Shown here one piece after another: positions 1-64,000 of a DNA stretch of 64,000 bases (position 1 is the stretch's first letter; each line of letters starts with the position of its first letter). The notes beneath the pieces are model-generated. The model searched no databases. It worked only from the letters and a program-made list of their open reading frames with translations, and had not been told where the DNA came from. The stretch comes from Qipengyuania pacifica (GTDB taxonomy: Bacteria > Pseudomonadota > Alphaproteobacteria > Sphingomonadales > Sphingomonadaceae): the NCBI RefSeq assembly GCF_019857205.1, contig NZ_JAHWXO010000009.1, positions 62,001 to 126,000 on the forward strand, given 5' to 3'. The translations under genes and the position numbers were made by a program.

Positions 1-2606
1 TCGCTGACCCCCAGATTGAGGTCGACATCGCGCAAGATCAGCTGTCCGCCCATGAAGGGCCAACTGCCCCCGGAAACCGCCAGCAACTCGCCATTGCGCA
101 ATTGGAACTCGACCTCGCCATCGAAGACCTCCACGCCGGGATTTACCGATGCGACACGGATCTTCTGGCCCGGTGCAGTCGTCAGATTCAGCAGATCGAC
201 GAAATCGATCGTGCCTCTGGCGCCCTCGACAGGCCCGAACGCTGCGGCGAAATCCAGATCATCGCTCGAAAAGCTACCCGTGCTCTTGATGATGCCGTTC
301 GGTGCCCAGTCGATCCGGCCCGTGCCGGTCACGATACCCTTGGTGTTGGCGATGACGCCCAGCGCAAGACGGGAAATCTCGCCCGGCTGAAGCTCGTCGT
401 CCAGCTGCAGCCCAGGAACATCGAGATCGGCATGTCCGGCACCGCTCTGCAAATCGTGCCGAATGTCCACGGTTGTCACCAGCCGGTCGCTTGCGGGATT
501 TCGCAATTGTGCCTGCGCGGCGATGACATTGTCGATCAGTGTCAACCTCGCATCGCGCGCGATCAGCGGCTCGAACCGGGGCGAAGCATTGCGGTCCACC
601 AATGTGAAGTCGGTACCATTGATCATCAGCCGACCGTCGGCGAAACGCCAGTTCCCCTCGGCCTTGTTCAGATCCATTGGCACGGCCGCCAGCATCACGT
701 CCGCATCGGTGAACGTTCCTGCGATATCGTCGCCGAACCTCGCCTCCAGGCCAGACACGTTGAAGTGGCTGGCCGTCTCGACAGGGCCCAGCGATACTTC
801 GATTTCACGAGCCGTCATGACGCCGGGATAGGCAAAGCCGACCGGTCCCGACGCAAGCCGGATCGGGGTTTCACCGAGATGGCCCTGCAGATCGAGCGAT
901 GGCGCACCCGCGGCTATGCGAATTCCGTCAGCGCCCGCGTTCACGATTGCCCGGCCCCGTGCAGGACACAGCGTCAGCCCACGCTTTTCGAAAGAAAGAT
1001 TGGCCAGTTCGAGACGGTCGAACCGGATATCCGTGCACGAGCGCCACAAGGCAATATTCCCACCCTCATAGCGTCCATCGACGGGTAACAACAAGTTGGT
1101 CGCCGCCCCGCCCGGCAGCTTGCCACTTGCCAGCACCCGGCCCGAAAATCCAAGGGCGTCGCCGCTTTGCTGGGCGATGGTCATTTGCGGCACGGCAAGG
1201 GCGGAATCGTCTGCTTCGTACCGCTCCATCGCGAGGCGAAAAATCGAACTGCCGCCCTCGCCTCGCTCCATCCGGCCAGATAGGCGCGGCATATTGGCGC
1301 CGCCGGTCGCGATATTGCCTGCGATCCTCGGCGTCTCGCCGCCCCGGGACGCGATTTCGACGCGCGATAGAGAAACCAGCCGCGCACCGCTTCCGCCGCG
1401 CAGCTCTGCCCTTGGCGCGAACAGGGAGTAGGTGCCGGGTTCTGTCCTGATACGCAGGTCGGCGGATAGCGCGCTTCCGCGGGTCTCGGCCTGCAACGCA
1501 TTCGCCATTTTGCGGGTCAGCGGCGCGATCAGCGTGCCATCGCCGGTTTGCGCCAGCGCCTCGACTGCCGCGACCAGGTCGCTACCGAGCCGCAGACCAT
1601 TTCCTTCAAGATTGCTCTCGACCTGCACGCGCTTGAAACCTTCGTTCGCGCGTAGCTGTCCATCTGCCGTCAGCACAGCCGCCAGTGCCTGCGGCGTTTC
1701 GACACCGCGGGCCGCCAGTGAAAAGCGGGCGGTTGTCGACTGGTCGCGGATCTGCGCGCGAATCGTGCCGATGATGGCCGCAGCAGAATTCTCCGCGAAC
1801 CGCGTGTCACCGCCTTCGATCCGTGCCTCGATCGACGGATTGCGCAGGCGATTGTCCGCCTCGACGGTCAGATTCATCTCGTATTCGGCCAGATCGAGGT
1901 CCTGCGCTTCGCATTTCAGAGAAGCGAGCCGCACCGGGCCGACGAATTTCGGTTCGCCGGACGTGCTGGTTATTTTTCCATACGCGCTGGTCTGACCGGC
2001 CTCACAGCCCGGCAGCCGAAGGTTTGGCGCAATCGCAGCAAGCGTCCCGTCCCAGCCATGGCTGGCCAGTCCCGAACCGACCATTTTTAGCCCGACGGGG
2101 CCATAATCCGTTTCGATCAGCCCACGTCCATCGCGTATTGCGACATTCAGGTTGGGAAGCCCGCCCGGACCCTCGCTCGGCGCAAATATCAGCGTGTCGA
2201 GCGAGCCGAAGCTCAGTTCGTTATTACGGTACGTTCCGAAAAGACGCGGCTCGACCAGGGTGACGCTGCCGATCTCCGGCACGCCCAGCCGGTGGCGCAA
2301 TTGCACGATGATTCGTTTGGCGGTAAAGTCCGGCGCATCCGGATCGCCAAGGACCACGTTTGACAGTTCCTGCGTCTGGCCGCCCACATAATCGATAGTG
2401 TACGTCGCGGGGATATTGTTGGCTTCGAGCTGGTCGCGAATAATATCGTCGACAATGCTCTCGCGCGAAAACCATGCGGCGATCCCTGCAGCGATCAGCA
2501 GGGCAAGCAGAACACTCGGAATAGCCCAGCGTTTCTGGCGCCATCTCGCGCGCCGGATGGAATCGGCGCCCTCCGCCATGGCATTGTCGTCAGCGTCCCG
2601 CTCCAT
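1..2606 (-). CDS. YdbH-family intermembrane (AsmA/TamB-like) protein, 3' end beyond the window
   Basis: Reading the minus strand from an ATG at 2606 gives an open frame of about 868 codons that runs off the left edge without a stop. I checked the frame near 2606, 1985 and 5. An Arg-rich cytoplasmic N-terminus is followed by one membrane anchor (about residues 27-46, WAIPSVLLALLIAAGIAAWF). After that comes a long beta-rich periplasmic region with repeated glycine and aspartate turns. This layout fits the YdbH/AsmA-like bridge proteins thought to carry phospholipid between inner and outer membrane. In related genomes ydbH is followed by the small genes ynbE and ydbL, which would lie left of the window. 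A second ATG lies at 2579. The gene diverges from radC, with 35 bp between starts. The family call is from memory of the fold and is moderately sure. Confidence 0.72.
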   Translation of the reverse strand, partial: MERDADDNAMAEGADSIRRARWRQKRWAIPSVLLALLIAAGIAAWFSRESIVDDIIRDQLEANNIPATYTIDYVGGQTQELSNVVLGDPDAPDFTAKRIIVQLRHRLGVPEIGSVTLVEPRLFGTYRNNELSFGSLDTLIFAPSEGPGGLPNLNVAIRDGRGLIETDYGPVGLKMVGSGLASHGWDGTLAAIAPNLRLPGCEAGQTSAYGKITSTSGEPKFVGPVRLASLKCEAQDLDLAEYEMNLTVEADNRLRNPSIEARIEGGDTRFAENSAAAIIGTIRAQIRDQSTTARFSLAARGVETPQALAAVLTADGQLRANEGFKRVQVESNLEGNGLRLGSDLVAAVEALAQTGDGTLIAPLTRKMANALQAETRGSALSADLRIRTEPGTYSLFAPRAELRGGSGARLVSLSRVEIASRGGETPRIAGNIATGGANMPRLSGRMERGEGGSSIFRLAMERYEADDSALAVPQMTIAQQSGDALGFSGRVLASGKLPGGAATNLLLPVDGRYEGGNIALWRSCTDIRFDRLELANLSFEKRGLTLCPARGRAIVNAGADGIRIAAGAPSLDLQGHLGETPIRLASGPVGFAYPGVMTAREIEVSLGPVETASHFNVSGLEARFGDDIAGTFTDADVMLAAVPMDLNKAEGNWRFADGRLMINGTDFTLVDRNASPRFEPLIARDARLTLIDNVIAAQAQLRNPASDRLVTTVDIRHDLQSGAGHADLDVPGLQLDDELQPGEISRLALGVIANTKGIVTGTGRIDWAPNGIIKSTGSFSSDDLDFAAAFGPVEGARGTIDFVDLLNLTTAPGQKIRVASVNPGVEVFDGEVEFQLRNGELLAVSGGSWPFMGGQLILRDVDLNLGVS

Positions 2607-2641
2607 CGAACCCCACTTGCGCCAGCAGCCCGTGAAAGGCA

Positions 2642-3376
2642 ATGCAAGTGGTCGAAACGCCGTGCATGGGGGAATGGTTGCCGGAGGAATCGAATAATTC
2701 GGCGGGCCATGCGGGGGCCGGTCATCGCGCTCGACTGCGCGATCGACTGCTTACCGGCGGACCCGAAGCCCTCGCCGATTACGAGCTGCTCGAATTCCTC
2801 TTGTTCGCAGCGATAAGGCAGGGCGACACCAAGCCGCTAGCCAAGAACCTGATCGCCCAATTCGGGTCGTTCGCCGCTGTTCTGGCTGCAGATCCGCAGG
2901 CTTTGAAGCAGGTCAAAGGCATGGGCGAAGCGAGCGTGGCCGCGCTTCATGCCGTCAGCCTCGCGACCAGGAGGATGGCGCGCGGGGCGGTGCAGGACAA
3001 GCCGGTACTGGGCAGCTGGCAGGCTCTGTTGGACTATCTCGCTGTCGACATGGCCCATCTGAACCACGAGCGCGTGCGCGTCCTTTATCTAAACGCGCAA
3101 AACCGCCTCATCCTTGACCACCACTTCTCCGAAGGGTCGATCGATGAAGCGGCCATCCACCCGCGCGAAGTCATCCGCAAAGCCTTCGACATTGGCGCAA
3201 CCGCGCTGATCCTCGTGCATAATCATCCCAGCGGAAATCCCGAACCGAGCCGCGCGGACATCGCCATCACCGCCCGGATCGCAGAAGCCGGTCGCCTGCT
3301 CGGCGTTACCGTACACGACCATGTCATCGTTGGTCGCAGTGGCCACGTCTCGCTGCGTGCCAAGGGTCTGATCTGA
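2642..3376 (+). CDS. radC: RadC-family JAB/MPN protein
   Basis: This 244-residue protein has the usual RadC length and order. A helix-hairpin-helix-like segment (VKGMGEASV, about 91-99) is followed by a C-terminal JAB/MPN domain. The metal motif is HNHPSGN with H193, H195 and D206, plus an upstream acidic residue in SEGSIDEAAIHP. RadC proteins are widespread; the old DNA-repair role is doubtful and the biochemical function is unsettled. The start is uncertain. An AAAGG sits only two bases before the ATG at 2642 but eight bases before an in-frame GTG at 2648, which has better spacing; an ATG at 2666 is a third option. The gene diverges from the YdbH-type gene, so both promoters share a very short intergenic stretch. 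Confidence 0.9.
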   Translation: MQVVETPCMGEWLPEESNNSAGHAGAGHRARLRDRLLTGGPEALADYELLEFLLFAAIRQGDTKPLAKNLIAQFGSFAAVLAADPQALKQVKGMGEASVAALHAVSLATRRMARGAVQDKPVLGSWQALLDYLAVDMAHLNHERVRVLYLNAQNRLILDHHFSEGSIDEAAIHPREVIRKAFDIGATALILVHNHPSGNPEPSRADIAITARIAEAGRLLGVTVHDHVIVGRSGHVSLRAKGLI

Positions 3377-3481
3377 CCGATCCGCTTATAAGAAGCGTAA
3401 TAAGCGTGCGCCTGCGCCTTGCCACGGGCCGCCGCCTTGCCTAGCGCGCTGCGCAAACAGCCGCCAACTCCGGAGTTCACC

Positions 3482-4792
3482 ATGGTCCCCCGCTACGCCC
3501 GCCCCGAAATGACCGCCCTGTGGGAGCCGGAAGCCAGATATCGCATCTGGTTCGAAATCGAAGCGCATGCGACCGAAAAGCTCGGCGAACTCGGCGTTGT
3601 TCCGGCAAGCGCGGCCAAGGCCCTGTGGGACTGGTGGGCCACCAACCCCAAGATCGACGTCGAAGCGATCGACGCGATCGAAGCCGTAACCAAGCATGAC
3701 GTGATCGCCTTCCTCACCTGGGTGGCGGAAAACGTGGGCGACGAGGCGCGGTTCATGCACCAGGGCATGACCAGTAGCGACGTTCTCGACACCACGCTGG
3801 CTGTGCAGCTTGCCCGCTCCGCCGATATTCTGCTGGCCGATCTCGACGCACTGCTTTCTGCAATCCAGCGCCGTGCGGAAGAACACAAATACACACCGAC
3901 CATCGGGCGCAGCCACGGCATCCATGCCGAGCCTGTGACCTTCGGTTTAAAACTGGCGCAGGCCTATGCCGAATTCGACCGTTGCCGCCGGCGCCTTCTC
4001 TCCGCGCGCGAAGAAATCGCCACCTGCGCCATCTCGGGTGCGGTAGGCACCTTTGCCAATATCGATCCCCAGGTCGAAGAACATGTCGCCGAAAAGCTCG
4101 GCCTGGCGGTCGAGCCCGTGTCGACCCAGGTCATCCCGCGCGATCGCCATGCCATGTTCTTTTCCACCCTCGCCGTCATCGCCGGGTCTATCGAACGGCT
4201 GGCGGTCGAAATTCGGCATCTTCAGCGCACCGAAGTGCTCGAGGCGGAAGAATATTTCTCGCCCGGCCAGAAGGGGTCGAGCGCCATGCCGCACAAGCGC
4301 AACCCGATCCTGACCGAAAACCTCACAGGTCAGGCCCGGATGATCCGCGCCTATGCCCTGCCCGCGCTCGAGAATGTGGCCCTGTGGCACGAGCGCGATA
4401 TTTCGCATTCGTCGGTCGAACGCTTCATTGGCCCGGATGCCTGCATCACGCTCGATTTCGCCCTCGCCCGCCTCACCGGCGTGATCGACAAGCTGCTGAT
4501 CTACCCCGAACGCATGCAGGCCAACATGGACCGCATGGGCGGCCTCATCCACTCGCAGCGTGTTCTGCTCGCCCTCACCCAGAACGGCGTCAGCCGCGAA
4601 GATGCCTATCGCCTCGTCCAGCGTAACGCGATGAAGGTCTGGGAATCGGACGGCCGGCTGATGCTGCTCGATCTGCTCAAGCAGGATGAGGAAGTCACCG
4701 CAGCGCTCAGCGCCGAACAGCTGGAAGAACGGTTCGACCTCGAATACCACTTCAAGCACGTCGACACGATCTTCGAACGCGTGTTCGGCTAG
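3482..4792 (+). CDS. purB: Adenylosuccinate lyase
   Basis: The enzyme cleaves SAICAR to AICAR and adenylosuccinate to AMP in purine synthesis. From the ATG at 3482 the product is 436 residues, the length of the short Bacillus-type PurB. A GGAG six bases upstream supports this start over an in-frame start at 3419. The fumarase/aspartase superfamily signature SSAMPHKRNP (about 266-275) supplies the catalytic serine loop. The histidine motif GRSHGIHAEP (H145, H148) and the TSSD motif (97-100) are also present. The gene stands alone between radC and the lapA-pyrF-trp block, with about 105 bp before it. Long minus-strand frames opposite it are codon-bias shadows. Confidence 0.97.
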   Translation: MVPRYARPEMTALWEPEARYRIWFEIEAHATEKLGELGVVPASAAKALWDWWATNPKIDVEAIDAIEAVTKHDVIAFLTWVAENVGDEARFMHQGMTSSDVLDTTLAVQLARSADILLADLDALLSAIQRRAEEHKYTPTIGRSHGIHAEPVTFGLKLAQAYAEFDRCRRRLLSAREEIATCAISGAVGTFANIDPQVEEHVAEKLGLAVEPVSTQVIPRDRHAMFFSTLAVIAGSIERLAVEIRHLQRTEVLEAEEYFSPGQKGSSAMPHKRNPILTENLTGQARMIRAYALPALENVALWHERDISHSSVERFIGPDACITLDFALARLTGVIDKLLIYPERMQANMDRMGGLIHSQRVLLALTQNGVSREDAYRLVQRNAMKVWESDGRLMLLDLLKQDEEVTAALSAEQLEERFDLEYHFKHVDTIFERVFG

Positions 4793-4848
4793 ACGAGCGC
4801 GCGCTTGCAGCCTAGCAAGGCTTGCATAGCCAATTAGGGGAGCTCCCG

Positions 4849-5205
4849 ATGCAGATCGTGCGTACTATCGTTTGGGTCCTGCTGCTGTTTTCGCTGCTGG
4901 CATTCAGTTTCTTCAACTGGAAATCGGTCGAAGTTCAAATCTGGTCGAACTTGGTGCTGGAAACCAAGCTGCCGGCGCTTGTCATCGTGTCCTTCCTGCT
5001 GGGCCTTTTGCCCATGTGGTTGCTCCACCGCGCCAGCGCATGGCGCGCCAGGCGGCGGATAGCTGCGCTTGAAACGGCCACGCACAAGATGTCCGCGCCA
5101 GCCGCCACTCCCACGCCGACGGCCACCCCGCCGGTATCGCCGCCGCGCGACGATTTTGCACCCCCGCCCGCCCATCCGGTCGATCCCGAACCAACGAAGC
5201 CCTGA
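4849..5205 (+). CDS. LapA-domain small membrane protein
   Basis: A 118-residue protein with two hydrophobic helices (about 3-22 and 41-60), joined by a short loop containing NWKSVEVQIW. This is the pattern of the LapA/DUF1049 family, where E. coli LapA works with LapB in controlling LPS synthesis. A short basic stretch follows the second helix. The last 35 residues are rich in proline, threonine and alanine and probably form a flexible cytoplasmic tail. The start at 4849 follows AGGGGAG with six bases of spacing, better than the upstream ATG at 4822. The stop overlaps the pyrF start (TGATG), so the two are probably translationally coupled. The family is fairly sure; the exact role here is inferred. 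Confidence 0.8.
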   Translation: MQIVRTIVWVLLLFSLLAFSFFNWKSVEVQIWSNLVLETKLPALVIVSFLLGLLPMWLLHRASAWRARRRIAALETATHKMSAPAATPTPTATPPVSPPRDDFAPPPAHPVDPEPTKP

Positions 5206-5879
5206 TGTCCAATCCGATCTATCTCGCACTCGACGTCCCGCAACTGAACGACGGGATCGACCTCGTTAACAAGGTCAAGGGACACGTTGGCGGGATCAAG
5301 CTCGGGCTGGAATTCTTCTGTGCGCATGGCGCGCATGGCGTGCACATGATCGGGCAGCTCGGCCTGCCCATCTTCCTCGATCTCAAGCTGCACGATATTC
5401 CCAATACCGTCGCAGGCGCCATGCAGGCGATCCACGTGCTCGAACCGGCGATCGTCACCGTTCATGCAGGCGGCGGTCGCGCCATGATGGAAGATGCCAA
5501 GGCTGCAGCTGGCGAAAATACCAGGGTCGTCGCCGTGACCATGCTGACCAGTATGGACGAACGCGATCTCGCACGCACCGGCATCGAAGGCAGCGCGCAT
5601 GACCAGGTCATGCGCCTCGCACAGCTTGCCAACGATGCAGGCCTCGACGGGATCGTGTGTTCGGGACAGGAAGTGAAAGCGGTCCATGACCAGTGGCGGG
5701 ACGGCTTCTTCGTCGTACCCGGCCTGCGCCCTGCCGGGAGCGCGGTCGGCGATCAGAAACGCGTCGTCACACCGCGCCAGGCGCGTGATCACGGTGCCAG
5801 CGTGCTGGTGATCGGGCGACCGATCAGCCGTGCGGACGATCCTGCGCGGGCCGCGCGCGATATCGAAGCCACGCTGTAA
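5205..5879 (+). CDS. pyrF: Orotidine 5'-phosphate decarboxylase
   Basis: The last step of UMP synthesis, decarboxylating OMP to UMP. The 224-residue protein carries the catalytic signature FLDLKLHDIPNT, with D59, K61 and D64 forming the charged network. It also has an IKLGLEFF strand at the start and PGLRPAG plus GRPISRADDP phosphate-binding loops near the C-terminus. It starts on the last base of the lapA-like stop codon (TGATG) and ends 11 bp before trpF, so it lies in one transcription unit with the trp genes. pyrF next to trpF is a familiar alphaproteobacterial arrangement. Confidence 0.97.
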   Translation: MSNPIYLALDVPQLNDGIDLVNKVKGHVGGIKLGLEFFCAHGAHGVHMIGQLGLPIFLDLKLHDIPNTVAGAMQAIHVLEPAIVTVHAGGGRAMMEDAKAAAGENTRVVAVTMLTSMDERDLARTGIEGSAHDQVMRLAQLANDAGLDGIVCSGQEVKAVHDQWRDGFFVVPGLRPAGSAVGDQKRVVTPRQARDHGASVLVIGRPISRADDPARAARDIEATL

Positions 5880-5890
5880 CGGCGCGCTTC

Positions 5891-6528
5891 ATGGCAGCCG
5901 CAATCAAGATCTGCGGGATTTCCATGCCCGAAACGCTCGACGCTGTCCTCGATGCGCAGGCTGACCACGTCGGCTTCAATTTCTTTCCGCCCAGCCCTCG
6001 CCACCTCGGCCTCGCCGAAGCATCGGCGCTCGCCGCGCGCGCAGGGTCGCGCATTTCCAAGGTCGGCGTGTTCGTCGATCCGGACGACGCCGCCCTGCGC
6101 GATGCCATATCAGCCGCGAAACTCGACGCGGTGCAGCTGCATGGCGACGAGTCTCCCGCGCGCAGCGCCGCGGTCAGGGCGCAGTTCGGTCTCCCTGTCT
6201 GGAAAGTGATCCCGGTGGCCACCGCCAGCGATGTCGTCAGGGCTCAGGCTTATACCGACGCGGCCGACTTCATCCTGTTCGACGCCAAGACGCCGAAGGA
6301 CGCTCAGCTCCCCGGTGGGATGGGGCTACGCTTCGACTGGGGCCTTCTTTCCGGCATCAGCATGTCGCTGCCCTGGGGTCTTGCCGGCGGTTTGTCGCCC
6401 ACGAATGTCGCGGGTGCGATCGCTGCAACCGGTGCCCCGCTGGTCGATACGTCCAGCGGCGTGGAAAGCGCTCCAGGTGTGAAGGACATGGACAAGATTG
6501 CCGCCTTCTGCAAAGCGGCGCGGTCTGT

Positions 6529-6532
<4 letters not shown>
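5891..6532 (+). CDS. trpF: Phosphoribosylanthranilate isomerase
   Basis: Catalyses the Amadori rearrangement of phosphoribosylanthranilate in tryptophan synthesis. The 213-residue TIM barrel begins with IKICGI, which carries the catalytic cysteine (C8). It contains the GVFVDPD strand, the VQLHGDE motif and the late aspartate in LFDAKTP. The phosphate-binding end reads [10 protein letters not shown] and [15 protein letters not shown]. All key residues of a working enzyme are present. The stop overlaps the trpB start by four bases (ATGA), so trpF and trpB should be translated together. Confidence 0.97.
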
Positions 6533-7743
<1,211 letters not shown>

Positions 7744-7957
7744 CCCTCGCTCCGAACGATGGAGGTGCCTCGTGCTGGTTTACGCATACCCACTCATGCA
7801 GGCTGTCCTACACGACTGCATTCATGCGATGGGGCTTTGATGACGCCTAATCGTTCCTTGCAGTGCAAACCCGGATACGCCCTGATGGCGCGAGCCAGTT
7901 TTTTCTCCCTTGGACTGTGTAACACCCGGTCCATGTCTCAGACTTCTGCCAAGCTAG
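7744..7957. other. Non-coding gap between trpB and trpA
   Basis: A 214-bp stretch splits the trpFBA series. A 70-codon frame at 7759-7971 has no recognisable protein character and runs into the trpA start, so I do not call it. The only structure I see is a short hairpin (TGGC, GCGA loop, GCCA, 7886-7897) followed by seven bases beginning G and then six T (7898-7904). It could be a weak terminator or pausing site. The stem is only four base pairs, so this is speculative. Confidence 0.4.
7886..7904 (+). terminator. Possible weak hairpin terminator before trpA
   Basis: A four-pair GC-rich stem closed by a GCGA tetraloop is followed by a run of six T residues. It lies between trpB and trpA. A stem this short would terminate poorly, so partial read-through into trpA is likely if it works at all. 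Confidence 0.3.
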
Positions 7958-7975
7958 ATGAACGAACCTGACACC

Positions 7976-8764
7976 ATGAACGCCTCGAATCGCCTCTCCG
8001 CTGCCTTCGCCAAGCCTAACCCTGCGCTGGTCTGCTTTCTGACCGCCGGTGACGGCGACACCGGCGCCAATCTCGATGCGCTGGTCGATGGCGGCGCGGA
8101 CGTGATCGAACTCGGCATGCCCTTTACCGATCCCATGGCCGATGGCCCGGCCATCCAGGCGGCGAATATCCGCTCGCTTGGCAAAGGCACCACCACGGCC
8201 GATGTCCTCTCGATCGCCAGCGGCTTTCGCCAGCGCCATCCCGACGTTCCGCTGGTACTGATGGGTTATGCCAATCCGATGGTCCGGCGCGGGCCGGAAT
8301 GGTTCGCCTCTGCCGCCATGAACGCGGGCGTCGACGGCGTGATCTGCGTCGATATCCCGCCCGAAGAAGACGACGCGCTAGGTCCGTCCCTGCGCGATGC
8401 CGGGATTGCCCCCATTCGCCTCGCCACACCGACAACCGACGACCGCCGCCTTCCCGCCGTGGTCGAAGGTTCCGAAGGCTTTCTCTATTACGTCGCGGTC
8501 GCAGGCATCACCGGCATGCAGCAGGCAGCGATCGAATCGATCGAAGCCAATGTCGCCCGCATCAAGCAGGCCACCGACATTCCGGTCGCTGTCGGCTTCG
8601 GCGTCCGCACGCCCGAACAGGCCGGCGAAATCGCGCGCGTAGCAGATGGCGTCGTGGTGGGCTCGGCCCTGGTCGAACTCGTGGCCGAACATGGCGCCGA
8701 TGCTCCGGCCCACCTGCGCGAACTGACATCGAAGCTCGCCGGCGCTGTTCGTTCGGCGCGCTGA
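7976..8764 (+). CDS. trpA: Tryptophan synthase alpha chain
   Basis: Cleaves indole-3-glycerol phosphate to indole for channelling to TrpB. From the ATG at 7976 the product is 262 residues with a normal TrpA N-terminus (NRLSAAFAK). An in-frame ATG at 7958 would add six residues; neither has a strong ribosome site. The catalytic pair is visible: E45 in DVIELGMPF and D56 in FTDPMADGP, matching E49 and D60 of the E. coli enzyme. The GITG loop, VAVGFGVRTPEQA and VVGSALV phosphate-binding motifs are present. The gene is separated from trpB by a gap but keeps the same strand and order. Confidence 0.97.
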   Translation: MNASNRLSAAFAKPNPALVCFLTAGDGDTGANLDALVDGGADVIELGMPFTDPMADGPAIQAANIRSLGKGTTTADVLSIASGFRQRHPDVPLVLMGYANPMVRRGPEWFASAAMNAGVDGVICVDIPPEEDDALGPSLRDAGIAPIRLATPTTDDRRLPAVVEGSEGFLYYVAVAGITGMQQAAIESIEANVARIKQATDIPVAVGFGVRTPEQAGEIARVADGVVVGSALVELVAEHGADAPAHLRELTSKLAGAVRSAR

Positions 8765-8885
8765 GCGGGTCCGACCGCTCTTTCGTCCGGAGACGATCAG
8801 CCCGCCCGGCAAAGAGCAATTTGATTTTCCTAGGTATTCTGCCGACTATTTGAGCTTTGCTGCAACAGGACTATAGGCTTCAACT

Positions 8886-9734
8886 ATGAACTGGTTCACC
8901 CGCGTCCGCAATTCGATCACCTCGCTGTCCAAGCGCAGCACCGACAAGGATCTGTGGGTCAAATGCCCCAGCTGTCAGCAGATGGTGTTCGCGCAGGAAT
9001 ACGAAGACAATGCCTATGTTTGCCCGCGCTGCGATCACCATGGTCGCATCGGCGCGGACGAACGCCTGCGCCAGTTGATGGATGATGGCTTCGAAGTTCT
9101 TCCGATCCCCGATGTGAAGGAAGATCCTCTCAAGTTCCGCGACACGGCAAAATACACCGACCGCCTGAAAAAGGCGCGCGCCAAGAGCCCGCACAAGGAC
9201 GCCTTCCTCGTTGGCTCCGGCGCGATCGATGGCAAACCCGCGGTGGTCGGGGTGCAGGATTTTGGCTTCATGGGCGGATCCATGGGCATGGCCGTAGGCA
9301 CCGCCTTCTGCCAGGGTGCGGAACGCGCGCTTACCCGGCGCTGCCCCTATATCGTCGTTACCGCTGCTGGTGGCGCTCGCATGCAGGAAGGCATTCTCTC
9401 GCTCATGCAAATGCCCAAGGCGACCGTGATGACGCGCCGCCTGAAGGAAGCCGGCTTGCCCTATATCGTGGTGCTGACCGATCCGACAACCGGCGGCGTG
9501 ACGGCTAGCTACGCCATGCTCGGCGATATCCATATTGCCGAACCGGGCGCACTGATCGGCTTTGCCGGGCAGCGCGTCATTCAGGACACGATCCGCGAAC
9601 AGCTACCCGATGGCTTCCAGCGCGCCGAATATCTGCACAAGCATGGCATGGTGGACATGGTGGTCCATCGCCGCGACCTCAAAGCAACGCTGGCGACCCT
9701 GCTCGATTACCTCACCCCGGCCAAGGCTGCCTGA
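8886..9734 (+). CDS. accD: Acetyl-CoA carboxylase carboxyltransferase subunit beta
   Basis: Together with AccA it moves the carboxyl group from biotin to acetyl-CoA, the first committed step of fatty acid synthesis. The 282-residue protein starts with a four-cysteine zinc ribbon (C27, C30, C46, C49). It continues as a crotonase-fold carboxyltransferase domain with [19 protein letters not shown] and [14 protein letters not shown]. It lies 121 bp after trpA and 8 bp before folC; trpA-accD-folC is a common bacterial order. Confidence 0.97.
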
Positions 9735-9742
9735 GGCACGGC

Positions 9743-11035
9743 ATGCGGGACTTCGCCCGCTCCGACAGTCAGGCAGTGCAGCGACAGCTCGACCGGCTGG
9801 CCGCGCTGTCCATTCCCGAAGGCAGGCTTGGCCTCGATACGATACGCGCGCTCCTGGACAGGCTCGGCAATCCGCACCACCGCCTGCCGCCCGTCTTCCA
9901 TGTCGCCGGAACCAACGGCAAGGGGTCGACCTGCGCCTTCCTGCGCGCAATGCTCGAGGAACAGGGATACACGGTCCATGTTACTACGAGCCCGCATCTT
10001 GTGCGGTACAACGAACGCATCCGTCTCGCAGGAACGCTGATCGATGACGACCGGCTGGCCGAACTGCTCGCCGAAGTGCTCGATGCAGGCGAAGATCTCG
10101 GCCCCAGCTTTTTCGAAGTCACGATCGCCGCAGCATTCTCCGAATTCGCCCGCGTCCCCGCCGATGCCTGCGTCGTGGAAGTCGGCCTGGGCGGACGCTT
10201 CGATGCGACCAATGTTCTGGAACCCGAAAGCGTCGCTGCCTGCGGCATCGCATCGCTGGGCATCGATCACGAACGCTTCCTGCTCACCCCGGAAGAAGGC
10301 GCTCCGACGGAGCCTATCGCGCGCATTGCCTTCGAAAAAGCAGGCATCGCAAAACCGGGGGTTCCACTCGTCTGCCTGTCCTATCCAGCCGATGCACGCG
10401 CCCAGATCCAGACCGCTGCGGAGCGGGCAAAAGCGCAGCTGGCGCTGCTCGATTACGACTGGGACGTCGAAATCGGCCTTGGCCTCAGCTATCGCGACCG
10501 GCGCGGCAGCCTGAACCTGCCCCGCCCCGCTTTGCCCGGCGATCATCAGGCGCTGAATGCCTCATTGGCTGTGGCCATGCTTCGCCATCAGGACAAGCTC
10601 CGGATCACGCCCGGGGCCATCGCTCGCGGGATGGGCCAGGCGCGCTGGCCCGCGCGCCTTCAGCGCCTTCTGCCGGGTCCGCTGGCCGGGCAGCGCGAAG
10701 TCTGGCTGGATGGCGGGCACAATGCCGATGCAGGGCGGATGTTGGGCAGGCACTTTTCGGGCCGAAGCCTTCATCTCATCATCGGCATGTTGGAAAGCAA
10801 GGATCCCGCGGCCATCATCACGCCGCTGGCGGATAGCCTGGCCAGCATTTCCGCCGTCGCCGTGCCGGGGCATGACTGGCATCCGCCTGAAGCCTTTGGC
10901 GACCATGCAGCGGCGCAAAGCGATGTCGCGGCGGCTCTCGCCAGCCTGCCCGAAGACGGTCTGCCGGTGCTGATCGCCGGATCGCTCTATCTCGCCGGGG
11001 ACGTTCTCCGGCAGAACGGCGAGCTACCCGACTAG
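9743..11035 (+). CDS. folC: Dihydrofolate synthase / folylpolyglutamate synthase
   Basis: Adds glutamate to dihydropteroate and to folates. The 430-residue Mur-ligase-fold protein has an ATP loop at 54-63 (VAGTNGKGST). It also shows the SPHLVRYNERIRL motif, a catalytic ENG/FFEVT-type strand (SFFEVTIAAAF), EVGLGGRFDATN and GIDHERFL. The C-terminal domain contains WLDGGHNADA. It follows accD by 8 bp and probably shares its transcript. It ends 23 bp from the convergent AmpG-like gene, with no clear terminator between them. Confidence 0.96.
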   Translation: MRDFARSDSQAVQRQLDRLAALSIPEGRLGLDTIRALLDRLGNPHHRLPPVFHVAGTNGKGSTCAFLRAMLEEQGYTVHVTTSPHLVRYNERIRLAGTLIDDDRLAELLAEVLDAGEDLGPSFFEVTIAAAFSEFARVPADACVVEVGLGGRFDATNVLEPESVAACGIASLGIDHERFLLTPEEGAPTEPIARIAFEKAGIAKPGVPLVCLSYPADARAQIQTAAERAKAQLALLDYDWDVEIGLGLSYRDRRGSLNLPRPALPGDHQALNASLAVAMLRHQDKLRITPGAIARGMGQARWPARLQRLLPGPLAGQREVWLDGGHNADAGRMLGRHFSGRSLHLIIGMLESKDPAAIITPLADSLASISAVAVPGHDWHPPEAFGDHAAAQSDVAAALASLPEDGLPVLIAGSLYLAGDVLRQNGELPD

Positions 11036-11058
11036 AACGCCCGGCGCTCCCACCAAGC

Positions 11059-12786
11059 TCATTCGGCTGGCTGAGCGGCTCCGGCCTCTGGCGCGATAAT
11101 GCCGGCATCATCCTTCGCACGGCTGACCCGCCACCATTCGATGCATACCAGCACCGCTGCCCCCAACCCGATCCAGGTTGTCAGTATGAATACGTCGTAA
11201 TAACCCTGGTTTTCGATCATCTCGCCCAGCGCCCCGCGGCCCAGCGTCCCGACCAACAGTGTCAGCGACGACAGAAGCGCATACTGGACTGCGCTGAATT
11301 TCTTCGACACGATCGATGACAGCCAGGCGATATAGGCCGCCCCCGCTATGCCGATCGCCAGGTTTTCGAAAGCGATGGTAATAGTCAGTCTGGCCAGATC
11401 GGCATCGCCGATGCCCGGCACCTGTTCGATCAGATAGGTAAAGCCTATTGCATCGCTGAACGCCTGCATATTCGCACCGCCAATGGCCATGTCGGCATAC
11501 AGCAAGTTCGTTAGCGCTGCGAGGATACCGCCGATCAGCAGAGTTGCCATCCGCCCGATGGTGGTCAGCATCAGCCCCCCCAGCGCCAGCCCCGCGATGA
11601 TTGCACCCACACCGAAGAACTTGGACGCGAAGGCCACGTCGTCATTGGTATACTGCAGCTCGCCCAGATAGAACGGATACGCGAAAGTACCCCAGATCGC
11701 ATCGCAGATCCGATAGGTCAGCACGACGGCCAGGATCAGCACCAGCGACCAGCCCAGGCGGCCAACGAATTCCACCAAGGGCAGCACCAGTGCACGGTAG
11801 AGATGGTCGAGCGCATACGCAGTTCCGCCCACGGCCGGTGCATCTTCGGCAAGCAGGTTTCGCCCCTGCTTCTGCTGGCTCGACAGCCAGCCTGCGATCA
11901 GTGCGGGCAGAATGATCGTCGCCACGATGATCCACGGCCCCCATGTGAGCGTAAAATCGGTCGGATTGGGTCGATCTTCCGGCGCATACGTCATCGACAT
12001 GATCATGAACGCCAGCACGGCACCGATAGCCAGTGCCCATAGAAGCGCGACGGCCGCCAGTGCGCGGTTCCGTACGGAAGGCACCAGTTCACCTGCCTTG
12101 CGCAGTGCGCGAACCTGTTCGTCGCCCTCCGTCAGTTCGGCCGCGCCTTCCGCATTCGGAGCGAACAGGCCGACCGCGCCGACGAACAGCAAGATGCCGC
12201 CCATCATCATATAGGTTTCCGGCCAGCCGATCCGCGCGGCGATGATCAGGCCGAGCGCGCCGCCCACCAGCGAGGAGAGGCGATAACCCATCTGGTAGAT
12301 GGTGGAGAGAATATCGATCGTCGCCACTTCGTCCGCGACATCGATGCGCCATGCATTGATTGCGATATCCTGTGTCGCACTGGCAAAGGCGCCGATCCCT
12401 GCCAGCAGCGAGAACATGCCGAGCTGCGTTCGCGGTTCAAGCACGCTCATCGTCACCAGGATCGCCCCCAGCAGAAGCTGCATCGGAATGATCCATTGCT
12501 TGCGCCTGCCCAGCTTTCGCAGCAGCGGAATATCGACTTTGTCGATCAGCGGCGACCACAGGAACTGGAATGCGTAAGCCAGCCCGATGAGCGAGAAGAT
12601 GCCCATGGTCTCGAGGTCCACATCCGCCTCGGTCAGCCAGGCAAACAGCGTGCCCAGGAAAAGTGCGAACGGCAGTCCGCTGGCAAAGCCGAACAGCAGC
12701 ATGAAGCCGGTCTTGCGGTTGCCGAGCGCCAGACCAAGCGCTCGCCAGGCTGAAATCTTTTTCTTATGTTCTGCGACCGCGGCCAT
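11059..12786 (-). CDS. AmpG-like major facilitator superfamily permease
   Basis: A 575-residue polytopic inner-membrane protein with about a dozen hydrophobic helices. The N-terminus (FMLLFGFASGLPFALFLGTLFAWL, here in pieces) matches AmpG, the anhydro-muropeptide importer of cell-wall recycling; WSPLIDKVDIPLLRKLGRRKQW is the typical MFS loop after helix 2. It is longer than E. coli AmpG (491 residues). The extra length includes hydrophilic loops around the middle, such as the acidic LLAEDAPAVGG stretch. Such proteins are often called AmpG in sphingomonads, but the substrate is not proven. It diverges from the Rieske oxygenase with 71 bp between starts. Confidence 0.78.
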   Translation of the reverse strand: MAAVAEHKKKISAWRALGLALGNRKTGFMLLFGFASGLPFALFLGTLFAWLTEADVDLETMGIFSLIGLAYAFQFLWSPLIDKVDIPLLRKLGRRKQWIIPMQLLLGAILVTMSVLEPRTQLGMFSLLAGIGAFASATQDIAINAWRIDVADEVATIDILSTIYQMGYRLSSLVGGALGLIIAARIGWPETYMMMGGILLFVGAVGLFAPNAEGAAELTEGDEQVRALRKAGELVPSVRNRALAAVALLWALAIGAVLAFMIMSMTYAPEDRPNPTDFTLTWGPWIIVATIILPALIAGWLSSQQKQGRNLLAEDAPAVGGTAYALDHLYRALVLPLVEFVGRLGWSLVLILAVVLTYRICDAIWGTFAYPFYLGELQYTNDDVAFASKFFGVGAIIAGLALGGLMLTTIGRMATLLIGGILAALTNLLYADMAIGGANMQAFSDAIGFTYLIEQVPGIGDADLARLTITIAFENLAIGIAGAAYIAWLSSIVSKKFSAVQYALLSSLTLLVGTLGRGALGEMIENQGYYDVFILTTWIGLGAAVLVCIEWWRVSRAKDDAGIIAPEAGAAQPAE

Positions 12787-12857
12787 TCCCTAGCGTCCTT
12801 CCTATCGGGCGTGTAATTTGCAACACTAACGGAGTGTGAGAGAGAGGAACAGGCGTC

Positions 12858-14021
12858 ATGAGCGATGTCGACACCAAACATTCGGCGCGGCGACCAACCG
12901 ACGGCATGCTGGCTTTGGCGAAGGACATCGCAGACGGGCGGATGCGCGATTCCTTGCAGGTTACCACCGTCCCCGCCAGCGTCTACACCGATCCCGAATA
13001 CTGGGCACGCGAGAAGGCCGCGATCTACGATCGGCTGCCGCAGATCCTCGCCCCGTCGGCGCTGCTTCCGGACCCCGGCATGGCAGTCCCTCACGATGCA
13101 ACCGGGCGCCCGCTCCTGATCACGCGCGATGGCGACGGCACGGCACGCGTATTCCTCAACGTCTGCCGACACCGTGGCACCCGGCTGGTGGAAGGCGGCG
13201 AGGTGCAGTGTACCAAGAAGCTTGTCTGCCCATACCACGCATGGACCTATTCGGTGGACGGGCGATTGCTCGCCCTGCCCCGGCCCGACACCTTCCCGGG
13301 CCTCGACAAGAGCAACCACGGCCTTGTCGAACTGCCCAGCAGGGAGACCGGTGGCCTGATCTGGTTCTGCCCGCAGGATGGCCCAGCCGATTTCTCGCTG
13401 GCGGAAGAGATCGGACAGGATTTCGACGCGCTCGGCATGGGCGATCAGGTCCTGTTTCGCCGCAAGACGCACGAGGTCGCCGGTAACTGGAAGCTCATCA
13501 TGGACGCTTTCCTGGAAAGCTATCACGTCACCCGCCTGCATGCGAAGACCATCGGCCCCTTCTTCAAGGACGGCGCCACCAGCGGCGATATGATCGGCCC
13601 CCATTCGCGCAGCGCTGTGGGGCGGCTCGAGGAAATGGAAGGCATCGATCTGGAGGATATGGCGCAGCTGCGCCGTGTGGTGACCTTCGCCTACCAACTT
13701 CTGCCGGGTGCCCTCATCATCCCCAGCCCGGACTACATCAACGTGATGGTGATGATGCCGCAGGCGCACGACCGCACGCTGGTCGAAGATTTCATGCTCA
13801 TTCCGGAACACCCTGCGACCGACAAGGCGCGCGACCATTGGGAACGCAGCTGGGCCCTGCTCGATGGCGGCGTGTTCGCCGGTGAAGATTTCCGCGCGGC
13901 CGAGCTCGGGCAGCAGGGGCTCGCCACGGGGGCGGTTCCGCACCTCACCCTCGGTACACTCGAAGGCGGCATCCGGCGCTATCACGAAACCGTCGAAGAG
14001 GCCCTGCGCGCCGCCAACTGA
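12858..14021 (+). CDS. Rieske non-heme iron oxygenase, large (alpha) subunit
   Basis: A 387-residue aromatic-ring-hydroxylating dioxygenase-type subunit. The Rieske 2Fe-2S ligands are C103, H105, C124 and H127 (CRHRG and CPYHAWTY). The C-terminal catalytic domain has the mononuclear iron motif around DAFLESYHVTRLH. The substrate cannot be read from the sequence. Neither a small beta subunit nor a ferredoxin/reductase gene lies beside it, so it may act as a homotrimer with an electron donor encoded elsewhere. Related stand-alone proteins include choline- or carnitine-monooxygenase-like and unassigned sphingomonad paralogues. Confidence 0.88.
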   Translation: MSDVDTKHSARRPTDGMLALAKDIADGRMRDSLQVTTVPASVYTDPEYWAREKAAIYDRLPQILAPSALLPDPGMAVPHDATGRPLLITRDGDGTARVFLNVCRHRGTRLVEGGEVQCTKKLVCPYHAWTYSVDGRLLALPRPDTFPGLDKSNHGLVELPSRETGGLIWFCPQDGPADFSLAEEIGQDFDALGMGDQVLFRRKTHEVAGNWKLIMDAFLESYHVTRLHAKTIGPFFKDGATSGDMIGPHSRSAVGRLEEMEGIDLEDMAQLRRVVTFAYQLLPGALIIPSPDYINVMVMMPQAHDRTLVEDFMLIPEHPATDKARDHWERSWALLDGGVFAGEDFRAAELGQQGLATGAVPHLTLGTLEGGIRRYHETVEEALRAAN

Positions 14022-14092
14022 CGCGCTCCCCGCGCTGGTCTCTGCTCAGCTTGCGCTTCCGCTTGGGCGGGGTTGTGTGTAATGGCGCGCCC

Positions 14093-14857
14093 ATGGCCGA
14101 CAATCGATTACCAGAAGAAGGCGACCGGATCGCCAAGTTACTCGCCCGTGCAGGCATAGCGAGCCGTCGAGAAATCGAACGCATGATCGCCGACGGTCGC
14201 GTGTCGATCGACGGCAAGGTTCTGACCACACCCGCCGTGAAGCTGAACAACCTCAACGGTGTGACCGTGGACGGAAAGGCCGTCGCCCAGGCCGAAGCGC
14301 CGCGCCTCTTCGCGTTTCACAAACCCTCGGGCCTCATCACGGCAGAACGCGACCCCAAGGGCCGCCCGACCATCTACACGGCGCTGCGCAATGCCCTGCC
14401 CAAGAATGCCGGCCGGGTCATGCCCGTGGGGCGCCTCGACTTCAACACCGAGGGCCTGCTGCTGCTGACCAATGACGGCGAGATGAAGCGCGCGATGGAA
14501 CTGCCGTCCTCCGGCATTCCGCGCACCTATCGCGCGCGCGCCTTCGGCGACATCACACAGGCGCAGCTCGACGAATTGATCGAAGGTATCGAAATCGACG
14601 GCATTCGCTACGGCCGGATCGAAGCCGATCTGGAACGCGGATCGGGCAAGAACCGCTGGGTTCAGATGACACTGACCGAAGGCAAGAACCGCGAAGTTCG
14701 CCTCGTGCTCGAACATCTCGGCCTGCAGGTCAATCGCCTGCTGCGTGTCGGCTACGGTCCATTCGAACTGGGCGAACTTGCCCGCGGACAGGCGGTGGAG
14801 ATCCGTCAGGCGGACGTCGAACGCTTCCGCAAGCAATTGACCCGGGCCCGCAAATGA
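14093..14857 (+). CDS. RluB/RsuA-family rRNA pseudouridine synthase
   Basis: From the ATG at 14093 the product is 254 residues. An N-terminal S4 RNA-binding domain (about 11-60, RIAKLLARAGIASRREIER, in pieces) is followed by the catalytic domain with G113-R-L-D-F-N-T-E, where D116 is the expected catalytic aspartate. FHKPSGLITAERDPKGRPT is the typical loop of the RluB/RluE/RsuA group. It most likely isomerises one uridine in 23S rRNA, but 16S (RsuA) cannot be excluded. Its last bases overlap the rsmD start (ATGA), joining two rRNA-modification genes in one unit. Confidence 0.9.
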   Translation: MADNRLPEEGDRIAKLLARAGIASRREIERMIADGRVSIDGKVLTTPAVKLNNLNGVTVDGKAVAQAEAPRLFAFHKPSGLITAERDPKGRPTIYTALRNALPKNAGRVMPVGRLDFNTEGLLLLTNDGEMKRAMELPSSGIPRTYRARAFGDITQAQLDELIEGIEIDGIRYGRIEADLERGSGKNRWVQMTLTEGKNREVRLVLEHLGLQVNRLLRVGYGPFELGELARGQAVEIRQADVERFRKQLTRARK

Positions 14858-15399
14858 GAATCATCGCAGGCGAATGGCGCGGCCGCAGGCTGACTGCTCC
14901 GCCCGGAGAGGTTACGCGCCCGACGGCGGATCGCACGCGCGAAACGCTCTTCAATATGCTCGCAAGCAGGCTCGGATCGTTCGAAGGAGTTAACGTTGTC
15001 GACCTGTTCGCTGGGTCGGGTGCGCTCGGGCTCGAAGCGCTATCGCGTGGCGCTGCGTCCTGTCTCTTCGTCGAGCAGGATGCCGATGCGGTAAAATCCA
15101 TCCGGAAGAATATCGAGGCCCTCGACGCGAGGACACGCACAACCGTCCAGCAGGCCTCCGTGATGAGCCTCGGTCCGGCAAAGGCCGCGCACGACCTGAT
15201 CCTGCTCGATCCGCCTTACGATACCGGAGCAGGCCATGTCGCCATCGACCGGCTTACGCGTCTGGGATGGATCGGCCCGGCGACTTGGGTCGCGCTGGAA
15301 ACCGGGGCAAGGGAAGAGCGCGAACTGCGCGGCCTCGAAGTTGTGGCGGACAGAAAAATGGGCAAGGCGAAGGTATCTCTTCTCCGCCTTGCCCAATGA
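14854..15399 (+). CDS. rsmD: 16S rRNA (guanine966-N2)-methyltransferase
   Basis: A 181-residue class I SAM methyltransferase of RsmD length. RIIAGEWRGRRL and TRPTADRTRETLFN form the N-terminal signature, DLFAGSGALGLEALSRGA binds SAM, and the DPPY motif (119-122) is the N-methylation catalytic site. It overlaps the pseudouridine synthase by four bases. It ends 15 bp before the convergent stop of the small exported protein gene. Confidence 0.95.
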   Translation: MRIIAGEWRGRRLTAPPGEVTRPTADRTRETLFNMLASRLGSFEGVNVVDLFAGSGALGLEALSRGAASCLFVEQDADAVKSIRKNIEALDARTRTTVQQASVMSLGPAKAAHDLILLDPPYDTGAGHVAIDRLTRLGWIGPATWVALETGAREERELRGLEVVADRKMGKAKVSLLRLAQ

Positions 15400-15414
15400 T
15401 TTGATCCAGACGGA

Positions 15415-15915
15415 TCACATCGGATCGGTGGCTGCATCCGTTTCGGGTTCGACCGGTGCGGTAGTGTCGCCCATCGGATCGGCCGGTGCCGTAGTATCAG
15501 TCATCGGCTCGGTAGGGGCCGCCGGTGCGGTTGTTGTGGGCGCAGTGGTTGCCGGTGCAGTCTGGGCTGCGGCCTGAGCTTCGATCTGAGTCCAGGCCTG
15601 CGCCTGCTGCTCGGCGCTTAAGGCAGTGATCGTCACCTTGTTTTCATCCGAAATCCGCCAGAACAGTTCCTGACGCTCCGGTGTAAGGCCCCAGTAATAA
15701 GCCTTTACGTCTTCCGGCCAGGCGTCGAACTGGGTCTGCTGCTCGGTCGGCCATCCGTCATAGGAAACCTGTTGTTCGGCCGTCATAGCCGTGGACGGGG
15801 TCGTCGCAGCATCGGGAGTGTCGGTTTCCGCTGCAGTCATGTCCTGTGCAACAGCCGGGATAGATACGGCAGCAAGTGCGCCGCCAGCTATGTAATAGAA
15901 TGTCTTACGCATCAT
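15415..15915 (-). CDS. Small exported protein with DGWP/DAWP repeats (paralogue of 16210-16836)
   Basis: From tandem ATGs at 15915 and 15912 (AAAGGA just upstream) the product is about 166 residues. It has a signal peptide (KTFYYIAGGALAAVSIPAVAQ) cut after AVAQD. The mature N-terminal half contains YDGWPTEQQ, FDAWPEDV and YYWGLTPERQELFW, then a glutamine/alanine-rich helix (SAEQQAQAWTQIEAQ). The C-terminal third is a low-complexity run of Ala, Pro, Thr and Asp with degenerate DTTAP repeats. I do not recognise a named family. A paralogue with the same aromatic repeats lies 294 bp upstream on the same strand. Probably periplasmic or surface-associated; function unknown. Confidence 0.75.
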   Translation of the reverse strand: MMRKTFYYIAGGALAAVSIPAVAQDMTAAETDTPDAATTPSTAMTAEQQVSYDGWPTEQQTQFDAWPEDVKAYYWGLTPERQELFWRISDENKVTITALSAEQQAQAWTQIEAQAAAQTAPATTAPTTTAPAAPTEPMTDTTAPADPMGDTTAPVEPETDAATDPM

Positions 15916-16126
15916 TGGTCCTTTCGTTTGGCCACTCGGCCTTCCTGAGGCACAATTCGCATGTGCTCGATTATGGGGGATCAACGGACGGTGCGGGGAT
16001 TTGGCTGCGGCTCGAACGCAGCCGCGGACCGGTTTGTCGTAAAATGTGCTCAAAATGCGGCAAACTGCGCCTCGCCCCGTAAGATCATTTCGAGGAAAAC
16101 CCGCTAACGCCATGAGGAGAATACGA

Positions 16127-16160
16127 AAAGGGGCGGGGACACCATGGTGTCTCCGCCCCC
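16127..16160 (-). terminator. Rho-independent terminator of the 16210-16836 gene
   Basis: An almost perfect inverted repeat of 14 pairs with a two-base loop (16131-16160, one G-U pair) lies just after the stop of the minus-strand gene. On the minus strand it is followed by TTTT (16130-16127). This should separate transcription of the two paralogues. Confidence 0.8.
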
Positions 16161-16209
16161 TCCAAGCGTCGCGCTGCCAGCTTCGGGCGCGCGAGCGGAA
16201 AGCCTGTTG

Positions 16210-16836
16210 TTATGAACCTGGCTTGGTCGCAGGCAGTGGCTCGTCGATTTCACTCGCGGGCTTGCCCGGCCAGTATTCGAGCGGACGGGTGCCGGTCTTG
16301 TTCTTTTCCCAGCTGTTGATGCAACCGTCCTGCTGATCGCCGCGGCAGACGGGCACGTCTTCACCCGATGCAGCCGCGTAACCCGACGGCGTTGCCTGCG
16401 TGACTTCCTTGCTCACGAACCGCGGCGTGGCCGAACTTGTGGACGCACCGGCAGGCGTCGCAGTACGCGCTGTTGCCGTGCTGGACGGAGCAGAAGTGGT
16501 CGCAGCCGGGGCAGCGCTCATCTGCGAAGAGATCTGCGTCCATGCCTGCGTGCGAGCTTCAGGCGTCATTTCATAAATGCGCACGCGCTGATCGTCCGTC
16601 AGCACCCACCAGCCTTCGACCTGCGCCGGGGTTAGCGTCCAGTAATATTCCTGCACCTCGTCAGGCCAGGCGTCATAGGTCGTCTGCCGGTCGGCAGGCC
16701 AGCCGTCATACATGGTCTGCTGCTCGTCTGTCAGCACATAGACCGTACCGTCGGCATCTACTGCCACGTCCTGCGCGATGGCAGGAACGGCCGTAAAGGC
16801 GATTGCTGCGGCGCCGGCGAAGATAAGATTACGCAT
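16210..16836 (-). CDS. Exported protein with DGWP/DAWP repeats
   Basis: From the ATG at 16836 (GGAG nine bases upstream) the product is 208 residues. A signal peptide (NLIFAGAAAIAFTAVPAIAQD) is cut near residue 20. The repeat region reads MYDGWPADRQ, TYDAWPDEV and YYWTLTPAQVEGWWVLTDDQRVRI, clearly homologous to the shorter paralogue at 15415-15915. A Ser/Thr/Ala-rich linker follows. A C-terminal domain unique to this copy carries two cysteines (VPVCRGDQQDGCINSWEKN) that could form a disulfide. Nearly the same aromatic residues recur at regular spacing, suggesting a small repeated fold or ligand-binding surface. It diverges from the uvrD-type helicase gene. Function unknown. Confidence 0.78.
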   Translation of the reverse strand: MRNLIFAGAAAIAFTAVPAIAQDVAVDADGTVYVLTDEQQTMYDGWPADRQTTYDAWPDEVQEYYWTLTPAQVEGWWVLTDDQRVRIYEMTPEARTQAWTQISSQMSAAPAATTSAPSSTATARTATPAGASTSSATPRFVSKEVTQATPSGYAAASGEDVPVCRGDQQDGCINSWEKNKTGTRPLEYWPGKPASEIDEPLPATKPGS

Positions 16837-16960
16837 AGGAGAAGTCTCCATTATCGTTGTCATTGCCCGTCTTACGCAGGAAACGGGTCGTCGGTTCCAG
16901 AGGGGGGCCATGCGCAGGGCTTGTGTTCTGCCTTGGCGTTCCCTAGCTGTTCCGGACTTC

Positions 16961-19270
16961 ATGTCCGACCCATCACCCTCGTCCGGCGCGCTCGAAAAGG
17001 CGCAGATTCCCGCCTATGCGGCCCAGTTGAACGCACCCCAGCGCGATGCCGTATTGACCACGGAAGGACCGGTGTTGATGCTTGCTGGGGCGGGCACCGG
17101 CAAGACCGCGGCACTCACCGCACGTTTGGCACATCTCATCGCAACTCGGCGCGCATGGCCCAGCGAAATCTTGTGCGTCACCTTCACCAACAAGGCAGCG
17201 CGCGAAATGCGCGAGCGTGTGGGCCGTCATATCGGGGATGCGGTCGAAGGCATGCCGTGGTTGGGGACGTTCCACTCCATCGGCGCACGCATGCTGCGCC
17301 GTCATGCTGAACTGGTGGGACTGGAAAGCAATTATACGATCATCGATATCGACGATCAGCTTCGTCTGCTCAAGCAGTTGATCCAGGAAAACGATCTCGA
17401 CGAAAAGCGCTGGCCCGCCCGCCAACTGGCCGGTTTGATCGACCGGTGGAAGAACCGTGGGCTCAATCCCGGCGATCTCGATGCGGTCGAAAATGAAGCT
17501 TATGCCAATGGCCGCGGAACGCAGTTCTACAAACTGTATCAGGACCGCCTCAAGACCCTTAACGCCTGCGACTTCGGCGATTTGCTACTGCATATCCTCA
17601 ACATCTTTCGCGATCACCGCGATGTGCTGGAACAGTATCAGCAGCGTTTCAAATACATCCTCGTCGACGAGTATCAGGATACCAATCAGGTCCAGTACCT
17701 CTGGCTACGTCTGCTTGCCCAGGCGCGCAAGAACATCTGCGTGGTGGGCGATGATGATCAGTCCATATATTCATGGCGCGGCGCAGAAGTCGCCAATATC
17801 CTCAAGTTTGAAAAGGATTTTCCTGGCGCAGCTGTGATCAAGCTTGAACAGAACTACCGCTCCACGCCGCAGATCCTTGCCGCGGCATCGGGGCTTATCG
17901 ATGCCAATAGCGAACGGCTCGGCAAGACGCTGTGGACCGAACTGCCCGCCGGCGAAAAGGTCCGGGTTATCGGCGTCTGGGATGCGCCCGAAGAAGCGCG
18001 CCGCGTGGGCGAAGAGATAGAGCGGCTGGAAGCCGAAGGCGCTCCGCTGGACGAAGTCGCCATTCTCGTTCGCGCACAATATCAGACGCGCGAATTCGAA
18101 GACCGCTTCATCCAGATCGGCCTCAACTATCGCATTGTGGGCGGCTTCCGCTTCTACGAACGTGCCGAGATCCGAGACGCGCTCGCCTATCTGCGCACCA
18201 TTGCCCAGCCGGCTGACGATCTGGCATTCGAACGCATCTACAATCAGCCCAAGCGCGGCCTTGGCGCAAAGACGCTGGAAGCCATGCGCCGCCATGCGCG
18301 CCGCACGCAGACGCCGCTGGCCGCCGCCAGTCTCGATCTGTGCGATACGGACGAATTGCCGGCGCGCGCGCGCAACACTTTGATCGGCCTGCTCGGTCAG
18401 TTTGTCCACTGGCGGGAGCTATCGGAACAGATCACGCCGTCCGAACTGTTGCGCACGGTGATTGCCGAAAGCGGCTACGAGGACATGCTGCAGAAGGATC
18501 GCAGCGCCGAGAGCGCGGGTCGCCTCGAAAACCTGACCGAACTTGCCCGCGCCATGGAAGAATACGACACGCTCGGCGATTTCCTCGAACATGTCAGCCT
18601 GGTAATGGACAATGAACGGGCCAATGACGGTGAGAAAGTAACCATCATGACCATGCATGCGGCCAAGGGGCTGGAGTTCGATCATGTCTTCCTCCCCGGT
18701 TGGGAAGAAGGCGTCTTCCCCAGCCAACGCGCTATCGACGAAGGCGGATTGGCCAGCCTCGAGGAAGAGCGCCGCCTCGCCTATGTCGCGATCACGCGCG
18801 CCAAGCGCCGCTGCTCGATCTTTCACGCCGCAAACCGCCGCATCTATGGGCAGTGGACGAGTTCGATACCCAGCCGCTTTATCGAGGAACTGCCCGAAGA
18901 ACACGTGAAGAGCGAAACCACCATGACCGGTGGTGCCTCGCTCTGGCGCGCGAACTGGAGCGAGACCGACGACCCCTTCGCCCACGTTTCCTCCAACCGC
19001 CCGGATCGCTCGGGCACGCGTGGACCCGGATGGCAGCGGGCCCTGTCGACGAAATATGATGCGACGCCCAAGCGTATAGCCGAACCGGGCCGCAGCGCCG
19101 CCAGCTTCGCCGCCAAGCCCCGCAGCGACATCGCCGATGGCGCCCGCGTCTTCCATGACAAGTTCGGCTACGGCACCGTAACCGGCCAGGAAGGCAACAA
19201 GCTGACGATCGATTTCGAAAAAGCCGGCGAAAAACGCGTGCTCGACAGCTTCGTCACCCTGGCCGACTAG
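16961..19270 (+). CDS. UvrD/PcrA-type ATP-dependent DNA helicase
   Basis: A superfamily 1A helicase of 769 residues from the ATG at 16961. The Q-motif LNAPQRDAV is followed by Walker A GAGTGKT (43-49), motif II VDEYQDTNQVQY, motif III GDDDQSIYSWRGA, motif IV QNYRS, motif V TMHAAKGLEFDHVFLPG and motif VI VAITRAKRR. The C-terminal tail (HDKFGYGTVTGQEGNKL) is the Tudor-like RNA-polymerase-binding element of PcrA/UvrD. It should work in nucleotide-excision and mismatch repair and in clearing stalled polymerase. It diverges from the exported-protein gene with about 124 bp between starts. Its stop codon overlaps that of the convergent hydroxylase gene. Confidence 0.94.
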   Translation: MSDPSPSSGALEKAQIPAYAAQLNAPQRDAVLTTEGPVLMLAGAGTGKTAALTARLAHLIATRRAWPSEILCVTFTNKAAREMRERVGRHIGDAVEGMPWLGTFHSIGARMLRRHAELVGLESNYTIIDIDDQLRLLKQLIQENDLDEKRWPARQLAGLIDRWKNRGLNPGDLDAVENEAYANGRGTQFYKLYQDRLKTLNACDFGDLLLHILNIFRDHRDVLEQYQQRFKYILVDEYQDTNQVQYLWLRLLAQARKNICVVGDDDQSIYSWRGAEVANILKFEKDFPGAAVIKLEQNYRSTPQILAAASGLIDANSERLGKTLWTELPAGEKVRVIGVWDAPEEARRVGEEIERLEAEGAPLDEVAILVRAQYQTREFEDRFIQIGLNYRIVGGFRFYERAEIRDALAYLRTIAQPADDLAFERIYNQPKRGLGAKTLEAMRRHARRTQTPLAAASLDLCDTDELPARARNTLIGLLGQFVHWRELSEQITPSELLRTVIAESGYEDMLQKDRSAESAGRLENLTELARAMEEYDTLGDFLEHVSLVMDNERANDGEKVTIMTMHAAKGLEFDHVFLPGWEEGVFPSQRAIDEGGLASLEEERRLAYVAITRAKRRCSIFHAANRRIYGQWTSSIPSRFIEELPEEHVKSETTMTGGASLWRANWSETDDPFAHVSSNRPDRSGTRGPGWQRALSTKYDATPKRIAEPGRSAASFAAKPRSDIADGARVFHDKFGYGTVTGQEGNKLTIDFEKAGEKRVLDSFVTLAD

Positions 19271-20094
19271 ACCGCCTCATCGCATCCCTGCGCAAGCGGC
19301 GCACTTTCACGCTTCCAGTATCGCCCCTCGAATGGACGACCTAGCTCACCGAGAAAGCCCCGCGTTCCTTCCGCGATGCCCGTCTCGCAATTCAGATGGG
19401 GTGCCGGGTCCCGATAGGTTCCGAAAAGCCGATCCCACAGCGTGACCGTATTGCCATAATTGGCCCCCATCAGCGCTTCGTCGCGAATATGGTGGAGCCG
19501 ATGCGCGGCTGGTGAAATCATTACCTTGCCCAAGAGACCCAGAGTCCATGGGACATCGGCGTGAATAAAAAATGCCCACCAACTGCGAAGAACGCCGGCC
19601 GTTGCGATCGCCCATTCAGGGAAGCCGATCAAAAAAAGGATCCAGACGTCGATCAGTACACTAAACAGCTTGCTCAGTGGGTGTTTGCGCTGCACCGAAA
19701 GCCAATGCAGCGCCGTGTCTGCATGATGGGTTGCGTGGATCGGCCAGAGTATGGGATGGTGTTCCGCTCGATGCCGCCAGTAAACGACAAAATCGGACAC
19801 AAGCACGGTAACTGCGACGACGATCACATCGTAACTATTGCTCCAGAATGCCATCAGCGCGGGCATCACAGCGATGTGATTGCGAATGAACCCTTCAGGC
19901 ATGGCGAATAGCGGAGCGAGAAGGACGATATTAAACAGCATCAACGCAAGGTTTGTAGTGAACTCAACATGCACGCGCATCAGCGCTTTTCCAATCGCAC
20001 GGCGCTTGATCACCAGAGCCAGCGCACCAAACAATGAACCGGCCATCGCCAAGATAGTCAGCGCCATCAGCGCGTGGTGGGCTATCGTTTCCAT
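19267..20094 (-). CDS. Sterol desaturase / fatty acid hydroxylase family membrane protein
   Basis: A 275-residue integral membrane di-iron enzyme with several hydrophobic helices. The histidine clusters of the superfamily are present: HRAEHH (108-113), HATHH (120-124), and AHRLHHIRD near the C-terminus. These residues bind two irons and hydroxylate or desaturate a lipid C-H bond. The substrate is unknown; in sphingomonads such enzymes can act on carotenoids, fatty acids or sphingolipids. The gene is convergent with the helicase and their stop codons interlock (TAG on each strand, 19267-19270), leaving no room for a terminator. Confidence 0.86.
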   Translation of the reverse strand: METIAHHALMALTILAMAGSLFGALALVIKRRAIGKALMRVHVEFTTNLALMLFNIVLLAPLFAMPEGFIRNHIAVMPALMAFWSNSYDVIVVAVTVLVSDFVVYWRHRAEHHPILWPIHATHHADTALHWLSVQRKHPLSKLFSVLIDVWILFLIGFPEWAIATAGVLRSWWAFFIHADVPWTLGLLGKVMISPAAHRLHHIRDEALMGANYGNTVTLWDRLFGTYRDPAPHLNCETGIAEGTRGFLGELGRPFEGRYWKRESAPLAQGCDEAV

Positions 20095-20136
20095 AAACCG
20101 CCGATATGCCGCGGCTGTAGTTAGGAACCCGTTAAA

Positions 20137-21492
20137 TCAGGTGGCGGAGATGTCGAGAAAGCCCGGGCGCGGCCCGTTCCATTCGCCCGCTGCAACCGGC
20201 GCTTCGTCTTCGTTACGGCTTCTGCGCGGTTCGCGCTTGGCCTTCGGCGCTCGCTCCGGCTTGGTCCGCGGCGCGACATCGTCGTCCTCGCGCTTCTTCC
20301 GGCTGCGCTGGGGATGCTCTTCCGGTTGCGCCGTCTCTTCGGGCTTCGGCGTGTTCTCGACCAGATCGACGCGCACGTCCTTCTTCCCGAACACAGGTAC
20401 TTTCGCACCGGTCAGCTTCTCGACGTTGGCGATCGCCTCGGCGTCTTCCTCTGCCACGAAGGTGAACGCGCGGCCCTTGGCGCCCGCCCTGCCCGTACGA
20501 CCAATGCGGTGAACGTAATCGTCCGGGTGCCAGGGAGTGTCGAAATTGAACACGTGGCTCACGCCTTTTACGTCGAGGCCGCGCGCTGCAACGTCCGATG
20601 CGACGAGAATGTTGATCTCGCCCTTCTTGAACCGGTCGAGTTCCTTCAGGCGATTCGACTGATCCATGTCCCCGTGGATTTCGCCGCTGCGGAATCCGTG
20701 GCGCTGCAGGCTCTTGTTGAGCTCGCGCACCGTCGTCTTGCGGTTGGCAAAGACGATCGCGGTTTCGACCTGGTCGTGATTGAGCAGCCAGCGCAGCGTC
20801 TCGCGCTTCTGGCGGCTCTTCACCGGAATCTTGAAAGCGGTAATGTCCTTATTCGTGGTCGCGGCGCGGCTGACCTCGATCCGCTTGGGATTATTGAGGA
20901 ATTTCTTTGTCAGCTTCTCGATCGGGGGCGGCATCGTCGCCGAGAAAAGCATCGTCTGCCGCGTTTCGGGCAGCTTCGAACAAATGAACTCGATGTCGGG
21001 GATGAAACCCATGTCGAGCATGCGGTCCGCTTCGTCGATAACCAGCAGTTCGCAGCCATTCAGCAGGATCTTGCCCCGCTCGAACAGATCCATCAGGCGA
21101 CCCGGCGTCGCAATCAGCACATCGACGCCTTCGTTCAGCGCCTTGACCTGATCGCCCATCTGCACGCCGCCGATCAGCAAGGCGAGCTTGAGATCGTGGT
21201 TCTTACCGTATTTCTCGAAGTTTTCGGCGACCTGGGCTGCCAGCTCGCGGGTCGGCGCCAGGATCAGCGAACGCGGCATCAGCGCCCGGCGGCGGCCACT
21301 GGCCATGATGTCGATCATGGGCAGCACGAAACTCGCCGTCTTGCCCGTACCCGTCTGGGCGATACCGATGATGTCCTTCATCATCAGCACCGGCGGGATG
21401 GCCTCGCGCTGGATGTCGGTCGGCTCGGTATAGCCGGCTTCGCTTACTGCCCTGAGCAAGTCTTCGGAAAGGCCGAGATCGGCAAAAGTCAT
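20137..21492 (-). CDS. RhlE-like DEAD-box RNA helicase
   Basis: From the ATG at 21492 the product is 451 residues. The Q-motif (FADLGLSEDLLRAV, EPTDIQREAIP), Walker A AQTGTGKT, PTRELAAQV, the DEAD box (VIDEADRMLDMGF), SAT and the motif VI HRIGRTGRAG are all present. The C-terminal tail is long, charged and low in complexity (RKKREDDD, KAKREPRRSRN), typical of RhlE-type helicases of ribosome assembly or cold adaptation. A longer start at 21549 is open but less like the family. The paralogue name (RhlE, DbpA, CsdA) cannot be fixed from sequence alone. Confidence 0.92.
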   Translation of the reverse strand: MTFADLGLSEDLLRAVSEAGYTEPTDIQREAIPPVLMMKDIIGIAQTGTGKTASFVLPMIDIMASGRRRALMPRSLILAPTRELAAQVAENFEKYGKNHDLKLALLIGGVQMGDQVKALNEGVDVLIATPGRLMDLFERGKILLNGCELLVIDEADRMLDMGFIPDIEFICSKLPETRQTMLFSATMPPPIEKLTKKFLNNPKRIEVSRAATTNKDITAFKIPVKSRQKRETLRWLLNHDQVETAIVFANRKTTVRELNKSLQRHGFRSGEIHGDMDQSNRLKELDRFKKGEINILVASDVAARGLDVKGVSHVFNFDTPWHPDDYVHRIGRTGRAGAKGRAFTFVAEEDAEAIANVEKLTGAKVPVFGKKDVRVDLVENTPKPEETAQPEEHPQRSRKKREDDDVAPRTKPERAPKAKREPRRSRNEDEAPVAAGEWNGPRPGFLDISAT

Positions 21493-21611
21493 GTGGTTCG
21501 AAATTGTCCCTGGAACATGGGCCGACGCGAAATTGCGCATGCGCAGCATCGGCTGGCGCCGCCCTTCGCCGGAAATGCGGTAAAAGTCAAGAAAACGGCG
21601 TTAGTCGCCGT

Positions 21612-22181
21612 TCAGCGATCCCCGCCCACCGCTACAAGGCGGCTGAAATGGGAAATCCTGCATTTCGCTCCGGCCCTCGACATCAGCCGGTCGCGATCCA
21701 CGCAAAGTTTCCCGTCCTCGCTACGCTCGACATAAAACCCGAGGTAGAAGTCGCGGGGGCTGCAGGACTTTTCCAACTCGGCCGAAATGATGTGCCGGCC
21801 CCGCATGTACATCATCAACCTGCTACCGCGATCGGAAACACCCACGATGTCCCCGGCATCGACACATTTTCCGTGCGGACGCTCGACCAACCGTGGGGGA
21901 ACCGCCTGCTGCGGCAACTCGCTCAACATGCTTCGGCTGATGCTGCTCGGCCGCGGGCTGACGCGCATGATAACCCGCCGCTCGATCCTGACCTGATTGA
22001 CGATCGGTATTATCGTCGTGTCGACGAATCCGCGCCATGCCGGCCTACGCGCAGACAGCGACTTCAGATCGACCGACCCAGCCTCGCTATCCTGGGTATG
22101 ACGTGCGGCCATGTCAGATCCCGTCCCCTGCGGAGTGCCCAATGCAATCAGCATGGCAGCCAGGGGGGAAAGCAAGGACAT
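21612..22181 (-). CDS. Conserved exported protein of unknown function
   Basis: A 189-residue product with a hydrophobic N-terminal segment (SLLSPLAAMLIALGTP) that looks like an atypical signal peptide without a basic start. The body contains RIERRVIMRVSPRP and two cysteine regions (EKSCSPRDFYLGF, GKLCVDRDRLMSRAGAKCRI), suggesting a disulfide-bonded periplasmic domain. The C-terminal cysteine-rich segment seems to be the most constrained part. No family is recognised. It faces away from the FAD oxidase across about 160 bp. The start is weakly supported because no good ribosome site is visible near the ATG. Confidence 0.6.
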   Translation of the reverse strand: MSLLSPLAAMLIALGTPQGTGSDMAARHTQDSEAGSVDLKSLSARRPAWRGFVDTTIIPIVNQVRIERRVIMRVSPRPSSISRSMLSELPQQAVPPRLVERPHGKCVDAGDIVGVSDRGSRLMMYMRGRHIISAELEKSCSPRDFYLGFYVERSEDGKLCVDRDRLMSRAGAKCRISHFSRLVAVGGDR

Positions 22182-22340
22182 GGGGTTGGTACGAAAGCTC
22201 CTCTGCCCGCAGGTTTTGGTGACGTGCGGAAATCCAGAGAATGCCGATGCGCCCCCACGCTTGAATGCGGGCTTAATTGTTCGGCATAGATTGGCAAGTG
22301 CTGGTAATCACTTGTCAGGATGTGGCAAAGACGCTGCATT

Positions 22341-23789
22341 ATGAGAGACAGAGACACGTTCCGAAGCGCTGCGACAAAATTGCTGGGGCCGCGAGGGTTC
22401 ACATACGACAAGGATCTTGTGGAACCGTGGCTGACCGACTGGCGTGGCCGTTACACCGGCAAGGCTGTCGGGCTGGCATCTCCCGCGTCGACCGATGAAG
22501 TGTCGCGCTTCGTGAAGCTGTGCAGCGCGCATGGCGTACCGATCGTACCACAGGGCGGTAACAGCGGAATGTCGGGCGGTGCCACGCCAGACGACGGGGG
22601 CGACAGCGTGATTCTTTCACTTCGCCGGATGAACACAATCCGCGAGCTGGACGCCGCTGCCCAGCAGGTTACCTGCGACGCTGGTGTGGTCTTGCAAACG
22701 CTGCACGAGGCCGCAGAAGCGGAAGGCCTTCGGTTTCCCTTGACCCTCGGCGGGAAGGGGTCGGCCACGATTGGCGGCCTTGTTTCAACGAATGCCGGGG
22801 GCACGCAGGTCCTGCGCCACGGTACCATGCGTGCGCAGGTTCTCGGCTTGGAGGGTGTGCTGGCGGATGGTTCCGTTTTCTCGAACCTCGTCCCGCTCAA
22901 GAAAGACAATCGCGGTTTCGATCTCAAACAATTGCTGATCGGTTCTGAAGGGACTCTTGGAATTGTTACGGCCGCCACATTGCGTCTCGTGCCGCAAACG
23001 GCGCAGCGGCGTGTGGCTTGGATCGGCTTGTCGAGCATTTCGAGGGCGCGCGAATTGCTGCTTCACTGCGAGAAACGTGTAGGCGATGCGCTAGAAGGCT
23101 TCGAAGTGCTGCCTCACCATTGCCTCCAGTCGGTGCTCGCACATCTGCCCGATTCGCGAAGTCCATTGTCCAGTGACCACGCATGGTACGCATTGGTCGA
23201 ACTGGTCGCCGAAGCTGCTGACGCAGACGCGATCGACGGGCTCGCCGAAGACGTGCTGCACAGCGCTATGGAACGTGACCTCATCGAAGACGCCGTCATT
23301 TCTGCGAGCGAGGCGCAGGCGGAAGCTTTTTGGTTGTTGCGCGAGAGCATCTCTCCTGCAGAAAGAGCCATCGGCCCAGCGATGCAGCATGACATTTCCG
23401 TCCCGGTGGCGCGCATGGCCGAGTTCGTCGAAACCGCCTCTCCCGAAATCGAAAAACGATTTCCCGGCACGACAGCAATTGGATTCGGGCACCTTGGCGA
23501 CGGCAATATCCATTATCACGTACTTGCCCCCCCAAGTGCCGTCCAAGGCGAGTGGGAAATGACTGACGGCAAAATCATCAGCGCCTTTGTGCATGATCTT
23601 GTCACCGAGTTTGGGGGATCGATCAGCGCGGAACACGGGATCGGTCAGATGAAGCGTGACGAATTAAGCAGGCTTGGCGATCCCGTGGCGCTGGGACTAA
23701 TGCGGACTATAAAACAGGCGCTCGACCCACAGGGAATACTCAATCCTGGCAAACTCGTGCCGCTTGCACCCGACGCGCCAACACCGTAA
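22341..23789 (+). CDS. FAD-linked D-2-hydroxyacid dehydrogenase (GlcD/D2HGDH family)
   Basis: A soluble flavoprotein of 482 residues from the ATG at 22341 (an ATG at 22320 would add seven). The PCMH FAD-binding domain shows PQGGNSGMSGGATPD and TLGGKGSATIGGLVSTNAGG. The C-terminal FAD-oxidase domain has the metal-binding stretch FGHLGDGNIHYHV and the motif SAEHGIGQMKRDEL. These are shared by D-lactate, D-2-hydroxyglutarate and glycolate dehydrogenases; D-2-hydroxyglutarate or D-lactate is the likeliest substrate, but specificity is inferred. The next gene, sapC, is 64 bp downstream. Confidence 0.88.
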   Translation: MRDRDTFRSAATKLLGPRGFTYDKDLVEPWLTDWRGRYTGKAVGLASPASTDEVSRFVKLCSAHGVPIVPQGGNSGMSGGATPDDGGDSVILSLRRMNTIRELDAAAQQVTCDAGVVLQTLHEAAEAEGLRFPLTLGGKGSATIGGLVSTNAGGTQVLRHGTMRAQVLGLEGVLADGSVFSNLVPLKKDNRGFDLKQLLIGSEGTLGIVTAATLRLVPQTAQRRVAWIGLSSISRARELLLHCEKRVGDALEGFEVLPHHCLQSVLAHLPDSRSPLSSDHAWYALVELVAEAADADAIDGLAEDVLHSAMERDLIEDAVISASEAQAEAFWLLRESISPAERAIGPAMQHDISVPVARMAEFVETASPEIEKRFPGTTAIGFGHLGDGNIHYHVLAPPSAVQGEWEMTDGKIISAFVHDLVTEFGGSISAEHGIGQMKRDELSRLGDPVALGLMRTIKQALDPQGILNPGKLVPLAPDAPTP

Positions 23790-23853
23790 AGCGCCCGCTT
23801 CGAACGCTTGCCTGCCGGCTTGTCGACAATCCAACTGAATTTCGGAGAGATCC

Positions 23854-24642
23854 ATGGCCAGCGCGCCGCAGCCCAACCTGCCCCTGTTTTTCAAAGACCT
23901 CATGCCGCTCAACAGCAAGGACCATGCGAACTATCGCTCGCGTCCGATGACCAAGGCGCCATGGCTTGCCAAACAGCATGCCATCCCCCTGACAGTCGAT
24001 GAATTCGTGCAGGCACAGCGTGACATGCCGATCGTGTTTTCCACCGGCCCCGATGCCGTGCCGCTGGCACTGATGGGCCTCAACGATGGCGTAAACACCT
24101 TCTGCGACGATGAAGGCACTGTCACCGAGCAGGTTTACATTCCTGCCTATGTCCGTCGTTACCCGTTCATGCTTGCTCGGCTGAACCAGAACAGCGACGA
24201 TCTTTCGCTGTGCTTCGATCCGACTGCTGAAAACATCGGCGAGTTCGAAGATGGCCAGCCTCTTTTCGAAGATGGCCAGCCCAGCGAAGGCACCAAGGAA
24301 ATCCTCAACTTCTGCGAACAGTTCGAGCATGCCGGTCAACGCACGCAGAATTTCATGAAGGAATTGAAGGACCACGACCTGCTGATGGAAGGCGAAGTCG
24401 CCATCACGGAACAGGGTAATGACAAGCCTTTCGTTTATCGCGGTTTCCAGATGATCAATCAGGAAAAGCTGCGCGAACTTCGCGGCGACCAGTTGCGCAA
24501 GTGGACCGAGAATGGCTTGCTGCCGCTCATCTGGGCACAGATCTTTTCGATGGACATGATGCGCACGATCTTCGGTCGTCAGATCCAGCAAGGCAAAGTC
24601 CCGCAGCCCGACGCCGCCACCGCGGCAGTGCCTACTGCGTAA
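23854..24642 (+). CDS. SapC-family protein
   Basis: A 262-residue protein without a signal peptide that matches the SapC family. The name comes from Campylobacter S-layer secretion, but in sphingomonads and Caulobacter-type bacteria most members have no known S-layer role and often sit near TonB-dependent receptors. Typical features are FKDLMPLNSKDH, PIVFSTGPDAVPLALMGL, YIPAYVRRYPFML and the C-terminal FRGFQ/LREL-type region (YRGFQMINQEKLREL). A 21-bp period tandem duplication inside the gene repeats F-E-D-G-Q-P. The gene ends 22 bp before a good terminator. Role unknown. Confidence 0.85.
   Translation: MASAPQPNLPLFFKDLMPLNSKDHANYRSRPMTKAPWLAKQHAIPLTVDEFVQAQRDMPIVFSTGPDAVPLALMGLNDGVNTFCDDEGTVTEQVYIPAYVRRYPFMLARLNQNSDDLSLCFDPTAENIGEFEDGQPLFEDGQPSEGTKEILNFCEQFEHAGQRTQNFMKELKDHDLLMEGEVAITEQGNDKPFVYRGFQMINQEKLRELRGDQLRKWTENGLLPLIWAQIFSMDMMRTIFGRQIQQGKVPQPDAATAAVPTA
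24244..24281 (+). repeat. In-frame tandem repeat inside sapC
   Basis: The 17-base unit TTCGAAGATGGCCAGCC occurs at 24244-24260 and again at 24265-24281, a period of 21 bases. It encodes FEDGQP twice (FEDGQPLFEDGQP). Because the period is seven codons the reading frame is kept, so this is probably a recent slippage or duplication tolerated in a surface loop. Confidence 0.85.
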
Positions 24643-24663
24643 GGCCTCAAAACCCAGCAAATC

Positions 24664-24697
24664 GAGGGCGCGCCCGCATGCGGGTTGCGCCCTCTTT
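24664..24697 (+). terminator. Terminator after sapC
   Basis: An eight-pair GC-rich stem (GAGGGCGC at 24664-24671 with GCGCCCTC at 24687-24694) encloses a loop that contains a smaller CCCGCATGCGGG palindrome. It is followed by TTT. It lies 22 bp after the sapC stop. Confidence 0.75.
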
Positions 24698-24819
24698 CCA
24701 TTTACCGACCGCTCCACTTTGGAGAGCCGCGCTCTTGCCGACACTCCTCGGCATCTCGCCTCTGACGAGGCGCATTGCGGCGAACTGTTTTAAGTCAGCG
24801 CCGAATCTCTCCGAACCGC

Positions 24820-24847
24820 TTGAAACGGCTTCATACCCCCCTATTTT
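24820..24847 (+). promoter_or_regulatory. Sigma-70-type promoter of a candidate small RNA
   Basis: A -35-like TTGAAA (24820-24825) and a -10-like TATTTT (24842-24847) are separated by 16 bases. No protein gene follows before the strong terminator at 24923, so this would drive a short untranslated transcript beginning near 24854. Confidence 0.5.
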
Positions 24848-24853
24848 GGTGAT

Positions 24854-24954
24854 GCTGGCAGGGCTTCCCCTCATGGCTCTTCCGGCAGATGCACGTGAGT
24901 GCATTTCCTCCCTGAACCTTGGCCACCTCGCGCAACTGCGCGAGGTGGTTTTTT
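24854..24954 (+). ncRNA. Candidate small regulatory RNA, about 100 nt
   Basis: Between sapC and the amidohydrolase gene there is a promoter-like pair, then a stretch that folds into successive hairpins and ends in a textbook terminator. The hairpins are GCTGG with CCGGC (24854-24858 and 24882-24886, one G-U pair), a perfect six-pair ATGCAC/GTGCAT stem with a GTGA loop (24889-24904), and the terminator. Between the last two, TTCCTCCCTGAA (24905-24916) should be single-stranded; its CCTCC core is complementary to a Shine-Dalgarno sequence. This is how many trans-acting small RNAs block translation. No known family is assigned; expression is inferred. Confidence 0.55.
24923..24954 (+). terminator. 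Strong intrinsic terminator of the small-RNA candidate
   Basis: A perfect 11-pair stem (24923-24933 with 24938-24948) closed by the four-base loop AACT, followed by six T residues (24949-24954). It ends 9 bp before the stop of the minus-strand amidohydrolase gene, so it can also insulate the convergent transcripts. Confidence 0.9.
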
Positions 24955-24963
24955 ATCGTCTAC

Positions 24964-25914
24964 CTACTCCGCTGCCTGTGGCATCTGCCGGTTGCCACTG
25001 ATGGCCTCGACCTCGGCAGCCATCGTCTCGACAAGCCCTGCCAGCAATTTAGTGATCGCCCCCGCCCGAAAACTCGGCTGATCGAGATTGGCATCGAGAT
25101 ACGACGTGCGGCACACCTCTATCTGCATGGCATGTATGCCTCGCGCGGTTTGCCCATATCGATCAAGGACGTATCCTCCCGAATAAGGACGGTTGTGCGC
25201 AACACGCCGACCGTGCGCCGAAAGATAGCGAATGGCCAGATCGACCAATCCGGGATCACAGGAAGCGCCGAACCGATCGCCGATCACGAATTCGGCCGGT
25301 CGGTCCTCCGGATGGGTTTTCCGCAGCGGCGGCATTGAATGCAGGTCAATCAAAAGCACAGCGCCCCACCGATCGCGCAGCCTTTCCAATTCACTGGCTA
25401 GAGCCATGTGATAGGGCCTGTAAATCCCTGCGATCCAGCTATCGAGCTCGGCCTTCTCAAGTGGTTGCCGCCAGATTTCCCCCATGCCGGGAATGCGGCG
25501 CGGTACGAGGCCCAATCCATTGCGTGAGCGACGATTGGCAAGCGAGTGCCGAATTGCACGGGGCTTTTCGCCGCGGACCATGGACCAATCGATATCGTCT
25601 GCCGACCGGTTCAGATCGATCATTGCGCGAGGCGCTTCTGCCATCATCAGGCTAGCCCCCGCCGCCGCCGCAACTGGGCGGGCGACGACGTCGATATATC
25701 GATCCTCAAGCCGAAGCATTGCCTGCGCGGAATCTCGAAGTGCCGAAACGACCGCCTCGGGATAACACCTTCCGCTATGTGGAACTGATACAAGAACCGG
25801 AACGCTGCATTGCGCCGAGCGCCAAAGCCGATAGGCCGGTCCGGCACATCCGGCAATCTGCCCGCCACTCGAAAGCTCGATATCCGTCGCCGATTCTGAC
25901 TGAATCTCCCGCAT
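24964..25914 (-). CDS. N-formylglutamate amidohydrolase family protein
   Basis: A 316-residue member of the FGase family, which hydrolyses N-formyl-L-glutamate at the end of one histidine degradation route. Visible motifs are the zinc-site VPHSGRCYP, LRLEDRYIDVV, EAPRAMIDLNRS, LLIDLHSMPP and the late PYSGGYVLDRYG. No other histidine degradation genes are nearby. Paralogues of this family often sit beside cpdR in alphaproteobacteria, as here, so the physiological substrate may differ. It diverges from cpdR across 141 bp. Confidence 0.88.
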   Translation of the reverse strand: MREIQSESATDIELSSGGQIAGCAGPAYRLWRSAQCSVPVLVSVPHSGRCYPEAVVSALRDSAQAMLRLEDRYIDVVARPVAAAAGASLMMAEAPRAMIDLNRSADDIDWSMVRGEKPRAIRHSLANRRSRNGLGLVPRRIPGMGEIWRQPLEKAELDSWIAGIYRPYHMALASELERLRDRWGAVLLIDLHSMPPLRKTHPEDRPAEFVIGDRFGASCDPGLVDLAIRYLSAHGRRVAHNRPYSGGYVLDRYGQTARGIHAMQIEVCRTSYLDANLDQPSFRAGAITKLLAGLVETMAAEVEAISGNRQMPQAAE

Positions 25915-26055
25915 CGAACGAGCGTTGTCCGCGAAAGATCATTAATCAAGACCGGAATTGCCAAGCCCCGGCTACGGTGCGCAAAAACTGTCCCATATTT
26001 ACATTACCCGTTTGCGATACATGCTTTTTTAAAGCGGTGGGGCTACAAGGCCCCC

Positions 26056-26448
26056 ATGACGAACACAGCGACTCAACGGATCCTGCTTGCAGAGGATGAC
26101 GATGCAATGCGCGTTTATCTCGAACGCGCCCTCGTCAATGCTGGATACAAGGTGGATTCGGTTGATCGCGGCACCGCTGCCGTTCCCCTCCTGGTGGAAA
26201 GCGATTACGACCTGTTGCTGTCCGATATCGTCATGCCAGAAATGGACGGCATCGAACTTGCCCAGAAATGCAATGAGGTAAGCCCGCATACAAAGGTGAT
26301 GTTCATCACCGGATTTGCCGCGGTTACCTTGAAGGCGAGCCGTGAGCAGCCGCATGCCAAGGTTCTGTCAAAACCCTTTCATTTGCGTGACCTCGTACTG
26401 GAAGTCGAACGGGTCTTGGACGACCGCGTGAGCGCTCGTCTGCAATAA
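26056..26448 (+). CDS. cpdR: CpdR-type single-domain response regulator
   Basis: A 130-residue stand-alone receiver domain. The acidic pocket is EDDD (13-16), the phosphoacceptor is D57 in SDIVMPEMDG, the switch threonine is in FITGF, and the conserved lysine is in LSKPF. In Caulobacter, unphosphorylated CpdR delivers substrates to the ClpXP protease and is controlled by the CckA-ChpT phosphorelay. The short length, the absence of an output domain, the motif PEMDGIELA and the place beside the amidohydrolase-like gene support CpdR rather than another receiver such as DivK. Confidence 0.86.
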   Translation: MTNTATQRILLAEDDDAMRVYLERALVNAGYKVDSVDRGTAAVPLLVESDYDLLLSDIVMPEMDGIELAQKCNEVSPHTKVMFITGFAAVTLKASREQPHAKVLSKPFHLRDLVLEVERVLDDRVSARLQ

Positions 26449-26526
26449 CTGGCGAATTGCCCTTGCGCGGCCAGATCAGCCTCGCTAAAGGGCCCGCCTG
26501 CCCCGGAAAGGGGCGCTCGATGGTGC

Positions 26527-26601
26527 GGGCGTATAGCTCAGTGGTAGAGCACTATGTTGACATCGTAGGGGTCGCAAGTTCAATCCTTGCTACGCCCACC
26601 A
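26527..26601 (+). tRNA. tRNA-Val (GAC)
   Basis: A complete cloverleaf can be folded. The acceptor stem is GGGCGTA with TACGCCC, the D-arm carries GCTCAGTGGTAGAGC, and the anticodon stem is CTATG/CGTAG around the loop TTGACAT. The T-arm is GCAAG TTCAATC CTTGC. The anticodon GAC (26559-26561) reads GUC and GUU valine codons. A discriminator A and an encoded CCA end the gene at 26601. Confidence 0.95.
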
Positions 26602-26719
26602 TCGAAGCCTGAAAGTCGGCCCGGCCCATATGGGCGGCCCCTTGGCCCCAAGCCATTTCATCGCATTCTTGACCCGCTCGAGGCGCTCGCCGCGCTGACG
26701 CAGTCATTGCACCCTCGAC

Positions 26720-28153
26720 TTAAAACAGGGGCGCAATCATCGTCAGGAGATTGTCCGCAAGGCGGCGTGCCAGGGGGCGCCGGGTAACGTTATCGGAATC
26801 GATCTCGATAGCATCGTCCAACCAGAGATTCTGCCGGTCGCTCAGTTGAGTTGCGAACTCCGGGGACTCGAGCAAAATGTTGTTTTCAAAATTAAGGTCC
26901 AGGCTGCGCCGGTCCATATTCGACGATCCGATCAAGGCCAGCGTATCGTCGACCACCATCGTCTTCGCGTGCAGCAGCCCACCTCGAAATTCGAAGATTT
27001 TGACACCAGCCTCTACAAGTAACGGATAATAAGCTCGGCCAATGGCGCCGACGATCCGGCTGTCGTTACGATGGGGAAATACGATACGAACCGCGACTCC
27101 GCGTCGGGCCGCGGCAACTATTGCAGCCAGTAGCGGGGGATCGGGCGCGAAATAGGGTGTGGTGATAGTCGCGCTGCTCTGTGCTGCGGCGAGCACGGCA
27201 GCAAACATCTCGCTCATAGTTCCGCGAGGTGAGAGCGGGCCCGTCCCCGTCGCAATTGCAGGAATACCTGTCGGCGACGCCCGAGGCGGCTGCGCAGACA
27301 TTACCGCGCCAAGATCCTCCCCAGTTTCGACAGTCCATGCAGATGCGAAAATGATATCCGCCTGGCGCGCCACCGGCCCTTCGAAACGAACGAGGATATC
27401 GACCCAGGGCGCAAACTTCCGTTTGATGAGAAATGCCGGGTCGGCGCAGTTCTGGCTTCCGCAATAGGTTATGCTTCCATCTATCACGGCAACCTTGCGA
27501 TGGTTGCGCAGGTCCGTGCGATGCCCGGCAAGGAAAGCCATTCCGAACGGCACTTCCAACGATTTGCAAAGTCTGGCGCCCGCCTGGCGCATCATCGTCC
27601 ACAAATCGGAGTTAATAAGGGCGCGCGACCCTATTGCGTCCGCTGCAATCCGGCAGGTCACCCCCCGCCGGGCAGCGCGACAGACCGCTTCAACGACTTC
27701 CCTGCCATTGTTATCGTCGAGCCATATATAGAATGACAAGTGAACCGATTGCGCTGCCGCGTCGATGTCCTCCACGAGCATCGCGATGGCAGTATCTGAA
27801 TCAGGCGCGAGGCGCGCAAGGTTGCCAGTGGAAGTGGGCCAGCGCGATGCCCCCTCGAAAGTGCGGAAGGCATTTGCATTCGGTCCCTTCGCGCCTGAAT
27901 GGATCGCTGGCGAAGGTGCGAAAGGGAGCAGCTCTTCATATACAAGGCGTCCGCGCTGCCTGAACCTCTTCGACGTCCACGGCTCTCCGAACAGAACATA
28001 CAATGTCAGCCCGACGAAGGGCAAAGCGATCAGCAGCAGCAACCACGCCGCACGTGCATAGGGATCGCGCCCCGCCAACAGGACTGCCCTGGCGATGACA
28101 GCGAGGTGGAGCGCCGCGATGATTACCCAGATGGCTACATTCAGTTTAGTCAA
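26720..28153 (-). CDS. Cardiolipin synthase (phospholipase D family)
   Basis: A 477-residue membrane enzyme that joins two phosphatidylglycerol molecules into cardiolipin. Two N-terminal membrane helices (about 5-27 and 34-54) precede two phospholipase D domains. Each has an HKD motif: HRKVAVIDG in LRNHRKVAVID, and HAKTMVVDDTLALIGSSNMD. The N-terminal cytoplasmic linker and the late NFENNILLE are also typical. The only in-frame start that keeps the first helix is a TTG at 28153, a rare start that may lower expression. The gene converges with the tRNA. Confidence 0.9.
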   Translation of the reverse strand: MTKLNVAIWVIIAALHLAVIARAVLLAGRDPYARAAWLLLLIALPFVGLTLYVLFGEPWTSKRFRQRGRLVYEELLPFAPSPAIHSGAKGPNANAFRTFEGASRWPTSTGNLARLAPDSDTAIAMLVEDIDAAAQSVHLSFYIWLDDNNGREVVEAVCRAARRGVTCRIAADAIGSRALINSDLWTMMRQAGARLCKSLEVPFGMAFLAGHRTDLRNHRKVAVIDGSITYCGSQNCADPAFLIKRKFAPWVDILVRFEGPVARQADIIFASAWTVETGEDLGAVMSAQPPRASPTGIPAIATGTGPLSPRGTMSEMFAAVLAAAQSSATITTPYFAPDPPLLAAIVAAARRGVAVRIVFPHRNDSRIVGAIGRAYYPLLVEAGVKIFEFRGGLLHAKTMVVDDTLALIGSSNMDRRSLDLNFENNILLESPEFATQLSDRQNLWLDDAIEIDSDNVTRRPLARRLADNLLTMIAPLF

Positions 28154-28325
28154 TTAAACGCCACCATGTCCCCCGCCCGCCGGTGATCCGTCGAACCGAC
28201 GCTGGTTCGTGCTGAAACATCCCGTCAGAATACGCATGCGGGCGAATTCGATACAAGCATGGTGGATCCGAAAATCAGAGATTGTTTGCGCTCACACGCT
28301 CACGATTGTGTCTAATCGTCCAGGA

Positions 28326-28342
28326 TGTCCAGATTTAGGACA
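28326..28342. promoter_or_regulatory. Inverted repeat, possible operator
   Basis: TGTCC and GGACA arms of five bases are separated by seven bases, about 220 bp before the LuxR-type gene. The size suits a dimeric regulator but could be chance. Confidence 0.25.
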
Positions 28343-28405
28343 GGCGGAAAGAGTGCAGGTGAATCCACTGGTAATCAGTATGATTGTGTTTTACCAAAGA
28401 GAATA

Positions 28406-28425
28406 GGTTAACGAATCGATTAACC
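28406..28425. promoter_or_regulatory. Inverted repeat, possible operator
   Basis: Six-base arms GGTTAA and TTAACC surround an eight-base spacer, about 136 bp upstream of the LuxR-type gene. The AT-rich setting fits a promoter. The binding protein is unknown; autoregulation by the adjacent LuxR-type protein is one option. Confidence 0.35.
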
Positions 28426-28561
28426 GGCCAGTCGCACCCACAATCAAAAGGCCTCTTCTCGCTTTAAGCGGGGGTCAGGTGGTGTGCGATTTCTGTGTAG
28501 AACCATAGATGAAGAATAAGAAAAGGGAAGCATAGTTTAAACAACTTGGGGGGTACGTATC

Positions 28562-29359
28562 ATGCGTACGGTATCAACGAGTGTTTCACTTATCTGCTCA
28601 AACCCGATCGTCAGTGAAGGACTGAAGTCCATCCTGTATGATGAAGAATTTTCGGTTGTAGGTTTACACAAAACCTGTTCCGCCATGATTTCAGCCAAGG
28701 ATCACGCTGCAGTCCCTGTCGGAATGATAGTCTTCGACGCCGATGCGTCCCGTAATATTGCCGAAGATGTCCATGCTGTGCGCCAGGCGTTTCCGGATAC
28801 ACGCTTAGTCGTCTTGCACGAAGGTCTCGAAGTCGATTGCCTCGTGGATGTGTTCGAAGCCGGCGCGGACGGTTATATCCTCAAGGAAATCTCGTGCGAG
28901 TCCCTCGTTAACTGCCTTCAATTGGCAGCGCGTGGTGAGAAAGTTGTTCCGGGAGAACTGGTGAAACAGTTGCCGCACTTCACCTTGGCAACAGCCGACC
29001 GGACAAAGGCCGAAGGTGACCTTTCGAACCTTCTTTCCGAGCGGGAGATCGCTACTCTGCGATGCCTCGTTATGGGTTACCCCAACAAGGTGATCGCTCG
29101 CCGTCTCGATATTGGCGAAGCGACTGTGAAAGTTCATGTGAAGGCAATTCTGCGCAAGCTTAATGTGCAGAACCGTACGCAAGCCGCGATCTGCGCCGTC
29201 AATCATGGGGTGCAGGCTGCCATGCCCGAAATTAAGGTACGCGCTCCCGTCGCGGCGATAGAGGCGGCGAGCAAGCCTGCCGACACGTGTGACACCGGCG
29301 CGCCACGCCCGTTTATGCTGGCCGAGACGCGTCCCGTGGAGCATGCGGTAAAGGCCTGA
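28562..29359 (+). CDS. LuxR/NarL-type regulator with a degenerate receiver domain
   Basis: A 265-residue regulator at the left border of the polysaccharide locus. The N-terminal domain (about 6-125) has the receiver fold: a central strand MIVFDADAS, the strand RLVVLHE and the lysine strand YILKE. However, the usual acidic pair near residue 13 is replaced by Cys-Ser-Asn (LICSNPIVSEGL), so normal phosphorylation is doubtful. The C-terminal helix-turn-helix is complete: LSEREIATLRCLVMGYPNKVIARRLDI followed by ATVKVHVKAILRKL. A 50-residue Ala/Pro-rich tail has no clear function. A strong GGGGGG ribosome site precedes the ATG. Its position suggests control of the exopolysaccharide genes; that is inference. 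Confidence 0.86.
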   Translation: MRTVSTSVSLICSNPIVSEGLKSILYDEEFSVVGLHKTCSAMISAKDHAAVPVGMIVFDADASRNIAEDVHAVRQAFPDTRLVVLHEGLEVDCLVDVFEAGADGYILKEISCESLVNCLQLAARGEKVVPGELVKQLPHFTLATADRTKAEGDLSNLLSEREIATLRCLVMGYPNKVIARRLDIGEATVKVHVKAILRKLNVQNRTQAAICAVNHGVQAAMPEIKVRAPVAAIEAASKPADTCDTGAPRPFMLAETRPVEHAVKA

Positions 29360-29560
29360 ACCTCACCGGACGTTTGCTCGTGAGAGGCCTGGTGGAGATA
29401 TAATCACCATTCGCCTGGCCGCCCTGGTGTCGAGGAAATCCGGAGATTCCGGCTTCACCTCCAAGCGTCAGTTGCTGGTTTTAGCCACCCGACTGAGGCC
29501 CTGGGCGAGTACGTCTAACGTGCCCTGCCTCTCGTACGCGAATAGCGAAGTGGAAATGCG

Positions 29561-30862
29561 ATGAAGATCACAATGATCGGATCCGGGTATGTCGGCCTCG
29601 TTTCCGGCGCATGCTTCGCCGATTTCGGGCACGACGTTGTCTGCGTCGATCTCGATGAAGCTAAGATCGAGGCGTTGCGAGGCGGTAAGGTTCCGATTTT
29701 CGAGCCCGGACTTACCGATCTGATAGAGCGCAATGCGCGGGCCGGACGAATTTCGTTTACGACTGAGCTGGCCCCTGCCGTTGCTCGTGCAGAGGTCGTA
29801 TTCATCGCTGTCGGCACTCCGTCGCGCCGCGGGGACGGTCATGCCGACTTGAGTTTCGTCGAAGCCGCCGCCGCCGATATTGCGCGCGCGATGGACGGTT
29901 TTACCGTTGTCGTCACAAAGTCGACGGTTCCGGTCGGTACCGGCGACGAGGTGGAGCGGATCATTGCCACAACCCGGCCGGATGGCGAATTTGCGGTTGT
30001 CTCGAACCCCGAATTCCTCCGCGAAGGCGCCGCGATCGAGGATTTCAAGCGACCCGACCGCATCGTAATCGGCAGCGAAGACACGCGAGCGCTCGGCGTA
30101 ATGCGCGAAGCCTATCGCCCGTTAAGCCTGAACAAATCGCCGATCCTCGAAATGAACCGTCGTTCGGCCGAACTCACCAAATATGCCGGCAATGCTTTTC
30201 TGGCGACCAAGATCACATTCATCAACGAAATCGCCGATCTCTGCGAAAGGACGGGCGCTGATGTGCAGCAGGTGGCTCGCGGCATGGGCCTCGACAAGCG
30301 GATCGGCAGCAAATTCCTCAATGCCGGCCCCGGTTATGGCGGTAGCTGCTTTCCCAAGGACACGCTCGCACTGCTCAAGACCGCTCAAGACTTCGAAGCC
30401 CCGCAAACCATTGTCGAAGCGGTCGTCCAGACGAATGAGAAGCGCAAACGCGCAATGGGTCGGAAAGTCATTCAAGCGATCGGCGGGGACGTACGCGGCA
30501 AAGTAGTGGCCGTGCTCGGGCTCACCTTCAAGCCAAACACCGATGATATGCGTGACAGCCCCGCAATTGCGATCGTGCAAACACTACAAGATGCAGGCGC
30601 TGTGGTTCACGCGTATGATCCGGAAGGTATGCCCAACGCCGGCCAGATGTTCGAAGATGTGGTGTACTTCGATGACCCTTATGCGGCCATGCAGGATGCC
30701 GAAGGGCTCGCGATCGTGACTGAATGGGATGAGTTCAGGGCGCTGAACCTCACCAAGGTTCAATCGCTGCTCAAAGGTCTGGTCTTGGTCGATCTCAGGA
30801 ATATCTATGATCGCGGCGAGCTGGAAATGCTTGGAATCAAGTATGTCGCTGTCGGTCGTTAG
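29561..30862 (+). CDS. ugd: UDP-glucose 6-dehydrogenase
   Basis: Oxidises UDP-glucose (or a related UDP-hexose) twice to the uronic acid, supplying the acidic sugar of the polysaccharide. The 433-residue protein has the N-terminal NAD loop GSGYVGLVSG, the central region with NPEFLREG, and the catalytic cysteine C263 in GPGYGGSCFPKDT. The C-terminal domain contains LGLTFKPNTDDMRDSPA. It is the first structural gene of the locus, 201 bp after the regulator. A GDP-mannose substrate is less likely but cannot be excluded. Confidence 0.93.
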   Translation: MKITMIGSGYVGLVSGACFADFGHDVVCVDLDEAKIEALRGGKVPIFEPGLTDLIERNARAGRISFTTELAPAVARAEVVFIAVGTPSRRGDGHADLSFVEAAAADIARAMDGFTVVVTKSTVPVGTGDEVERIIATTRPDGEFAVVSNPEFLREGAAIEDFKRPDRIVIGSEDTRALGVMREAYRPLSLNKSPILEMNRRSAELTKYAGNAFLATKITFINEIADLCERTGADVQQVARGMGLDKRIGSKFLNAGPGYGGSCFPKDTLALLKTAQDFEAPQTIVEAVVQTNEKRKRAMGRKVIQAIGGDVRGKVVAVLGLTFKPNTDDMRDSPAIAIVQTLQDAGAVVHAYDPEGMPNAGQMFEDVVYFDDPYAAMQDAEGLAIVTEWDEFRALNLTKVQSLLKGLVLVDLRNIYDRGELEMLGIKYVAVGR

Positions 30863-30994
30863 GAACCTGAACCTCGATGACGCGGGTTTCGAGGCGGTCT
30901 TCACGCGTAAGCGGTTTGCTATGAGACGTTCCGACAGCGTCACCGTGCATACCGGCAGGCGCTTTCCGCAAATAGGATCGCTGGAGCCTCGCCG

Positions 30995-32122
30995 ATGCCG
31001 AAAGTAATGTTCGTCATCTCTGGCCTCGGCGCTGGCGGCGCGGAGCGCGTTATTTCGCAGATCGCCTCGCATTGGAATGGCCGTGGCTTCGCCGTAGAGA
31101 TTGCCAGCTTCGACACGCCTTTCGATCCGGTTTTTCATCACTTCGACCCCGGGATCGGACTTCATCGTATCGGCACAGGAGATACGGCAACAAAGAGACG
31201 CAAGCTGACAAAACTCGGCGACCTGCGCCGCCTCAGGCGGTTGTTACGCCACAGGCGACCGGACGTGGTCGTTTCTTTCCTTACCAAAAATAATCTGCTC
31301 GCTCTCAGCGCAACCATGGGCCTTTCGATCCCCGTCGTCTGTAGCGAGCGGAACAATCCAGAGCGGCAGGAAAAGAACCCGATCTGGAACCGCCTGCTCG
31401 CGATTGCTTACCGGCGGGCAAAATTGATCGTCTGCCAAACGGCTGCGGTCGAGAGGTGCTTTCCCAAGGCCGTTGCGGATCGGGTGCGCATCATCCCGAA
31501 CCCCGTTAGCGCTTGGCCAATGCGGCGAATTCCGGCGAAGCCACCGCGTATCGTCGCGGTTGGCCGACTGACCGAGCAGAAAGGCTTCGATCTGCTTCTC
31601 GATGCATATGCGAGGGCCGAAACGAAAGATTGGCAACTCTATATCTTCGGCGAAGGTCCCCAGCGAAGTTCTCTTGAAGATAAAATTGCCCAGCTCGGGC
31701 TTGGGAGAAAAGTAAGGCTGGTGGGAAACAGTGTCGTGCCTGGCGACTGGACCCGTAAAGCGGACTTATTTGTTCTTTCATCGCGTTACGAAGGCTTCCC
31801 CAATGTGCTCGGCGAAGCAATGGCAGCCGGATTGCCAGTCATCGCCACCCGATGCGACTTCGGACCCGCCGAGATGATCGATCATGGTCACTCGGGTCTG
31901 CTCGTGGTGCCCGAAGATGCCGATGCAATGAGCGCTGCCATTCAAGAGTGTATTGACGACAGCGCGCTGCGGGACCGGCTCGGACGTGAAGCGAGCCGGG
32001 CGGTCCGTGCCTTCTCACCACAGCGCGTGATGCGAATGTGGGACGAAGTCTTGAGTGAAGTTCTATCGGCAGCACCGGTGCTGCATCACAATATCACCGA
32101 AGCGAAAGAGCCGACCGCGTGA
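30995..32122 (+). CDS. GT4-family glycosyltransferase
   Basis: A 375-residue GT-B glycosyltransferase. The N-terminal domain begins VMFVISGLGAGGAERVISQIA, the acceptor-side glycine loop. The C-terminal donor domain has VGRLTEQKGFDLLLDAY, the ADLFVLSSRYEGFPNVLGEAMA stretch with the EGFPNVLGE motif (the EX7E region), and GLPVIATRCDFGPAEMI. It should be a retaining cytoplasmic enzyme adding one sugar to the lipid-linked repeat unit; donor and acceptor are unknown. Its stop overlaps the GTG start of the ATP-grasp gene (GTGA). Confidence 0.9.
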   Translation: MPKVMFVISGLGAGGAERVISQIASHWNGRGFAVEIASFDTPFDPVFHHFDPGIGLHRIGTGDTATKRRKLTKLGDLRRLRRLLRHRRPDVVVSFLTKNNLLALSATMGLSIPVVCSERNNPERQEKNPIWNRLLAIAYRRAKLIVCQTAAVERCFPKAVADRVRIIPNPVSAWPMRRIPAKPPRIVAVGRLTEQKGFDLLLDAYARAETKDWQLYIFGEGPQRSSLEDKIAQLGLGRKVRLVGNSVVPGDWTRKADLFVLSSRYEGFPNVLGEAMAAGLPVIATRCDFGPAEMIDHGHSGLLVVPEDADAMSAAIQECIDDSALRDRLGREASRAVRAFSPQRVMRMWDEVLSEVLSAAPVLHHNITEAKEPTA

Positions 32123-33087
32123 CCGGGTTGCCCATCAAGATGCTGCTCACCTCGGCCGGTAGGCGCGCTGGACTTGTCGAAAGCTTCCGCCGTTCTGCAG
32201 AACGTATGGGAGTGAAGCTTGAGCTTCACGCCTGTGATCTGCATCCCGAACTGAGCGCTGCTTGTGCTCTGGCCGATCAGCACTTCACAGCACCTCCCTG
32301 TACCCATTCGGAGTATATTCCGGCCCTGCTGGACTACGCGCGTCAGAACGACATCGTCCTTGTCGTGCCCACCATCGACACCGAATTGCAGCCGCTCGCG
32401 ACACGGCGAGCCGACTTTGCTGCTCTTGGTATCTATGTCCACGTGTCGTCTTCGGATGTGATCGACATCGTGCGAGACAAGAAGCGCACAATGGACGTTC
32501 TCGCGAACGCCGGCGTTCCCGTCCCTCACACCGCTACGCTCGAAGATTTTCGACAATGCCAGGAGGGCTGGAAATGGCCACTATTCGTCAAGCCCGTGGC
32601 GGGCAGTGCGAGCCGCGGCGTCGCGCTGATCTGCAGTCCTGCGGATTTGAAGCACGAATATGACGAGCCCATGCTCGTTCAAGAAGCGCTCCAAGGCGAT
32701 GAATATACGATCAACATCTTCGTCGATGAGGGCGGTGTGATGCGCGGTGCAATCCCGCACCTTCGAATATCGGTCCGCGCAGGGGAAGTCGAAAAGGGAC
32801 GTACCGTTCGCCGCGCTGACTTCGATGCGATTGCTCGCAATCTCGCCGTCTCCCTGCTTGGGGCACGCGGCGTTCTGTGTTTCCAGCTATTCGACGACCC
32901 TAAACTCGGTCCGCGCGTATTCGAGATCAACGCCCGGTTCGGCGGCGGCTATCCGCTTGCTGATCACGCGGGCGGCCATTTTGCCGAGAATGTCCTGCGT
33001 ACTGCCATCGGCATGCCGCTGGTTGCCTGCCACGACTGGCAAGACGGCCTCACCATGTTGCGATACGACAGTGCTGTCTTCCTGTGA
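32119..33087 (+). CDS. ATP-grasp enzyme (carbamoyl-phosphate-synthase-like)
   Basis: A 322-residue ATP-grasp ligase. KMLLTSAGRRAGLVESF forms the N-terminal pre-ATP-grasp fold, WPLFVKPVAGSASRGVALI binds ATP, and EINARFGGGYPLADHAGG is the Mg-binding catalytic end. It starts at a GTG that overlaps the previous stop by GTGA. Such proteins join a carboxylate to an amine or similar nucleophile; the substrate here is not visible. The HAD phosphatase gene begins 17 bp inside its 3' end, so the two are tightly coupled and probably act in one pathway. The pair may make or attach an unusual acyl or amino-acid decoration on a sugar. Confidence 0.85.
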   Translation: MTGLPIKMLLTSAGRRAGLVESFRRSAERMGVKLELHACDLHPELSAACALADQHFTAPPCTHSEYIPALLDYARQNDIVLVVPTIDTELQPLATRRADFAALGIYVHVSSSDVIDIVRDKKRTMDVLANAGVPVPHTATLEDFRQCQEGWKWPLFVKPVAGSASRGVALICSPADLKHEYDEPMLVQEALQGDEYTINIFVDEGGVMRGAIPHLRISVRAGEVEKGRTVRRADFDAIARNLAVSLLGARGVLCFQLFDDPKLGPRVFEINARFGGGYPLADHAGGHFAENVLRTAIGMPLVACHDWQDGLTMLRYDSAVFL

Positions 33088-33766
33088 ATCGCCACCTGCC
33101 CATGTGCTGGTCTTCGATCTAGATGACACGCTGTATCTCGAGCGCGATTTCGCTTCAGGTGGATTTACGGCAGTAGAGACGCACTTAACCGACAAATATG
33201 GCAATAGGGTTAGCCACGGGACCTGTTGGCGGCTTTTTGTCGAAGGCGCGCGAGGCAAAATCTTCGACCTCGCGCTGGAAAGCTTCGGCATTGAAGCCAC
33301 CCCTTCACTTCTTGACGAACTGGTTCAGGTTTACCGCAGCCACCCCCCTCAAATACGGCTCTGCCCGGATGCCTACCGGTTCCTTGCGACCGATCGGAGA
33401 CGGCGTGCTATCATCACCGACGGGCCAGCAGACATGCAGCGATCCAAGATCGCGGCGCTCGGGATCGAGGAGAGTTTCGATTGCATCATACCGACCGGCG
33501 AACTGGCGAAAGGTATGGGAAAGCCGCATCCGATGGCGTTCGAGCAAATAATGCAATGGTCTGGTGAACTGGGAGAAATGCACGTCTACATCGCCGACAA
33601 CCCGGCAAAGGACTTCATTGCGCCGCGCGCGCTCGGCTGGCGCACAGTGCAGATAGATCGGGTTGGAAGAATACACTCTCCCGACGCCACGTCGTCCGAA
33701 CACGGTGCGGAACTTCGAATAAACACCTTCGACGACCTGTCGAAGGCGATTGAACTAACGCACTAA
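33071..33766 (+). CDS. HAD-superfamily hydrolase
   Basis: Motif I is VFDLDDTLY with the nucleophile and the acid-base aspartate. Motif II is AIITDG, motif III the lysine region MGKPHPMAF, and motif IV IADNPAKDF. The protein is about 231 residues from a GTG at 33071, which overlaps the ATP-grasp gene by 17 bases. No ATG lies before motif I in this frame, and a GTG at 33104 would start inside the first strand. It is a cytoplasmic phosphatase of the Cof/GS family type and probably handles a phosphorylated intermediate of the ATP-grasp partner. Its last codon overlaps the convergent sugar transferase gene. Confidence 0.82.
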   Translation: MLSSCESPPAHVLVFDLDDTLYLERDFASGGFTAVETHLTDKYGNRVSHGTCWRLFVEGARGKIFDLALESFGIEATPSLLDELVQVYRSHPPQIRLCPDAYRFLATDRRRRAIITDGPADMQRSKIAALGIEESFDCIIPTGELAKGMGKPHPMAFEQIMQWSGELGEMHVYIADNPAKDFIAPRALGWRTVQIDRVGRIHSPDATSSEHGAELRINTFDDLSKAIELTH

Positions 33767-34329
33767 GTCGGAGTTTCCCGAACTGGAGAAGCCGTAAGCC
33801 GCTCGCCAGCGATCATTACTAGGATTGTTCGAATGAGTATCCTGGCGTCGAGCAAGGCACTGCGGTTTTTAACGTACCAGAGATCAAGGTCTATCTTCTC
33901 GTCGAGCGAGAGCAAGGTGTTGCCGTTTACTTGCGCCCAACCGGTAATCCCCGGTCGAACCTCGCCACGCACCCGTCCGGCTTCGCCCTTCATTTTGATC
34001 GTTTCAGGAAGGAGCGGTCGCGGCCCGACGAAATTCATATCGCCGCATACCACATTGAGCAGCCCCGGCAGCTCATCTAGACGGGATCGCCGCAGAAACC
34101 GTCCGACAGGCGTAGTCCGCTCGCTATCGGACAGAAGCTCCCCTGCACTATCTCTTTGTTCGCTCATTGAGCGGAGCTTCAGGAGTGTGAACGGCTCACC
34201 CCCTGCGCCGGCGCGGGCCTGCCGGAAAATAACCGGACGCCCCATGGTCAGAGCCACCAGCACCCCGAGACACAAAAGCAGCGGCAACAGCAGGACGAGC
34301 AGTGCCAGAGCCGTGATACGCGAGATCAT
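33763..34329 (-). CDS. PglC-like monotopic phosphoglycosyl transferase
   Basis: A 188-residue bacterial sugar transferase that starts the repeat unit by moving a sugar phosphate onto undecaprenyl phosphate. One re-entrant N-terminal hydrophobic helix (about 6-28) is followed by KLRSM, the catalytic Asp-Glu pair in RSRLDELPGLLNV, GDMNFVGPRP and RPGITGWAQVNG. It lacks the four extra N-terminal helices of WbaP/WcaJ-type enzymes and so resembles PglC, which prefers a bacillosamine-type 2,4-diamino sugar. The nearby 4,6-dehydratase and aminotransferase genes support such a primer sugar. The gene ends four bases inside the HAD gene on the other strand. Confidence 0.9.
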   Translation of the reverse strand: MISRITALALLVLLLPLLLCLGVLVALTMGRPVIFRQARAGAGGEPFTLLKLRSMSEQRDSAGELLSDSERTTPVGRFLRRSRLDELPGLLNVVCGDMNFVGPRPLLPETIKMKGEAGRVRGEVRPGITGWAQVNGNTLLSLDEKIDLDLWYVKNRSALLDARILIRTILVMIAGERLTASPVRETPT

Positions 34330-34347
34330 GATCGAACAACTACCGTA

Positions 34348-36687
34348 TCAAGCCATTTCACTTTCCAGGCCCCGCCTTTTGCGGAAGATCCGCATGATCC
34401 GGTCCTTGATCGAAGGCGGCGCGTACAGGGTATCCGAATAGTAATCAGACGAATCGACGTAAAACTGGATCGCATCGCCATATTGCCGGCGCGCATGTTC
34501 TTTGTAATCGACATGATCGAAGACGACGCCATCGGCGCGCCCGGAAAGGGTTTCCAGGGTTGCGTTCATCTGCTCGATCGTCGTCCGTCCCCAGCGCGAA
34601 ACGACCAGGGTGTGATCGGTAAAGTCGCACATTGCCCGGGCATCCCGCACAGCAAGGGCGGCAGGAGCATTGATGATCAGGAGGTCGAAGTGGTTCTTCA
34701 GCTCCGCTAGCAGGTGCCGCAAGCTCTGTGCGTTCAGAAGGGCGGCCGGGTTATCCACCGGCTGCTTGGCGCTAAGCAATACGATCCGCCCCTCATCCTC
34801 CGGCCCTTCACTCTGACCCACGGACTGATCGATACCGTCTGGTGCCTTGAGCAGCGCCGAGTGATCATCCAGCAGGCTTTGGAGGCTTGCATGGCCCGAA
34901 AGTACGTCGACAATATCGGGTGTATCGAGATTGCTCTGAACGTTCTTCAGCAAACCCATAGCGCGAAGGTCGAGATCGACCAGCACCACGCTTTGCCCCA
35001 TGACCTTGGCTGCAGCGGCCAAGGTTAGGGAGACGGTCGATTTGCCGTCGTTTGGAAGCGGGCTCGTGATGAGCACGGATTGAGAACCGCTCTTCGTGCG
35101 CAATGCCCGCATCTCCGAATAGGTAGCCCGCGCAGCTTCCGCAAAGAGCGATTGCGGGCTCTGGATAACCGGGCTCTCGCCGATTTGGTCGGATAGCCCC
35201 GAATCGATGCGCGGTAACATGCCGAGAGTCGGCAGCCCGAAGTGGCGCGCGACCTGGGCCGAAGTCCTCACGCGGCCGTCGGCCAGTTCCAGTCCAAGCG
35301 CCATCATCACCGCCAATGCACCCGACCCCAGCATTGCGAGCAGCGTAAGCTTCAGTGGTTCTGGCGATATGCGGTCAAAGTTAGCCACGGCAGGTGAAAC
35401 GACGGTTGTGTTCACTCCTTCGAGTTGCATCTGCGCGCGAACCTGCTCGATGCGTTCGACTATCGCGGAAAATGCCGCGTTCGCAAGCGCATCGTTGCGC
35501 TCAAGCTCGGACAGACGGACCGAATTTTCGTTGTTTTGAAAAGCCTGCGATTGAACCGCAGCAAGCGTGCCCCGCAATCGCCCGGCCCGCGCCGCATCCT
35601 GCGCAGCCTGGCTGCGAGCAACCTCGCGCATTTGTGCCGCATCGGCATTGGCAACCGCCTGCGCAGCTGCCTGGGCCTGGGCTCGCTGCTGCGCCAGCGC
35701 GGACTCGACTGACGACAGTTCGGAAGTCACGCGCACGACGTCAGGATGGTTGGATCCGAAGGTCGCGCCCAGCCGGGCACGTTCGGCAACCAGCGTCGCC
35801 TGTTGACGCTGAAGTTGCTCCACCGCGGCCGATGTCGCCTGTGCCGTACTGCGCAGGCCGGCTGCATTCGCGATGACGGCGCTTCGGGAAGAAGAGCCTG
35901 CGCTATTGGCGCTCGCCGATGCTGCCTCTGCGGCAATTTGGTTCATATACGACAGATTTTCATTCGTCCCCAAACCGAACGGCATTCGCGCATCCCGGCG
36001 GAACTCCGCGAGTTCGGTCTTGGCATTTCGTGCTGCCTCTTCACGATCCGCGCGCTCGGCAAGCAGCGATTGCAGCAACTCTTCCCTCTGCTCGGTTCCA
36101 CGGCGCGTTCGCACCTTAGCGACAGATTCGGGATATTGATTGGCAATCCTCGCGGAAAGCTCAGGAGATTTTGTCGTAACGGTGACTTCGATAAGATCGG
36201 AACTCGGCTCGCTCGTGACGGTCAAGGCGCTCAGAAGCGTATTGATGGCCTGATGCATTTGCGCCGCTTTTTCTTCCGGAAATTCTCCGACCTCCGCACG
36301 GAAATCCGGATCGCTGAGAAGATCTAGATCTTCCACTACCGATTCAGCCGACGACCGCGAGCGATAAAGGCGAACCGCATTGACCACGCGCACTTCGTTG
36401 CGATTGCTGATGTCGGCCTGATTGATCCCGACTTCGTCGAGCAGCTGCACCTGTACCTGTGCGGAGGAGCTGTAGAGATTCGGTGACAAGAGCTGATACA
36501 CAAGAACCGAAATTGTGACCGCGGCGATCGTCACCACAATCAGTTTCTTGTGACGCTCCAGCAGACGGACAAAATCGCGCAGGGATAACGCGTGATGCGT
36601 CGCGGCCTCCGGCCGGTAGGTCCATGGGAGCCTTCGTTCCGCAGGCGGATGGTTTTCGAACTCGCTGACTTCTACTAGATTTGCCAT
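34348..36687 (-). CDS. Polysaccharide co-polymerase with fused BY-kinase domain (Wzc/GumC type)
   Basis: A 779-residue inner-membrane protein. Wzz-type transmembrane helices lie near residues 42-60 and 440-460, and between them is a long periplasmic coiled-coil region (AQQRAQAQAAAQAVAN). The C-terminal ATPase has a Walker A SPLPNDGKST near residue 545 and a Walker A-prime VVLVDLDLR. A tyrosine-rich tail follows (YGDAIQFY, DYYSDTLY, five Tyr). It should control chain length and link to the outer-membrane export channel. The Walker B position reads FDLLIINAPAA, with Asn where Asp is usual, so kinase activity may be altered. ATG 36687 is preferred to the TTG at 36693. Confidence 0.9.
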   Translation of the reverse strand: MANLVEVSEFENHPPAERRLPWTYRPEAATHHALSLRDFVRLLERHKKLIVVTIAAVTISVLVYQLLSPNLYSSSAQVQVQLLDEVGINQADISNRNEVRVVNAVRLYRSRSSAESVVEDLDLLSDPDFRAEVGEFPEEKAAQMHQAINTLLSALTVTSEPSSDLIEVTVTTKSPELSARIANQYPESVAKVRTRRGTEQREELLQSLLAERADREEAARNAKTELAEFRRDARMPFGLGTNENLSYMNQIAAEAASASANSAGSSSRSAVIANAAGLRSTAQATSAAVEQLQRQQATLVAERARLGATFGSNHPDVVRVTSELSSVESALAQQRAQAQAAAQAVANADAAQMREVARSQAAQDAARAGRLRGTLAAVQSQAFQNNENSVRLSELERNDALANAAFSAIVERIEQVRAQMQLEGVNTTVVSPAVANFDRISPEPLKLTLLAMLGSGALAVMMALGLELADGRVRTSAQVARHFGLPTLGMLPRIDSGLSDQIGESPVIQSPQSLFAEAARATYSEMRALRTKSGSQSVLITSPLPNDGKSTVSLTLAAAAKVMGQSVVLVDLDLRAMGLLKNVQSNLDTPDIVDVLSGHASLQSLLDDHSALLKAPDGIDQSVGQSEGPEDEGRIVLLSAKQPVDNPAALLNAQSLRHLLAELKNHFDLLIINAPAALAVRDARAMCDFTDHTLVVSRWGRTTIEQMNATLETLSGRADGVVFDHVDYKEHARRQYGDAIQFYVDSSDYYSDTLYAPPSIKDRIMRIFRKRRGLESEMA

Positions 36688-36831
36688 GATCAACAGCCTG
36701 TTACGCCTCTTGCAGAGGCGGCTTTCCGAGGAAATTCGACGGTCAACATTGTGCTGGAAGGCGACCGGTTGTCATCTGACCATCGGTATTGAAGCAGAGT
36801 TATTCAGGTTAGCCCATTTTGATATGTAGAC

Positions 36832-36856
36832 CGCAAAGCATCATCGGAGCTTTGCG
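36832..36856 (-). other. Inverted repeat after the beta-barrel gene
   Basis: CGCAAAGC and GCTTTGCG arms of eight bases around a nine-base loop lie about 34 bp past the stop of the minus-strand beta-barrel gene. There is no T run on the minus strand, so it is a poor intrinsic terminator. It may slow RNase or mark the operon gap before the co-polymerase gene. Confidence 0.35.
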
Positions 36857-36889
36857 CGTACGAAATAACGCCAAGACCTTCGTTCGATC

Positions 36890-38122
36890 TTACAAACGAA
36901 CTCTCACGCCCACCCCCGCTTGAAACCGATTGTACTCATCGAGCGGATCGTCACCGCTGCGGGTCCCGTAGCTTGCCCTTCCAAACACCGACAGCCGACG
37001 GTTAACGAGATATTCCAGGCCGCCGCCAACGCGAACGCGATCCTGCCTGACATTTGAACCAACGAACTTCGTTCGCTCCCAACCAATCTCGGCTGATCCA
37101 AGAAGGTTATGGCGAATCTCCTGATCGACCGACAAACCGATTCTCGTTTCGTTGCGCGTCGAGCCACCTGCTCGAAATGATGCGACGTCGCCGCTGAACA
37201 GATTGAGATTAAGTGCAGTTCGCTCTCGCGGCCGATAGGTCAAAAGGCCCTGCATCGAAAAGCCGGTCCGGTCGGGGCGTAAGTCATCGTCGGCTTTAAG
37301 GCGAAAAACACCTGCACTGACACCGCCGCTGATCAGGCCACCATCAGCAAATCGGATCCCAACCATACCGCCAATGGTCGATACGTCACGGTCGACGTTC
37401 GTAACAGCCTCGGGCAGGCGGAAATTCAGCCGGTTATAATATCCCGTGCCGGTGAAGTAGAACGGCCCGCCAGGGCGATACCCCACCGTCAGTCTGGCAG
37501 AGTAGCTTGAGTAGTCGCGATCATCGTCGATGGGATCGAGTGCGTTGACATTTCGTGCGTCTCCTACCGCCTCGATCAGAAAGCGCGAGCCTTGCCGCGT
37601 GTATCCCGCACTACCGCCTGCAATGCGATAGATACGCGGGCCGATACCCTGTACCCTTCTCGCTTCGGGGTCGCCGCGATCTTCGATTGCGCGGTCGATC
37701 GATCCGGTCAGGAAAAGTGCTTCACCTTCTCTCGGGCTAAACCGGGTTGTCAGTGTCGCATTATATGCCTCGGCATTCTCGCTGGTGAAATCGGCATAAC
37801 GACGAGCGTCCAACTTCCCCGAAAGAGACGTGGTGAAGGAGCCAGCAGCATGTTCGATCTCAGCGTAAGGCCGAATTCGCGCGATAAAGTCACTCCGAGC
37901 AGCGACCGGTTCCGCAAACACGTTGCTATTGTATTCACCATCAGCCTCGGTACCGGCCTTAAGGGTGAAAGGGCCGACGCGGATTGGCGACTGGCGATAT
38001 TCGGGATCCTTCGCAAGGATCGCCGGGGCCGTCGAACCGATCTCCTGGGCGCTGACAGGGCTAGCGATGCCCGAGACTGCGCACGCTGCCGTCAGGGTAA
38101 CCCAGAACCTGCCATTTCGCAT
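36890..38122 (-). CDS. Outer-membrane beta-barrel protein of the exopolysaccharide export system
   Basis: A 410-residue protein from the ATG at 38122, which overlaps the stop of the export lipoprotein gene (TGATG). A signal peptide ends at PVSAQE. The rest consists of alternating polar and hydrophobic strands typical of an outer-membrane barrel, for example FTTSLSGKLDARRYADF, GPFYFTGTGYYNRLNF and RLSVFGRASYGTRSG. It resembles the beta-barrel proteins (BBP2 type) that accompany GumB/Wza-like lipoproteins in sphingan loci. It probably helps anchor or release polymer at the outer membrane. The chain ends in RVRL rather than the usual aromatic residue. Confidence 0.8.
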   Translation of the reverse strand: MRNGRFWVTLTAACAVSGIASPVSAQEIGSTAPAILAKDPEYRQSPIRVGPFTLKAGTEADGEYNSNVFAEPVAARSDFIARIRPYAEIEHAAGSFTTSLSGKLDARRYADFTSENAEAYNATLTTRFSPREGEALFLTGSIDRAIEDRGDPEARRVQGIGPRIYRIAGGSAGYTRQGSRFLIEAVGDARNVNALDPIDDDRDYSSYSARLTVGYRPGGPFYFTGTGYYNRLNFRLPEAVTNVDRDVSTIGGMVGIRFADGGLISGGVSAGVFRLKADDDLRPDRTGFSMQGLLTYRPRERTALNLNLFSGDVASFRAGGSTRNETRIGLSVDQEIRHNLLGSAEIGWERTKFVGSNVRQDRVRVGGGLEYLVNRRLSVFGRASYGTRSGDDPLDEYNRFQAGVGVRVRL

Positions 38123-38700
38123 CAGAACCACCGTTCATAGACCCTGATACGATCGCCAGGCTGAATTAAAGTATCCTCACTCGCTTTGGAGCGAACCTCC
38201 TGACCATTTACGGTGCGGACGACTTCGACCTGGCCCTCTTGCGCGCGATAGGTGTAGCCACCGGCCGCCGAAATTGCCGAGAGTACGGTCATACCCTGCC
38301 GATAATTGATTTCGCCGGGCGAGTTCACCTCGCCGATCACGTAGAAGGGACGCAGCGCCCCCGGTTGCACCGAGATGATCGGGTTCTTCAGGAGTTCCCG
38401 CGCCCGGAACCCCTCAGCGATGCGGTTTTCGACCTCCCGCACGCTGAGCCCAGCAACTTTCACCTCTTGCAGCAGTGGAAGAGAAATCGTGCCGCTGCTG
38501 TCGATGATGTAGGACCGGTCTGCTTGCGCAACATCCTGGATCGTCACAAGGAGTTCGTCGCCAGGCTGGAGCCTATACTCGGACGCCGAAGCGGCGGATA
38601 CCGGCGGCAGGCTCCCCAAAGGGGACGAACACGCACCGAGCAGCGCAAATGCTGCCAAGAAGGTCATTGTCAGTACGAGTTCTTTCGATCGTTGCATCAT
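38122..38700 (-). CDS. Polysaccharide export lipoprotein (Wza/GumB-like OPX protein)
   Basis: A 192-residue outer-membrane lipoprotein. The signal peptide ends in LLGAC, giving a lipidated C24. The Poly_export domain follows (YRLQPGDELLVTIQ, SGTISLPLLQEVKVAGLS), and one SLBB domain carries FYVIGEVNSPGEINYRQGMTVLSAISAAGGYTYRAQ. It lacks the long C-terminal helix of E. coli Wza that spans the outer membrane; short OPX proteins usually need a separate barrel, and the next gene encodes one in an overlapping arrangement. Confidence 0.92.
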   Translation of the reverse strand: MMQRSKELVLTMTFLAAFALLGACSSPLGSLPPVSAASASEYRLQPGDELLVTIQDVAQADRSYIIDSSGTISLPLLQEVKVAGLSVREVENRIAEGFRARELLKNPIISVQPGALRPFYVIGEVNSPGEINYRQGMTVLSAISAAGGYTYRAQEGQVEVVRTVNGQEVRSKASEDTLIQPGDRIRVYERWF

Positions 38701-38856
38701 GTCACGGCTCCCCGATCATTACGGTGTTCGATGATAAATTCGGACGAATGGAAGAGTATCGCCGGTCGGACCTGGCGCTGCTGCCTGATCGCCTCAGGAG
38801 CAGATTGGCCTCGCTCTTCTGATTTCGCAGCGGGGGTCCGAAGAGTGTCACCTGCC

Positions 38857-40059
38857 TCATAGGGAAATCCGCAAAACCGCATCCGCGATGCTCTTCATGT
38901 CGTTCTGATCAAGTGTGTGATCCACCTGAAGTGCAAGCGTACGCTCTCCAAGCGCGTGGGCGGAAGCCAGTTCGCCATCGCGGGAACATCCAAATGGCTT
39001 CAGGGCCAGTTCCTGGCTCATGTCAGGGCAGGATCCCGAACCACAAGGAATCCCGCTTGCCATAAGATCCGCAATGATTTGGCCCCGCCGTGCGGCTGGA
39101 TCGGACACTTCCGGCCGGATCATCAAATAATATTTGTACCAGGCATGTGTCACGCCGGCGGGCGGTTCGGGGGTCTCGACCAATGGGTGGTTCGCCAGTG
39201 CATTTGACAGATAGCCTGCGTTGGCGCTGCGAACTGCCAACCAATCGGGGAGCTTGCGTAATTGCACACGGCCGATCGCAGCCTGCATTTCTGTCATCCG
39301 GGCATTGGTCCCCAAACTGTCGTGGACATAACGGAATTGACCGGGAGCCCCTTGCCCGTCGGATAGTTTGTGCGGATTCTTGCCATGATCCTTCAATGAC
39401 CAGGCGCGCTCGTGCGCAGTGTGATCGCCCATCACCAGAAGTCCGCCCTCCCCTCCGGTCGACATGATTTTGTCGGTGCAGAAGGAGAAGGACGCCGCAT
39501 CGCCGAATGTGCCTACCTTGCGTCCGTCGATTTCTGCCCCATGCGCCTGGGCACAGTCCTCAATCAGGAACAGCTCATGCCGGTCGCAGAGATCGGCAAG
39601 CGCGTACATATCGCATGGCCATCCTGCCAGATGCACGCAGATCACGGCCTTTGTCCGCGAGGTGATCATTCGTTCAACCGAGGCTGGATCGATATTCTGA
39701 GACGGTGTTAGGACGTCAGCGAATACCGGCATCGCCCCGACCGCCGCAACGCAACTCGCTGTCGCAAAGAAACTGCGTGCCGGCACTATCACCTCGTCAC
39801 CGGCACCAATTCCGAGCGCACGCAGAGCGATTTCCAAGGTAACCGTGCCGTTCGCCATGCAGATCGCGTGCTGAACACCGAGAAATTCCGCAAATTCAGC
39901 AGCGAAGGCATCGCACTCGCCCCCGTGAACGAGCGCGTTGACCTTTCCCGAGGTAAGAACCTTCAGCGCAGCTTCGCGTTCGTCTGCTTCAAACCTGGGC
40001 CAGGCCGACTGGACACCGATTTGCGGTCGAGCGTTCATGGACACGGCCTCAGCGGTCAT
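38857..40059 (-). CDS. DegT/DnrJ/EryC1-family sugar aminotransferase
   Basis: A 400-residue PLP enzyme of nucleotide-sugar synthesis. Visible motifs are the MANGTVTLEIALRALGI substrate loop, DEVIVPARSFFATA, the PLP-binding aspartate in FLIEDCAQAHGA, and the PLP lysine in SFCTDKIMSTGGEGG. It most likely aminates the 4-keto sugar made by the membrane dehydratase encoded immediately upstream, whose stop overlaps this start by 11 bases. An ATG at 40038 is an alternative start. The product sugar (amino-dideoxyhexose) is inferred from family and context. Confidence 0.9.
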   Translation of the reverse strand: MTAEAVSMNARPQIGVQSAWPRFEADEREAALKVLTSGKVNALVHGGECDAFAAEFAEFLGVQHAICMANGTVTLEIALRALGIGAGDEVIVPARSFFATASCVAAVGAMPVFADVLTPSQNIDPASVERMITSRTKAVICVHLAGWPCDMYALADLCDRHELFLIEDCAQAHGAEIDGRKVGTFGDAASFSFCTDKIMSTGGEGGLLVMGDHTAHERAWSLKDHGKNPHKLSDGQGAPGQFRYVHDSLGTNARMTEMQAAIGRVQLRKLPDWLAVRSANAGYLSNALANHPLVETPEPPAGVTHAWYKYYLMIRPEVSDPAARRGQIIADLMASGIPCGSGSCPDMSQELALKPFGCSRDGELASAHALGERTLALQVDHTLDQNDMKSIADAVLRISL

Positions 40060-42130
40060 TCGCTGTCTCCGTTAAGCTCGCGCTCTCGAACTTGGTCACC
40101 AGTTCTGCCGCAGATGAATAGTCCAGAAGATCCTTGTGATTGCCCTTGGCGGGATAGCGCGCAAGACCATGGACCAGCCGCACGATCCCCTCATCTTCCC
40201 CGCCTACCGCAAGCTCGGCAATGCGATTGATGGCCATGGTAATGAACGGCAGGGGGATCGGGCGAGAGCGTGCCTCGAAGATCCCTTCGATGCCGGATTC
40301 GATTTGCTCCTCGCAGATGTCGAACAGCTCTTCATAAAGCTTCTCGCCGGGTCGCAATCCAACGAACTCAATGGGAACGTCCTCGTCCGGCTCGAGACCG
40401 TAGAGCGTGATCATGCGTCGAGCGAGATCGACGATCCGGACCGGATTGCCCATATCGAGGACGAAGATCGATCCTCGCTGTGTCTCGGTTTCCAGGGCAC
40501 TCGAACTACTCTGCAGAATCAATTGCACCGCTTCGCGCACGGTCATGAAAAATCGCTCGATGTCCGGGTGAGTGACCGTCAGGGGCCTCCCCTCGCGTAA
40601 TTGTCGCTCGAACAGCGGCACGATAGAGCCACTGGAACCGAGCACATTGCCGAAGCGGACCGTCATGAAGCGGGGTGCCTTGGTGTCGTCGACACCACAC
40701 ATGTCGAGAGCCTGACAATAAAGTTCACCAACACGCTTCGTTGCGCCCATCAACCCGATCGGGTTGACAGCCTTGTCGGTCGAAACCTGAACCATCGCCC
40801 GCGCACCGTATTCACAGACGGCGTTGGACACGATGCGAGTACCGATGATGTTGGTCATCGCGCCGGCGCAGGGGTTCACTTCCACGATCGGCACATGCTT
40901 GAGCGCGGCAGCGTGATATACGATGGAAGGTCGGTAGGTTGCAAAAACCCGGTTGATTGCGGGTGCATCGCAGATCGAGGCGATCTCGGACACTATATTG
41001 AGATCGGGGTAGAGCTCTCGCAGGCTCATCTCGATTTGATAGAGATTGTATTCGCTCGAATCGACCAGAACCAACGTCCCTGGCCTGATCTGTGCGATCT
41101 GCCGACACAGCTCTGACCCTATGGTGCCACCTGCCCCAGTGACGAGAATGCTTCGACCCGCGATCTGGCGCAGCACCGTCTGGCTATCCAGTTTGTATTC
41201 GCTCCTGCCGAGCAGTTCCTCAACCGGGAGGCGCTGACCATTGGGGTCTGACGAGTGCTGCAACAGCTGCGCCCAGGGATCCCTTATACGGCAGACTTCT
41301 ACGCCACGCTCCCGGCAAGCGTGTATGATGCGGGTGACATCGCGATTGCTGAGGAAGGTCCCGTCATCGCAGACGATGACATGGTCGGGCAGCTTTTCTT
41401 CGAACTCGAGCCGTCGCAGCACGCTGGCAATGTCATGCTGGCTGCCCAGGATCGGAACTCCACATCCACGGACAAGCGAATCTTCCTGGCGCGGCAGCAG
41501 GACACCTTGGATTTCAACAGACGAACCATGATCGGTTTTTGCCAGATCGATCGATACGCGTGCCCACTGCCAAGACCCGACGAGGATTGCTTTCTTCCGG
41601 ACTGCAGCTTTTGGGCCCACGCGGCTTGCCGACTTTCGCCGCTCTGAAAATTGGCGCTCGCCTCGCCGCAGCATCCTCACACTAAGCAGCCCGAGTATCG
41701 CGAAAGCCCAATGGACCACTGCAACCTCAATTAGCGAGGAAGCCTCTGCTCGAGCTTGCGGAAAAACCGATGCGATGAGCCACGCCAGGGATGTCCCGCC
41801 TAGTATTACCGCGACGAGAAAGCCTGATTGCGTGAAATTCACGTATCGCCAGCTACGTTTGTACAGGCCCGCAAGCGCGAAGACCGCTGTTGCGACGAAT
41901 GCGAAGCTCAGAGCGAAAGAGGCGTTGTTGGAAAATGGAGGAAACGGACGAACGTGCGCCACGTGAAGCGCCGCGTTGAGCGTTGTTGCAACGATCGCAA
42001 AATCGATGCCGATCACCGCTATGTCACGCAGCACGCGGCGCAGTTTCACCTTTCCGCCAAACAGGGCGCTGACGCCCTTTCCGGCTGCCAGCTCACCGTC
42101 GCTTTGCATGATCCTCTCAGGCTTGTTCAT
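40049..42130 (-). CDS. Membrane-bound nucleotide-sugar 4,6-dehydratase (PglF/WbpM/CapD type)
   Basis: A 693-residue protein. Four N-terminal transmembrane helices (about 35-150) are followed by a Rossmann-like CoA-binding region and a C-terminal extended SDR domain. The NAD loop is VTGAGGTIGSELCRQI. The catalytic region shows VQVSTDKAVNPIGLMGATKRVGELY; here the usual SDR Tyr-Lys pair is replaced by Met-Lys (GLMGATK), as in PglF/FlaA1-type dehydratases. GNVLGSSGSIVPLF is also present. It should convert UDP-GlcNAc to UDP-4-keto-6-deoxy-GlcNAc. It is coupled to the aminotransferase by an 11-base overlap. Confidence 0.92.
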   Translation of the reverse strand: MNKPERIMQSDGELAAGKGVSALFGGKVKLRRVLRDIAVIGIDFAIVATTLNAALHVAHVRPFPPFSNNASFALSFAFVATAVFALAGLYKRSWRYVNFTQSGFLVAVILGGTSLAWLIASVFPQARAEASSLIEVAVVHWAFAILGLLSVRMLRRGERQFSERRKSASRVGPKAAVRKKAILVGSWQWARVSIDLAKTDHGSSVEIQGVLLPRQEDSLVRGCGVPILGSQHDIASVLRRLEFEEKLPDHVIVCDDGTFLSNRDVTRIIHACRERGVEVCRIRDPWAQLLQHSSDPNGQRLPVEELLGRSEYKLDSQTVLRQIAGRSILVTGAGGTIGSELCRQIAQIRPGTLVLVDSSEYNLYQIEMSLRELYPDLNIVSEIASICDAPAINRVFATYRPSIVYHAAALKHVPIVEVNPCAGAMTNIIGTRIVSNAVCEYGARAMVQVSTDKAVNPIGLMGATKRVGELYCQALDMCGVDDTKAPRFMTVRFGNVLGSSGSIVPLFERQLREGRPLTVTHPDIERFFMTVREAVQLILQSSSSALETETQRGSIFVLDMGNPVRIVDLARRMITLYGLEPDEDVPIEFVGLRPGEKLYEELFDICEEQIESGIEGIFEARSRPIPLPFITMAINRIAELAVGGEDEGIVRLVHGLARYPAKGNHKDLLDYSSAAELVTKFESASLTETANDR

Positions 42131-42520
42131 CGACTTCGGCTCGCTTCTTTGCCCAGATGTTGCGGCCCTGTGGCGAACAGCACATCATGATGGCGTGCCA
42201 CACGATACCCGCCCCGACAGAAGGTGCGGCATGTGCAAGCAGGCAATAGCCGGAGTAGTCGCAGGCCGATCAGAAACGCCCGACCAGATAGCCGAGCGAC
42301 AATTTGGCTAACCGGCACTGTCCACAGCGCAGCGGGCTTTTCCAAATGCGCCAACGGAACATATCGAAAGGGTAATCGCCGTTTGTCCGGTTGTCGGTCT
42401 TTGCAATCGACCGCATACCGCGATCGTGTTTTGTCGAAACAAATACCGTTTGTCGGTCTATCGGCACCAAGGTGGATATTGCAGTAAAGTATGGCTGCGA
42501 TCCACTGCAGTCGCGTTCCG
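42131..42520. other. Gene-free stretch between divergent genes
   Basis: About 390 bp between the divergent dehydratase and GT4 genes. A minus-strand frame of 172 codons (42127-42645) crosses it, but its composition (rich in Arg, His and Cys) and its start inside the GT4 gene argue against a real protein. The right half is richer in A and T and probably carries the promoters of both genes. I see no convincing hairpin or repeat. Confidence 0.5.
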
Positions 42521-43738
42521 ATGAAGATTATCGTTCTCTCGAGCCTCGCGTACTCGCTCGTGAATTTTCGTGGCGACCTGCTCAAAGCCATGATCGACAA
42601 TGGCCACACGGTTATAGCCTGCGCCCCGGATCGCGACCTCGTCACTCAGAACAAATTGACCGATATGGGCGTCGAGTTCGTGGTGACCCCGATGCAGCGT
42701 ACAGGAACCAACCCCGTGTCAGACCTCGTCTTGGCATTAGACTACTTTCGCCTGATACGACGCGAACAGCCTGACATCGTCTTGGCCTACACCCAGAAGC
42801 CGATAATCTACGGCGGCCTTGCCACTCGCCTCGCCCACCTTGTTGGTTCGCGTGCGAAATTCTTCGCCCTGATGTCCGGGCTGGGCCAGGTTTTCACCGA
42901 AGGTGCCGGCTACGCCAGTTGGCTGCGGATTGCTGTGATACGGCTATATCGCGCAGCGATCGCGAAATCTCAGGCTACCTTCGTCTTTAATGCCGACGAT
43001 CGGAAGGATATGATCGCGCTTGGAATTATTAGCCATCATCAGAAGGTGATCCAGGTTCCCGGATCAGGTGTTTCGCTGGCGCGGTTTCCACCCTGCGCTC
43101 CTGTCGTCCTGCCGACACGTTTTCTGATGATCGGACGGCTGATGCGGAACAAGGGTATCGTCGAATTTCTTGAAGCTTCGCGGCTTGTTCGCAGGAACTT
43201 TCCACATTGCGAATTTCAGATTGTAGGCCGCTGCGAAGATGAAAATCCGTCGGGCATATCGCGCGCCGAAAGCGAGAGACTGGCGGCAGAGTACGAGGTC
43301 GATTTTGTACCCGGTACCGACGATGTGCGACCATATCTCGCAGCATGTTCTGTATTCGTATTGCCATCTTATTATCGCGAAGGCCTGCCCCGCACTATCT
43401 TGGAAGCCCTCGCCAGCGCGCGTGCGGTGATAACCACCGATTTGCCCGGATGTCGCGATGCGGTCGTGGACGGCATCAACGGCTATCTTGTCCGCCCGCG
43501 GGACGAAAACGACCTGGCGATGGCCATGATGCGTTTCACTGCGGAGCCCGAACGCGCTAATTTGATGGGCAAGGCATCCCTTGCGTTGGCGCGGGACGTT
43601 TACGACGTGGACAAAGTCAATTTGCAGCTGCTCGGTGAAATGGGCCTGATAAACAGCAGCGGTGTACATCCGCAGGAGAGGCGCCCCAGTACCAGCAAGA
43701 TTCCTCCCCATCAGATAGCTGCGAGCAGTGGGGCCTGA
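42521..43738 (+). CDS. GT4-family glycosyltransferase
   Basis: From the ATG at 42521 the product is 405 residues. The N-terminal domain (KIIVLSSLAYSLVNFRGDLLKAM) resembles PglA-type GT4 enzymes (Glyco_trans_4_2). The C-terminal domain shows MIGRLMRNKGIVEFLEA, VFVLPSYYREGLPRTILEALA and DLPGCRDAV, with the EGLPRTILE (EX7E) donor motif. The PglA likeness fits extension of a PglC-type primer sugar, so this could add the second sugar; that is inference. The formyltransferase gene starts 6 bp downstream. Confidence 0.9.
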   Translation: MKIIVLSSLAYSLVNFRGDLLKAMIDNGHTVIACAPDRDLVTQNKLTDMGVEFVVTPMQRTGTNPVSDLVLALDYFRLIRREQPDIVLAYTQKPIIYGGLATRLAHLVGSRAKFFALMSGLGQVFTEGAGYASWLRIAVIRLYRAAIAKSQATFVFNADDRKDMIALGIISHHQKVIQVPGSGVSLARFPPCAPVVLPTRFLMIGRLMRNKGIVEFLEASRLVRRNFPHCEFQIVGRCEDENPSGISRAESERLAAEYEVDFVPGTDDVRPYLAACSVFVLPSYYREGLPRTILEALASARAVITTDLPGCRDAVVDGINGYLVRPRDENDLAMAMMRFTAEPERANLMGKASLALARDVYDVDKVNLQLLGEMGLINSSGVHPQERRPSTSKIPPHQIAASSGA

Positions 43739-43744
43739 TGAGCG

Positions 43745-44656
43745 ATGTTAAAGGCGGCTCTTGTGGGATGCGTTGGCAGTACTGCGTTGGCGGCCGAAAT
43801 GATCGCTCGCTCGGCAGACTGGTCGCTCGAGTTGATTGTCACTCTCGAACTTGAGGCGGCTGGCAGACATTCGGATTTCGTTGATCTCAACGACATCGCC
43901 AGTACGGCAGGCGCAAGAATTTTCCGAACGATCAATTCGAACGGTGTCGATTGCCTCGATGCAATTGCGCAATCCGGTGCGGACTTCATCTTTGTAATTG
44001 GTTGGTCTCAAATTTGCCGTGAGGAATTTATGAACCTCAAGCCCGGCAAGATAATCGGATATCACCCCTCTCCTCTGCCACGTCTGCGCGGCCGCGCTGC
44101 ACTGCCGTGGACGATTCTCCTGAACGAACCGATTACCGCGGGTTCTCTCATGTGGCTCGGTGACGATGTCGATAATGGCGATTTGATTGACCAGCAGTTC
44201 TTCCACGTGGCGCCGAATGAGACTGCGGAATCGCTCTATGCCAGGCACCAAGCAGCGCTCGCGGTAATGCTAGAAAGGTCGTTGAAACTCCTTGCCGCAG
44301 GCACTGCGCCTCGTTTGCAGCAGGATGAGCAATACGCGACCTATGCAGCAAAACGGACACCGGCCGATGGCTTGATAGACTGGCGCGCTGCTGCAGCTGA
44401 CATCGAGCGATTGATACGTGCCGTCGGGAAGCCCTATCCTGGCGCATTTACATATGATCGGGGAGAGCGACTGACCGTGTGGCGCAGTACGGTTTTACAT
44501 GATGCTGGCCGTTTTCACGCAACCGTGGGCCAGATTGTCGATCAAACTGAAGAGCACTTTACGGTCATGACAGGCGACGGACTGCTCCGGGTTGAGGATT
44601 GGGAATCGGGGGCGAACAAAAGGCCGAGGCTGCATTCAATCCTGGGAAATTTGTGA
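43745..44656 (+). CDS. Formyltransferase-fold enzyme (sugar N-formyltransferase candidate)
   Basis: A 303-residue protein with an N-terminal formyl-transferase domain and a C-terminal FMT-C-like domain (about 200-300), as in ArnA and methionyl-tRNA formyltransferase. The catalytic segment is GYHPSPLPRLRGRAALPW with H107; the usual Asn two residues before this His is Gly. The downstream catalytic aspartate is in GDDVDNGDLIDQQ. It should use N10-formyl-tetrahydrofolate to formylate an amino sugar. It is followed, three bases after its stop, by a PIG-L deacetylase, which could expose the amine to be formylated. A tRNA role is unlikely given the setting. Confidence 0.83.
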   Translation: MLKAALVGCVGSTALAAEMIARSADWSLELIVTLELEAAGRHSDFVDLNDIASTAGARIFRTINSNGVDCLDAIAQSGADFIFVIGWSQICREEFMNLKPGKIIGYHPSPLPRLRGRAALPWTILLNEPITAGSLMWLGDDVDNGDLIDQQFFHVAPNETAESLYARHQAALAVMLERSLKLLAAGTAPRLQQDEQYATYAAKRTPADGLIDWRAAAADIERLIRAVGKPYPGAFTYDRGERLTVWRSTVLHDAGRFHATVGQIVDQTEEHFTVMTGDGLLRVEDWESGANKRPRLHSILGNL

Positions 44657-44658
44657 CA

Positions 44659-45348
44659 ATGACGCTTGCCGAGCGATTTGGCCGGGTGCTGGTAATCGCC
44701 CCCCATCCCGATGACGAGATTCTGGGGTGTGGAGGTACCCTCGCGCGGCTGGCAGATGAAGGTGGCGACGTTACTATCGCAGTGGCCACAACGGGCCGGT
44801 CACCGGCTTTTCCCGCACAGCAAGTTCAGCAAGTACATGCGGAGATGCGGCGAGCGCACGCCATTCTGGGGGTGATCGACACGCGGCTGCTCGATCTTCC
44901 GGCTGCCGAGATGGACACTCTCTCGGCGCGGGACTGCAACGCCCCGTTTGCCGAGTTGGTCGAAACCCTACAGCCCGATACCCTGTTGTTGCCATTCGTC
45001 GGAGACATTCACCTGGACCATCAATTGACCTTCTTGGCGGCGATGGTGGCCGCGCGGCCGCGGCATGCGAAGGCACCCAGCCAGATACTCTGTTACGAAA
45101 CGGTGAGTGAAACCAACTGGTACGCCGCGCCCATTACACCGGCGTTCGTTCCGAACGTATTTATCGACATCTCGGCAACGCTCGACCGAAAGCTGGATGC
45201 CTTTGCTGCGTTCAAAAGCCAGTGCCGCGCTTTTCCTGATGAGCGCAGCCCGGAGACATTGCGTGCCCTGGCAAAGGTGCGCGGCTCTACCGTCTACTTG
45301 CCGGCGGCGGAGGCTTTCATGCATGTGCGGTCAATCCTTCGAGCATGA
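44659..45348 (+). CDS. PIG-L family deacetylase
   Basis: A 229-residue zinc-dependent N-deacetylase of the GlcNAc-PI / MshB / BshB family. The metal motif is APHPDDEILGCGG (H16, D18, D19) and the second part is FVGDIHLDHQLT. It probably removes an N-acetyl group from an amino sugar, either on a nucleotide sugar or on the lipid-linked glycan. The start at 44659 lies two bases after the formyltransferase stop, giving tight coupling. Confidence 0.88.
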   Translation: MTLAERFGRVLVIAPHPDDEILGCGGTLARLADEGGDVTIAVATTGRSPAFPAQQVQQVHAEMRRAHAILGVIDTRLLDLPAAEMDTLSARDCNAPFAELVETLQPDTLLLPFVGDIHLDHQLTFLAAMVAARPRHAKAPSQILCYETVSETNWYAAPITPAFVPNVFIDISATLDRKLDAFAAFKSQCRAFPDERSPETLRALAKVRGSTVYLPAAEAFMHVRSILRA

Positions 45349-45511
45349 TGCACTGATGGGAGAATGTGTCACATCCCGGCGCTTTCCCTGCACATCCCGT
45401 CCAATTCATCCGCATGACCGCAGCCTCGGATAGATACCCGCCGCGAGAACGCGTGTATGGAGACATGCCAAGAGGGCCGCAGACTCGAAGTCCATTTCAG
45501 GTGACGAGACG

Positions 45512-47233
45512 ATGGCCCGCATATCCAAAATTTACTCGTTCAGCAGAACCAGAAGCATAATTGCCAGGAAGGTCTTGAGCCCTGCGGCTTTGTTGCTGCT
45601 GACGGCCTGTGGTTCCGGCGACAGCGCTCCGCCGACCCCGACACCGACTGCGTCACCAGCGCCCTCACCGACGCCGACGCCGAGCCCAACGCCTACGCCC
45701 ACTCCGGGCACCGGTGCCGGTTCCGCCTTCGCAAACCCGGACGACGGGGCCATTCCCGAGGCAAGTCGCCACCCCCTCGCCTTCCCGACCGCGATTGGAT
45801 TTGGAGCACAGGCTAGTGCCCGTGGCTCCAATGCGGTCGTTTACCGGATCAATAGCCTCGCCGACACAGCAGACCCCGACGATGGCCTTATCACATTGCG
45901 CGAATGCGCACTCGCTCTGGCGGTGTCCTCCCCATACGCAATTCCTGCAGGGCGCCCGCGTTACTGCGTGTTCGATGTAAGCGGGCAAATCGTGGTGAAT
46001 TCGGAAATGCGGATCACCGTGGATGGCATTTACATCGCCGGTCAGACATCGCCGAACGGTATCGAGGTCGTTCGCGGCAAGGGACTGGTCGACGCACCAC
46101 TATTCTATACGCGAAGCCAGACCAACGCGATCGTTCGCCATATCAGGTTCCGCTATGGCAATCACACCGATGCGCCGAGCAGCAATGGAGATTCCGTCCG
46201 CATCGGCAGCAGCAGCCGGCAGATACTCGACCATGTGACCGCCATGTTCGGCACGGATGAAAGTCTGGATGCGGTTTGCACCGATTGCACGGTGCAGTTT
46301 TCCATGGTCGGCCCGAACCTTTGCCGCGACGCTGGCCATGATCCAGGCAATTATCACTGCAAGACCTTCTTTATGAAGCCCGTCAACCGAGCCACGATCG
46401 CTTACAACCTTTCGCAGCACGGCGACGAGCGCGGCGCCAATATCGCGGCGGGTACGACGCCTGAAGCCACAGGCAACACCGGGCAGGTCGATTACATTGG
46501 CAACACGGTCTACAATTTCATCAGCGAGCCCGGCCTGATTTCAAACCAGTTCGGGAGCGTCTACCTCAACTGGATCAACAACACCCACATGGAGGGTGTC
46601 CTTTCACAGGACCGCCCGGAATCGTTCTTTCCAGCCATCTTCAACCGAGCGACGATCGCATCGTTCGGCTTCTCGATCTATCGATCGGGTAACGAGGCAC
46701 GACGCGGGTTCGGCGCCTATCCCGGAACGACGATCAATTCGGGCATGTTTGTCGATGCCATGACCTACGCGCCCGGCATCAGCCAGAATTACCTTCGCCC
46801 CTGGATGCTGACCGATGCCCGAACGTCGCAGCGTACGGTGTTGGATCAGGCGGGGGCGATACTCTGCCGAGGGGGCGGTTGCCGGGACAATGTCGATGCG
46901 CTGTACATCGAAGATCTTCAGACGTGCGATCGTGCACCCTACCTTTTTCAGGGTGGCTTCACGAGCGGAGACCCTGCAGATTACGGCGGCTTCGCTCGCA
47001 TCACGGCCGGATACGATCCACTGCCGGACGGGGACAATGACGGCATGCCCGATGAATGGGAAGCCCGTTACGCAAACACAGATGCGAACCGTCCAGATGC
47101 AAACGAGGATGCGGACGGCGACGGCTATCCCAACATCGAGGAATATCTGAACATGCTGGCAAAGGACGACGTCCGTTACGAAAACCTGTTCAACAGTTCC
47201 CGGCAACTGCCAGCACCGAACTGCGGTCGGTGA
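45512..47233 (+). CDS. Lipoprotein with parallel beta-helix (polysaccharide-lyase-like) and calcium-binding repeats
   Basis: A 573-residue exported protein. The signal peptide ends in LLTAC, giving a lipidated C33, and a Pro-Thr linker (about 40-65) holds the domain off the membrane. The right-handed beta-helix (about 75-480) resembles pectate-lyase-like enzymes (VRHIRFRYGNH, LDHVTAMFGTDES). The C-terminus has two calcium loops of the thrombospondin type-3/dockerin kind (DGDNDGMPDEWE and DANEDADGDGYPNIEEYL). It probably cuts or binds the exopolysaccharide. A second protein with the same layout lies at 50844-52229 on the opposite strand. Confidence 0.82.
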   Translation: MARISKIYSFSRTRSIIARKVLSPAALLLLTACGSGDSAPPTPTPTASPAPSPTPTPSPTPTPTPGTGAGSAFANPDDGAIPEASRHPLAFPTAIGFGAQASARGSNAVVYRINSLADTADPDDGLITLRECALALAVSSPYAIPAGRPRYCVFDVSGQIVVNSEMRITVDGIYIAGQTSPNGIEVVRGKGLVDAPLFYTRSQTNAIVRHIRFRYGNHTDAPSSNGDSVRIGSSSRQILDHVTAMFGTDESLDAVCTDCTVQFSMVGPNLCRDAGHDPGNYHCKTFFMKPVNRATIAYNLSQHGDERGANIAAGTTPEATGNTGQVDYIGNTVYNFISEPGLISNQFGSVYLNWINNTHMEGVLSQDRPESFFPAIFNRATIASFGFSIYRSGNEARRGFGAYPGTTINSGMFVDAMTYAPGISQNYLRPWMLTDARTSQRTVLDQAGAILCRGGGCRDNVDALYIEDLQTCDRAPYLFQGGFTSGDPADYGGFARITAGYDPLPDGDNDGMPDEWEARYANTDANRPDANEDADGDGYPNIEEYLNMLAKDDVRYENLFNSSRQLPAPNCGR

Positions 47234-47469
47234 TTGGGCGGAAAGCTATGTCCGTCGTGGGCACAAGGCGCGATCCACATTGGCAAGCCGCGGCAAATCA
47301 GGTGGAGGGTATACCTAAGAGAATTTGAGTTTCCGGCCGCCAGCGCCGACTGTCCCGCTTTCAGATGCTGCGCCCTTTCGATGCCGATCGGCCCTGTCAC
47401 GCCGTGTTTCGTGACCCTGCCTTTTCCCTGTCGGCCAATGCGCAACCGGTGAGGAGCGAGCTTAGCGAT

Positions 47470-48663
47470 ATGGCTACCCGGCGAAGAACGACCATCTGCC
47501 TCGCATTTGCCGGTGATCGGTTGGGAGGCAGTCATATTTCCCTCCGCGGCCTCCTCGATGCGCTCTCCGAGCACCTCTATCGTATCATCGTCATCGTCGA
47601 AGTTCCCGATGGCCGGATTGCGCAGTATTTCAGCCATTTCGAGCAGGTCATCGATCCCTGCGCTCTGGAGGAGCCATTTACGGTCGGCAGCAGGTTCGGC
47701 CTAGGAAGTACTCTCCGCACCGTACCTCGCATCGCGGGCCGCGCTCGCCTGCTGAAAGAATTGCAGGCCGATATAGTCCATACGAACGATGGTCGAAGTC
47801 ATGCGAGCTGGGCGCTGGCAGCAAAGTTGGCGGGAGCGAAAGTCCTGTGGCACCACCGGGGCGACCCGGATGCCCGCGGAACGGGTTTCGTCGCCCCTGT
47901 TCTTGCCGACCAGATCGTCGCGGTTTCGGAATATTCGCTTCCTCCGCGGCGCTGGGGCAAGTTGAAAACGGCACGCGTGATCCACAGCCCGTTCGACGTC
48001 AATCTGAACATCGACCGCGCGGCCATGCGCAAGCGTCTGGTCGCCGAACTGGGCTGCCCGGATGATACGATCATCTGCTGCTACTGCGGCCAATATATCA
48101 TCCGCAAGCGCCCCATAAAGTTCATCGACGCCATAGAGGAGCTGGCAAAGATTGCCGATCGGCCGGTCATGGGGGTCATGTTCGGCGAGCCGGAGGACGC
48201 AGAACTTTTCGCGGAGATGCAGGATCGGCTGGCGTCGAGCCACGCTGGGTCATTGGTCAGACTGATGGGCTATCGAGAACCGGGGCATGACTGGATTGCG
48301 GCTTGCGACGCGCTGCTTGTGACAGCGTTGAACGAACCTCTTGGACGCACCCTGGTAGAAGCCATGCTGGTCGGCACACCCGTTGTGGCCACGCAATCGG
48401 GGGGCAATGCGGAAGCCCTGACCCCTGATTGCGGCATTATCGTTCGACCTGACGATCCCCATGCGATGGCAACGGCCGTCCTGGATTTGCTTGGCTCTCC
48501 GGAGCTCTGCACCGACCTTGTTCGCCGTGCCCAAGCGATGGCGAAGAAGCGGTTCTCGCGAGAAAGGCACGTCGAGCAGATGACGCTGATCTACCGAGAA
48601 CTGGCTAAGGAAGCGCAGCCTGCCGTGAACATAACAGACAGGAGTAGCCTCTCGTCTCAATAG
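47470..48663 (+). CDS. GT4-family glycosyltransferase
   Basis: From the ATG at 47470 the product is 397 residues; an upstream ATG at 47365 would add 35 poorly conserved residues. The GT-B fold shows FAGDRLGGSHISLRGLLDAL at the N-terminus and the donor motif ALNEPLGRTLVEAMLVGTPVVATQSGGNAEAL at the C-terminus. HTNDGRSHASWALAAKLAGAKVLWHHRGD is the typical acceptor region. It adds one sugar to the repeat unit; donor unknown. The methyltransferase gene follows 45 bp downstream. Confidence 0.88.
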   Translation: MATRRRTTICLAFAGDRLGGSHISLRGLLDALSEHLYRIIVIVEVPDGRIAQYFSHFEQVIDPCALEEPFTVGSRFGLGSTLRTVPRIAGRARLLKELQADIVHTNDGRSHASWALAAKLAGAKVLWHHRGDPDARGTGFVAPVLADQIVAVSEYSLPPRRWGKLKTARVIHSPFDVNLNIDRAAMRKRLVAELGCPDDTIICCYCGQYIIRKRPIKFIDAIEELAKIADRPVMGVMFGEPEDAELFAEMQDRLASSHAGSLVRLMGYREPGHDWIAACDALLVTALNEPLGRTLVEAMLVGTPVVATQSGGNAEALTPDCGIIVRPDDPHAMATAVLDLLGSPELCTDLVRRAQAMAKKRFSRERHVEQMTLIYRELAKEAQPAVNITDRSSLSSQ

Positions 48664-48708
48664 CGGGCGCGCTTCGCGCACTACCCCGCTTTAGAGCGCA
48701 TTCTCATC

Positions 48709-49659
48709 ATGCTTGCTTCAATCGAAGATCTCGACGGTGCACTCCGATGTCCCCTGACTGGAAAAGCCCTTAAATTCGAAAACGGGCGTGTGAGCATGCG
48801 GACCGCGGCCGACGCAAGCGAGCCTTGCGACTTTCCAGTAGCCCGTGAAAAACCCGTGCTCATCGATTTTGCGAATTCGGTAATCCGCCGCGAAGATCTT
48901 GAAACAACGAATGCAGAAAGCGCGATCGCGCGGCCACGATATTCCTTCGCCACGAAACTGATCAAATCCCTGCTGTCGCCCGAAAAGAAATCGACGCGCA
49001 GAAATGTCTGTCGCCTGATTTCCGAACTCAAGCGCCGGTCCGATTGTCCCAGGGTTCTCGTGATCGGTGGCGGAAGCGAGGGACAGGGAATGAAGGCGCT
49101 ATATGCCGATCCCGATGTGAAAATTTTTGCGTTCGACATTTATTCGACGCCGCAGGTGCAGTTCGTCGCCGATGCGCACGATATTCCGATCATCGATGGC
49201 TACTTCGATGGGGTCGTGGTGCAGGCTGTGCTCGAACACGTCCTGGAGCCGCAGCGAGTGGCCGACGAAATCCGGCGCGTACTGAAGCCCGGAGGGCTGG
49301 TTTATGCCGAGACCCCCTTCATGCAGCAGGTCCACGAAGGGGCTTACGACTTCACGAGATTTACCGAGAGCGGCCACCGCTATCTGTTCCGCCGATTTGC
49401 CCTGATCGATTCAGGATCTTCCGGTGGGCCGGGAAGACAGTTGATGTGGGCAGTCGATTATTTCGTGCGCAGCGTCTTTCGCTCACGCTCTGCCGGCAAG
49501 ATCGCCAAGCTGGCGTTTTTCTGGGCAGTCTATTTCGACGCGATCATCCCTGCCGACTATGCCATCGACGGTGCCAGCGGAGTTTATTTCCTGGGCACGA
49601 AATCGGACGAGGCTGTCGGTCCGGATGCGATCATCGCGCATTATGGTGGTGCGCAATAG
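48709..49659 (+). CDS. SAM-dependent methyltransferase with Trm112-like N-terminus
   Basis: A 316-residue protein. Residues 1-55 resemble a Trm112/zinc-ribbon-like segment with only two of the cysteines (RCPLTGKAL, EPCDFPV). The class I methyltransferase domain has VLVIGGGSEGQGMKALY, VQAVLEHVLEPQRVADEIRRVLKPGGLVYAETPFMQQVHEGAYDFTRF. This motif set is frequent in polysaccharide loci, where such enzymes O-methylate a sugar; the acceptor is not known. Its 3' end overlaps the convergent GT4 gene by 29 bases. Confidence 0.85.
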   Translation: MLASIEDLDGALRCPLTGKALKFENGRVSMRTAADASEPCDFPVAREKPVLIDFANSVIRREDLETTNAESAIARPRYSFATKLIKSLLSPEKKSTRRNVCRLISELKRRSDCPRVLVIGGGSEGQGMKALYADPDVKIFAFDIYSTPQVQFVADAHDIPIIDGYFDGVVVQAVLEHVLEPQRVADEIRRVLKPGGLVYAETPFMQQVHEGAYDFTRFTESGHRYLFRRFALIDSGSSGGPGRQLMWAVDYFVRSVFRSRSAGKIAKLAFFWAVYFDAIIPADYAIDGASGVYFLGTKSDEAVGPDAIIAHYGGAQ

Positions 49660-50815
49660 CGGCCTCACCCGAGTGATCATCGTACAGCGCCATATCCAGG
49701 CACGATGCATGTAGTTCCTCATAAGCAGCGCCGATCTTTTCGAGCGCGTAATCTCTCACCACGCGCTCTCGCCCTGCCCGACCCATGGCCGCACGTTCCG
49801 CAGCGGGGCGTGCGGCAAACGCCAGTATGGCCTGGGCCAGCGCCGCCGTGTCATTGGGCGGCACGACGATGCCCTGCCCCCCCACGATCCGCGCGCTGTC
49901 CCCGACATCGGTGGCAACCACCGGCACGCCGCAGGCGAGTGCTTCGCCGATGACATTCGGAAATGCCTCGCCCCAAGCAGACGGTACGGCGAGAAGGTCC
50001 ATCCCCGGAAGCCAATCGGCCACGTCGAGGCGCGCGCCGCAAACGGTTATCCGATCGGACGGAATATTGGCCTCGATCGCCTGTTGAAGATCGCGAGGCG
50101 GATCGGCCAGTCCGTGACCGACCATGACGAGATGCACATCGCATCCCGTGCTTCGCACCCGGCCGATCGCGCGCACCAGACGCGCGTGATCTTTCATCGG
50201 ATGCAGCCTTGCAACACATGCGACCCGCAAAACACCCGGAGCGAACCCGAATGCTGCCCGGGCCGCATCGCGCGCAGACAGATTTGGCGCGAAGCGGGCC
50301 GTATCGAAGCCGTTGCCAATCACGACGGATCGACCGGAAGAATAGCCGACAGCCTGATGCTGAGAGCGGGACACATGTGCGTTGTACACGATCGCTTCGG
50401 GCCCTGCCGAGATAATTGCGCCCAGCCTTAAGATTGCCCTCGTCTTGAAGGATTCCTTCGCAAGATCCGGAATGGAATGCCTGACGTTCCAGACCAGAGG
50501 CACTCTACGCCCGAGCCCGAAACGCGCATAACTCGCGACGAGATTTCCGTGATACATCCAGCCATGGATCAGGTCGGGGCGAATTCGATCGACCAGTCGC
50601 CGCACGCGGAGCATTGCTTTTGGACCCGCCATGCCGCGCCGCATTCCGAGCGAATGCACCGGGACACCCCGCGCGGTAATACGTTCGGCAATCGGCCCGG
50701 GCGGAAGGAGGGAGAGGACTTCAGCCTGGTCCGCCCCGCCCTGTTCTATCAACTTGGCAAGCATGTTCTCCGCCCCGCCGACATTGAGCCCGGTGATGAC
50801 GTGCAGAACTTTCAT
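49631..50815 (-). CDS. GT4-family glycosyltransferase
   Basis: From the ATG at 50815 (a TTG at 50824 would add three residues) the product is 394 residues. The N-terminus KVLHVITGLNVGGAENMLAKL is the classic GT4 glycine loop. The donor domain has RLHPMKDHARLVRAI, LLAVPSAWGEAFPNVIGEALACGVPVVATDVGDSARIVG (EX7E region). It overlaps the 3' end of the methyltransferase gene by 29 bases on the opposite strand. The beta-helix lipoprotein gene lies 28 bp upstream on the same strand. Confidence 0.88.
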   Translation of the reverse strand: MKVLHVITGLNVGGAENMLAKLIEQGGADQAEVLSLLPPGPIAERITARGVPVHSLGMRRGMAGPKAMLRVRRLVDRIRPDLIHGWMYHGNLVASYARFGLGRRVPLVWNVRHSIPDLAKESFKTRAILRLGAIISAGPEAIVYNAHVSRSQHQAVGYSSGRSVVIGNGFDTARFAPNLSARDAARAAFGFAPGVLRVACVARLHPMKDHARLVRAIGRVRSTGCDVHLVMVGHGLADPPRDLQQAIEANIPSDRITVCGARLDVADWLPGMDLLAVPSAWGEAFPNVIGEALACGVPVVATDVGDSARIVGGQGIVVPPNDTAALAQAILAFAARPAAERAAMGRAGRERVVRDYALEKIGAAYEELHASCLDMALYDDHSGEAAIAHHHNAR

Positions 50816-50843
50816 GGTTGCCAATTTCGCATTCGGACGAGCA

Positions 50844-52229
50844 TCAGGAGGTGCTCGATGACCGGACGCCGCCCGTCAGCTGCTGATGGCGTTCCTCGAG
50901 CCATTCCTCGATATTCGCCAGGCCATTCCCGTTCGCATCTTTCCAGGCATCGGGCAGGTCCGGATTTGAACCGTGAGCGTCTTCCCAGTCATCCGGCATA
51001 CCATCCCTGTCCGTATCGGCAGGCGCGCGAGACGCCGGGATTGCCGGTATCGTTCCCGGTGAATGGACGATCGCCCCCTCGCGCCGCTCCACCTCGCCGA
51101 CGACCTGCCGGTCGAGCGCGTCGCGCGGGAATGCGCCGGCCATAGCCAGAACGCGGGCATAGGCGGCTTGCGGCGAAGCAGGGGCGACGGTCAATGGACA
51201 GTCCGGCCGGTCCAGCGTGATCTCCGCCAGATCGTGATCCTTCAGCAGGAATTTCCCGATGAAGTCGTTGTCGGCAACGAACACGCGCGCGGGCCCGGTG
51301 CTGGCGATCCTTTGTCGCACGATGCCGATCGCGTTGGATTTCGTGTCGGGGCCGGCGATGAAGGTGTTTCCGACAATCGCCACGGGCGTGCCGCCATAGG
51401 ATTCCCAGACCTCGGCGAATTCAGACTGGGCGTTGTAGAACACGTTGTTGACGACCTCGACGCAGGAGAGCGGCGGGAAGTTGATGTCGGGATTGCGATC
51501 GCCATTATGGGCGCACAAATTGCCCAGGAAGCTGAAATGCTGTGGCCTTTCCGGATCGGAAGCGAGCAAGGCGCATTTGTCGTGCTTGGGAATGCCCCAG
51601 GAAAACAGCGAATTGCTTATGGTAATGAAGTTGTTGTTACCAAATCCGTTCACCAGTTCATCACGCGCCCATGATGCGCTGACATGATCGATGATCACGT
51701 GGGAGCTATTCTCAATGGTTATGCCATCTTCGCTTCCGCGCTCATCGCCGACCCGGTCGTTGCGAATGCGCAGATGGCGCACGATCACATCATTCGTGTT
51801 CTTGATCACAAGGGGCGTGCGCCCAACGCTGCCGCCGCCATGCGCCAGGGTAATGCCTTCGCCCGGCGCGCTCTCGCCAGCGATGGTTATGAAGGGATGG
51901 CGGATGCGAGGCGGAGCGCCGGTGAAACGGATCAGGCCCGAGACGCGAAAGACGCAGACCCTCGGCCCCAGAGTTTCGATGCAATCGCGCAGGCTGCCCG
52001 GCCCGGAATCGGCCAGTGTCGTCACCCGAATGATCCGCCCGCCGCGGCCGCCCTTGCTCCGTGCGCCATAGCCTTCGGCGCCCGGGAAGGCGGGGACGTC
52101 GGGCTTTTGCCAGACCTCCTGTTCCGCGTCCGGCTGAGTGCCGCTTTCGGCGGAATCCGCGCAGGAGGCCAGGCTCGCCGCGAAGGCCAGCCCCGACAGT
52201 TTCGCACAGAGTGTCCATCCCGGTCGCAT
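50844..52229 (-). CDS. Second beta-helix lipoprotein with calcium-binding repeats
   Basis: From the ATG at 52229 the product is 461 residues; longer frames from 52382 lack a signal at their start. The signal peptide ends in ASLASC, giving a lipidated C23. The beta-helix region begins VPAFPGAEGYGARSKGGRGG, the exact opening pattern of pectate-lyase-like proteins, and continues with DVIVRHLRIRNDR and VIIDHVSASWARDELV. The C-terminus has calcium loops DTDRDGMPDDWEDAHG and DANGNGLANIEEWL. It shares its layout with 45512-47233 and is probably a periplasmic or outer-membrane enzyme acting on the exopolysaccharide; lyase chemistry is inferred. Confidence 0.84.
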   Translation of the reverse strand: MRPGWTLCAKLSGLAFAASLASCADSAESGTQPDAEQEVWQKPDVPAFPGAEGYGARSKGGRGGRIIRVTTLADSGPGSLRDCIETLGPRVCVFRVSGLIRFTGAPPRIRHPFITIAGESAPGEGITLAHGGGSVGRTPLVIKNTNDVIVRHLRIRNDRVGDERGSEDGITIENSSHVIIDHVSASWARDELVNGFGNNNFITISNSLFSWGIPKHDKCALLASDPERPQHFSFLGNLCAHNGDRNPDINFPPLSCVEVVNNVFYNAQSEFAEVWESYGGTPVAIVGNTFIAGPDTKSNAIGIVRQRIASTGPARVFVADNDFIGKFLLKDHDLAEITLDRPDCPLTVAPASPQAAYARVLAMAGAFPRDALDRQVVGEVERREGAIVHSPGTIPAIPASRAPADTDRDGMPDDWEDAHGSNPDLPDAWKDANGNGLANIEEWLEERHQQLTGGVRSSSTS

Positions 52230-52477
52230 GATGATTACTGAGCCTGAGACCTCGCCCGCAAAAGTGGTTAGCCGAGGGCAGACGCTGCAGTCCGCCGGGG
52301 CGAGTGTCCATCGCTCACCCGGATAGCGCGTCGGCGAAGTTTCGCTGCCGCCGAGGGGCACTCCCCCATAGGGCGTAGGCATCGACCCAAAATTGCCGGT
52401 CCGAGGCGCTAGAGAGCCGCGGCGATAGCCAAACCCGTCTTTGGCTGCGGAAAAGCGATACAGTACATTTCGGTGTG

Positions 52478-53842
52478 ATGAGCACTGTCTTCGAAGATGC
52501 GCGCCTCGACGCGCCGGCCGCGACCAGACGCGCGGCCGAAAGGAGGTCCCGGCAGGGGGCCCCGCTCTCGATTTCAGGCGTTCTGTACGGGTTCCTGCTT
52601 GTCGGCATCTTCTCCGTATCCTGGCAGATCGCGCGGCCGGGAGACCTGAACTTCACGATCTCCGACGGCGCGTTTCTGGTCGTCATCCTGGGTCTGGTGG
52701 CCACATCGCGCTTCAACCTGACGCCCATGGAGGGGTTTTCGCCGGCCTGGATCTTTGCATTGATCCTGATGTTGGGGAGCCTGTTCGTCAGCACCGTCGT
52801 CAACGGTGAGGTGATGCGATGGCTCGTCGTCGCACTGCAATACAGTTTCGCGTACCTGCTGCTGCCGATGATGTTCGCCAGTTTCGATCAAAAGACGCTG
52901 CAGCACTGTGTGGTGTTCTACATCCTCGGCGTCACGTTTTCGCAAGCGTTCGGCAACATCGCCAATATCTTCTTCGACTACGCCGATACCGCGCCAATAT
53001 TCGGAAACAATTTCATCACCGGCATGGGGCGGCTGGGGGCGTTTTCGGGGAACGCCAACAACAATTGCGCCATGGCCGGCTTCGCGTTGGTACTGCTGCT
53101 TTATGCGATCGATCGGGGCCTCATGAACCGGCTGCTCGCGCTAGTGTGCGGCGTGTTCCTGTTGTGGGGTATCATCGCCTCGGCAAGTTTCGGCGGCTTT
53201 GTCATATGCCTGAGCGCGGTATCGCTGGTAATGATCATTCGATCGCCGCAATGGGCGATCCTCGCATTGATGACGTTGGTGGGGCTCGGTGCGGCGTATT
53301 TCGCCAGCGGTTTCCCCTTACCTGCGCCGTTCGAACAGCGCGTCTATGGAGCACTTGCGGGAGGCGGGCTCCAGGAGGCGGGCACCTTTGCCGGACGCAT
53401 GGAACTGGCAAAGGAGGCTTGGCGCATGTCCGGCGATACGCTGTTCTTGGGGCTCGGCGTAGACAGCTTCAGGGTCGTCAGCATCCATCAGGCGCCAGTC
53501 CACGTCTTTCCTCTGCTGCTGTTGACCGAGGGCGGGTTATCGGGACTGATCGGCTTCCTGGGACTGCTTGCGATACTGTGGTTCCGTGCCTTGACCAACA
53601 TGTCGGTCGATCCGCGCCGCGGGATCATCTGCGTGGGAGTCCTGCTGATCTTCACGCTATTCACGCTGACCGTTCCGCACATGTACGCGCGGCTGTGGGT
53701 CGCTCCGGTATTCCTCGCCATACTGACTTGCACGCGCGTTGAAATTCCGCGCGCTCGGCCACGGCATCGCGACGAGCTTCAGGCAAGCCCGGCGCCAGTC
53801 CAGAAATCCGATGACAGCGCGACCTGGGGATCGCCTTCATGA
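52478..53842 (+). CDS. O-antigen-ligase/Wzy-like polymerase
   Basis: A 454-residue inner-membrane protein with about eleven hydrophobic helices. A large periplasmic loop is placed between residues 280 and 350, with GLGVDSFRVVSIHQAPVHVFPLLLLTEGG, the Wzy_C-type region (N-x-x-L-family His/Arg loop). It should polymerise lipid-linked repeats on the periplasmic side. Poor sequence conservation in this family means polymerase and ligase cannot be told apart; the setting with co-polymerase and flippase favours polymerase. A GTG three bases upstream is a possible start. The stop overlaps the flippase start (ATGA). Confidence 0.83.
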   Translation: MSTVFEDARLDAPAATRRAAERRSRQGAPLSISGVLYGFLLVGIFSVSWQIARPGDLNFTISDGAFLVVILGLVATSRFNLTPMEGFSPAWIFALILMLGSLFVSTVVNGEVMRWLVVALQYSFAYLLLPMMFASFDQKTLQHCVVFYILGVTFSQAFGNIANIFFDYADTAPIFGNNFITGMGRLGAFSGNANNNCAMAGFALVLLLYAIDRGLMNRLLALVCGVFLLWGIIASASFGGFVICLSAVSLVMIIRSPQWAILALMTLVGLGAAYFASGFPLPAPFEQRVYGALAGGGLQEAGTFAGRMELAKEAWRMSGDTLFLGLGVDSFRVVSIHQAPVHVFPLLLLTEGGLSGLIGFLGLLAILWFRALTNMSVDPRRGIICVGVLLIFTLFTLTVPHMYARLWVAPVFLAILTCTRVEIPRARPRHRDELQASPAPVQKSDDSATWGSPS

Positions 53843-55194
53843 ACAAGCGTGTTGCTATGCCCGGCACTTCGGAAAAGTCGGTCTTGCGATCACGTGTGAA
53901 AAGCGTGCTCCATCTGCTGACCGGAAATCTCGGCAATGCTCTGGTCATGATCGGAAGCATCGCATTTGCCACACGCGCGCTGGGACCGGAGGCCTTCGGC
54001 GTACTCGCACTGACATTGGCCGTCGGGCGCGTGTGCGAAAGGGTTGTGCGTTTTGAATCCTGGCAACCGCTCGTTCGGTACGCCGCTACAGAAGAAGGCG
54101 CGTCCGACCCGGAAAGAATGTCGCGCCTGTATCTCTTCGGCCTGCTTCTCGACGCGGTCGGAGCGGCGGTGGCCGCATTGCTAACCGTCCTTGCAGGCTT
54201 CATTCTGACATCGTTTTTCGACTTTCCTCCGGAAATGGTTCCGTTGGTGGCGATTTATGCGATCGCGATCGCCTTGAACCTGCGCGGCATGTCATCGGCC
54301 GTCCTGCGCATGGCAGGCATGTTCCGGACAATGGCGTATATCGTCTTTCTGGCTGGCTTGCTGCGCCTGCTTCTAGCGGCAATTTTCTATTGGATGGGAA
54401 GCGGACTGATGACGTTCGTCTGGGTTTGGACCATTTGCCAAGTGGTCGATGCCCTGATTTACAACTTCATCGGGTTTCGCCAGCTCGCCCAGCAAGGCAC
54501 TCCATCCCCGTTTCGTGCGCGCATGGGTAATCTGCACAAGGACTTCCCCGGTTTTCTGGGCTTTGCCTTTACCACGAACGCATCGAGCGCTTTGCGCACG
54601 ATTACCCATGAAGCAGATACGCTGATCGTCGGTGCGCTGACTGACAGCACGGAAGCGGCCGGTTTCTACCACATCGCAAAGCGAATGGCGAAAGTCGCCA
54701 TGAGCTCTGGCGAGATGATACAGATGGTTGTCTATCCGGATCTTGCACGAATGTGGGCCGGAAAAATCACCGAAAGCTTCCGCCGGACGGTTGTCGGCGT
54801 TCAAGGACTGCTTGCTGTGATCCTGGGCGGCGTGATCCTAGTTACAATAGTGGTCGGCAAACCGATTATCGGACTGGCATTCGGGTCTGCGTTTACGCCC
54901 GCCTATGCAATCCTGGTCGCCCAGTTGTTCGCGGTGTTTCTCATCATGCATTCGGCCCCATCCCGGTCGGCCTTACTGGCCATGAACCGCCCGCAATATG
55001 CACTTGGCGCGTCGGCATGTTCGACGGCTGTGTTCCTTGCCATCGCCATCAATACAATTCCGGCTTACGGTGCGATTGGCGCAAGCTTTGCGCATATCGG
55101 GTTCGGTGCAGTCAATGCGATCATGCTGGATGTCGCAATGTGGAGAAGCCTGAGGCGGGCTTCCGCTTCACAGGTTGCGCCGGAAGCCTCCTGA
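53839..55194 (+). CDS. Wzx-type polysaccharide flippase
   Basis: A 451-residue polytopic inner-membrane protein of the MATE/MOP-like oligosaccharide flippase group with about twelve to fourteen hydrophobic helices. LLTGNLGNALVMIGSIAFATRALGPEAFGVLALTLAVG is the typical first region, and ADTLIVGALTDSTEAAGFYHIAKRMAK the central one. It should move the undecaprenyl-linked repeat to the periplasm. It is coupled to the polymerase gene by a four-base overlap and ends 14 bp from the convergent asnB-type gene. Confidence 0.88.
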   Translation: MNKRVAMPGTSEKSVLRSRVKSVLHLLTGNLGNALVMIGSIAFATRALGPEAFGVLALTLAVGRVCERVVRFESWQPLVRYAATEEGASDPERMSRLYLFGLLLDAVGAAVAALLTVLAGFILTSFFDFPPEMVPLVAIYAIAIALNLRGMSSAVLRMAGMFRTMAYIVFLAGLLRLLLAAIFYWMGSGLMTFVWVWTICQVVDALIYNFIGFRQLAQQGTPSPFRARMGNLHKDFPGFLGFAFTTNASSALRTITHEADTLIVGALTDSTEAAGFYHIAKRMAKVAMSSGEMIQMVVYPDLARMWAGKITESFRRTVVGVQGLLAVILGGVILVTIVVGKPIIGLAFGSAFTPAYAILVAQLFAVFLIMHSAPSRSALLAMNRPQYALGASACSTAVFLAIAINTIPAYGAIGASFAHIGFGAVNAIMLDVAMWRSLRRASASQVAPEAS

Positions 55195-55208
55195 GCTATC
55201 GAATATGC

Positions 55209-57152
55209 CTAGTGCTTCATCCAACGGCCATGCCACATGCTGAAACAGATGCAGTTCCAAAGATGGAAGCCCCAGTTGCGCCGGCCCGAACGATGTTCAG
55301 TCCACAGCTTGCTTACCTCATCGCTGTCGAAATAACCTACCTGATCCACCTTGGCAGCGGCCAGATGTTCGTCGGCCAAGTTGCGAAGTGGACCTCGTAG
55401 CCATTCGTTGAGAGGCACCCCGAAGCCGCGTTTCGGCCGGTTGATCATGTGTTCCGGCACGCGCCGCGCAAGCAGCTTTCGCAATGCCATTTTCCCGATC
55501 TCGCCATTTTGCATCCGCAGGCTTGCAGGCATTCTCCATGCGGTCGAAATGAGCTCATAATCCAATAGCGGCGCGCGAACCTCCAGGCTTGCCGCCATCG
55601 ACGCGCGATCCACCTTCACCAGAACATCATCCGGCAGGTAACAGATCGCGTCCAGATACATCATCTGTTCCAACTGGCCGAGCCCTGGAGGCAGAGGGCT
55701 TGTCGTCAAAGGGCTGGAACTTGCCGCTCCCTCCCCCGTCCATTGCGAGTTGAATTGTTCGTAGCGATGGCGGAAGTCGTGCTGACCGACAACCGCGAGT
55801 ATTTTCTTCATCCGGTCACCGCTCAGTTCTTCCGCGTGACCTGCGGAGGTGAGCCGCCGGGCCGCTTTGGAACCGGCATCGACGAGCCACAACGGAGCTT
55901 TGTCAAACGCCTGCCACGCTGCGTTTGGCAACCGCTTTGCCAGCCGCTCCATCGCAAGCATTCGCGAGTAACGTTTATAGCCGCCGAAGAATTCATCACC
56001 ACCATCACCGGAAATTGCGACCGTGACCTCGGACCGGATCAGGCGCGAGATCAGCAAGGACGGGATCTGGGAAGGATCGGCAAATGGTTCGTCGAAAATT
56101 TCCTGCAGCTCACCAACAGCGCCGAGCGCCGCATCAGGGTCAACAGGCAGTTCGGTGTGATGCGATCCGATATACGCGGCAAGTTCTGCCGCATCGGCTG
56201 TCTCGTCGAATTCGCTTTCCGCAAAGCCGACCGTAAAGGTCTTTGCGCGACCACCGAGCTGTTCCTGCATGACGGCGCATACAAGACTGGAATCCACCCC
56301 GCCAGAGAGGAAGGCGCCGACGGGGACGTCTGAGACCAAGCGCCTTTCAACCGCCGCGCCCAGTTGATCTTCGAGCGCAGTCAAAGCCTCGGCCTCATCT
56401 CCGAACCGAGCTTCCGCCCCTTCTTGCGAAGCGTCGTACATGCTCCAGTACTGGACTGCTTCCTCGTGAATCGCCTCCGGATCAGGCGCCTTCCCATCGA
56501 TCGAGAAAACGAGATAGCTCGCAGCCGGTAACTTTCCGACATGGCGGTAAATCGACAATGGCGCTGGCACATAACCCAGCCGCATATATTGCGCTGCGGC
56601 GCGTGGATCGATTTGCAAATGGCTGAATTTCGGATGGCAGCGGAGTGCCTTCAATTCCGATCCGAAAGCAAGTGTGCTGCCACTGATGCCGATATAAAGC
56701 GGCTTCTTTCCCAAGCGATCGCGCGCAAAGGCCAGTTGCCGCTTCTTTCGGTCGTAGACAGCCAACGCGAACATACCGTTGGCCCGCCCGAGCGCCCCCG
56801 CAAGACCGAAATGCTCGATCGCCTCGAGTAGAACCTCCGTGTCGGATGTTCCTCGGAAATCCACACCGAGCGCGGTCAGTTCGTTTCGTACGGACTGAAA
56901 ATTGTAAATTTCGCCATTGAAAACGATGACATGGCGACCGGACGCCGATTCCATCGGCTGCGCACCGGTTTGCGATAGATCTATGATCGCAAGGCGGCGA
57001 TGCCCCAGTCCAATCCGACCTTCCGCTTCCAGTGCGGAGCCACCGGCGTCCGGTCCACGGTGCGTCAGGGTATCCCTCATGCTGTCGAGCAGGCGGAGAG
57101 GATCAGCACATCGCTGACGATCAAAATCCAGAAAGCCAGCAATTCCGCACAT
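55209..57152 (-). CDS. Asparagine-synthetase-like amidotransferase (AsnB/WbpS type)
   Basis: A 647-residue enzyme. The N-terminal glutaminase begins MCGIAGFL (catalytic C2) and has HRGPDAGG and HRRLAIIDLS. The synthetase domain has the ATP loop LSGGVDSSLV, VAISGDGGDEFFGGY and the late KPKRGF-type segment (RPKRGFGVPLNEWLRG). In polysaccharide loci such enzymes are thought to amidate the carboxyl of a uronic acid (for example WbpS of Pseudomonas) rather than make asparagine. Ugd is present in this locus, which supports uronamide formation. An asparagine role cannot be excluded. Confidence 0.87.
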   Translation of the reverse strand: MCGIAGFLDFDRQRCADPLRLLDSMRDTLTHRGPDAGGSALEAEGRIGLGHRRLAIIDLSQTGAQPMESASGRHVIVFNGEIYNFQSVRNELTALGVDFRGTSDTEVLLEAIEHFGLAGALGRANGMFALAVYDRKKRQLAFARDRLGKKPLYIGISGSTLAFGSELKALRCHPKFSHLQIDPRAAAQYMRLGYVPAPLSIYRHVGKLPAASYLVFSIDGKAPDPEAIHEEAVQYWSMYDASQEGAEARFGDEAEALTALEDQLGAAVERRLVSDVPVGAFLSGGVDSSLVCAVMQEQLGGRAKTFTVGFAESEFDETADAAELAAYIGSHHTELPVDPDAALGAVGELQEIFDEPFADPSQIPSLLISRLIRSEVTVAISGDGGDEFFGGYKRYSRMLAMERLAKRLPNAAWQAFDKAPLWLVDAGSKAARRLTSAGHAEELSGDRMKKILAVVGQHDFRHRYEQFNSQWTGEGAASSSPLTTSPLPPGLGQLEQMMYLDAICYLPDDVLVKVDRASMAASLEVRAPLLDYELISTAWRMPASLRMQNGEIGKMALRKLLARRVPEHMINRPKRGFGVPLNEWLRGPLRNLADEHLAAAKVDQVGYFDSDEVSKLWTEHRSGRRNWGFHLWNCICFSMWHGRWMKH

Positions 57153-57247
57153 ACCGCTAGCTTAGGTGCGCGTATCTACGTTGCGAGTGCAAAAATGGGT
57201 ATTGATAGGGGAGAAATTGGAACAAGCGGTGAGGTGTGCTTCCGCGG

Positions 57248-58477
57248 CTAAAGCGAGGGCGCCGATCGCAAGAGGCTTGCAGCTTCGCCGATAACCGACG
57301 TCCTTTGAATCTCTTCCAGGCAAGCCAAGATTTGCCGGGATTCTGCGGCGTAGTTCACGCTCATCCTGTCGACCTGCTCGATGATCCGTCCTGCATCCGA
57401 ATCCCTGATGTCGAACACATATTCGTCCTGCTGGAAGTGAGCCGCCAAGTCGATATATTTGCTTGCCCAGCCGAGGATGATGGCCGGTACACCGCTGCGG
57501 TAGGCGAACACCACCGAATGATAGCGGGAGGCAACGACGTATTTGAAACGACCGATTATATCGATCAATTCCGGGCTGGAGTATTCCCCACTTATCAGAC
57601 CTACCTTGTCTCTGTTTTCCGTTTTGCCGAGGACGCTTTCGACCAGTCTGAAGTCGGCAGTGGAGGTGTTGAGAATGAACACCCGCTCGCCTGCAGTGAT
57701 CAGACGGTCCAGCATGCGCGAATAGAGGTCCAGCACCGCTTCGGGCTTTCCAATCCTGAATACATTTTCGTTGATGATGAAGCCCACGGATCCCGGGGGC
57801 GGATAGCTTACTGTCGCGGCGTCGTAAGAACTGAGGATGTCGCGCGCTTGCGGAAATACCTTCTCGCGGATCACCATATCTGCCGACAACTCGACATTGC
57901 CAAGCCCGAGAGACCGTAGACACCCGTACCCCTCACGCTCGCGCGCGTAGATGCGCGTGCAGTAGTCCAGTTCCTCCCGAACCTCCTCGAGGAATGCCGC
58001 ATCATCGTCCTCACCCCAGTCGAAAGGGCCGAAGCTCTGGGGCATCAGGATAATCTGTTTCTTATATTCCCTGGCGATACGGATCGTCTGAAGGAGCAGC
58101 CGGCCCCCACCCTTCCCCCAGCCGGATCCCAACGTGTACCCGCTCGCATCGAAGATAGCGTCAGCGTCTCGCAGAGCGCTGTCCATCTCGGTAATCTTAC
58201 CGGACCACTTTCCAGTCTTCCGCCACATGCCCGCGACCATCGCCAGGACATCCCCTAGCCAAGGCACACGGTTGAGCCGGTATTTGAAAACCAGGCGCGT
58301 GAAATCGTCATATGGAAGTAGTTCGAACTGATACTGAGCAGGGTCGTCGTACTTATTGGCAAACCCGACGACCTCACAGCCCGGATAGATGGACTTGAGC
58401 CCGTAACAGAGCGACAGGAACATGGCTTGAGAGCCCTTGTTTCGCATCTGAACGCCGGTCACGATGAACTTTTTCAT
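57248..58477 (-). CDS. Polysaccharide pyruvyl transferase family protein
   Basis: A 409-residue protein from the ATG at 58477; a start at 58606 would add 43 unconserved residues. The N-terminus VTGVQMRNKGSQAMFLSLCYGLKSIYPGCEV and the C-terminal RFKYVVASRYHSVVFAYRSGVPAIILGWASKY are family hallmarks. Such enzymes transfer pyruvate from phosphoenolpyruvate to a sugar, forming a ketal that adds negative charge. Proteins with this fold can also do other transfers, so activity is inferred. It lies 95 bp downstream of asnB on the same strand, which means it is transcribed first. Confidence 0.86.
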   Translation of the reverse strand: MKKFIVTGVQMRNKGSQAMFLSLCYGLKSIYPGCEVVGFANKYDDPAQYQFELLPYDDFTRLVFKYRLNRVPWLGDVLAMVAGMWRKTGKWSGKITEMDSALRDADAIFDASGYTLGSGWGKGGGRLLLQTIRIAREYKKQIILMPQSFGPFDWGEDDDAAFLEEVREELDYCTRIYAREREGYGCLRSLGLGNVELSADMVIREKVFPQARDILSSYDAATVSYPPPGSVGFIINENVFRIGKPEAVLDLYSRMLDRLITAGERVFILNTSTADFRLVESVLGKTENRDKVGLISGEYSSPELIDIIGRFKYVVASRYHSVVFAYRSGVPAIILGWASKYIDLAAHFQQDEYVFDIRDSDAGRIIEQVDRMSVNYAAESRQILACLEEIQRTSVIGEAASLLRSAPSL

Positions 58478-58756
58478 ATTGATTGAAGGCCTTCTCAAAA
58501 TTCCGATCATCCCGAGAGATGAGGGTTCGGGCGTGCTTCCACCGACCGAAGTGGTCTCGTGCCGAGCAACTTCTGCTCGATTTGAGCCAGCTGGCCTCGA
58601 CACCATCCCGCTCCGTCATAGAATTGCAGAACTGTGGTATTCCGGCGGGCGTGAAGCTGGCACAGCCAGAGCTACCAATCGCTTTGACCGATCACATTTG
58701 GGAAAAGCGATTAGTCCTTTATAACCGCCGGCATACGTTGGCGGCCGCCCGAACTC

Positions 58757-59602
58757 TCACGCCACTTTCGCCTGATCCGGAGAGCTGTACCAATGGCTGA
58801 GCGGCTGGCCACTCATCCGTTCCAGAGCTTCAATGGAGGGAGCGTAATAATCGCTCAGGCGCTGTCTGAGTTCGTCGGTGAGCGGTGGGTACTCGATCTC
58901 GGTTGCGATGAGGCCTCTCGCCGCCTCGAACGCGGGGGCGCCCCGCAATGGACGAACGATCGGCTTGAGCCAATCCAGCCGCTTGCGCAGGCGCCCCGGT
59001 ACGAGCGGGGTCGTCTTGTCCTTCACCTTTGATTGCGACTTTACAGCGAGCGGACGTGGCGAAAGCCCAAGATGGGCGCGCACCTGTGTCAGCTGTGCCT
59101 TCGGGCTTTTCGAGACGCCTTCGAAAAACAGGATGAGCATCCTCTCACGCCCGAATAAATCGATGAACCGCTCGAGGTGCGAAGCGTATCTTCCGGACTT
59201 CAGGATCTGCTCGCTCTCCCCCAGAGCAGGGTTCAGATATTTCTCTATATCGCCCCCGACCTGTCCCCGACGATACAGCATGCAATAGCTGGAGTAAGCC
59301 CGTTCTACCGGATGCCGAAGCTGCGCGATCAGTTTCGCTTGCGGGACGTCACGATGAAGTCGGGCAGCGGCCTCCGGGACATAGAGATACGAGTTCGATT
59401 TCTCGCCAACAAGCTTGTCCCGCCGTCCTTCAGCGAATTGCGACAGGTACCAGTCTGTTCCGCGAGCATATTCCCTCGAGAAATAATGAAGTTCCGGGTC
59501 TGGCATGTAGACCGAGGGATCGGACTGCAGCTGTGTTTGCAGCCATGTCGTCGCCGACTTTGCGGCGCCGATAATGACGAAATCGATGTCCTTTAACTGC
59601 AT
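58757..59602 (-). CDS. PAPS-dependent sulfotransferase
   Basis: A 281-residue protein from the ATG at 59602, preceded by AGGGA with good spacing. The PAPS 5'-phosphosulfate loop is FVIIGAAKSATTWLQTQL and the 3'-phosphate motif is RHPVERAYSSYCMLYRRG. YMPDPELHYFSREY is the typical active-site region. The family sulfates hydroxyls, so this probably sulfates the polysaccharide. No PAPS synthesis genes are visible in the window. It is transcribed towards the pyruvyl transferase gene, with a 279-bp gap between them. Confidence 0.9.
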   Translation of the reverse strand: MQLKDIDFVIIGAAKSATTWLQTQLQSDPSVYMPDPELHYFSREYARGTDWYLSQFAEGRRDKLVGEKSNSYLYVPEAAARLHRDVPQAKLIAQLRHPVERAYSSYCMLYRRGQVGGDIEKYLNPALGESEQILKSGRYASHLERFIDLFGRERMLILFFEGVSKSPKAQLTQVRAHLGLSPRPLAVKSQSKVKDKTTPLVPGRLRKRLDWLKPIVRPLRGAPAFEAARGLIATEIEYPPLTDELRQRLSDYYAPSIEALERMSGQPLSHWYSSPDQAKVA

Positions 59603-60172
59603 TGCCTTCCCTAACCTTTGCCCATCGCGCTGGCCGCTGGAGGCCAACGCATTCGACGAGACGATGGATGTGCAACTTGAGCTTTCCAACGGAAAGACGG
59701 ACTGCACCCTTCATATCCCACTGGCGCCGCACCTTCCCAGGAAGATGCGCCATTAACGCTAGTCATGGGCAGAAACCCGATCAAGGCAGGGCAATGGCGA
59801 TCCTGGCGCATCGACTGACCCGCCTACCCGCGCCGGGCGCAAAAGATATGCTCAGGAGCATCCGCGCCGATCAGCCCATCACTTTCCTAAGCAGTTGAGA
59901 AGTAGCATTTTTATACCTCTTCTCAGTGGGCCGAAGCCTTCGATCTTGGTTTGTAGTTTGGCCGCTTGAGGCTTCGAGATCGTCATCTGACCCGTTTGCA
60001 GTACCTCTGATGAACCCATGCCATTCATCGTGACCAACGCGATATACCGATGCACCTCTTTCTCAACGAAATGAAGTTGGGCATCGCATCGGCATCAGTG
60101 TCGGCACACCGTCTGGCGGACGACCGGCCAATCGCTATCGCTTTGGGAATATAAAAATAGGGCGGATTTGCT
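59603..60172. other. 570-bp gene-free stretch before the MBOAT module
   Basis: The largest non-coding gap in the window, between divergent sulfotransferase and MBOAT genes. Short frames on both strands have no protein-like composition. A seven-pair inverted repeat (TGAGAAG/CTTCTCA, 59896-59902 with 59919-59925) lies in the middle. A TATAAA (60150-60155) a few bases before the MBOAT start resembles a -10 element, with no clear -35. It probably holds promoters for both genes. Confidence 0.5.
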
Positions 60173-61741
60173 TTGATATTTACCGATCCGATATTTTTAT
60201 TTGTATTCCTGCCGATCGTGTTGGTCGCCTTCTATGCGACAGCGTCGCACTTCGGACGGAATTACGCGCTCGCCTTACTCTTCGTAGCGTCGATAATATT
60301 TTACATCCCTCACTCGATGATGTCGGTCATCCTCTTGCTGATCGCACTTGCCGTAAACTTCTCGGTAGCAATGATCATAACGAAGATGGATGATCAGGAT
60401 AAGAATAGGCGTTCAATATACTTGTTCGGCCAATTTTATAACATAGCCTCCCTCTGCTACTTCAAATACAAGATTGTCACCCTTTTGTTGGGGCCGAAAT
60501 CCGGTCTCATCGTAGACATTGCAGGCATAGCAATTCCTGCCGGAATATCCTTTTACACATTCCATCAGGCAGCATTCCTGGCCGATGCATATGCCCGCGA
60601 GAAGAACGTTACACAGTTCTTGGGAAGACTTGGATCGATCAAGTCAGTATTTTCGGCATTTTGTCGCTACGGCGCTTTTGTGAGCTTCTTCCCCCAGCTG
60701 ATCATCGGGCCGATCACCTATCTCAGCGAGTTCAATCCGCAAATTCAGTCGAAGCGGTTCTTGAGGCTCAACCCGATCGATCTCGCCGTTGGATTGACCT
60801 TCATCTCGATCGGAATGTTCAAGAAGGTAGTTCTGGCTGACAATCTTGCACCGACGGTCGACGTCGTCTTCAGCGCAGCGAATGTAGGTGCGGAAATTCA
60901 CCCGGTTCAGGCCTGGATCGGTGCACTTGCCTACATGGCCCAGCTCTACTTCGATTTCTCCGGCTATTCGGACATGGCGCTCGGCCTCGCCCGCATGTTC
61001 GGATTGCGATACCCGATAAACTTCTTCTCGCCGTTCAAAGCCAACGGGATCATCGATTACTACCGGCGATGGCACATGACCCTTACGCGCGTGATCGCTC
61101 GGTTTCTCTACACGCCCCTATCGGTCGCGGGAACGCGCTACAGCATGTTCAACCGGCTTGCGCCCATTCCGGCTCACTTGCTCAGCCTGTGGCTTCCAAT
61201 GCTCGTCAACTTCCAGATCATTGGCCTGTGGCACGGTGCATTGTGGACCTTTTCCGTTTTCGGACTCATGCACGGATTCTGGTACGCGCTCGAAACCGAA
61301 GTTCGGGCGTCGAAATGGTACAAGAGCGTTCGCAAAACCACTTCGCCGCTGGTCATCGGGTTTATCGAAAGGGCGGTCTTCTTCCTGCCACTTTGCCTTA
61401 GCCTTGCAATGTTTCGTTCGGAAAGCGTCGCGGGTGGCTTTCATCTGTTCGGGCAAATGTTTGGCACATCGTTCGATGCCCCTTCCGCTTTCAACATGCG
61501 CGAACCCGTCGTCACACTCGCCGTGGCGTTTTCCATCATCTATCTTTGCCCAAACAGCGTAGAACTGATGCGCCGATATCGCCCTGCGATCATGACCTAC
61601 GACAACAAGAGCTATGGGCCGGCCTTTCTTCGCGAACTGTGGCGTCCCGGATGGATACAGGCGGCGGCGATTTCCGGTCTTGTCCTCGCATCGCTCTACT
61701 ACGTGTCGCGGCAGCCACCATTTCTGTATCAGGGGTTCTGA
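60173..61741 (+). CDS. MBOAT-family O-acyltransferase (AlgI/DltB-like)
   Basis: A 522-residue inner-membrane enzyme with about ten or more hydrophobic helices. It starts at a TTG preceded by AGGGCGG with seven bases of spacing; the N-terminus MIFTDPIFLFVFLPIVL matches AlgI-type starts, so the rare start is probably right. The two MBOAT histidine regions are present: YYRRWHMTLTRVIARFLYTPL and the catalytic-type GLWHGALW. These proteins pass an acyl group across the membrane to a polysaccharide or teichoic acid. The gene is followed by a SGNH-like anchored protein (3 bp gap), a carrier protein and an FkbH-like enzyme, the order expected of a DltB-like transferase. Confidence 0.9.
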   Translation: MIFTDPIFLFVFLPIVLVAFYATASHFGRNYALALLFVASIIFYIPHSMMSVILLLIALAVNFSVAMIITKMDDQDKNRRSIYLFGQFYNIASLCYFKYKIVTLLLGPKSGLIVDIAGIAIPAGISFYTFHQAAFLADAYAREKNVTQFLGRLGSIKSVFSAFCRYGAFVSFFPQLIIGPITYLSEFNPQIQSKRFLRLNPIDLAVGLTFISIGMFKKVVLADNLAPTVDVVFSAANVGAEIHPVQAWIGALAYMAQLYFDFSGYSDMALGLARMFGLRYPINFFSPFKANGIIDYYRRWHMTLTRVIARFLYTPLSVAGTRYSMFNRLAPIPAHLLSLWLPMLVNFQIIGLWHGALWTFSVFGLMHGFWYALETEVRASKWYKSVRKTTSPLVIGFIERAVFFLPLCLSLAMFRSESVAGGFHLFGQMFGTSFDAPSAFNMREPVVTLAVAFSIIYLCPNSVELMRRYRPAIMTYDNKSYGPAFLRELWRPGWIQAAAISGLVLASLYYVSRQPPFLYQGF

Positions 61742-61744
61742 GCC

Positions 61745-62920
61745 ATGGCCCGGCCAGAACACTTCGCAAGCGTCGCTGAATCGCCGCCTCCGCACTCGAC
61801 CGGGTTCAGGCTGACCGATACTCGCTGGCGGGCAGCGCGACCGATGATCCTGGCCGCCGCTCTCATTACTTTTCTATATCTACTGCTTGCGAGCGTCGTC
61901 ATCGCAGTCGATCCACATAATGTTTATCGGTGGGGCGCAAATCCTCGAATTGAGCCTGACGACACACCCAGAGACATGGTCATCGACTGGATCGACGTTG
62001 CTACGAAGGACCCGTCGTTCAACACGTTCCTCGTAGGGAGCTCAATCACGGCGATGTATTCGCCGGAATACCTGAAGGCAATTCTCGGGCCTGAGACGCG
62101 CGCCGTAAACCTGAGCTATGGCGGCCCCCGCCCCAAAGATCGCGACCTGGTCCTGGATCGGTTAATCGACAACCCAGGCGTACAACACGTCATCCTTACG
62201 TTTGACTGGACTTACATGGTGGGGCCCGACGTTGCGAACTCGGGTTTCCCGACATTCCTGTACGACGGGGACATCACCAACGATCTACGGATGGTGAACC
62301 TTCCGACAATTCGGAAAACGTTCGAAATCATGAGCGGGAAGCTGACCTACGATAATCCGGACGATGCGGAATATCAGACTTACGTGAAGAACATGTATGT
62401 CAAATTCCAGCGGCCGAGCGAGATTGCCAAGCTAGGTCGCATGATTGAGCGCAACCGCAAAGACATCGACGCGAAAAGCGGAAAAGACTGCCACAGCTTT
62501 CGGTCTGTGAACGAACAACTCGTCCCCGATGTGCGGTCTCTTTCTGGGAGAGGAGTCAGGGTCGATATCTTGTTCCCGATTGAGTCTTACGCTTTTTATT
62601 ATGTAAGGCAGAACGACATCAGTCCGACACTTCTCGATGAGCAAATGATTGCGCGGCGCTGTCTGGTAGATGCCGTCAGCGATTTATCTGGCGTCAGGGT
62701 CTTTGCATTAGATGGCGACCCCACGGTGGCGGGGGACCTCGCGAACTTTCGCGAAGTTGGCCACGCGTATGACCCAGCGATTTTGCAGCGATTTGTTTCT
62801 GCGATGAAAACCGGAAAAGACCGGATAACTAGGGCAAATTTTGCAACCTACGAGCGCGACATCCGCAATGCGGTAAAAGAATATCGCATCGCGAACAGCT
62901 TTCCGATCCACGAAAATTAG
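61745..62920 (+). CDS. Membrane-anchored SGNH/DltD-AlgJ-like protein
   Basis: A 391-residue protein with a cytoplasmic N-terminus, one transmembrane helix (about 34-54) and a periplasmic domain. The block-I-like motif is FLVGSSITAMYSPEYL (GSS at 98-100), the place of the SGNH serine; a late REVGHAYDP could supply the Asp-His end. It resembles the DltD/AlgJ/AlgX group that works beside MBOAT proteins in O-acylation, but similarity is low and I give no firm family. It starts 3 bp after the MBOAT stop. Its likely role is to take the acyl group from the MBOAT and place it on the polymer. Confidence 0.72.
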   Translation: MARPEHFASVAESPPPHSTGFRLTDTRWRAARPMILAAALITFLYLLLASVVIAVDPHNVYRWGANPRIEPDDTPRDMVIDWIDVATKDPSFNTFLVGSSITAMYSPEYLKAILGPETRAVNLSYGGPRPKDRDLVLDRLIDNPGVQHVILTFDWTYMVGPDVANSGFPTFLYDGDITNDLRMVNLPTIRKTFEIMSGKLTYDNPDDAEYQTYVKNMYVKFQRPSEIAKLGRMIERNRKDIDAKSGKDCHSFRSVNEQLVPDVRSLSGRGVRVDILFPIESYAFYYVRQNDISPTLLDEQMIARRCLVDAVSDLSGVRVFALDGDPTVAGDLANFREVGHAYDPAILQRFVSAMKTGKDRITRANFATYERDIRNAVKEYRIANSFPIHEN

Positions 62921-62949
62921 GCCCAGATCGTCACGAAAAGGTTTCACAG

Positions 62950-63195
62950 ATGTCCGAGCAGAATGTCATTCTCGAAAAAATTACAGCCATTATTCGCGAC
63001 CTGTTCGACGAGTATGACGGGCCGGTAACGATGGAGACAACTGCAAACGATGTGGCGCAGTGGGATAGCCTGTCGCATGTCCGCCTGATGGTGATGATCG
63101 AAATGGAGCTAGGAGTACATTTCAGCACATCGGAGATGCAAAGCTTCAAGAATCTGGGGGATCTGGTCAACGCAGCCGCGAAGCAGGTCGGATGA
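62950..63195 (+). CDS. Stand-alone acyl carrier protein
   Basis: An 81-residue carrier protein with the four-helix pattern of the PP-binding family. The phosphopantetheine serine is S40 in QWDSLSHVRLM. It is not the fatty acid synthase AcpP (no DSLDTVEL context, different charge pattern). Its size is like DltC. It lies between the SGNH-like gene and the FkbH-like gene and overlaps the start of the latter by four bases (ATGA), so FkbH is the probable loading enzyme. Confidence 0.92.
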   Translation: MSEQNVILEKITAIIRDLFDEYDGPVTMETTANDVAQWDSLSHVRLMVMIEMELGVHFSTSEMQSFKNLGDLVNAAAKQVG

Positions 63196-64000
63196 CCTCC
63201 GAAAATTTCCCTTGGCGACCTCCTCTTTCTTCTAACTGGGGGGAACGGCTCAAAATTTTCGAGGCTGCGCTCATCGAGGGCCGCGATCTCGACTTTCACG
63301 CGGTCAGATCGCTAGCGGGTCAGCGACTTACCACCCGTGAGCAACTGCGGCTTGAACGGTTTGCGAACAAACTGCTCAAGTCGGACATACCTAGCCCGAC
63401 TTTTGCCCCTGTTTCGATAGGTCTGCTTGGAAATAGGACACTTAGCTATCTACCTGCCCCTTTGGCCGCTGCGGGTCTGGCGCGGGGCCTTGCCATATCG
63501 TCAGTCGAGGCGCCCTACGACAGCGTTGCAAGTTACGCTTATTCGCCTTCGGACTGCTTCGGTAAGCCTCTGGATGCTGTGCTCGTTGTACTCGATGAAA
63601 CCGCCTTCGCGAACAAGCGTCCAATTCTCGACCGCGCCGCAGAGGAGGAAGCTGTCGCAGCCGCTGAAGACCTCTTTTCTGCGCTTGCCGCCGCCACCTT
63701 GGAAAAGTCACAATGCCGGCCAATCTTTGCAACCCTTCCAGCCGCACAACAGGTTTCATCGGCTGAACTGGCCACGCCTGGTACCAGCGCGCGCTTCAGA
63801 CATCTGGTCAACCTCAAGCTTGCCGAAGGGGCGATGCTCGGCAAATGGCTGATATGGGATCAGGCCGCACTGGCCAGCCGCGTAGGAATTGAAAACTGGC
63901 TCGATCCGATCCGTTACCATGCAGCCAAGATACCGTTTCGTATCGAAATGTGTCCTTTAGCATCGGACAGCATCGCCGCGGTATTAGCTGCAATGAAAGG
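63192..64000 (+). CDS. FkbH-like enzyme, N-terminal part (cut by the window edge)
   Basis: The frame opens with ATG at 63192, overlapping the carrier-protein stop, and stays open to the edge (269 codons). The visible part is the N-terminal domain of FkbH-like proteins, with IGLLGNRTLSYLPAPLAAAGLARGLAISSVEAPYDSV and the PLDAVLVVLDE strand. The catalytic HAD-IIIC phosphatase domain, where D-x-D-x-T would lie, is beyond the window. FkbH enzymes dephosphorylate 1,3-bisphosphoglycerate and load the glyceryl group on a carrier protein. The call rests on this N-terminal domain and on its coupling to the ACP gene. Confidence 0.8.
   Translation, partial: MTSENFPWRPPLSSNWGERLKIFEAALIEGRDLDFHAVRSLAGQRLTTREQLRLERFANKLLKSDIPSPTFAPVSIGLLGNRTLSYLPAPLAAAGLARGLAISSVEAPYDSVASYAYSPSDCFGKPLDAVLVVLDETAFANKRPILDRAAEEEAVAAAEDLFSALAAATLEKSQCRPIFATLPAAQQVSSAELATPGTSARFRHLVNLKLAEGAMLGKWLIWDQAALASRVGIENWLDPIRYHAAKIPFRIEMCPLASDSIAAVLAAMK

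Follow-up and report, generated by a model that had tools for sequence, protein, structure and literature searches.

An operon in Qipengyuania pacifica joining an MBOAT–SGNH pair to a carrier protein and FkbH: a proposed acylation system for an exported polysaccharide

Gene organization of the locus

The window analyzed here is a stretch of 64,000 nucleotides from Qipengyuania pacifica, and four genes form an operon on the forward strand at its end. They encode an MBOAT acyltransferase (60173..61741, 522 residues, TTG start, PF03062), a putative SGNH-like periplasmic acyltransferase with an N-terminal membrane helix (61745..62920, 391 residues, assigned from alignments, fold search, and hhalign), a stand-alone acyl carrier protein (ACP) (62950..63195, 81 residues, PF00550), and FkbH (63192..65087, 631 residues, TIGR01686). 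The FkbH gene corresponds to L002:9192-11087, and its part within the window is 63192..64000. The genes are separated by 3 and 29 bases, and the ACP and FkbH genes overlap by 4 bases; these coordinates bear out the four-gene set and the spacing (3, 29, −4) given in a preliminary description of this DNA.

The operon is adjoined by a sulfotransferase gene (58757..59707, reverse strand, PF13469), next to which are the genes of a polysaccharide pyruvyl transferase (57248..58606, reverse strand, PF04230) and the glutamine-hydrolysing asparagine synthase AsnB (55209..57152, reverse strand, PF00733). In two congeners, the sulfotransferase gene is also located beside the operon and the other two genes are near it. 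The exopolysaccharide cluster continues with a Wzx-type flippase (53839..55194, forward strand, PF13440) and a Wzy-like polymerase/ligase (52475..53842, forward strand), the latter matching PF04932 with 25.0 bits, below the gathering score of 31.7. Genes for an initiating sugar transferase, a Wzz/kinase, a BBP2 barrel, and polysaccharide export proteins (33763..38700, reverse strand, PF02397, PF02706, PF10082, and PF02563) are likely responsible for assembly and export of the presumed acceptor polymer. The neighboring cluster also encodes a PglF-like dehydratase, a DegT aminotransferase, a PIG-L deacetylase, and a formyltransferase, and the methyltransferase gene seen among the scanned window genes (48709-49659) is within the polysaccharide cluster and outside the operon. 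The preliminary description had placed the operon in a polysaccharide locus, in agreement with this cluster. Its further link to gellan and the sphingans found no support; no rhamnose gene set was seen among the window proteins scanned (part of the genes), and the likeness to these polymers is an analogy only.

Conserved residues and folds of the four proteins

In a profile search, the MBOAT protein scored 62.2 bits against PF03062 (cut-off 27) and 120.3 bits against the DltB equivalog TIGR04091, which is below the cut-off of 375. Two DltB proteins were the only solved sequences matching it at E ≤ 0.001. In the alignment, its TTG start coincides with the first Met of its relatives. His354 in the WHG motif is invariant among the 8 aligned sequences, as are F517, Y519, and F522 of the C-terminal FLYQGF, and an FXYXXF-type end is kept in the relatives of the protein. 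A C-terminal FXYXXF is described for non-Dlt MBOATs such as PatA with a role as an acyl-Tyr, and non-Dlt MBOAT–SGNH pairs are reported to use acyl-CoA and hence to operate without a carrier protein (PMC12148441).

The SGNH-like protein had no Pfam match, including the DltD family PF04914. The GxS and [DE]xxH motifs are invariant in the aligned SGNH-like proteins, with Ser100 and His340 unchanged in all 8, and Ser100, Glu337, and His340 are candidate catalytic residues as judged from the alignment. Profile–profile comparison by hhalign matched the family to other MBOAT-adjacent proteins (95.9%, E 6e-9), and the profile of the latter in turn matches DltD (E 8.5e-4). A second set of proteins was matched at 92.8%. 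Foldseek with the AF2 model (mean pLDDT 69.3) returned only DltD or PAF-acetylhydrolase structures as the best 11 matches, and PatB was also among the matches, all with E values above 0.01. The SGNH assignment draws on the invariant motifs, the profile–profile match, and these weak fold matches. Searches of solved structures with the protein and its family profile gave nothing useful; the only match of the family profile, PrgE (E 0.006), was judged to be due to chance.

The carrier protein scored 22.6 bits against PF00550 (cut-off 20.8) and 16.3 bits against the DltC equivalog NF003464, below the cut-off of 68. The serine of its DSL motif (WDSL) is Ser40, the phosphopantetheine site, and the protein is 62% identical to the carrier of Sinorhizobium meliloti. 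FkbH scored 290.7 bits against TIGR01686 (cut-off 146.65). The preliminary description, which had only the N-terminal part of this protein, proposed a check of the remaining sequence for the HAD-IIIC D-x-D motif; the gene is complete in the contig and the motif is present as DLDNT. The protein consists of a HAD-IIIC domain, with D279, D281, and T283 as the DxDxT residues, and a GNAT-fold C-terminus with Cys549. In an alignment of 120 FkbH sequences, D281 and Arg550 are found in all and D279 and Cys549 in 119 each. A solved relative is 3slr (BF1531, E 1e-54), and fold matches comprised the phosphatase part of BF1531 (E 3e-26) and GNAT-fold structures. In OzmB-type enzymes, the acyl group is carried by the corresponding cysteine, and glyceryl is the usual product of the FkbH family.

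Proposed pathway and comparison with known systems

We infer that the operon encodes a carrier-protein-fed MBOAT–SGNH acylation system for an exported polysaccharide, in which the group is glyceryl loaded by FkbH, and assign this reading a probability of roughly two in three. FkbH would take the phosphoglyceryl group of 1,3-bisphosphoglycerate, its HAD domain would strip the phosphate, and its Cys-bearing GNAT-fold domain would load the glyceryl group onto the phosphopantetheine at Ser40 of the carrier. The MBOAT protein, via His354, would shift glyceryl from the carrier to its own Tyr519 in the FLYQGF motif, which would face the periplasm. The SGNH protein, anchored in the membrane, would then accept glyceryl on Ser100 and attach it as an ester to hydroxyl groups of the polysaccharide that the neighboring cluster produces. 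The proposed chemical steps and the polymer as the acceptor are based on family membership, and so is the identity of the group moved, in the preliminary description and in the present analysis alike.

The operon resembles the Dlt system (DltA, B, C, D, and X) in the proposed carrier-bound acyl donor, the MBOAT, and the putative SGNH-fold partner, with DltB as the solved sequence relative of the MBOAT (E ≤ 0.001) and DltD among the best, though weak, fold matches of the SGNH model. However, the loader here is FkbH while Dlt employs the adenylating DltA, and the shuttle motif is on the C-terminus of the MBOAT while that of Dlt is on DltX. The MBOAT and the carrier also fall below the Dlt equivalog cut-offs, and the window locus is not a teichoic acid locus. 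The DltA model TIGR01734 gave 23 matches in the genome, the best with 160 bits and none over the cut-off of 559.85, in line with the earlier proposal that FkbH takes the place of DltA. A plain Dlt system was rejected on the basis of the equivalog cut-offs, the lack of a DltA match over the cut-off, and the C-terminal motif of the MBOAT itself. The earlier dlt-like reading needs one correction: the MBOAT is not simply DltB-like and has its own FXYXXF shuttle motif.

The PatA/PatB and AlgI/AlgJ/AlgX systems share with the operon an MBOAT with a conserved His and a C-terminal FXYXXF and a separate, here putative, SGNH protein, but they are carrier-free in the reported cases, whereas a carrier and a loader are encoded here. 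The FkbH/ACP modules for tetronate and methoxymalonate likewise have an FkbH with HAD and Cys-bearing C-terminal domains beside a stand-alone ACP. The window ACP differs in being placed with a membrane acyltransferase pair, and its scanned neighbors in the window included neither a polyketide synthase nor a FabH-like partner. The C-terminal FLYQGF of the MBOAT is the acyl-shuttle motif (FXYXXF) seen in PatA-type enzymes, which makes the operon a hybrid that consists of a Dlt-type carrier, a Pat/Alg-type shuttle tyrosine on the MBOAT, and an FkbH loader.

Recurrence in other genomes and biological implications

The recurrence survey used a sample of 36 genomes from the class of the source organism, with counts from all-ORF searches. 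An MBOAT gene was located within 5 kb of FkbH at 17 of 42 other FkbH places versus 0.14 expected. Chance adjacency was rejected from this excess together with the order kept in relatives, and the recurrence of the set in other genomes also rejects a one-off curiosity. The preliminary description had suggested a search for the same four-gene order, and it was found in two congeners, Sinorhizobium glycinis, and pSymB of S. meliloti (L009, L010, L080, and the pSymB copy). In S. meliloti 2011 and Rm41, FkbH is encoded by a single reading frame, and in strain 1021 it is broken into two. As a point against the proposed system, 24 of 40 FkbH loci in the class survey had no MBOAT within 5 kb. A carrier gene was within 3.5 kb of the MBOAT in 14 of 16 FkbH–MBOAT loci (absent in L068 and L075) versus 1 of the 18 MBOATs in these genomes that are not linked to FkbH, a contrast that is partly built in, as FkbH often has its own ACP (24/40 loci, within 3.5 kb). 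The MBOAT is on the opposite strand in 5 of the 16 loci, and the strict FXYXXF end is missing in 5, including one truncated where its contig stops. Of the 47 loci with a linked MBOAT in the named set, 9 had no carrier gene within 3.5 kb of it. On the tree, the FkbH-linked MBOATs group together (6 changes versus 16.4 after shuffling, with none of 500 shuffles as low), while linked and unlinked sequences are partly mixed (L047 and L112). Gene order, complete domains, conservation of catalytic-type residues, and recurrence were all observed in these data.

The MBOAT–SGNH pair could instead be an ordinary O-acetyltransferase fed by acetyl-CoA, with FkbH and the carrier making a glyceryl block for another product (for example, the N-acyl group of a sugar, or a small metabolite) and nothing but the operon in common. 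The acyl-CoA use described for non-Dlt pairs agrees with this, and the FXYXXF motif also ends 17 of the 18 unlinked MBOATs. In contrast, the tight order in the window with its 4-base overlap, the retention of this order in Sinorhizobium, the grouping of FkbH-linked MBOATs on the tree, and the absence of PKS/NRPS genes among the annotated neighbors of the S. meliloti copy make this explanation unlikely.

Some related loci have genes that could alter glyceryl on the carrier. A methyltransferase gene is situated between the SGNH and ACP genes in L081, an FMN-dependent hydroxyacid dehydrogenase gene adjoins FkbH in L043, and Methyltransf_23 matches occur in 6 of 69 MBOAT neighbors. The pathway might therefore operate as proposed but on a glyceryl group oxidized or methylated before transfer. 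This variant is improbable for the window operon, which has no modifying gene, the methyltransferase of the scanned part being in the polysaccharide cluster.

MBOAT superfamily members act on lipids and proteins too, and the acceptor could be a lipid, a lipoprotein, or LPS in place of the neighboring exopolysaccharide. In S. meliloti, an lsr transport set precedes the four genes, a capsule gene is about 5 kb downstream, and no annotated polysaccharide gene immediately adjoins the copy, so that a polymer acceptor is not evident there. The synteny with the pyruvyl transferase, sulfotransferase, and AsnB genes in the window and two congeners, the adjacent Wzx/Wzy-type cluster, and the DltD/PatB-like partner protein argue for the exopolysaccharide, and the other acceptors seem quite unlikely.

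FkbH together with MBOAT in polysaccharide acylation was not found in the searched titles and abstract openings (without bioRxiv and with few subscription journals). The literature matches for FkbH with MBOAT were both on cyanobacterial peptides. A known membrane relay is here fed by an enzyme without a link to it in the searchable literature, and this operon, like those related to it, seems exceptional in joining a Dlt-like carrier to a Pat/Alg-like MBOAT. A related MBOAT elsewhere is accompanied by a divergent amino acid:carrier-protein ligase and no FkbH, which suggests exchangeable loaders. L185 has such a ligase together with a carrier and an MBOAT. The case is evenly balanced for a broad class of carrier-fed MBOAT–SGNH surface acylation systems, loaded either by FkbH (glyceryl taken directly from an acyl phosphate of glycolysis, with no activation by ATP or CoA) or by a divergent SerRS-like ligase (amino acid). 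If such a class exists, orphan FkbH–ACP pairs and MBOAT-linked amino acid:carrier-protein ligases would be assigned to envelope decoration. If the proposed system is correct, a glycolytic intermediate can decorate polysaccharides with no ATP spent for activation, and the four genes would be a candidate enzyme set for the glyceryl esters of bacterial polymers. It would also give a function to genes labeled as HAD hydrolase, acyl carrier protein, or even TonB-dependent receptor, and the symbiont S. meliloti offers a direct test organism for the system.

Operon layout and the adjacent exopolysaccharide cluster

Four genes lie in a row on the forward strand: MBOAT (60173-61741, 522 aa), whose TTG start aligns with the Met starts of relatives, an SGNH-like protein (61745-62920, 391 aa), a carrier protein (ACP; 62950-63195, 81 aa, with a WDSL motif) and FkbH (63192-65087, 631 aa). 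Successive genes are separated by 3 and 29 bases and the last two overlap by 4, in agreement with the preliminary description. The window (G000:C54:62001-126000) is part of a 141,862-base contig in a genome of 3.5 Mb, and the last gene could be read past the window end to its stop at 65087 on the window scale. A sulfotransferase gene upstream is transcribed away from the operon and a DUF2891 gene downstream towards it. The genome contains one match each to TIGR01686 and PF03062.

The neighbouring exopolysaccharide cluster spans 29.5-59.7 kb of the window. It encodes a UDP-sugar dehydrogenase and glycosyltransferases, among them an initiating sugar transferase, together with a Wzz/kinase, a BBP2 barrel, an export protein and proteins resembling Wzy and Wzx. 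AsnB, a pyruvyl transferase and a sulfotransferase are also present. The PglF-like dehydratase, DegT aminotransferase, formyltransferase and PIG-L deacetylase at 38857-45348 suggest a polymer with an N-formylated amino sugar. On the opposite strand inside the cluster, the protein encoded at 50844-52382 weakly matched pectate lyase (24.7 bits against a cut-off of 24) and is possibly a polymer lyase or epimerase. In two congeners, the four operon genes are adjoined by sulfotransferase, pyruvyl transferase and AsnB genes.

Protein components

FkbH, which the preliminary description had placed in the position of DltA of the teichoic acid D-alanylation (Dlt) system, is complete and matched TIGR01686 with 290.7 bits (cut-off 146.65). 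In an alignment of 120 FkbH proteins of 480-900 aa, the window's own among them, the D-x-D motif of the catalytic domain was found to be conserved (D279 in 119 and D281 in all 120), as were Lys364, Asp386 and Cys549 (119 each) and Arg550 (120). A fold search with the predicted structure (mean pLDDT 79.6) matched the structure of the phosphatase BF1531 at E 3e-26, as well as acetyltransferases of the GNAT fold. Judging from its family, FkbH would supply glyceryl.

The MBOAT is of a hybrid type. It matched the Pfam MBOAT family and, below the cut-off, the DltB model; among solved structures, two DltB proteins were the only ones related to it in sequence at E ≤ 0.001. Its C-terminal end, FLYQGF, has the form of the acyl-shuttle motif FXYXXF. 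PMC12148441 reports auto-acetylation of the Tyr of this C-terminal motif in PatA, and supports a model in which PatB, the SGNH partner, receives the group from that Tyr. The Dlt system has the motif on a protein of its own, DltX, and uses the carrier DltC as donor. The window operon combines a carrier with a motif fused to the MBOAT.

No family matched the SGNH-like protein in a Pfam scan. Gly98, Ser100, Asn122, Asp154, Asp323 and His340 are invariant in an alignment of eight relatives, and the residue at -3 from His340 is Glu or Asp in all seven rows displayed. Its model (mean pLDDT 69.3) has an N-terminal helix at 25-55. In a PDB fold search, in which no E-value fell below 0.01, ranks 1-11 were all DltD or PAF-acetylhydrolase, rank 12 was unrelated and PatB was at rank 13. 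Comparison of its profile with that of ten proteins encoded next to MBOAT genes at other FkbH loci gave 95.9%, with GxS paired with GxS and His with His, and another set of eight gave 92.8% across the GxS region; the profile of those ten proteins alone reached DltD at E 8.5e-4. The evidence that the 391-aa protein is an SGNH acyltransferase is good but not complete.

Recurrence of the FkbH-MBOAT arrangement

The four-gene order is kept in two congeners and also in Sinorhizobium glycinis (L080) and on pSymB of S. meliloti (L187). Identities of the tractable S. meliloti copy to the window are 68% (MBOAT), 62% (ACP) and 64% (FkbH), and a capsule synthesis gene lies ~5 kb downstream. The S. meliloti stretch matched 41 plasmid records, 39 with at least 80% coverage; these include strain 1021 (NC_003078.1:631205-636239) and the record from which the query was taken. 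FkbH is a single reading frame in seven of eight S. meliloti records, including strain 2011, and is split over two overlapping frames in strain 1021 (L189, NC_003078.1:628205-639239). An IS630-type transposase is annotated within the stretch in CP050561.1. Several GenBank records name the SGNH-like protein (L187:8875-10104) "TonB-dependent receptor", an identity unsupported by the Pfam scan. In a Hyphomicrobium MAG, an additional methyltransferase gene separates the SGNH gene from that of the ACP, and Sphingomonas mali has the order ACP-FkbH-MBOAT-SGNH-SGNH. At another locus, an FMN-dependent hydroxyacid dehydrogenase (L043:8817-10124), a possible on-carrier tailoring enzyme, adjoins FkbH, ACP and MBOAT.

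The general FkbH-MBOAT arrangement is common, unlike the SGNH-like protein, which occurs in 3/296 genomes of its order (own counted), all of one genus. TIGR01686 matched in 37/385 genomes of the class, including the window's own. The remaining 36 have 35 MBOAT places and 42 FkbH places, a count that includes four weak or short matches and treats two pieces of a single G327 gene as one place; 17 of each lie within 5 kb of the other, against 0.14 expected from random placement. Our own profiles, applied to 40 of the 42 loci (fragments in G474 and G562 omitted; several cut by contig ends), found an MBOAT within 5 kb in 16; here a carrier gene lay within 3.5 kb of the MBOAT in 14, the MBOAT was on the FkbH strand in 11, and 11 MBOATs ended in strict FXYXXF. 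Of all 18 MBOATs of the same genomes that lie away from FkbH (unlinked), 17 had the motif and one had a nearby carrier gene, a carrier contrast that is partly built in because 24/40 FkbH loci have an ACP irrespective of MBOAT.

Among the best 80 of 558 confirmed FkbH relatives from named genomes, 47 had an MBOAT within 5 kb, a figure that is no independent rate because the set was chosen by FkbH likeness and overlaps the class survey (L043/L127, L059/L122). At these 47 loci, which represent Pseudomonadota, Acidobacteriota, Nitrospinota, Verrucomicrobiota, Planctomycetota, Synergistota and others, a carrier lay within 3.5 kb of the MBOAT in 38, strands agreed in 41, and the motif was strict in 34 and present in relaxed form in 43. 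VYxxF (mostly VYKAF/VYRAF), retaining the Tyr and last Phe, replaces the motif in an FkbH-linked group from Acidobacteriota and others (L084, L087, L094, L100, L101, L108, L118).

An MBOAT tree with long branches was computed by a quick method. The starting set was 80 proteins with a minimum length of 380 aa, duplicates being counted once; removal of the near-copy L147 left 61 rows linked to FkbH and 18 that are unlinked. The linked/unlinked label changed 6 times versus 16.4 when shuffled, and none of 500 shuffles was as low. One supported group (SH-aLRT 99) contains 39 linked rows and a single unlinked row, L185; linked rows L047 and L112 fall among unlinked MBOATs, and another linked group contains long branches. 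The tree shows clustering of linked rows, not a single origin.

Possible alternative loader and proposed working

L185 (G477:C75) is the sole unlinked MBOAT with a nearby carrier gene. At L185:3665-6718, an MBOAT ending in FLYYQF is followed by a divergent SerRS-like protein and a 76-aa carrier. The best NCBIfam match of the intervening protein was amino acid--[acyl-carrier-protein] ligase (158 bits, cut-off 357). An upstream 568-aa ORF has a receiver-like match at its start. The ligase model matched 19 places in 18/385 genomes of the class sample. In the 16 of these 18 genomes searched for MBOATs (G311 and G431 omitted), three places (G477:C75, G477:C1 and G664:C1) had one within 1 kb, and none of these is among the nine places over the cut-off.

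In the literature searched, with partial coverage, no paper joined FkbH to MBOAT in polysaccharide acylation. The genes and motifs of the system, and its recurrence, are documented here; the glyceryl ester on exopolysaccharide proposed in the preliminary description would most likely arise as follows. FkbH would load glyceryl from 1,3-bisphosphoglycerate onto Ser40 of the ACP, from which it would move to Tyr519 of the MBOAT. Ser100 of the SGNH-like protein would then accept the putative glyceryl group and pass it to the polysaccharide, the presumed acceptor.
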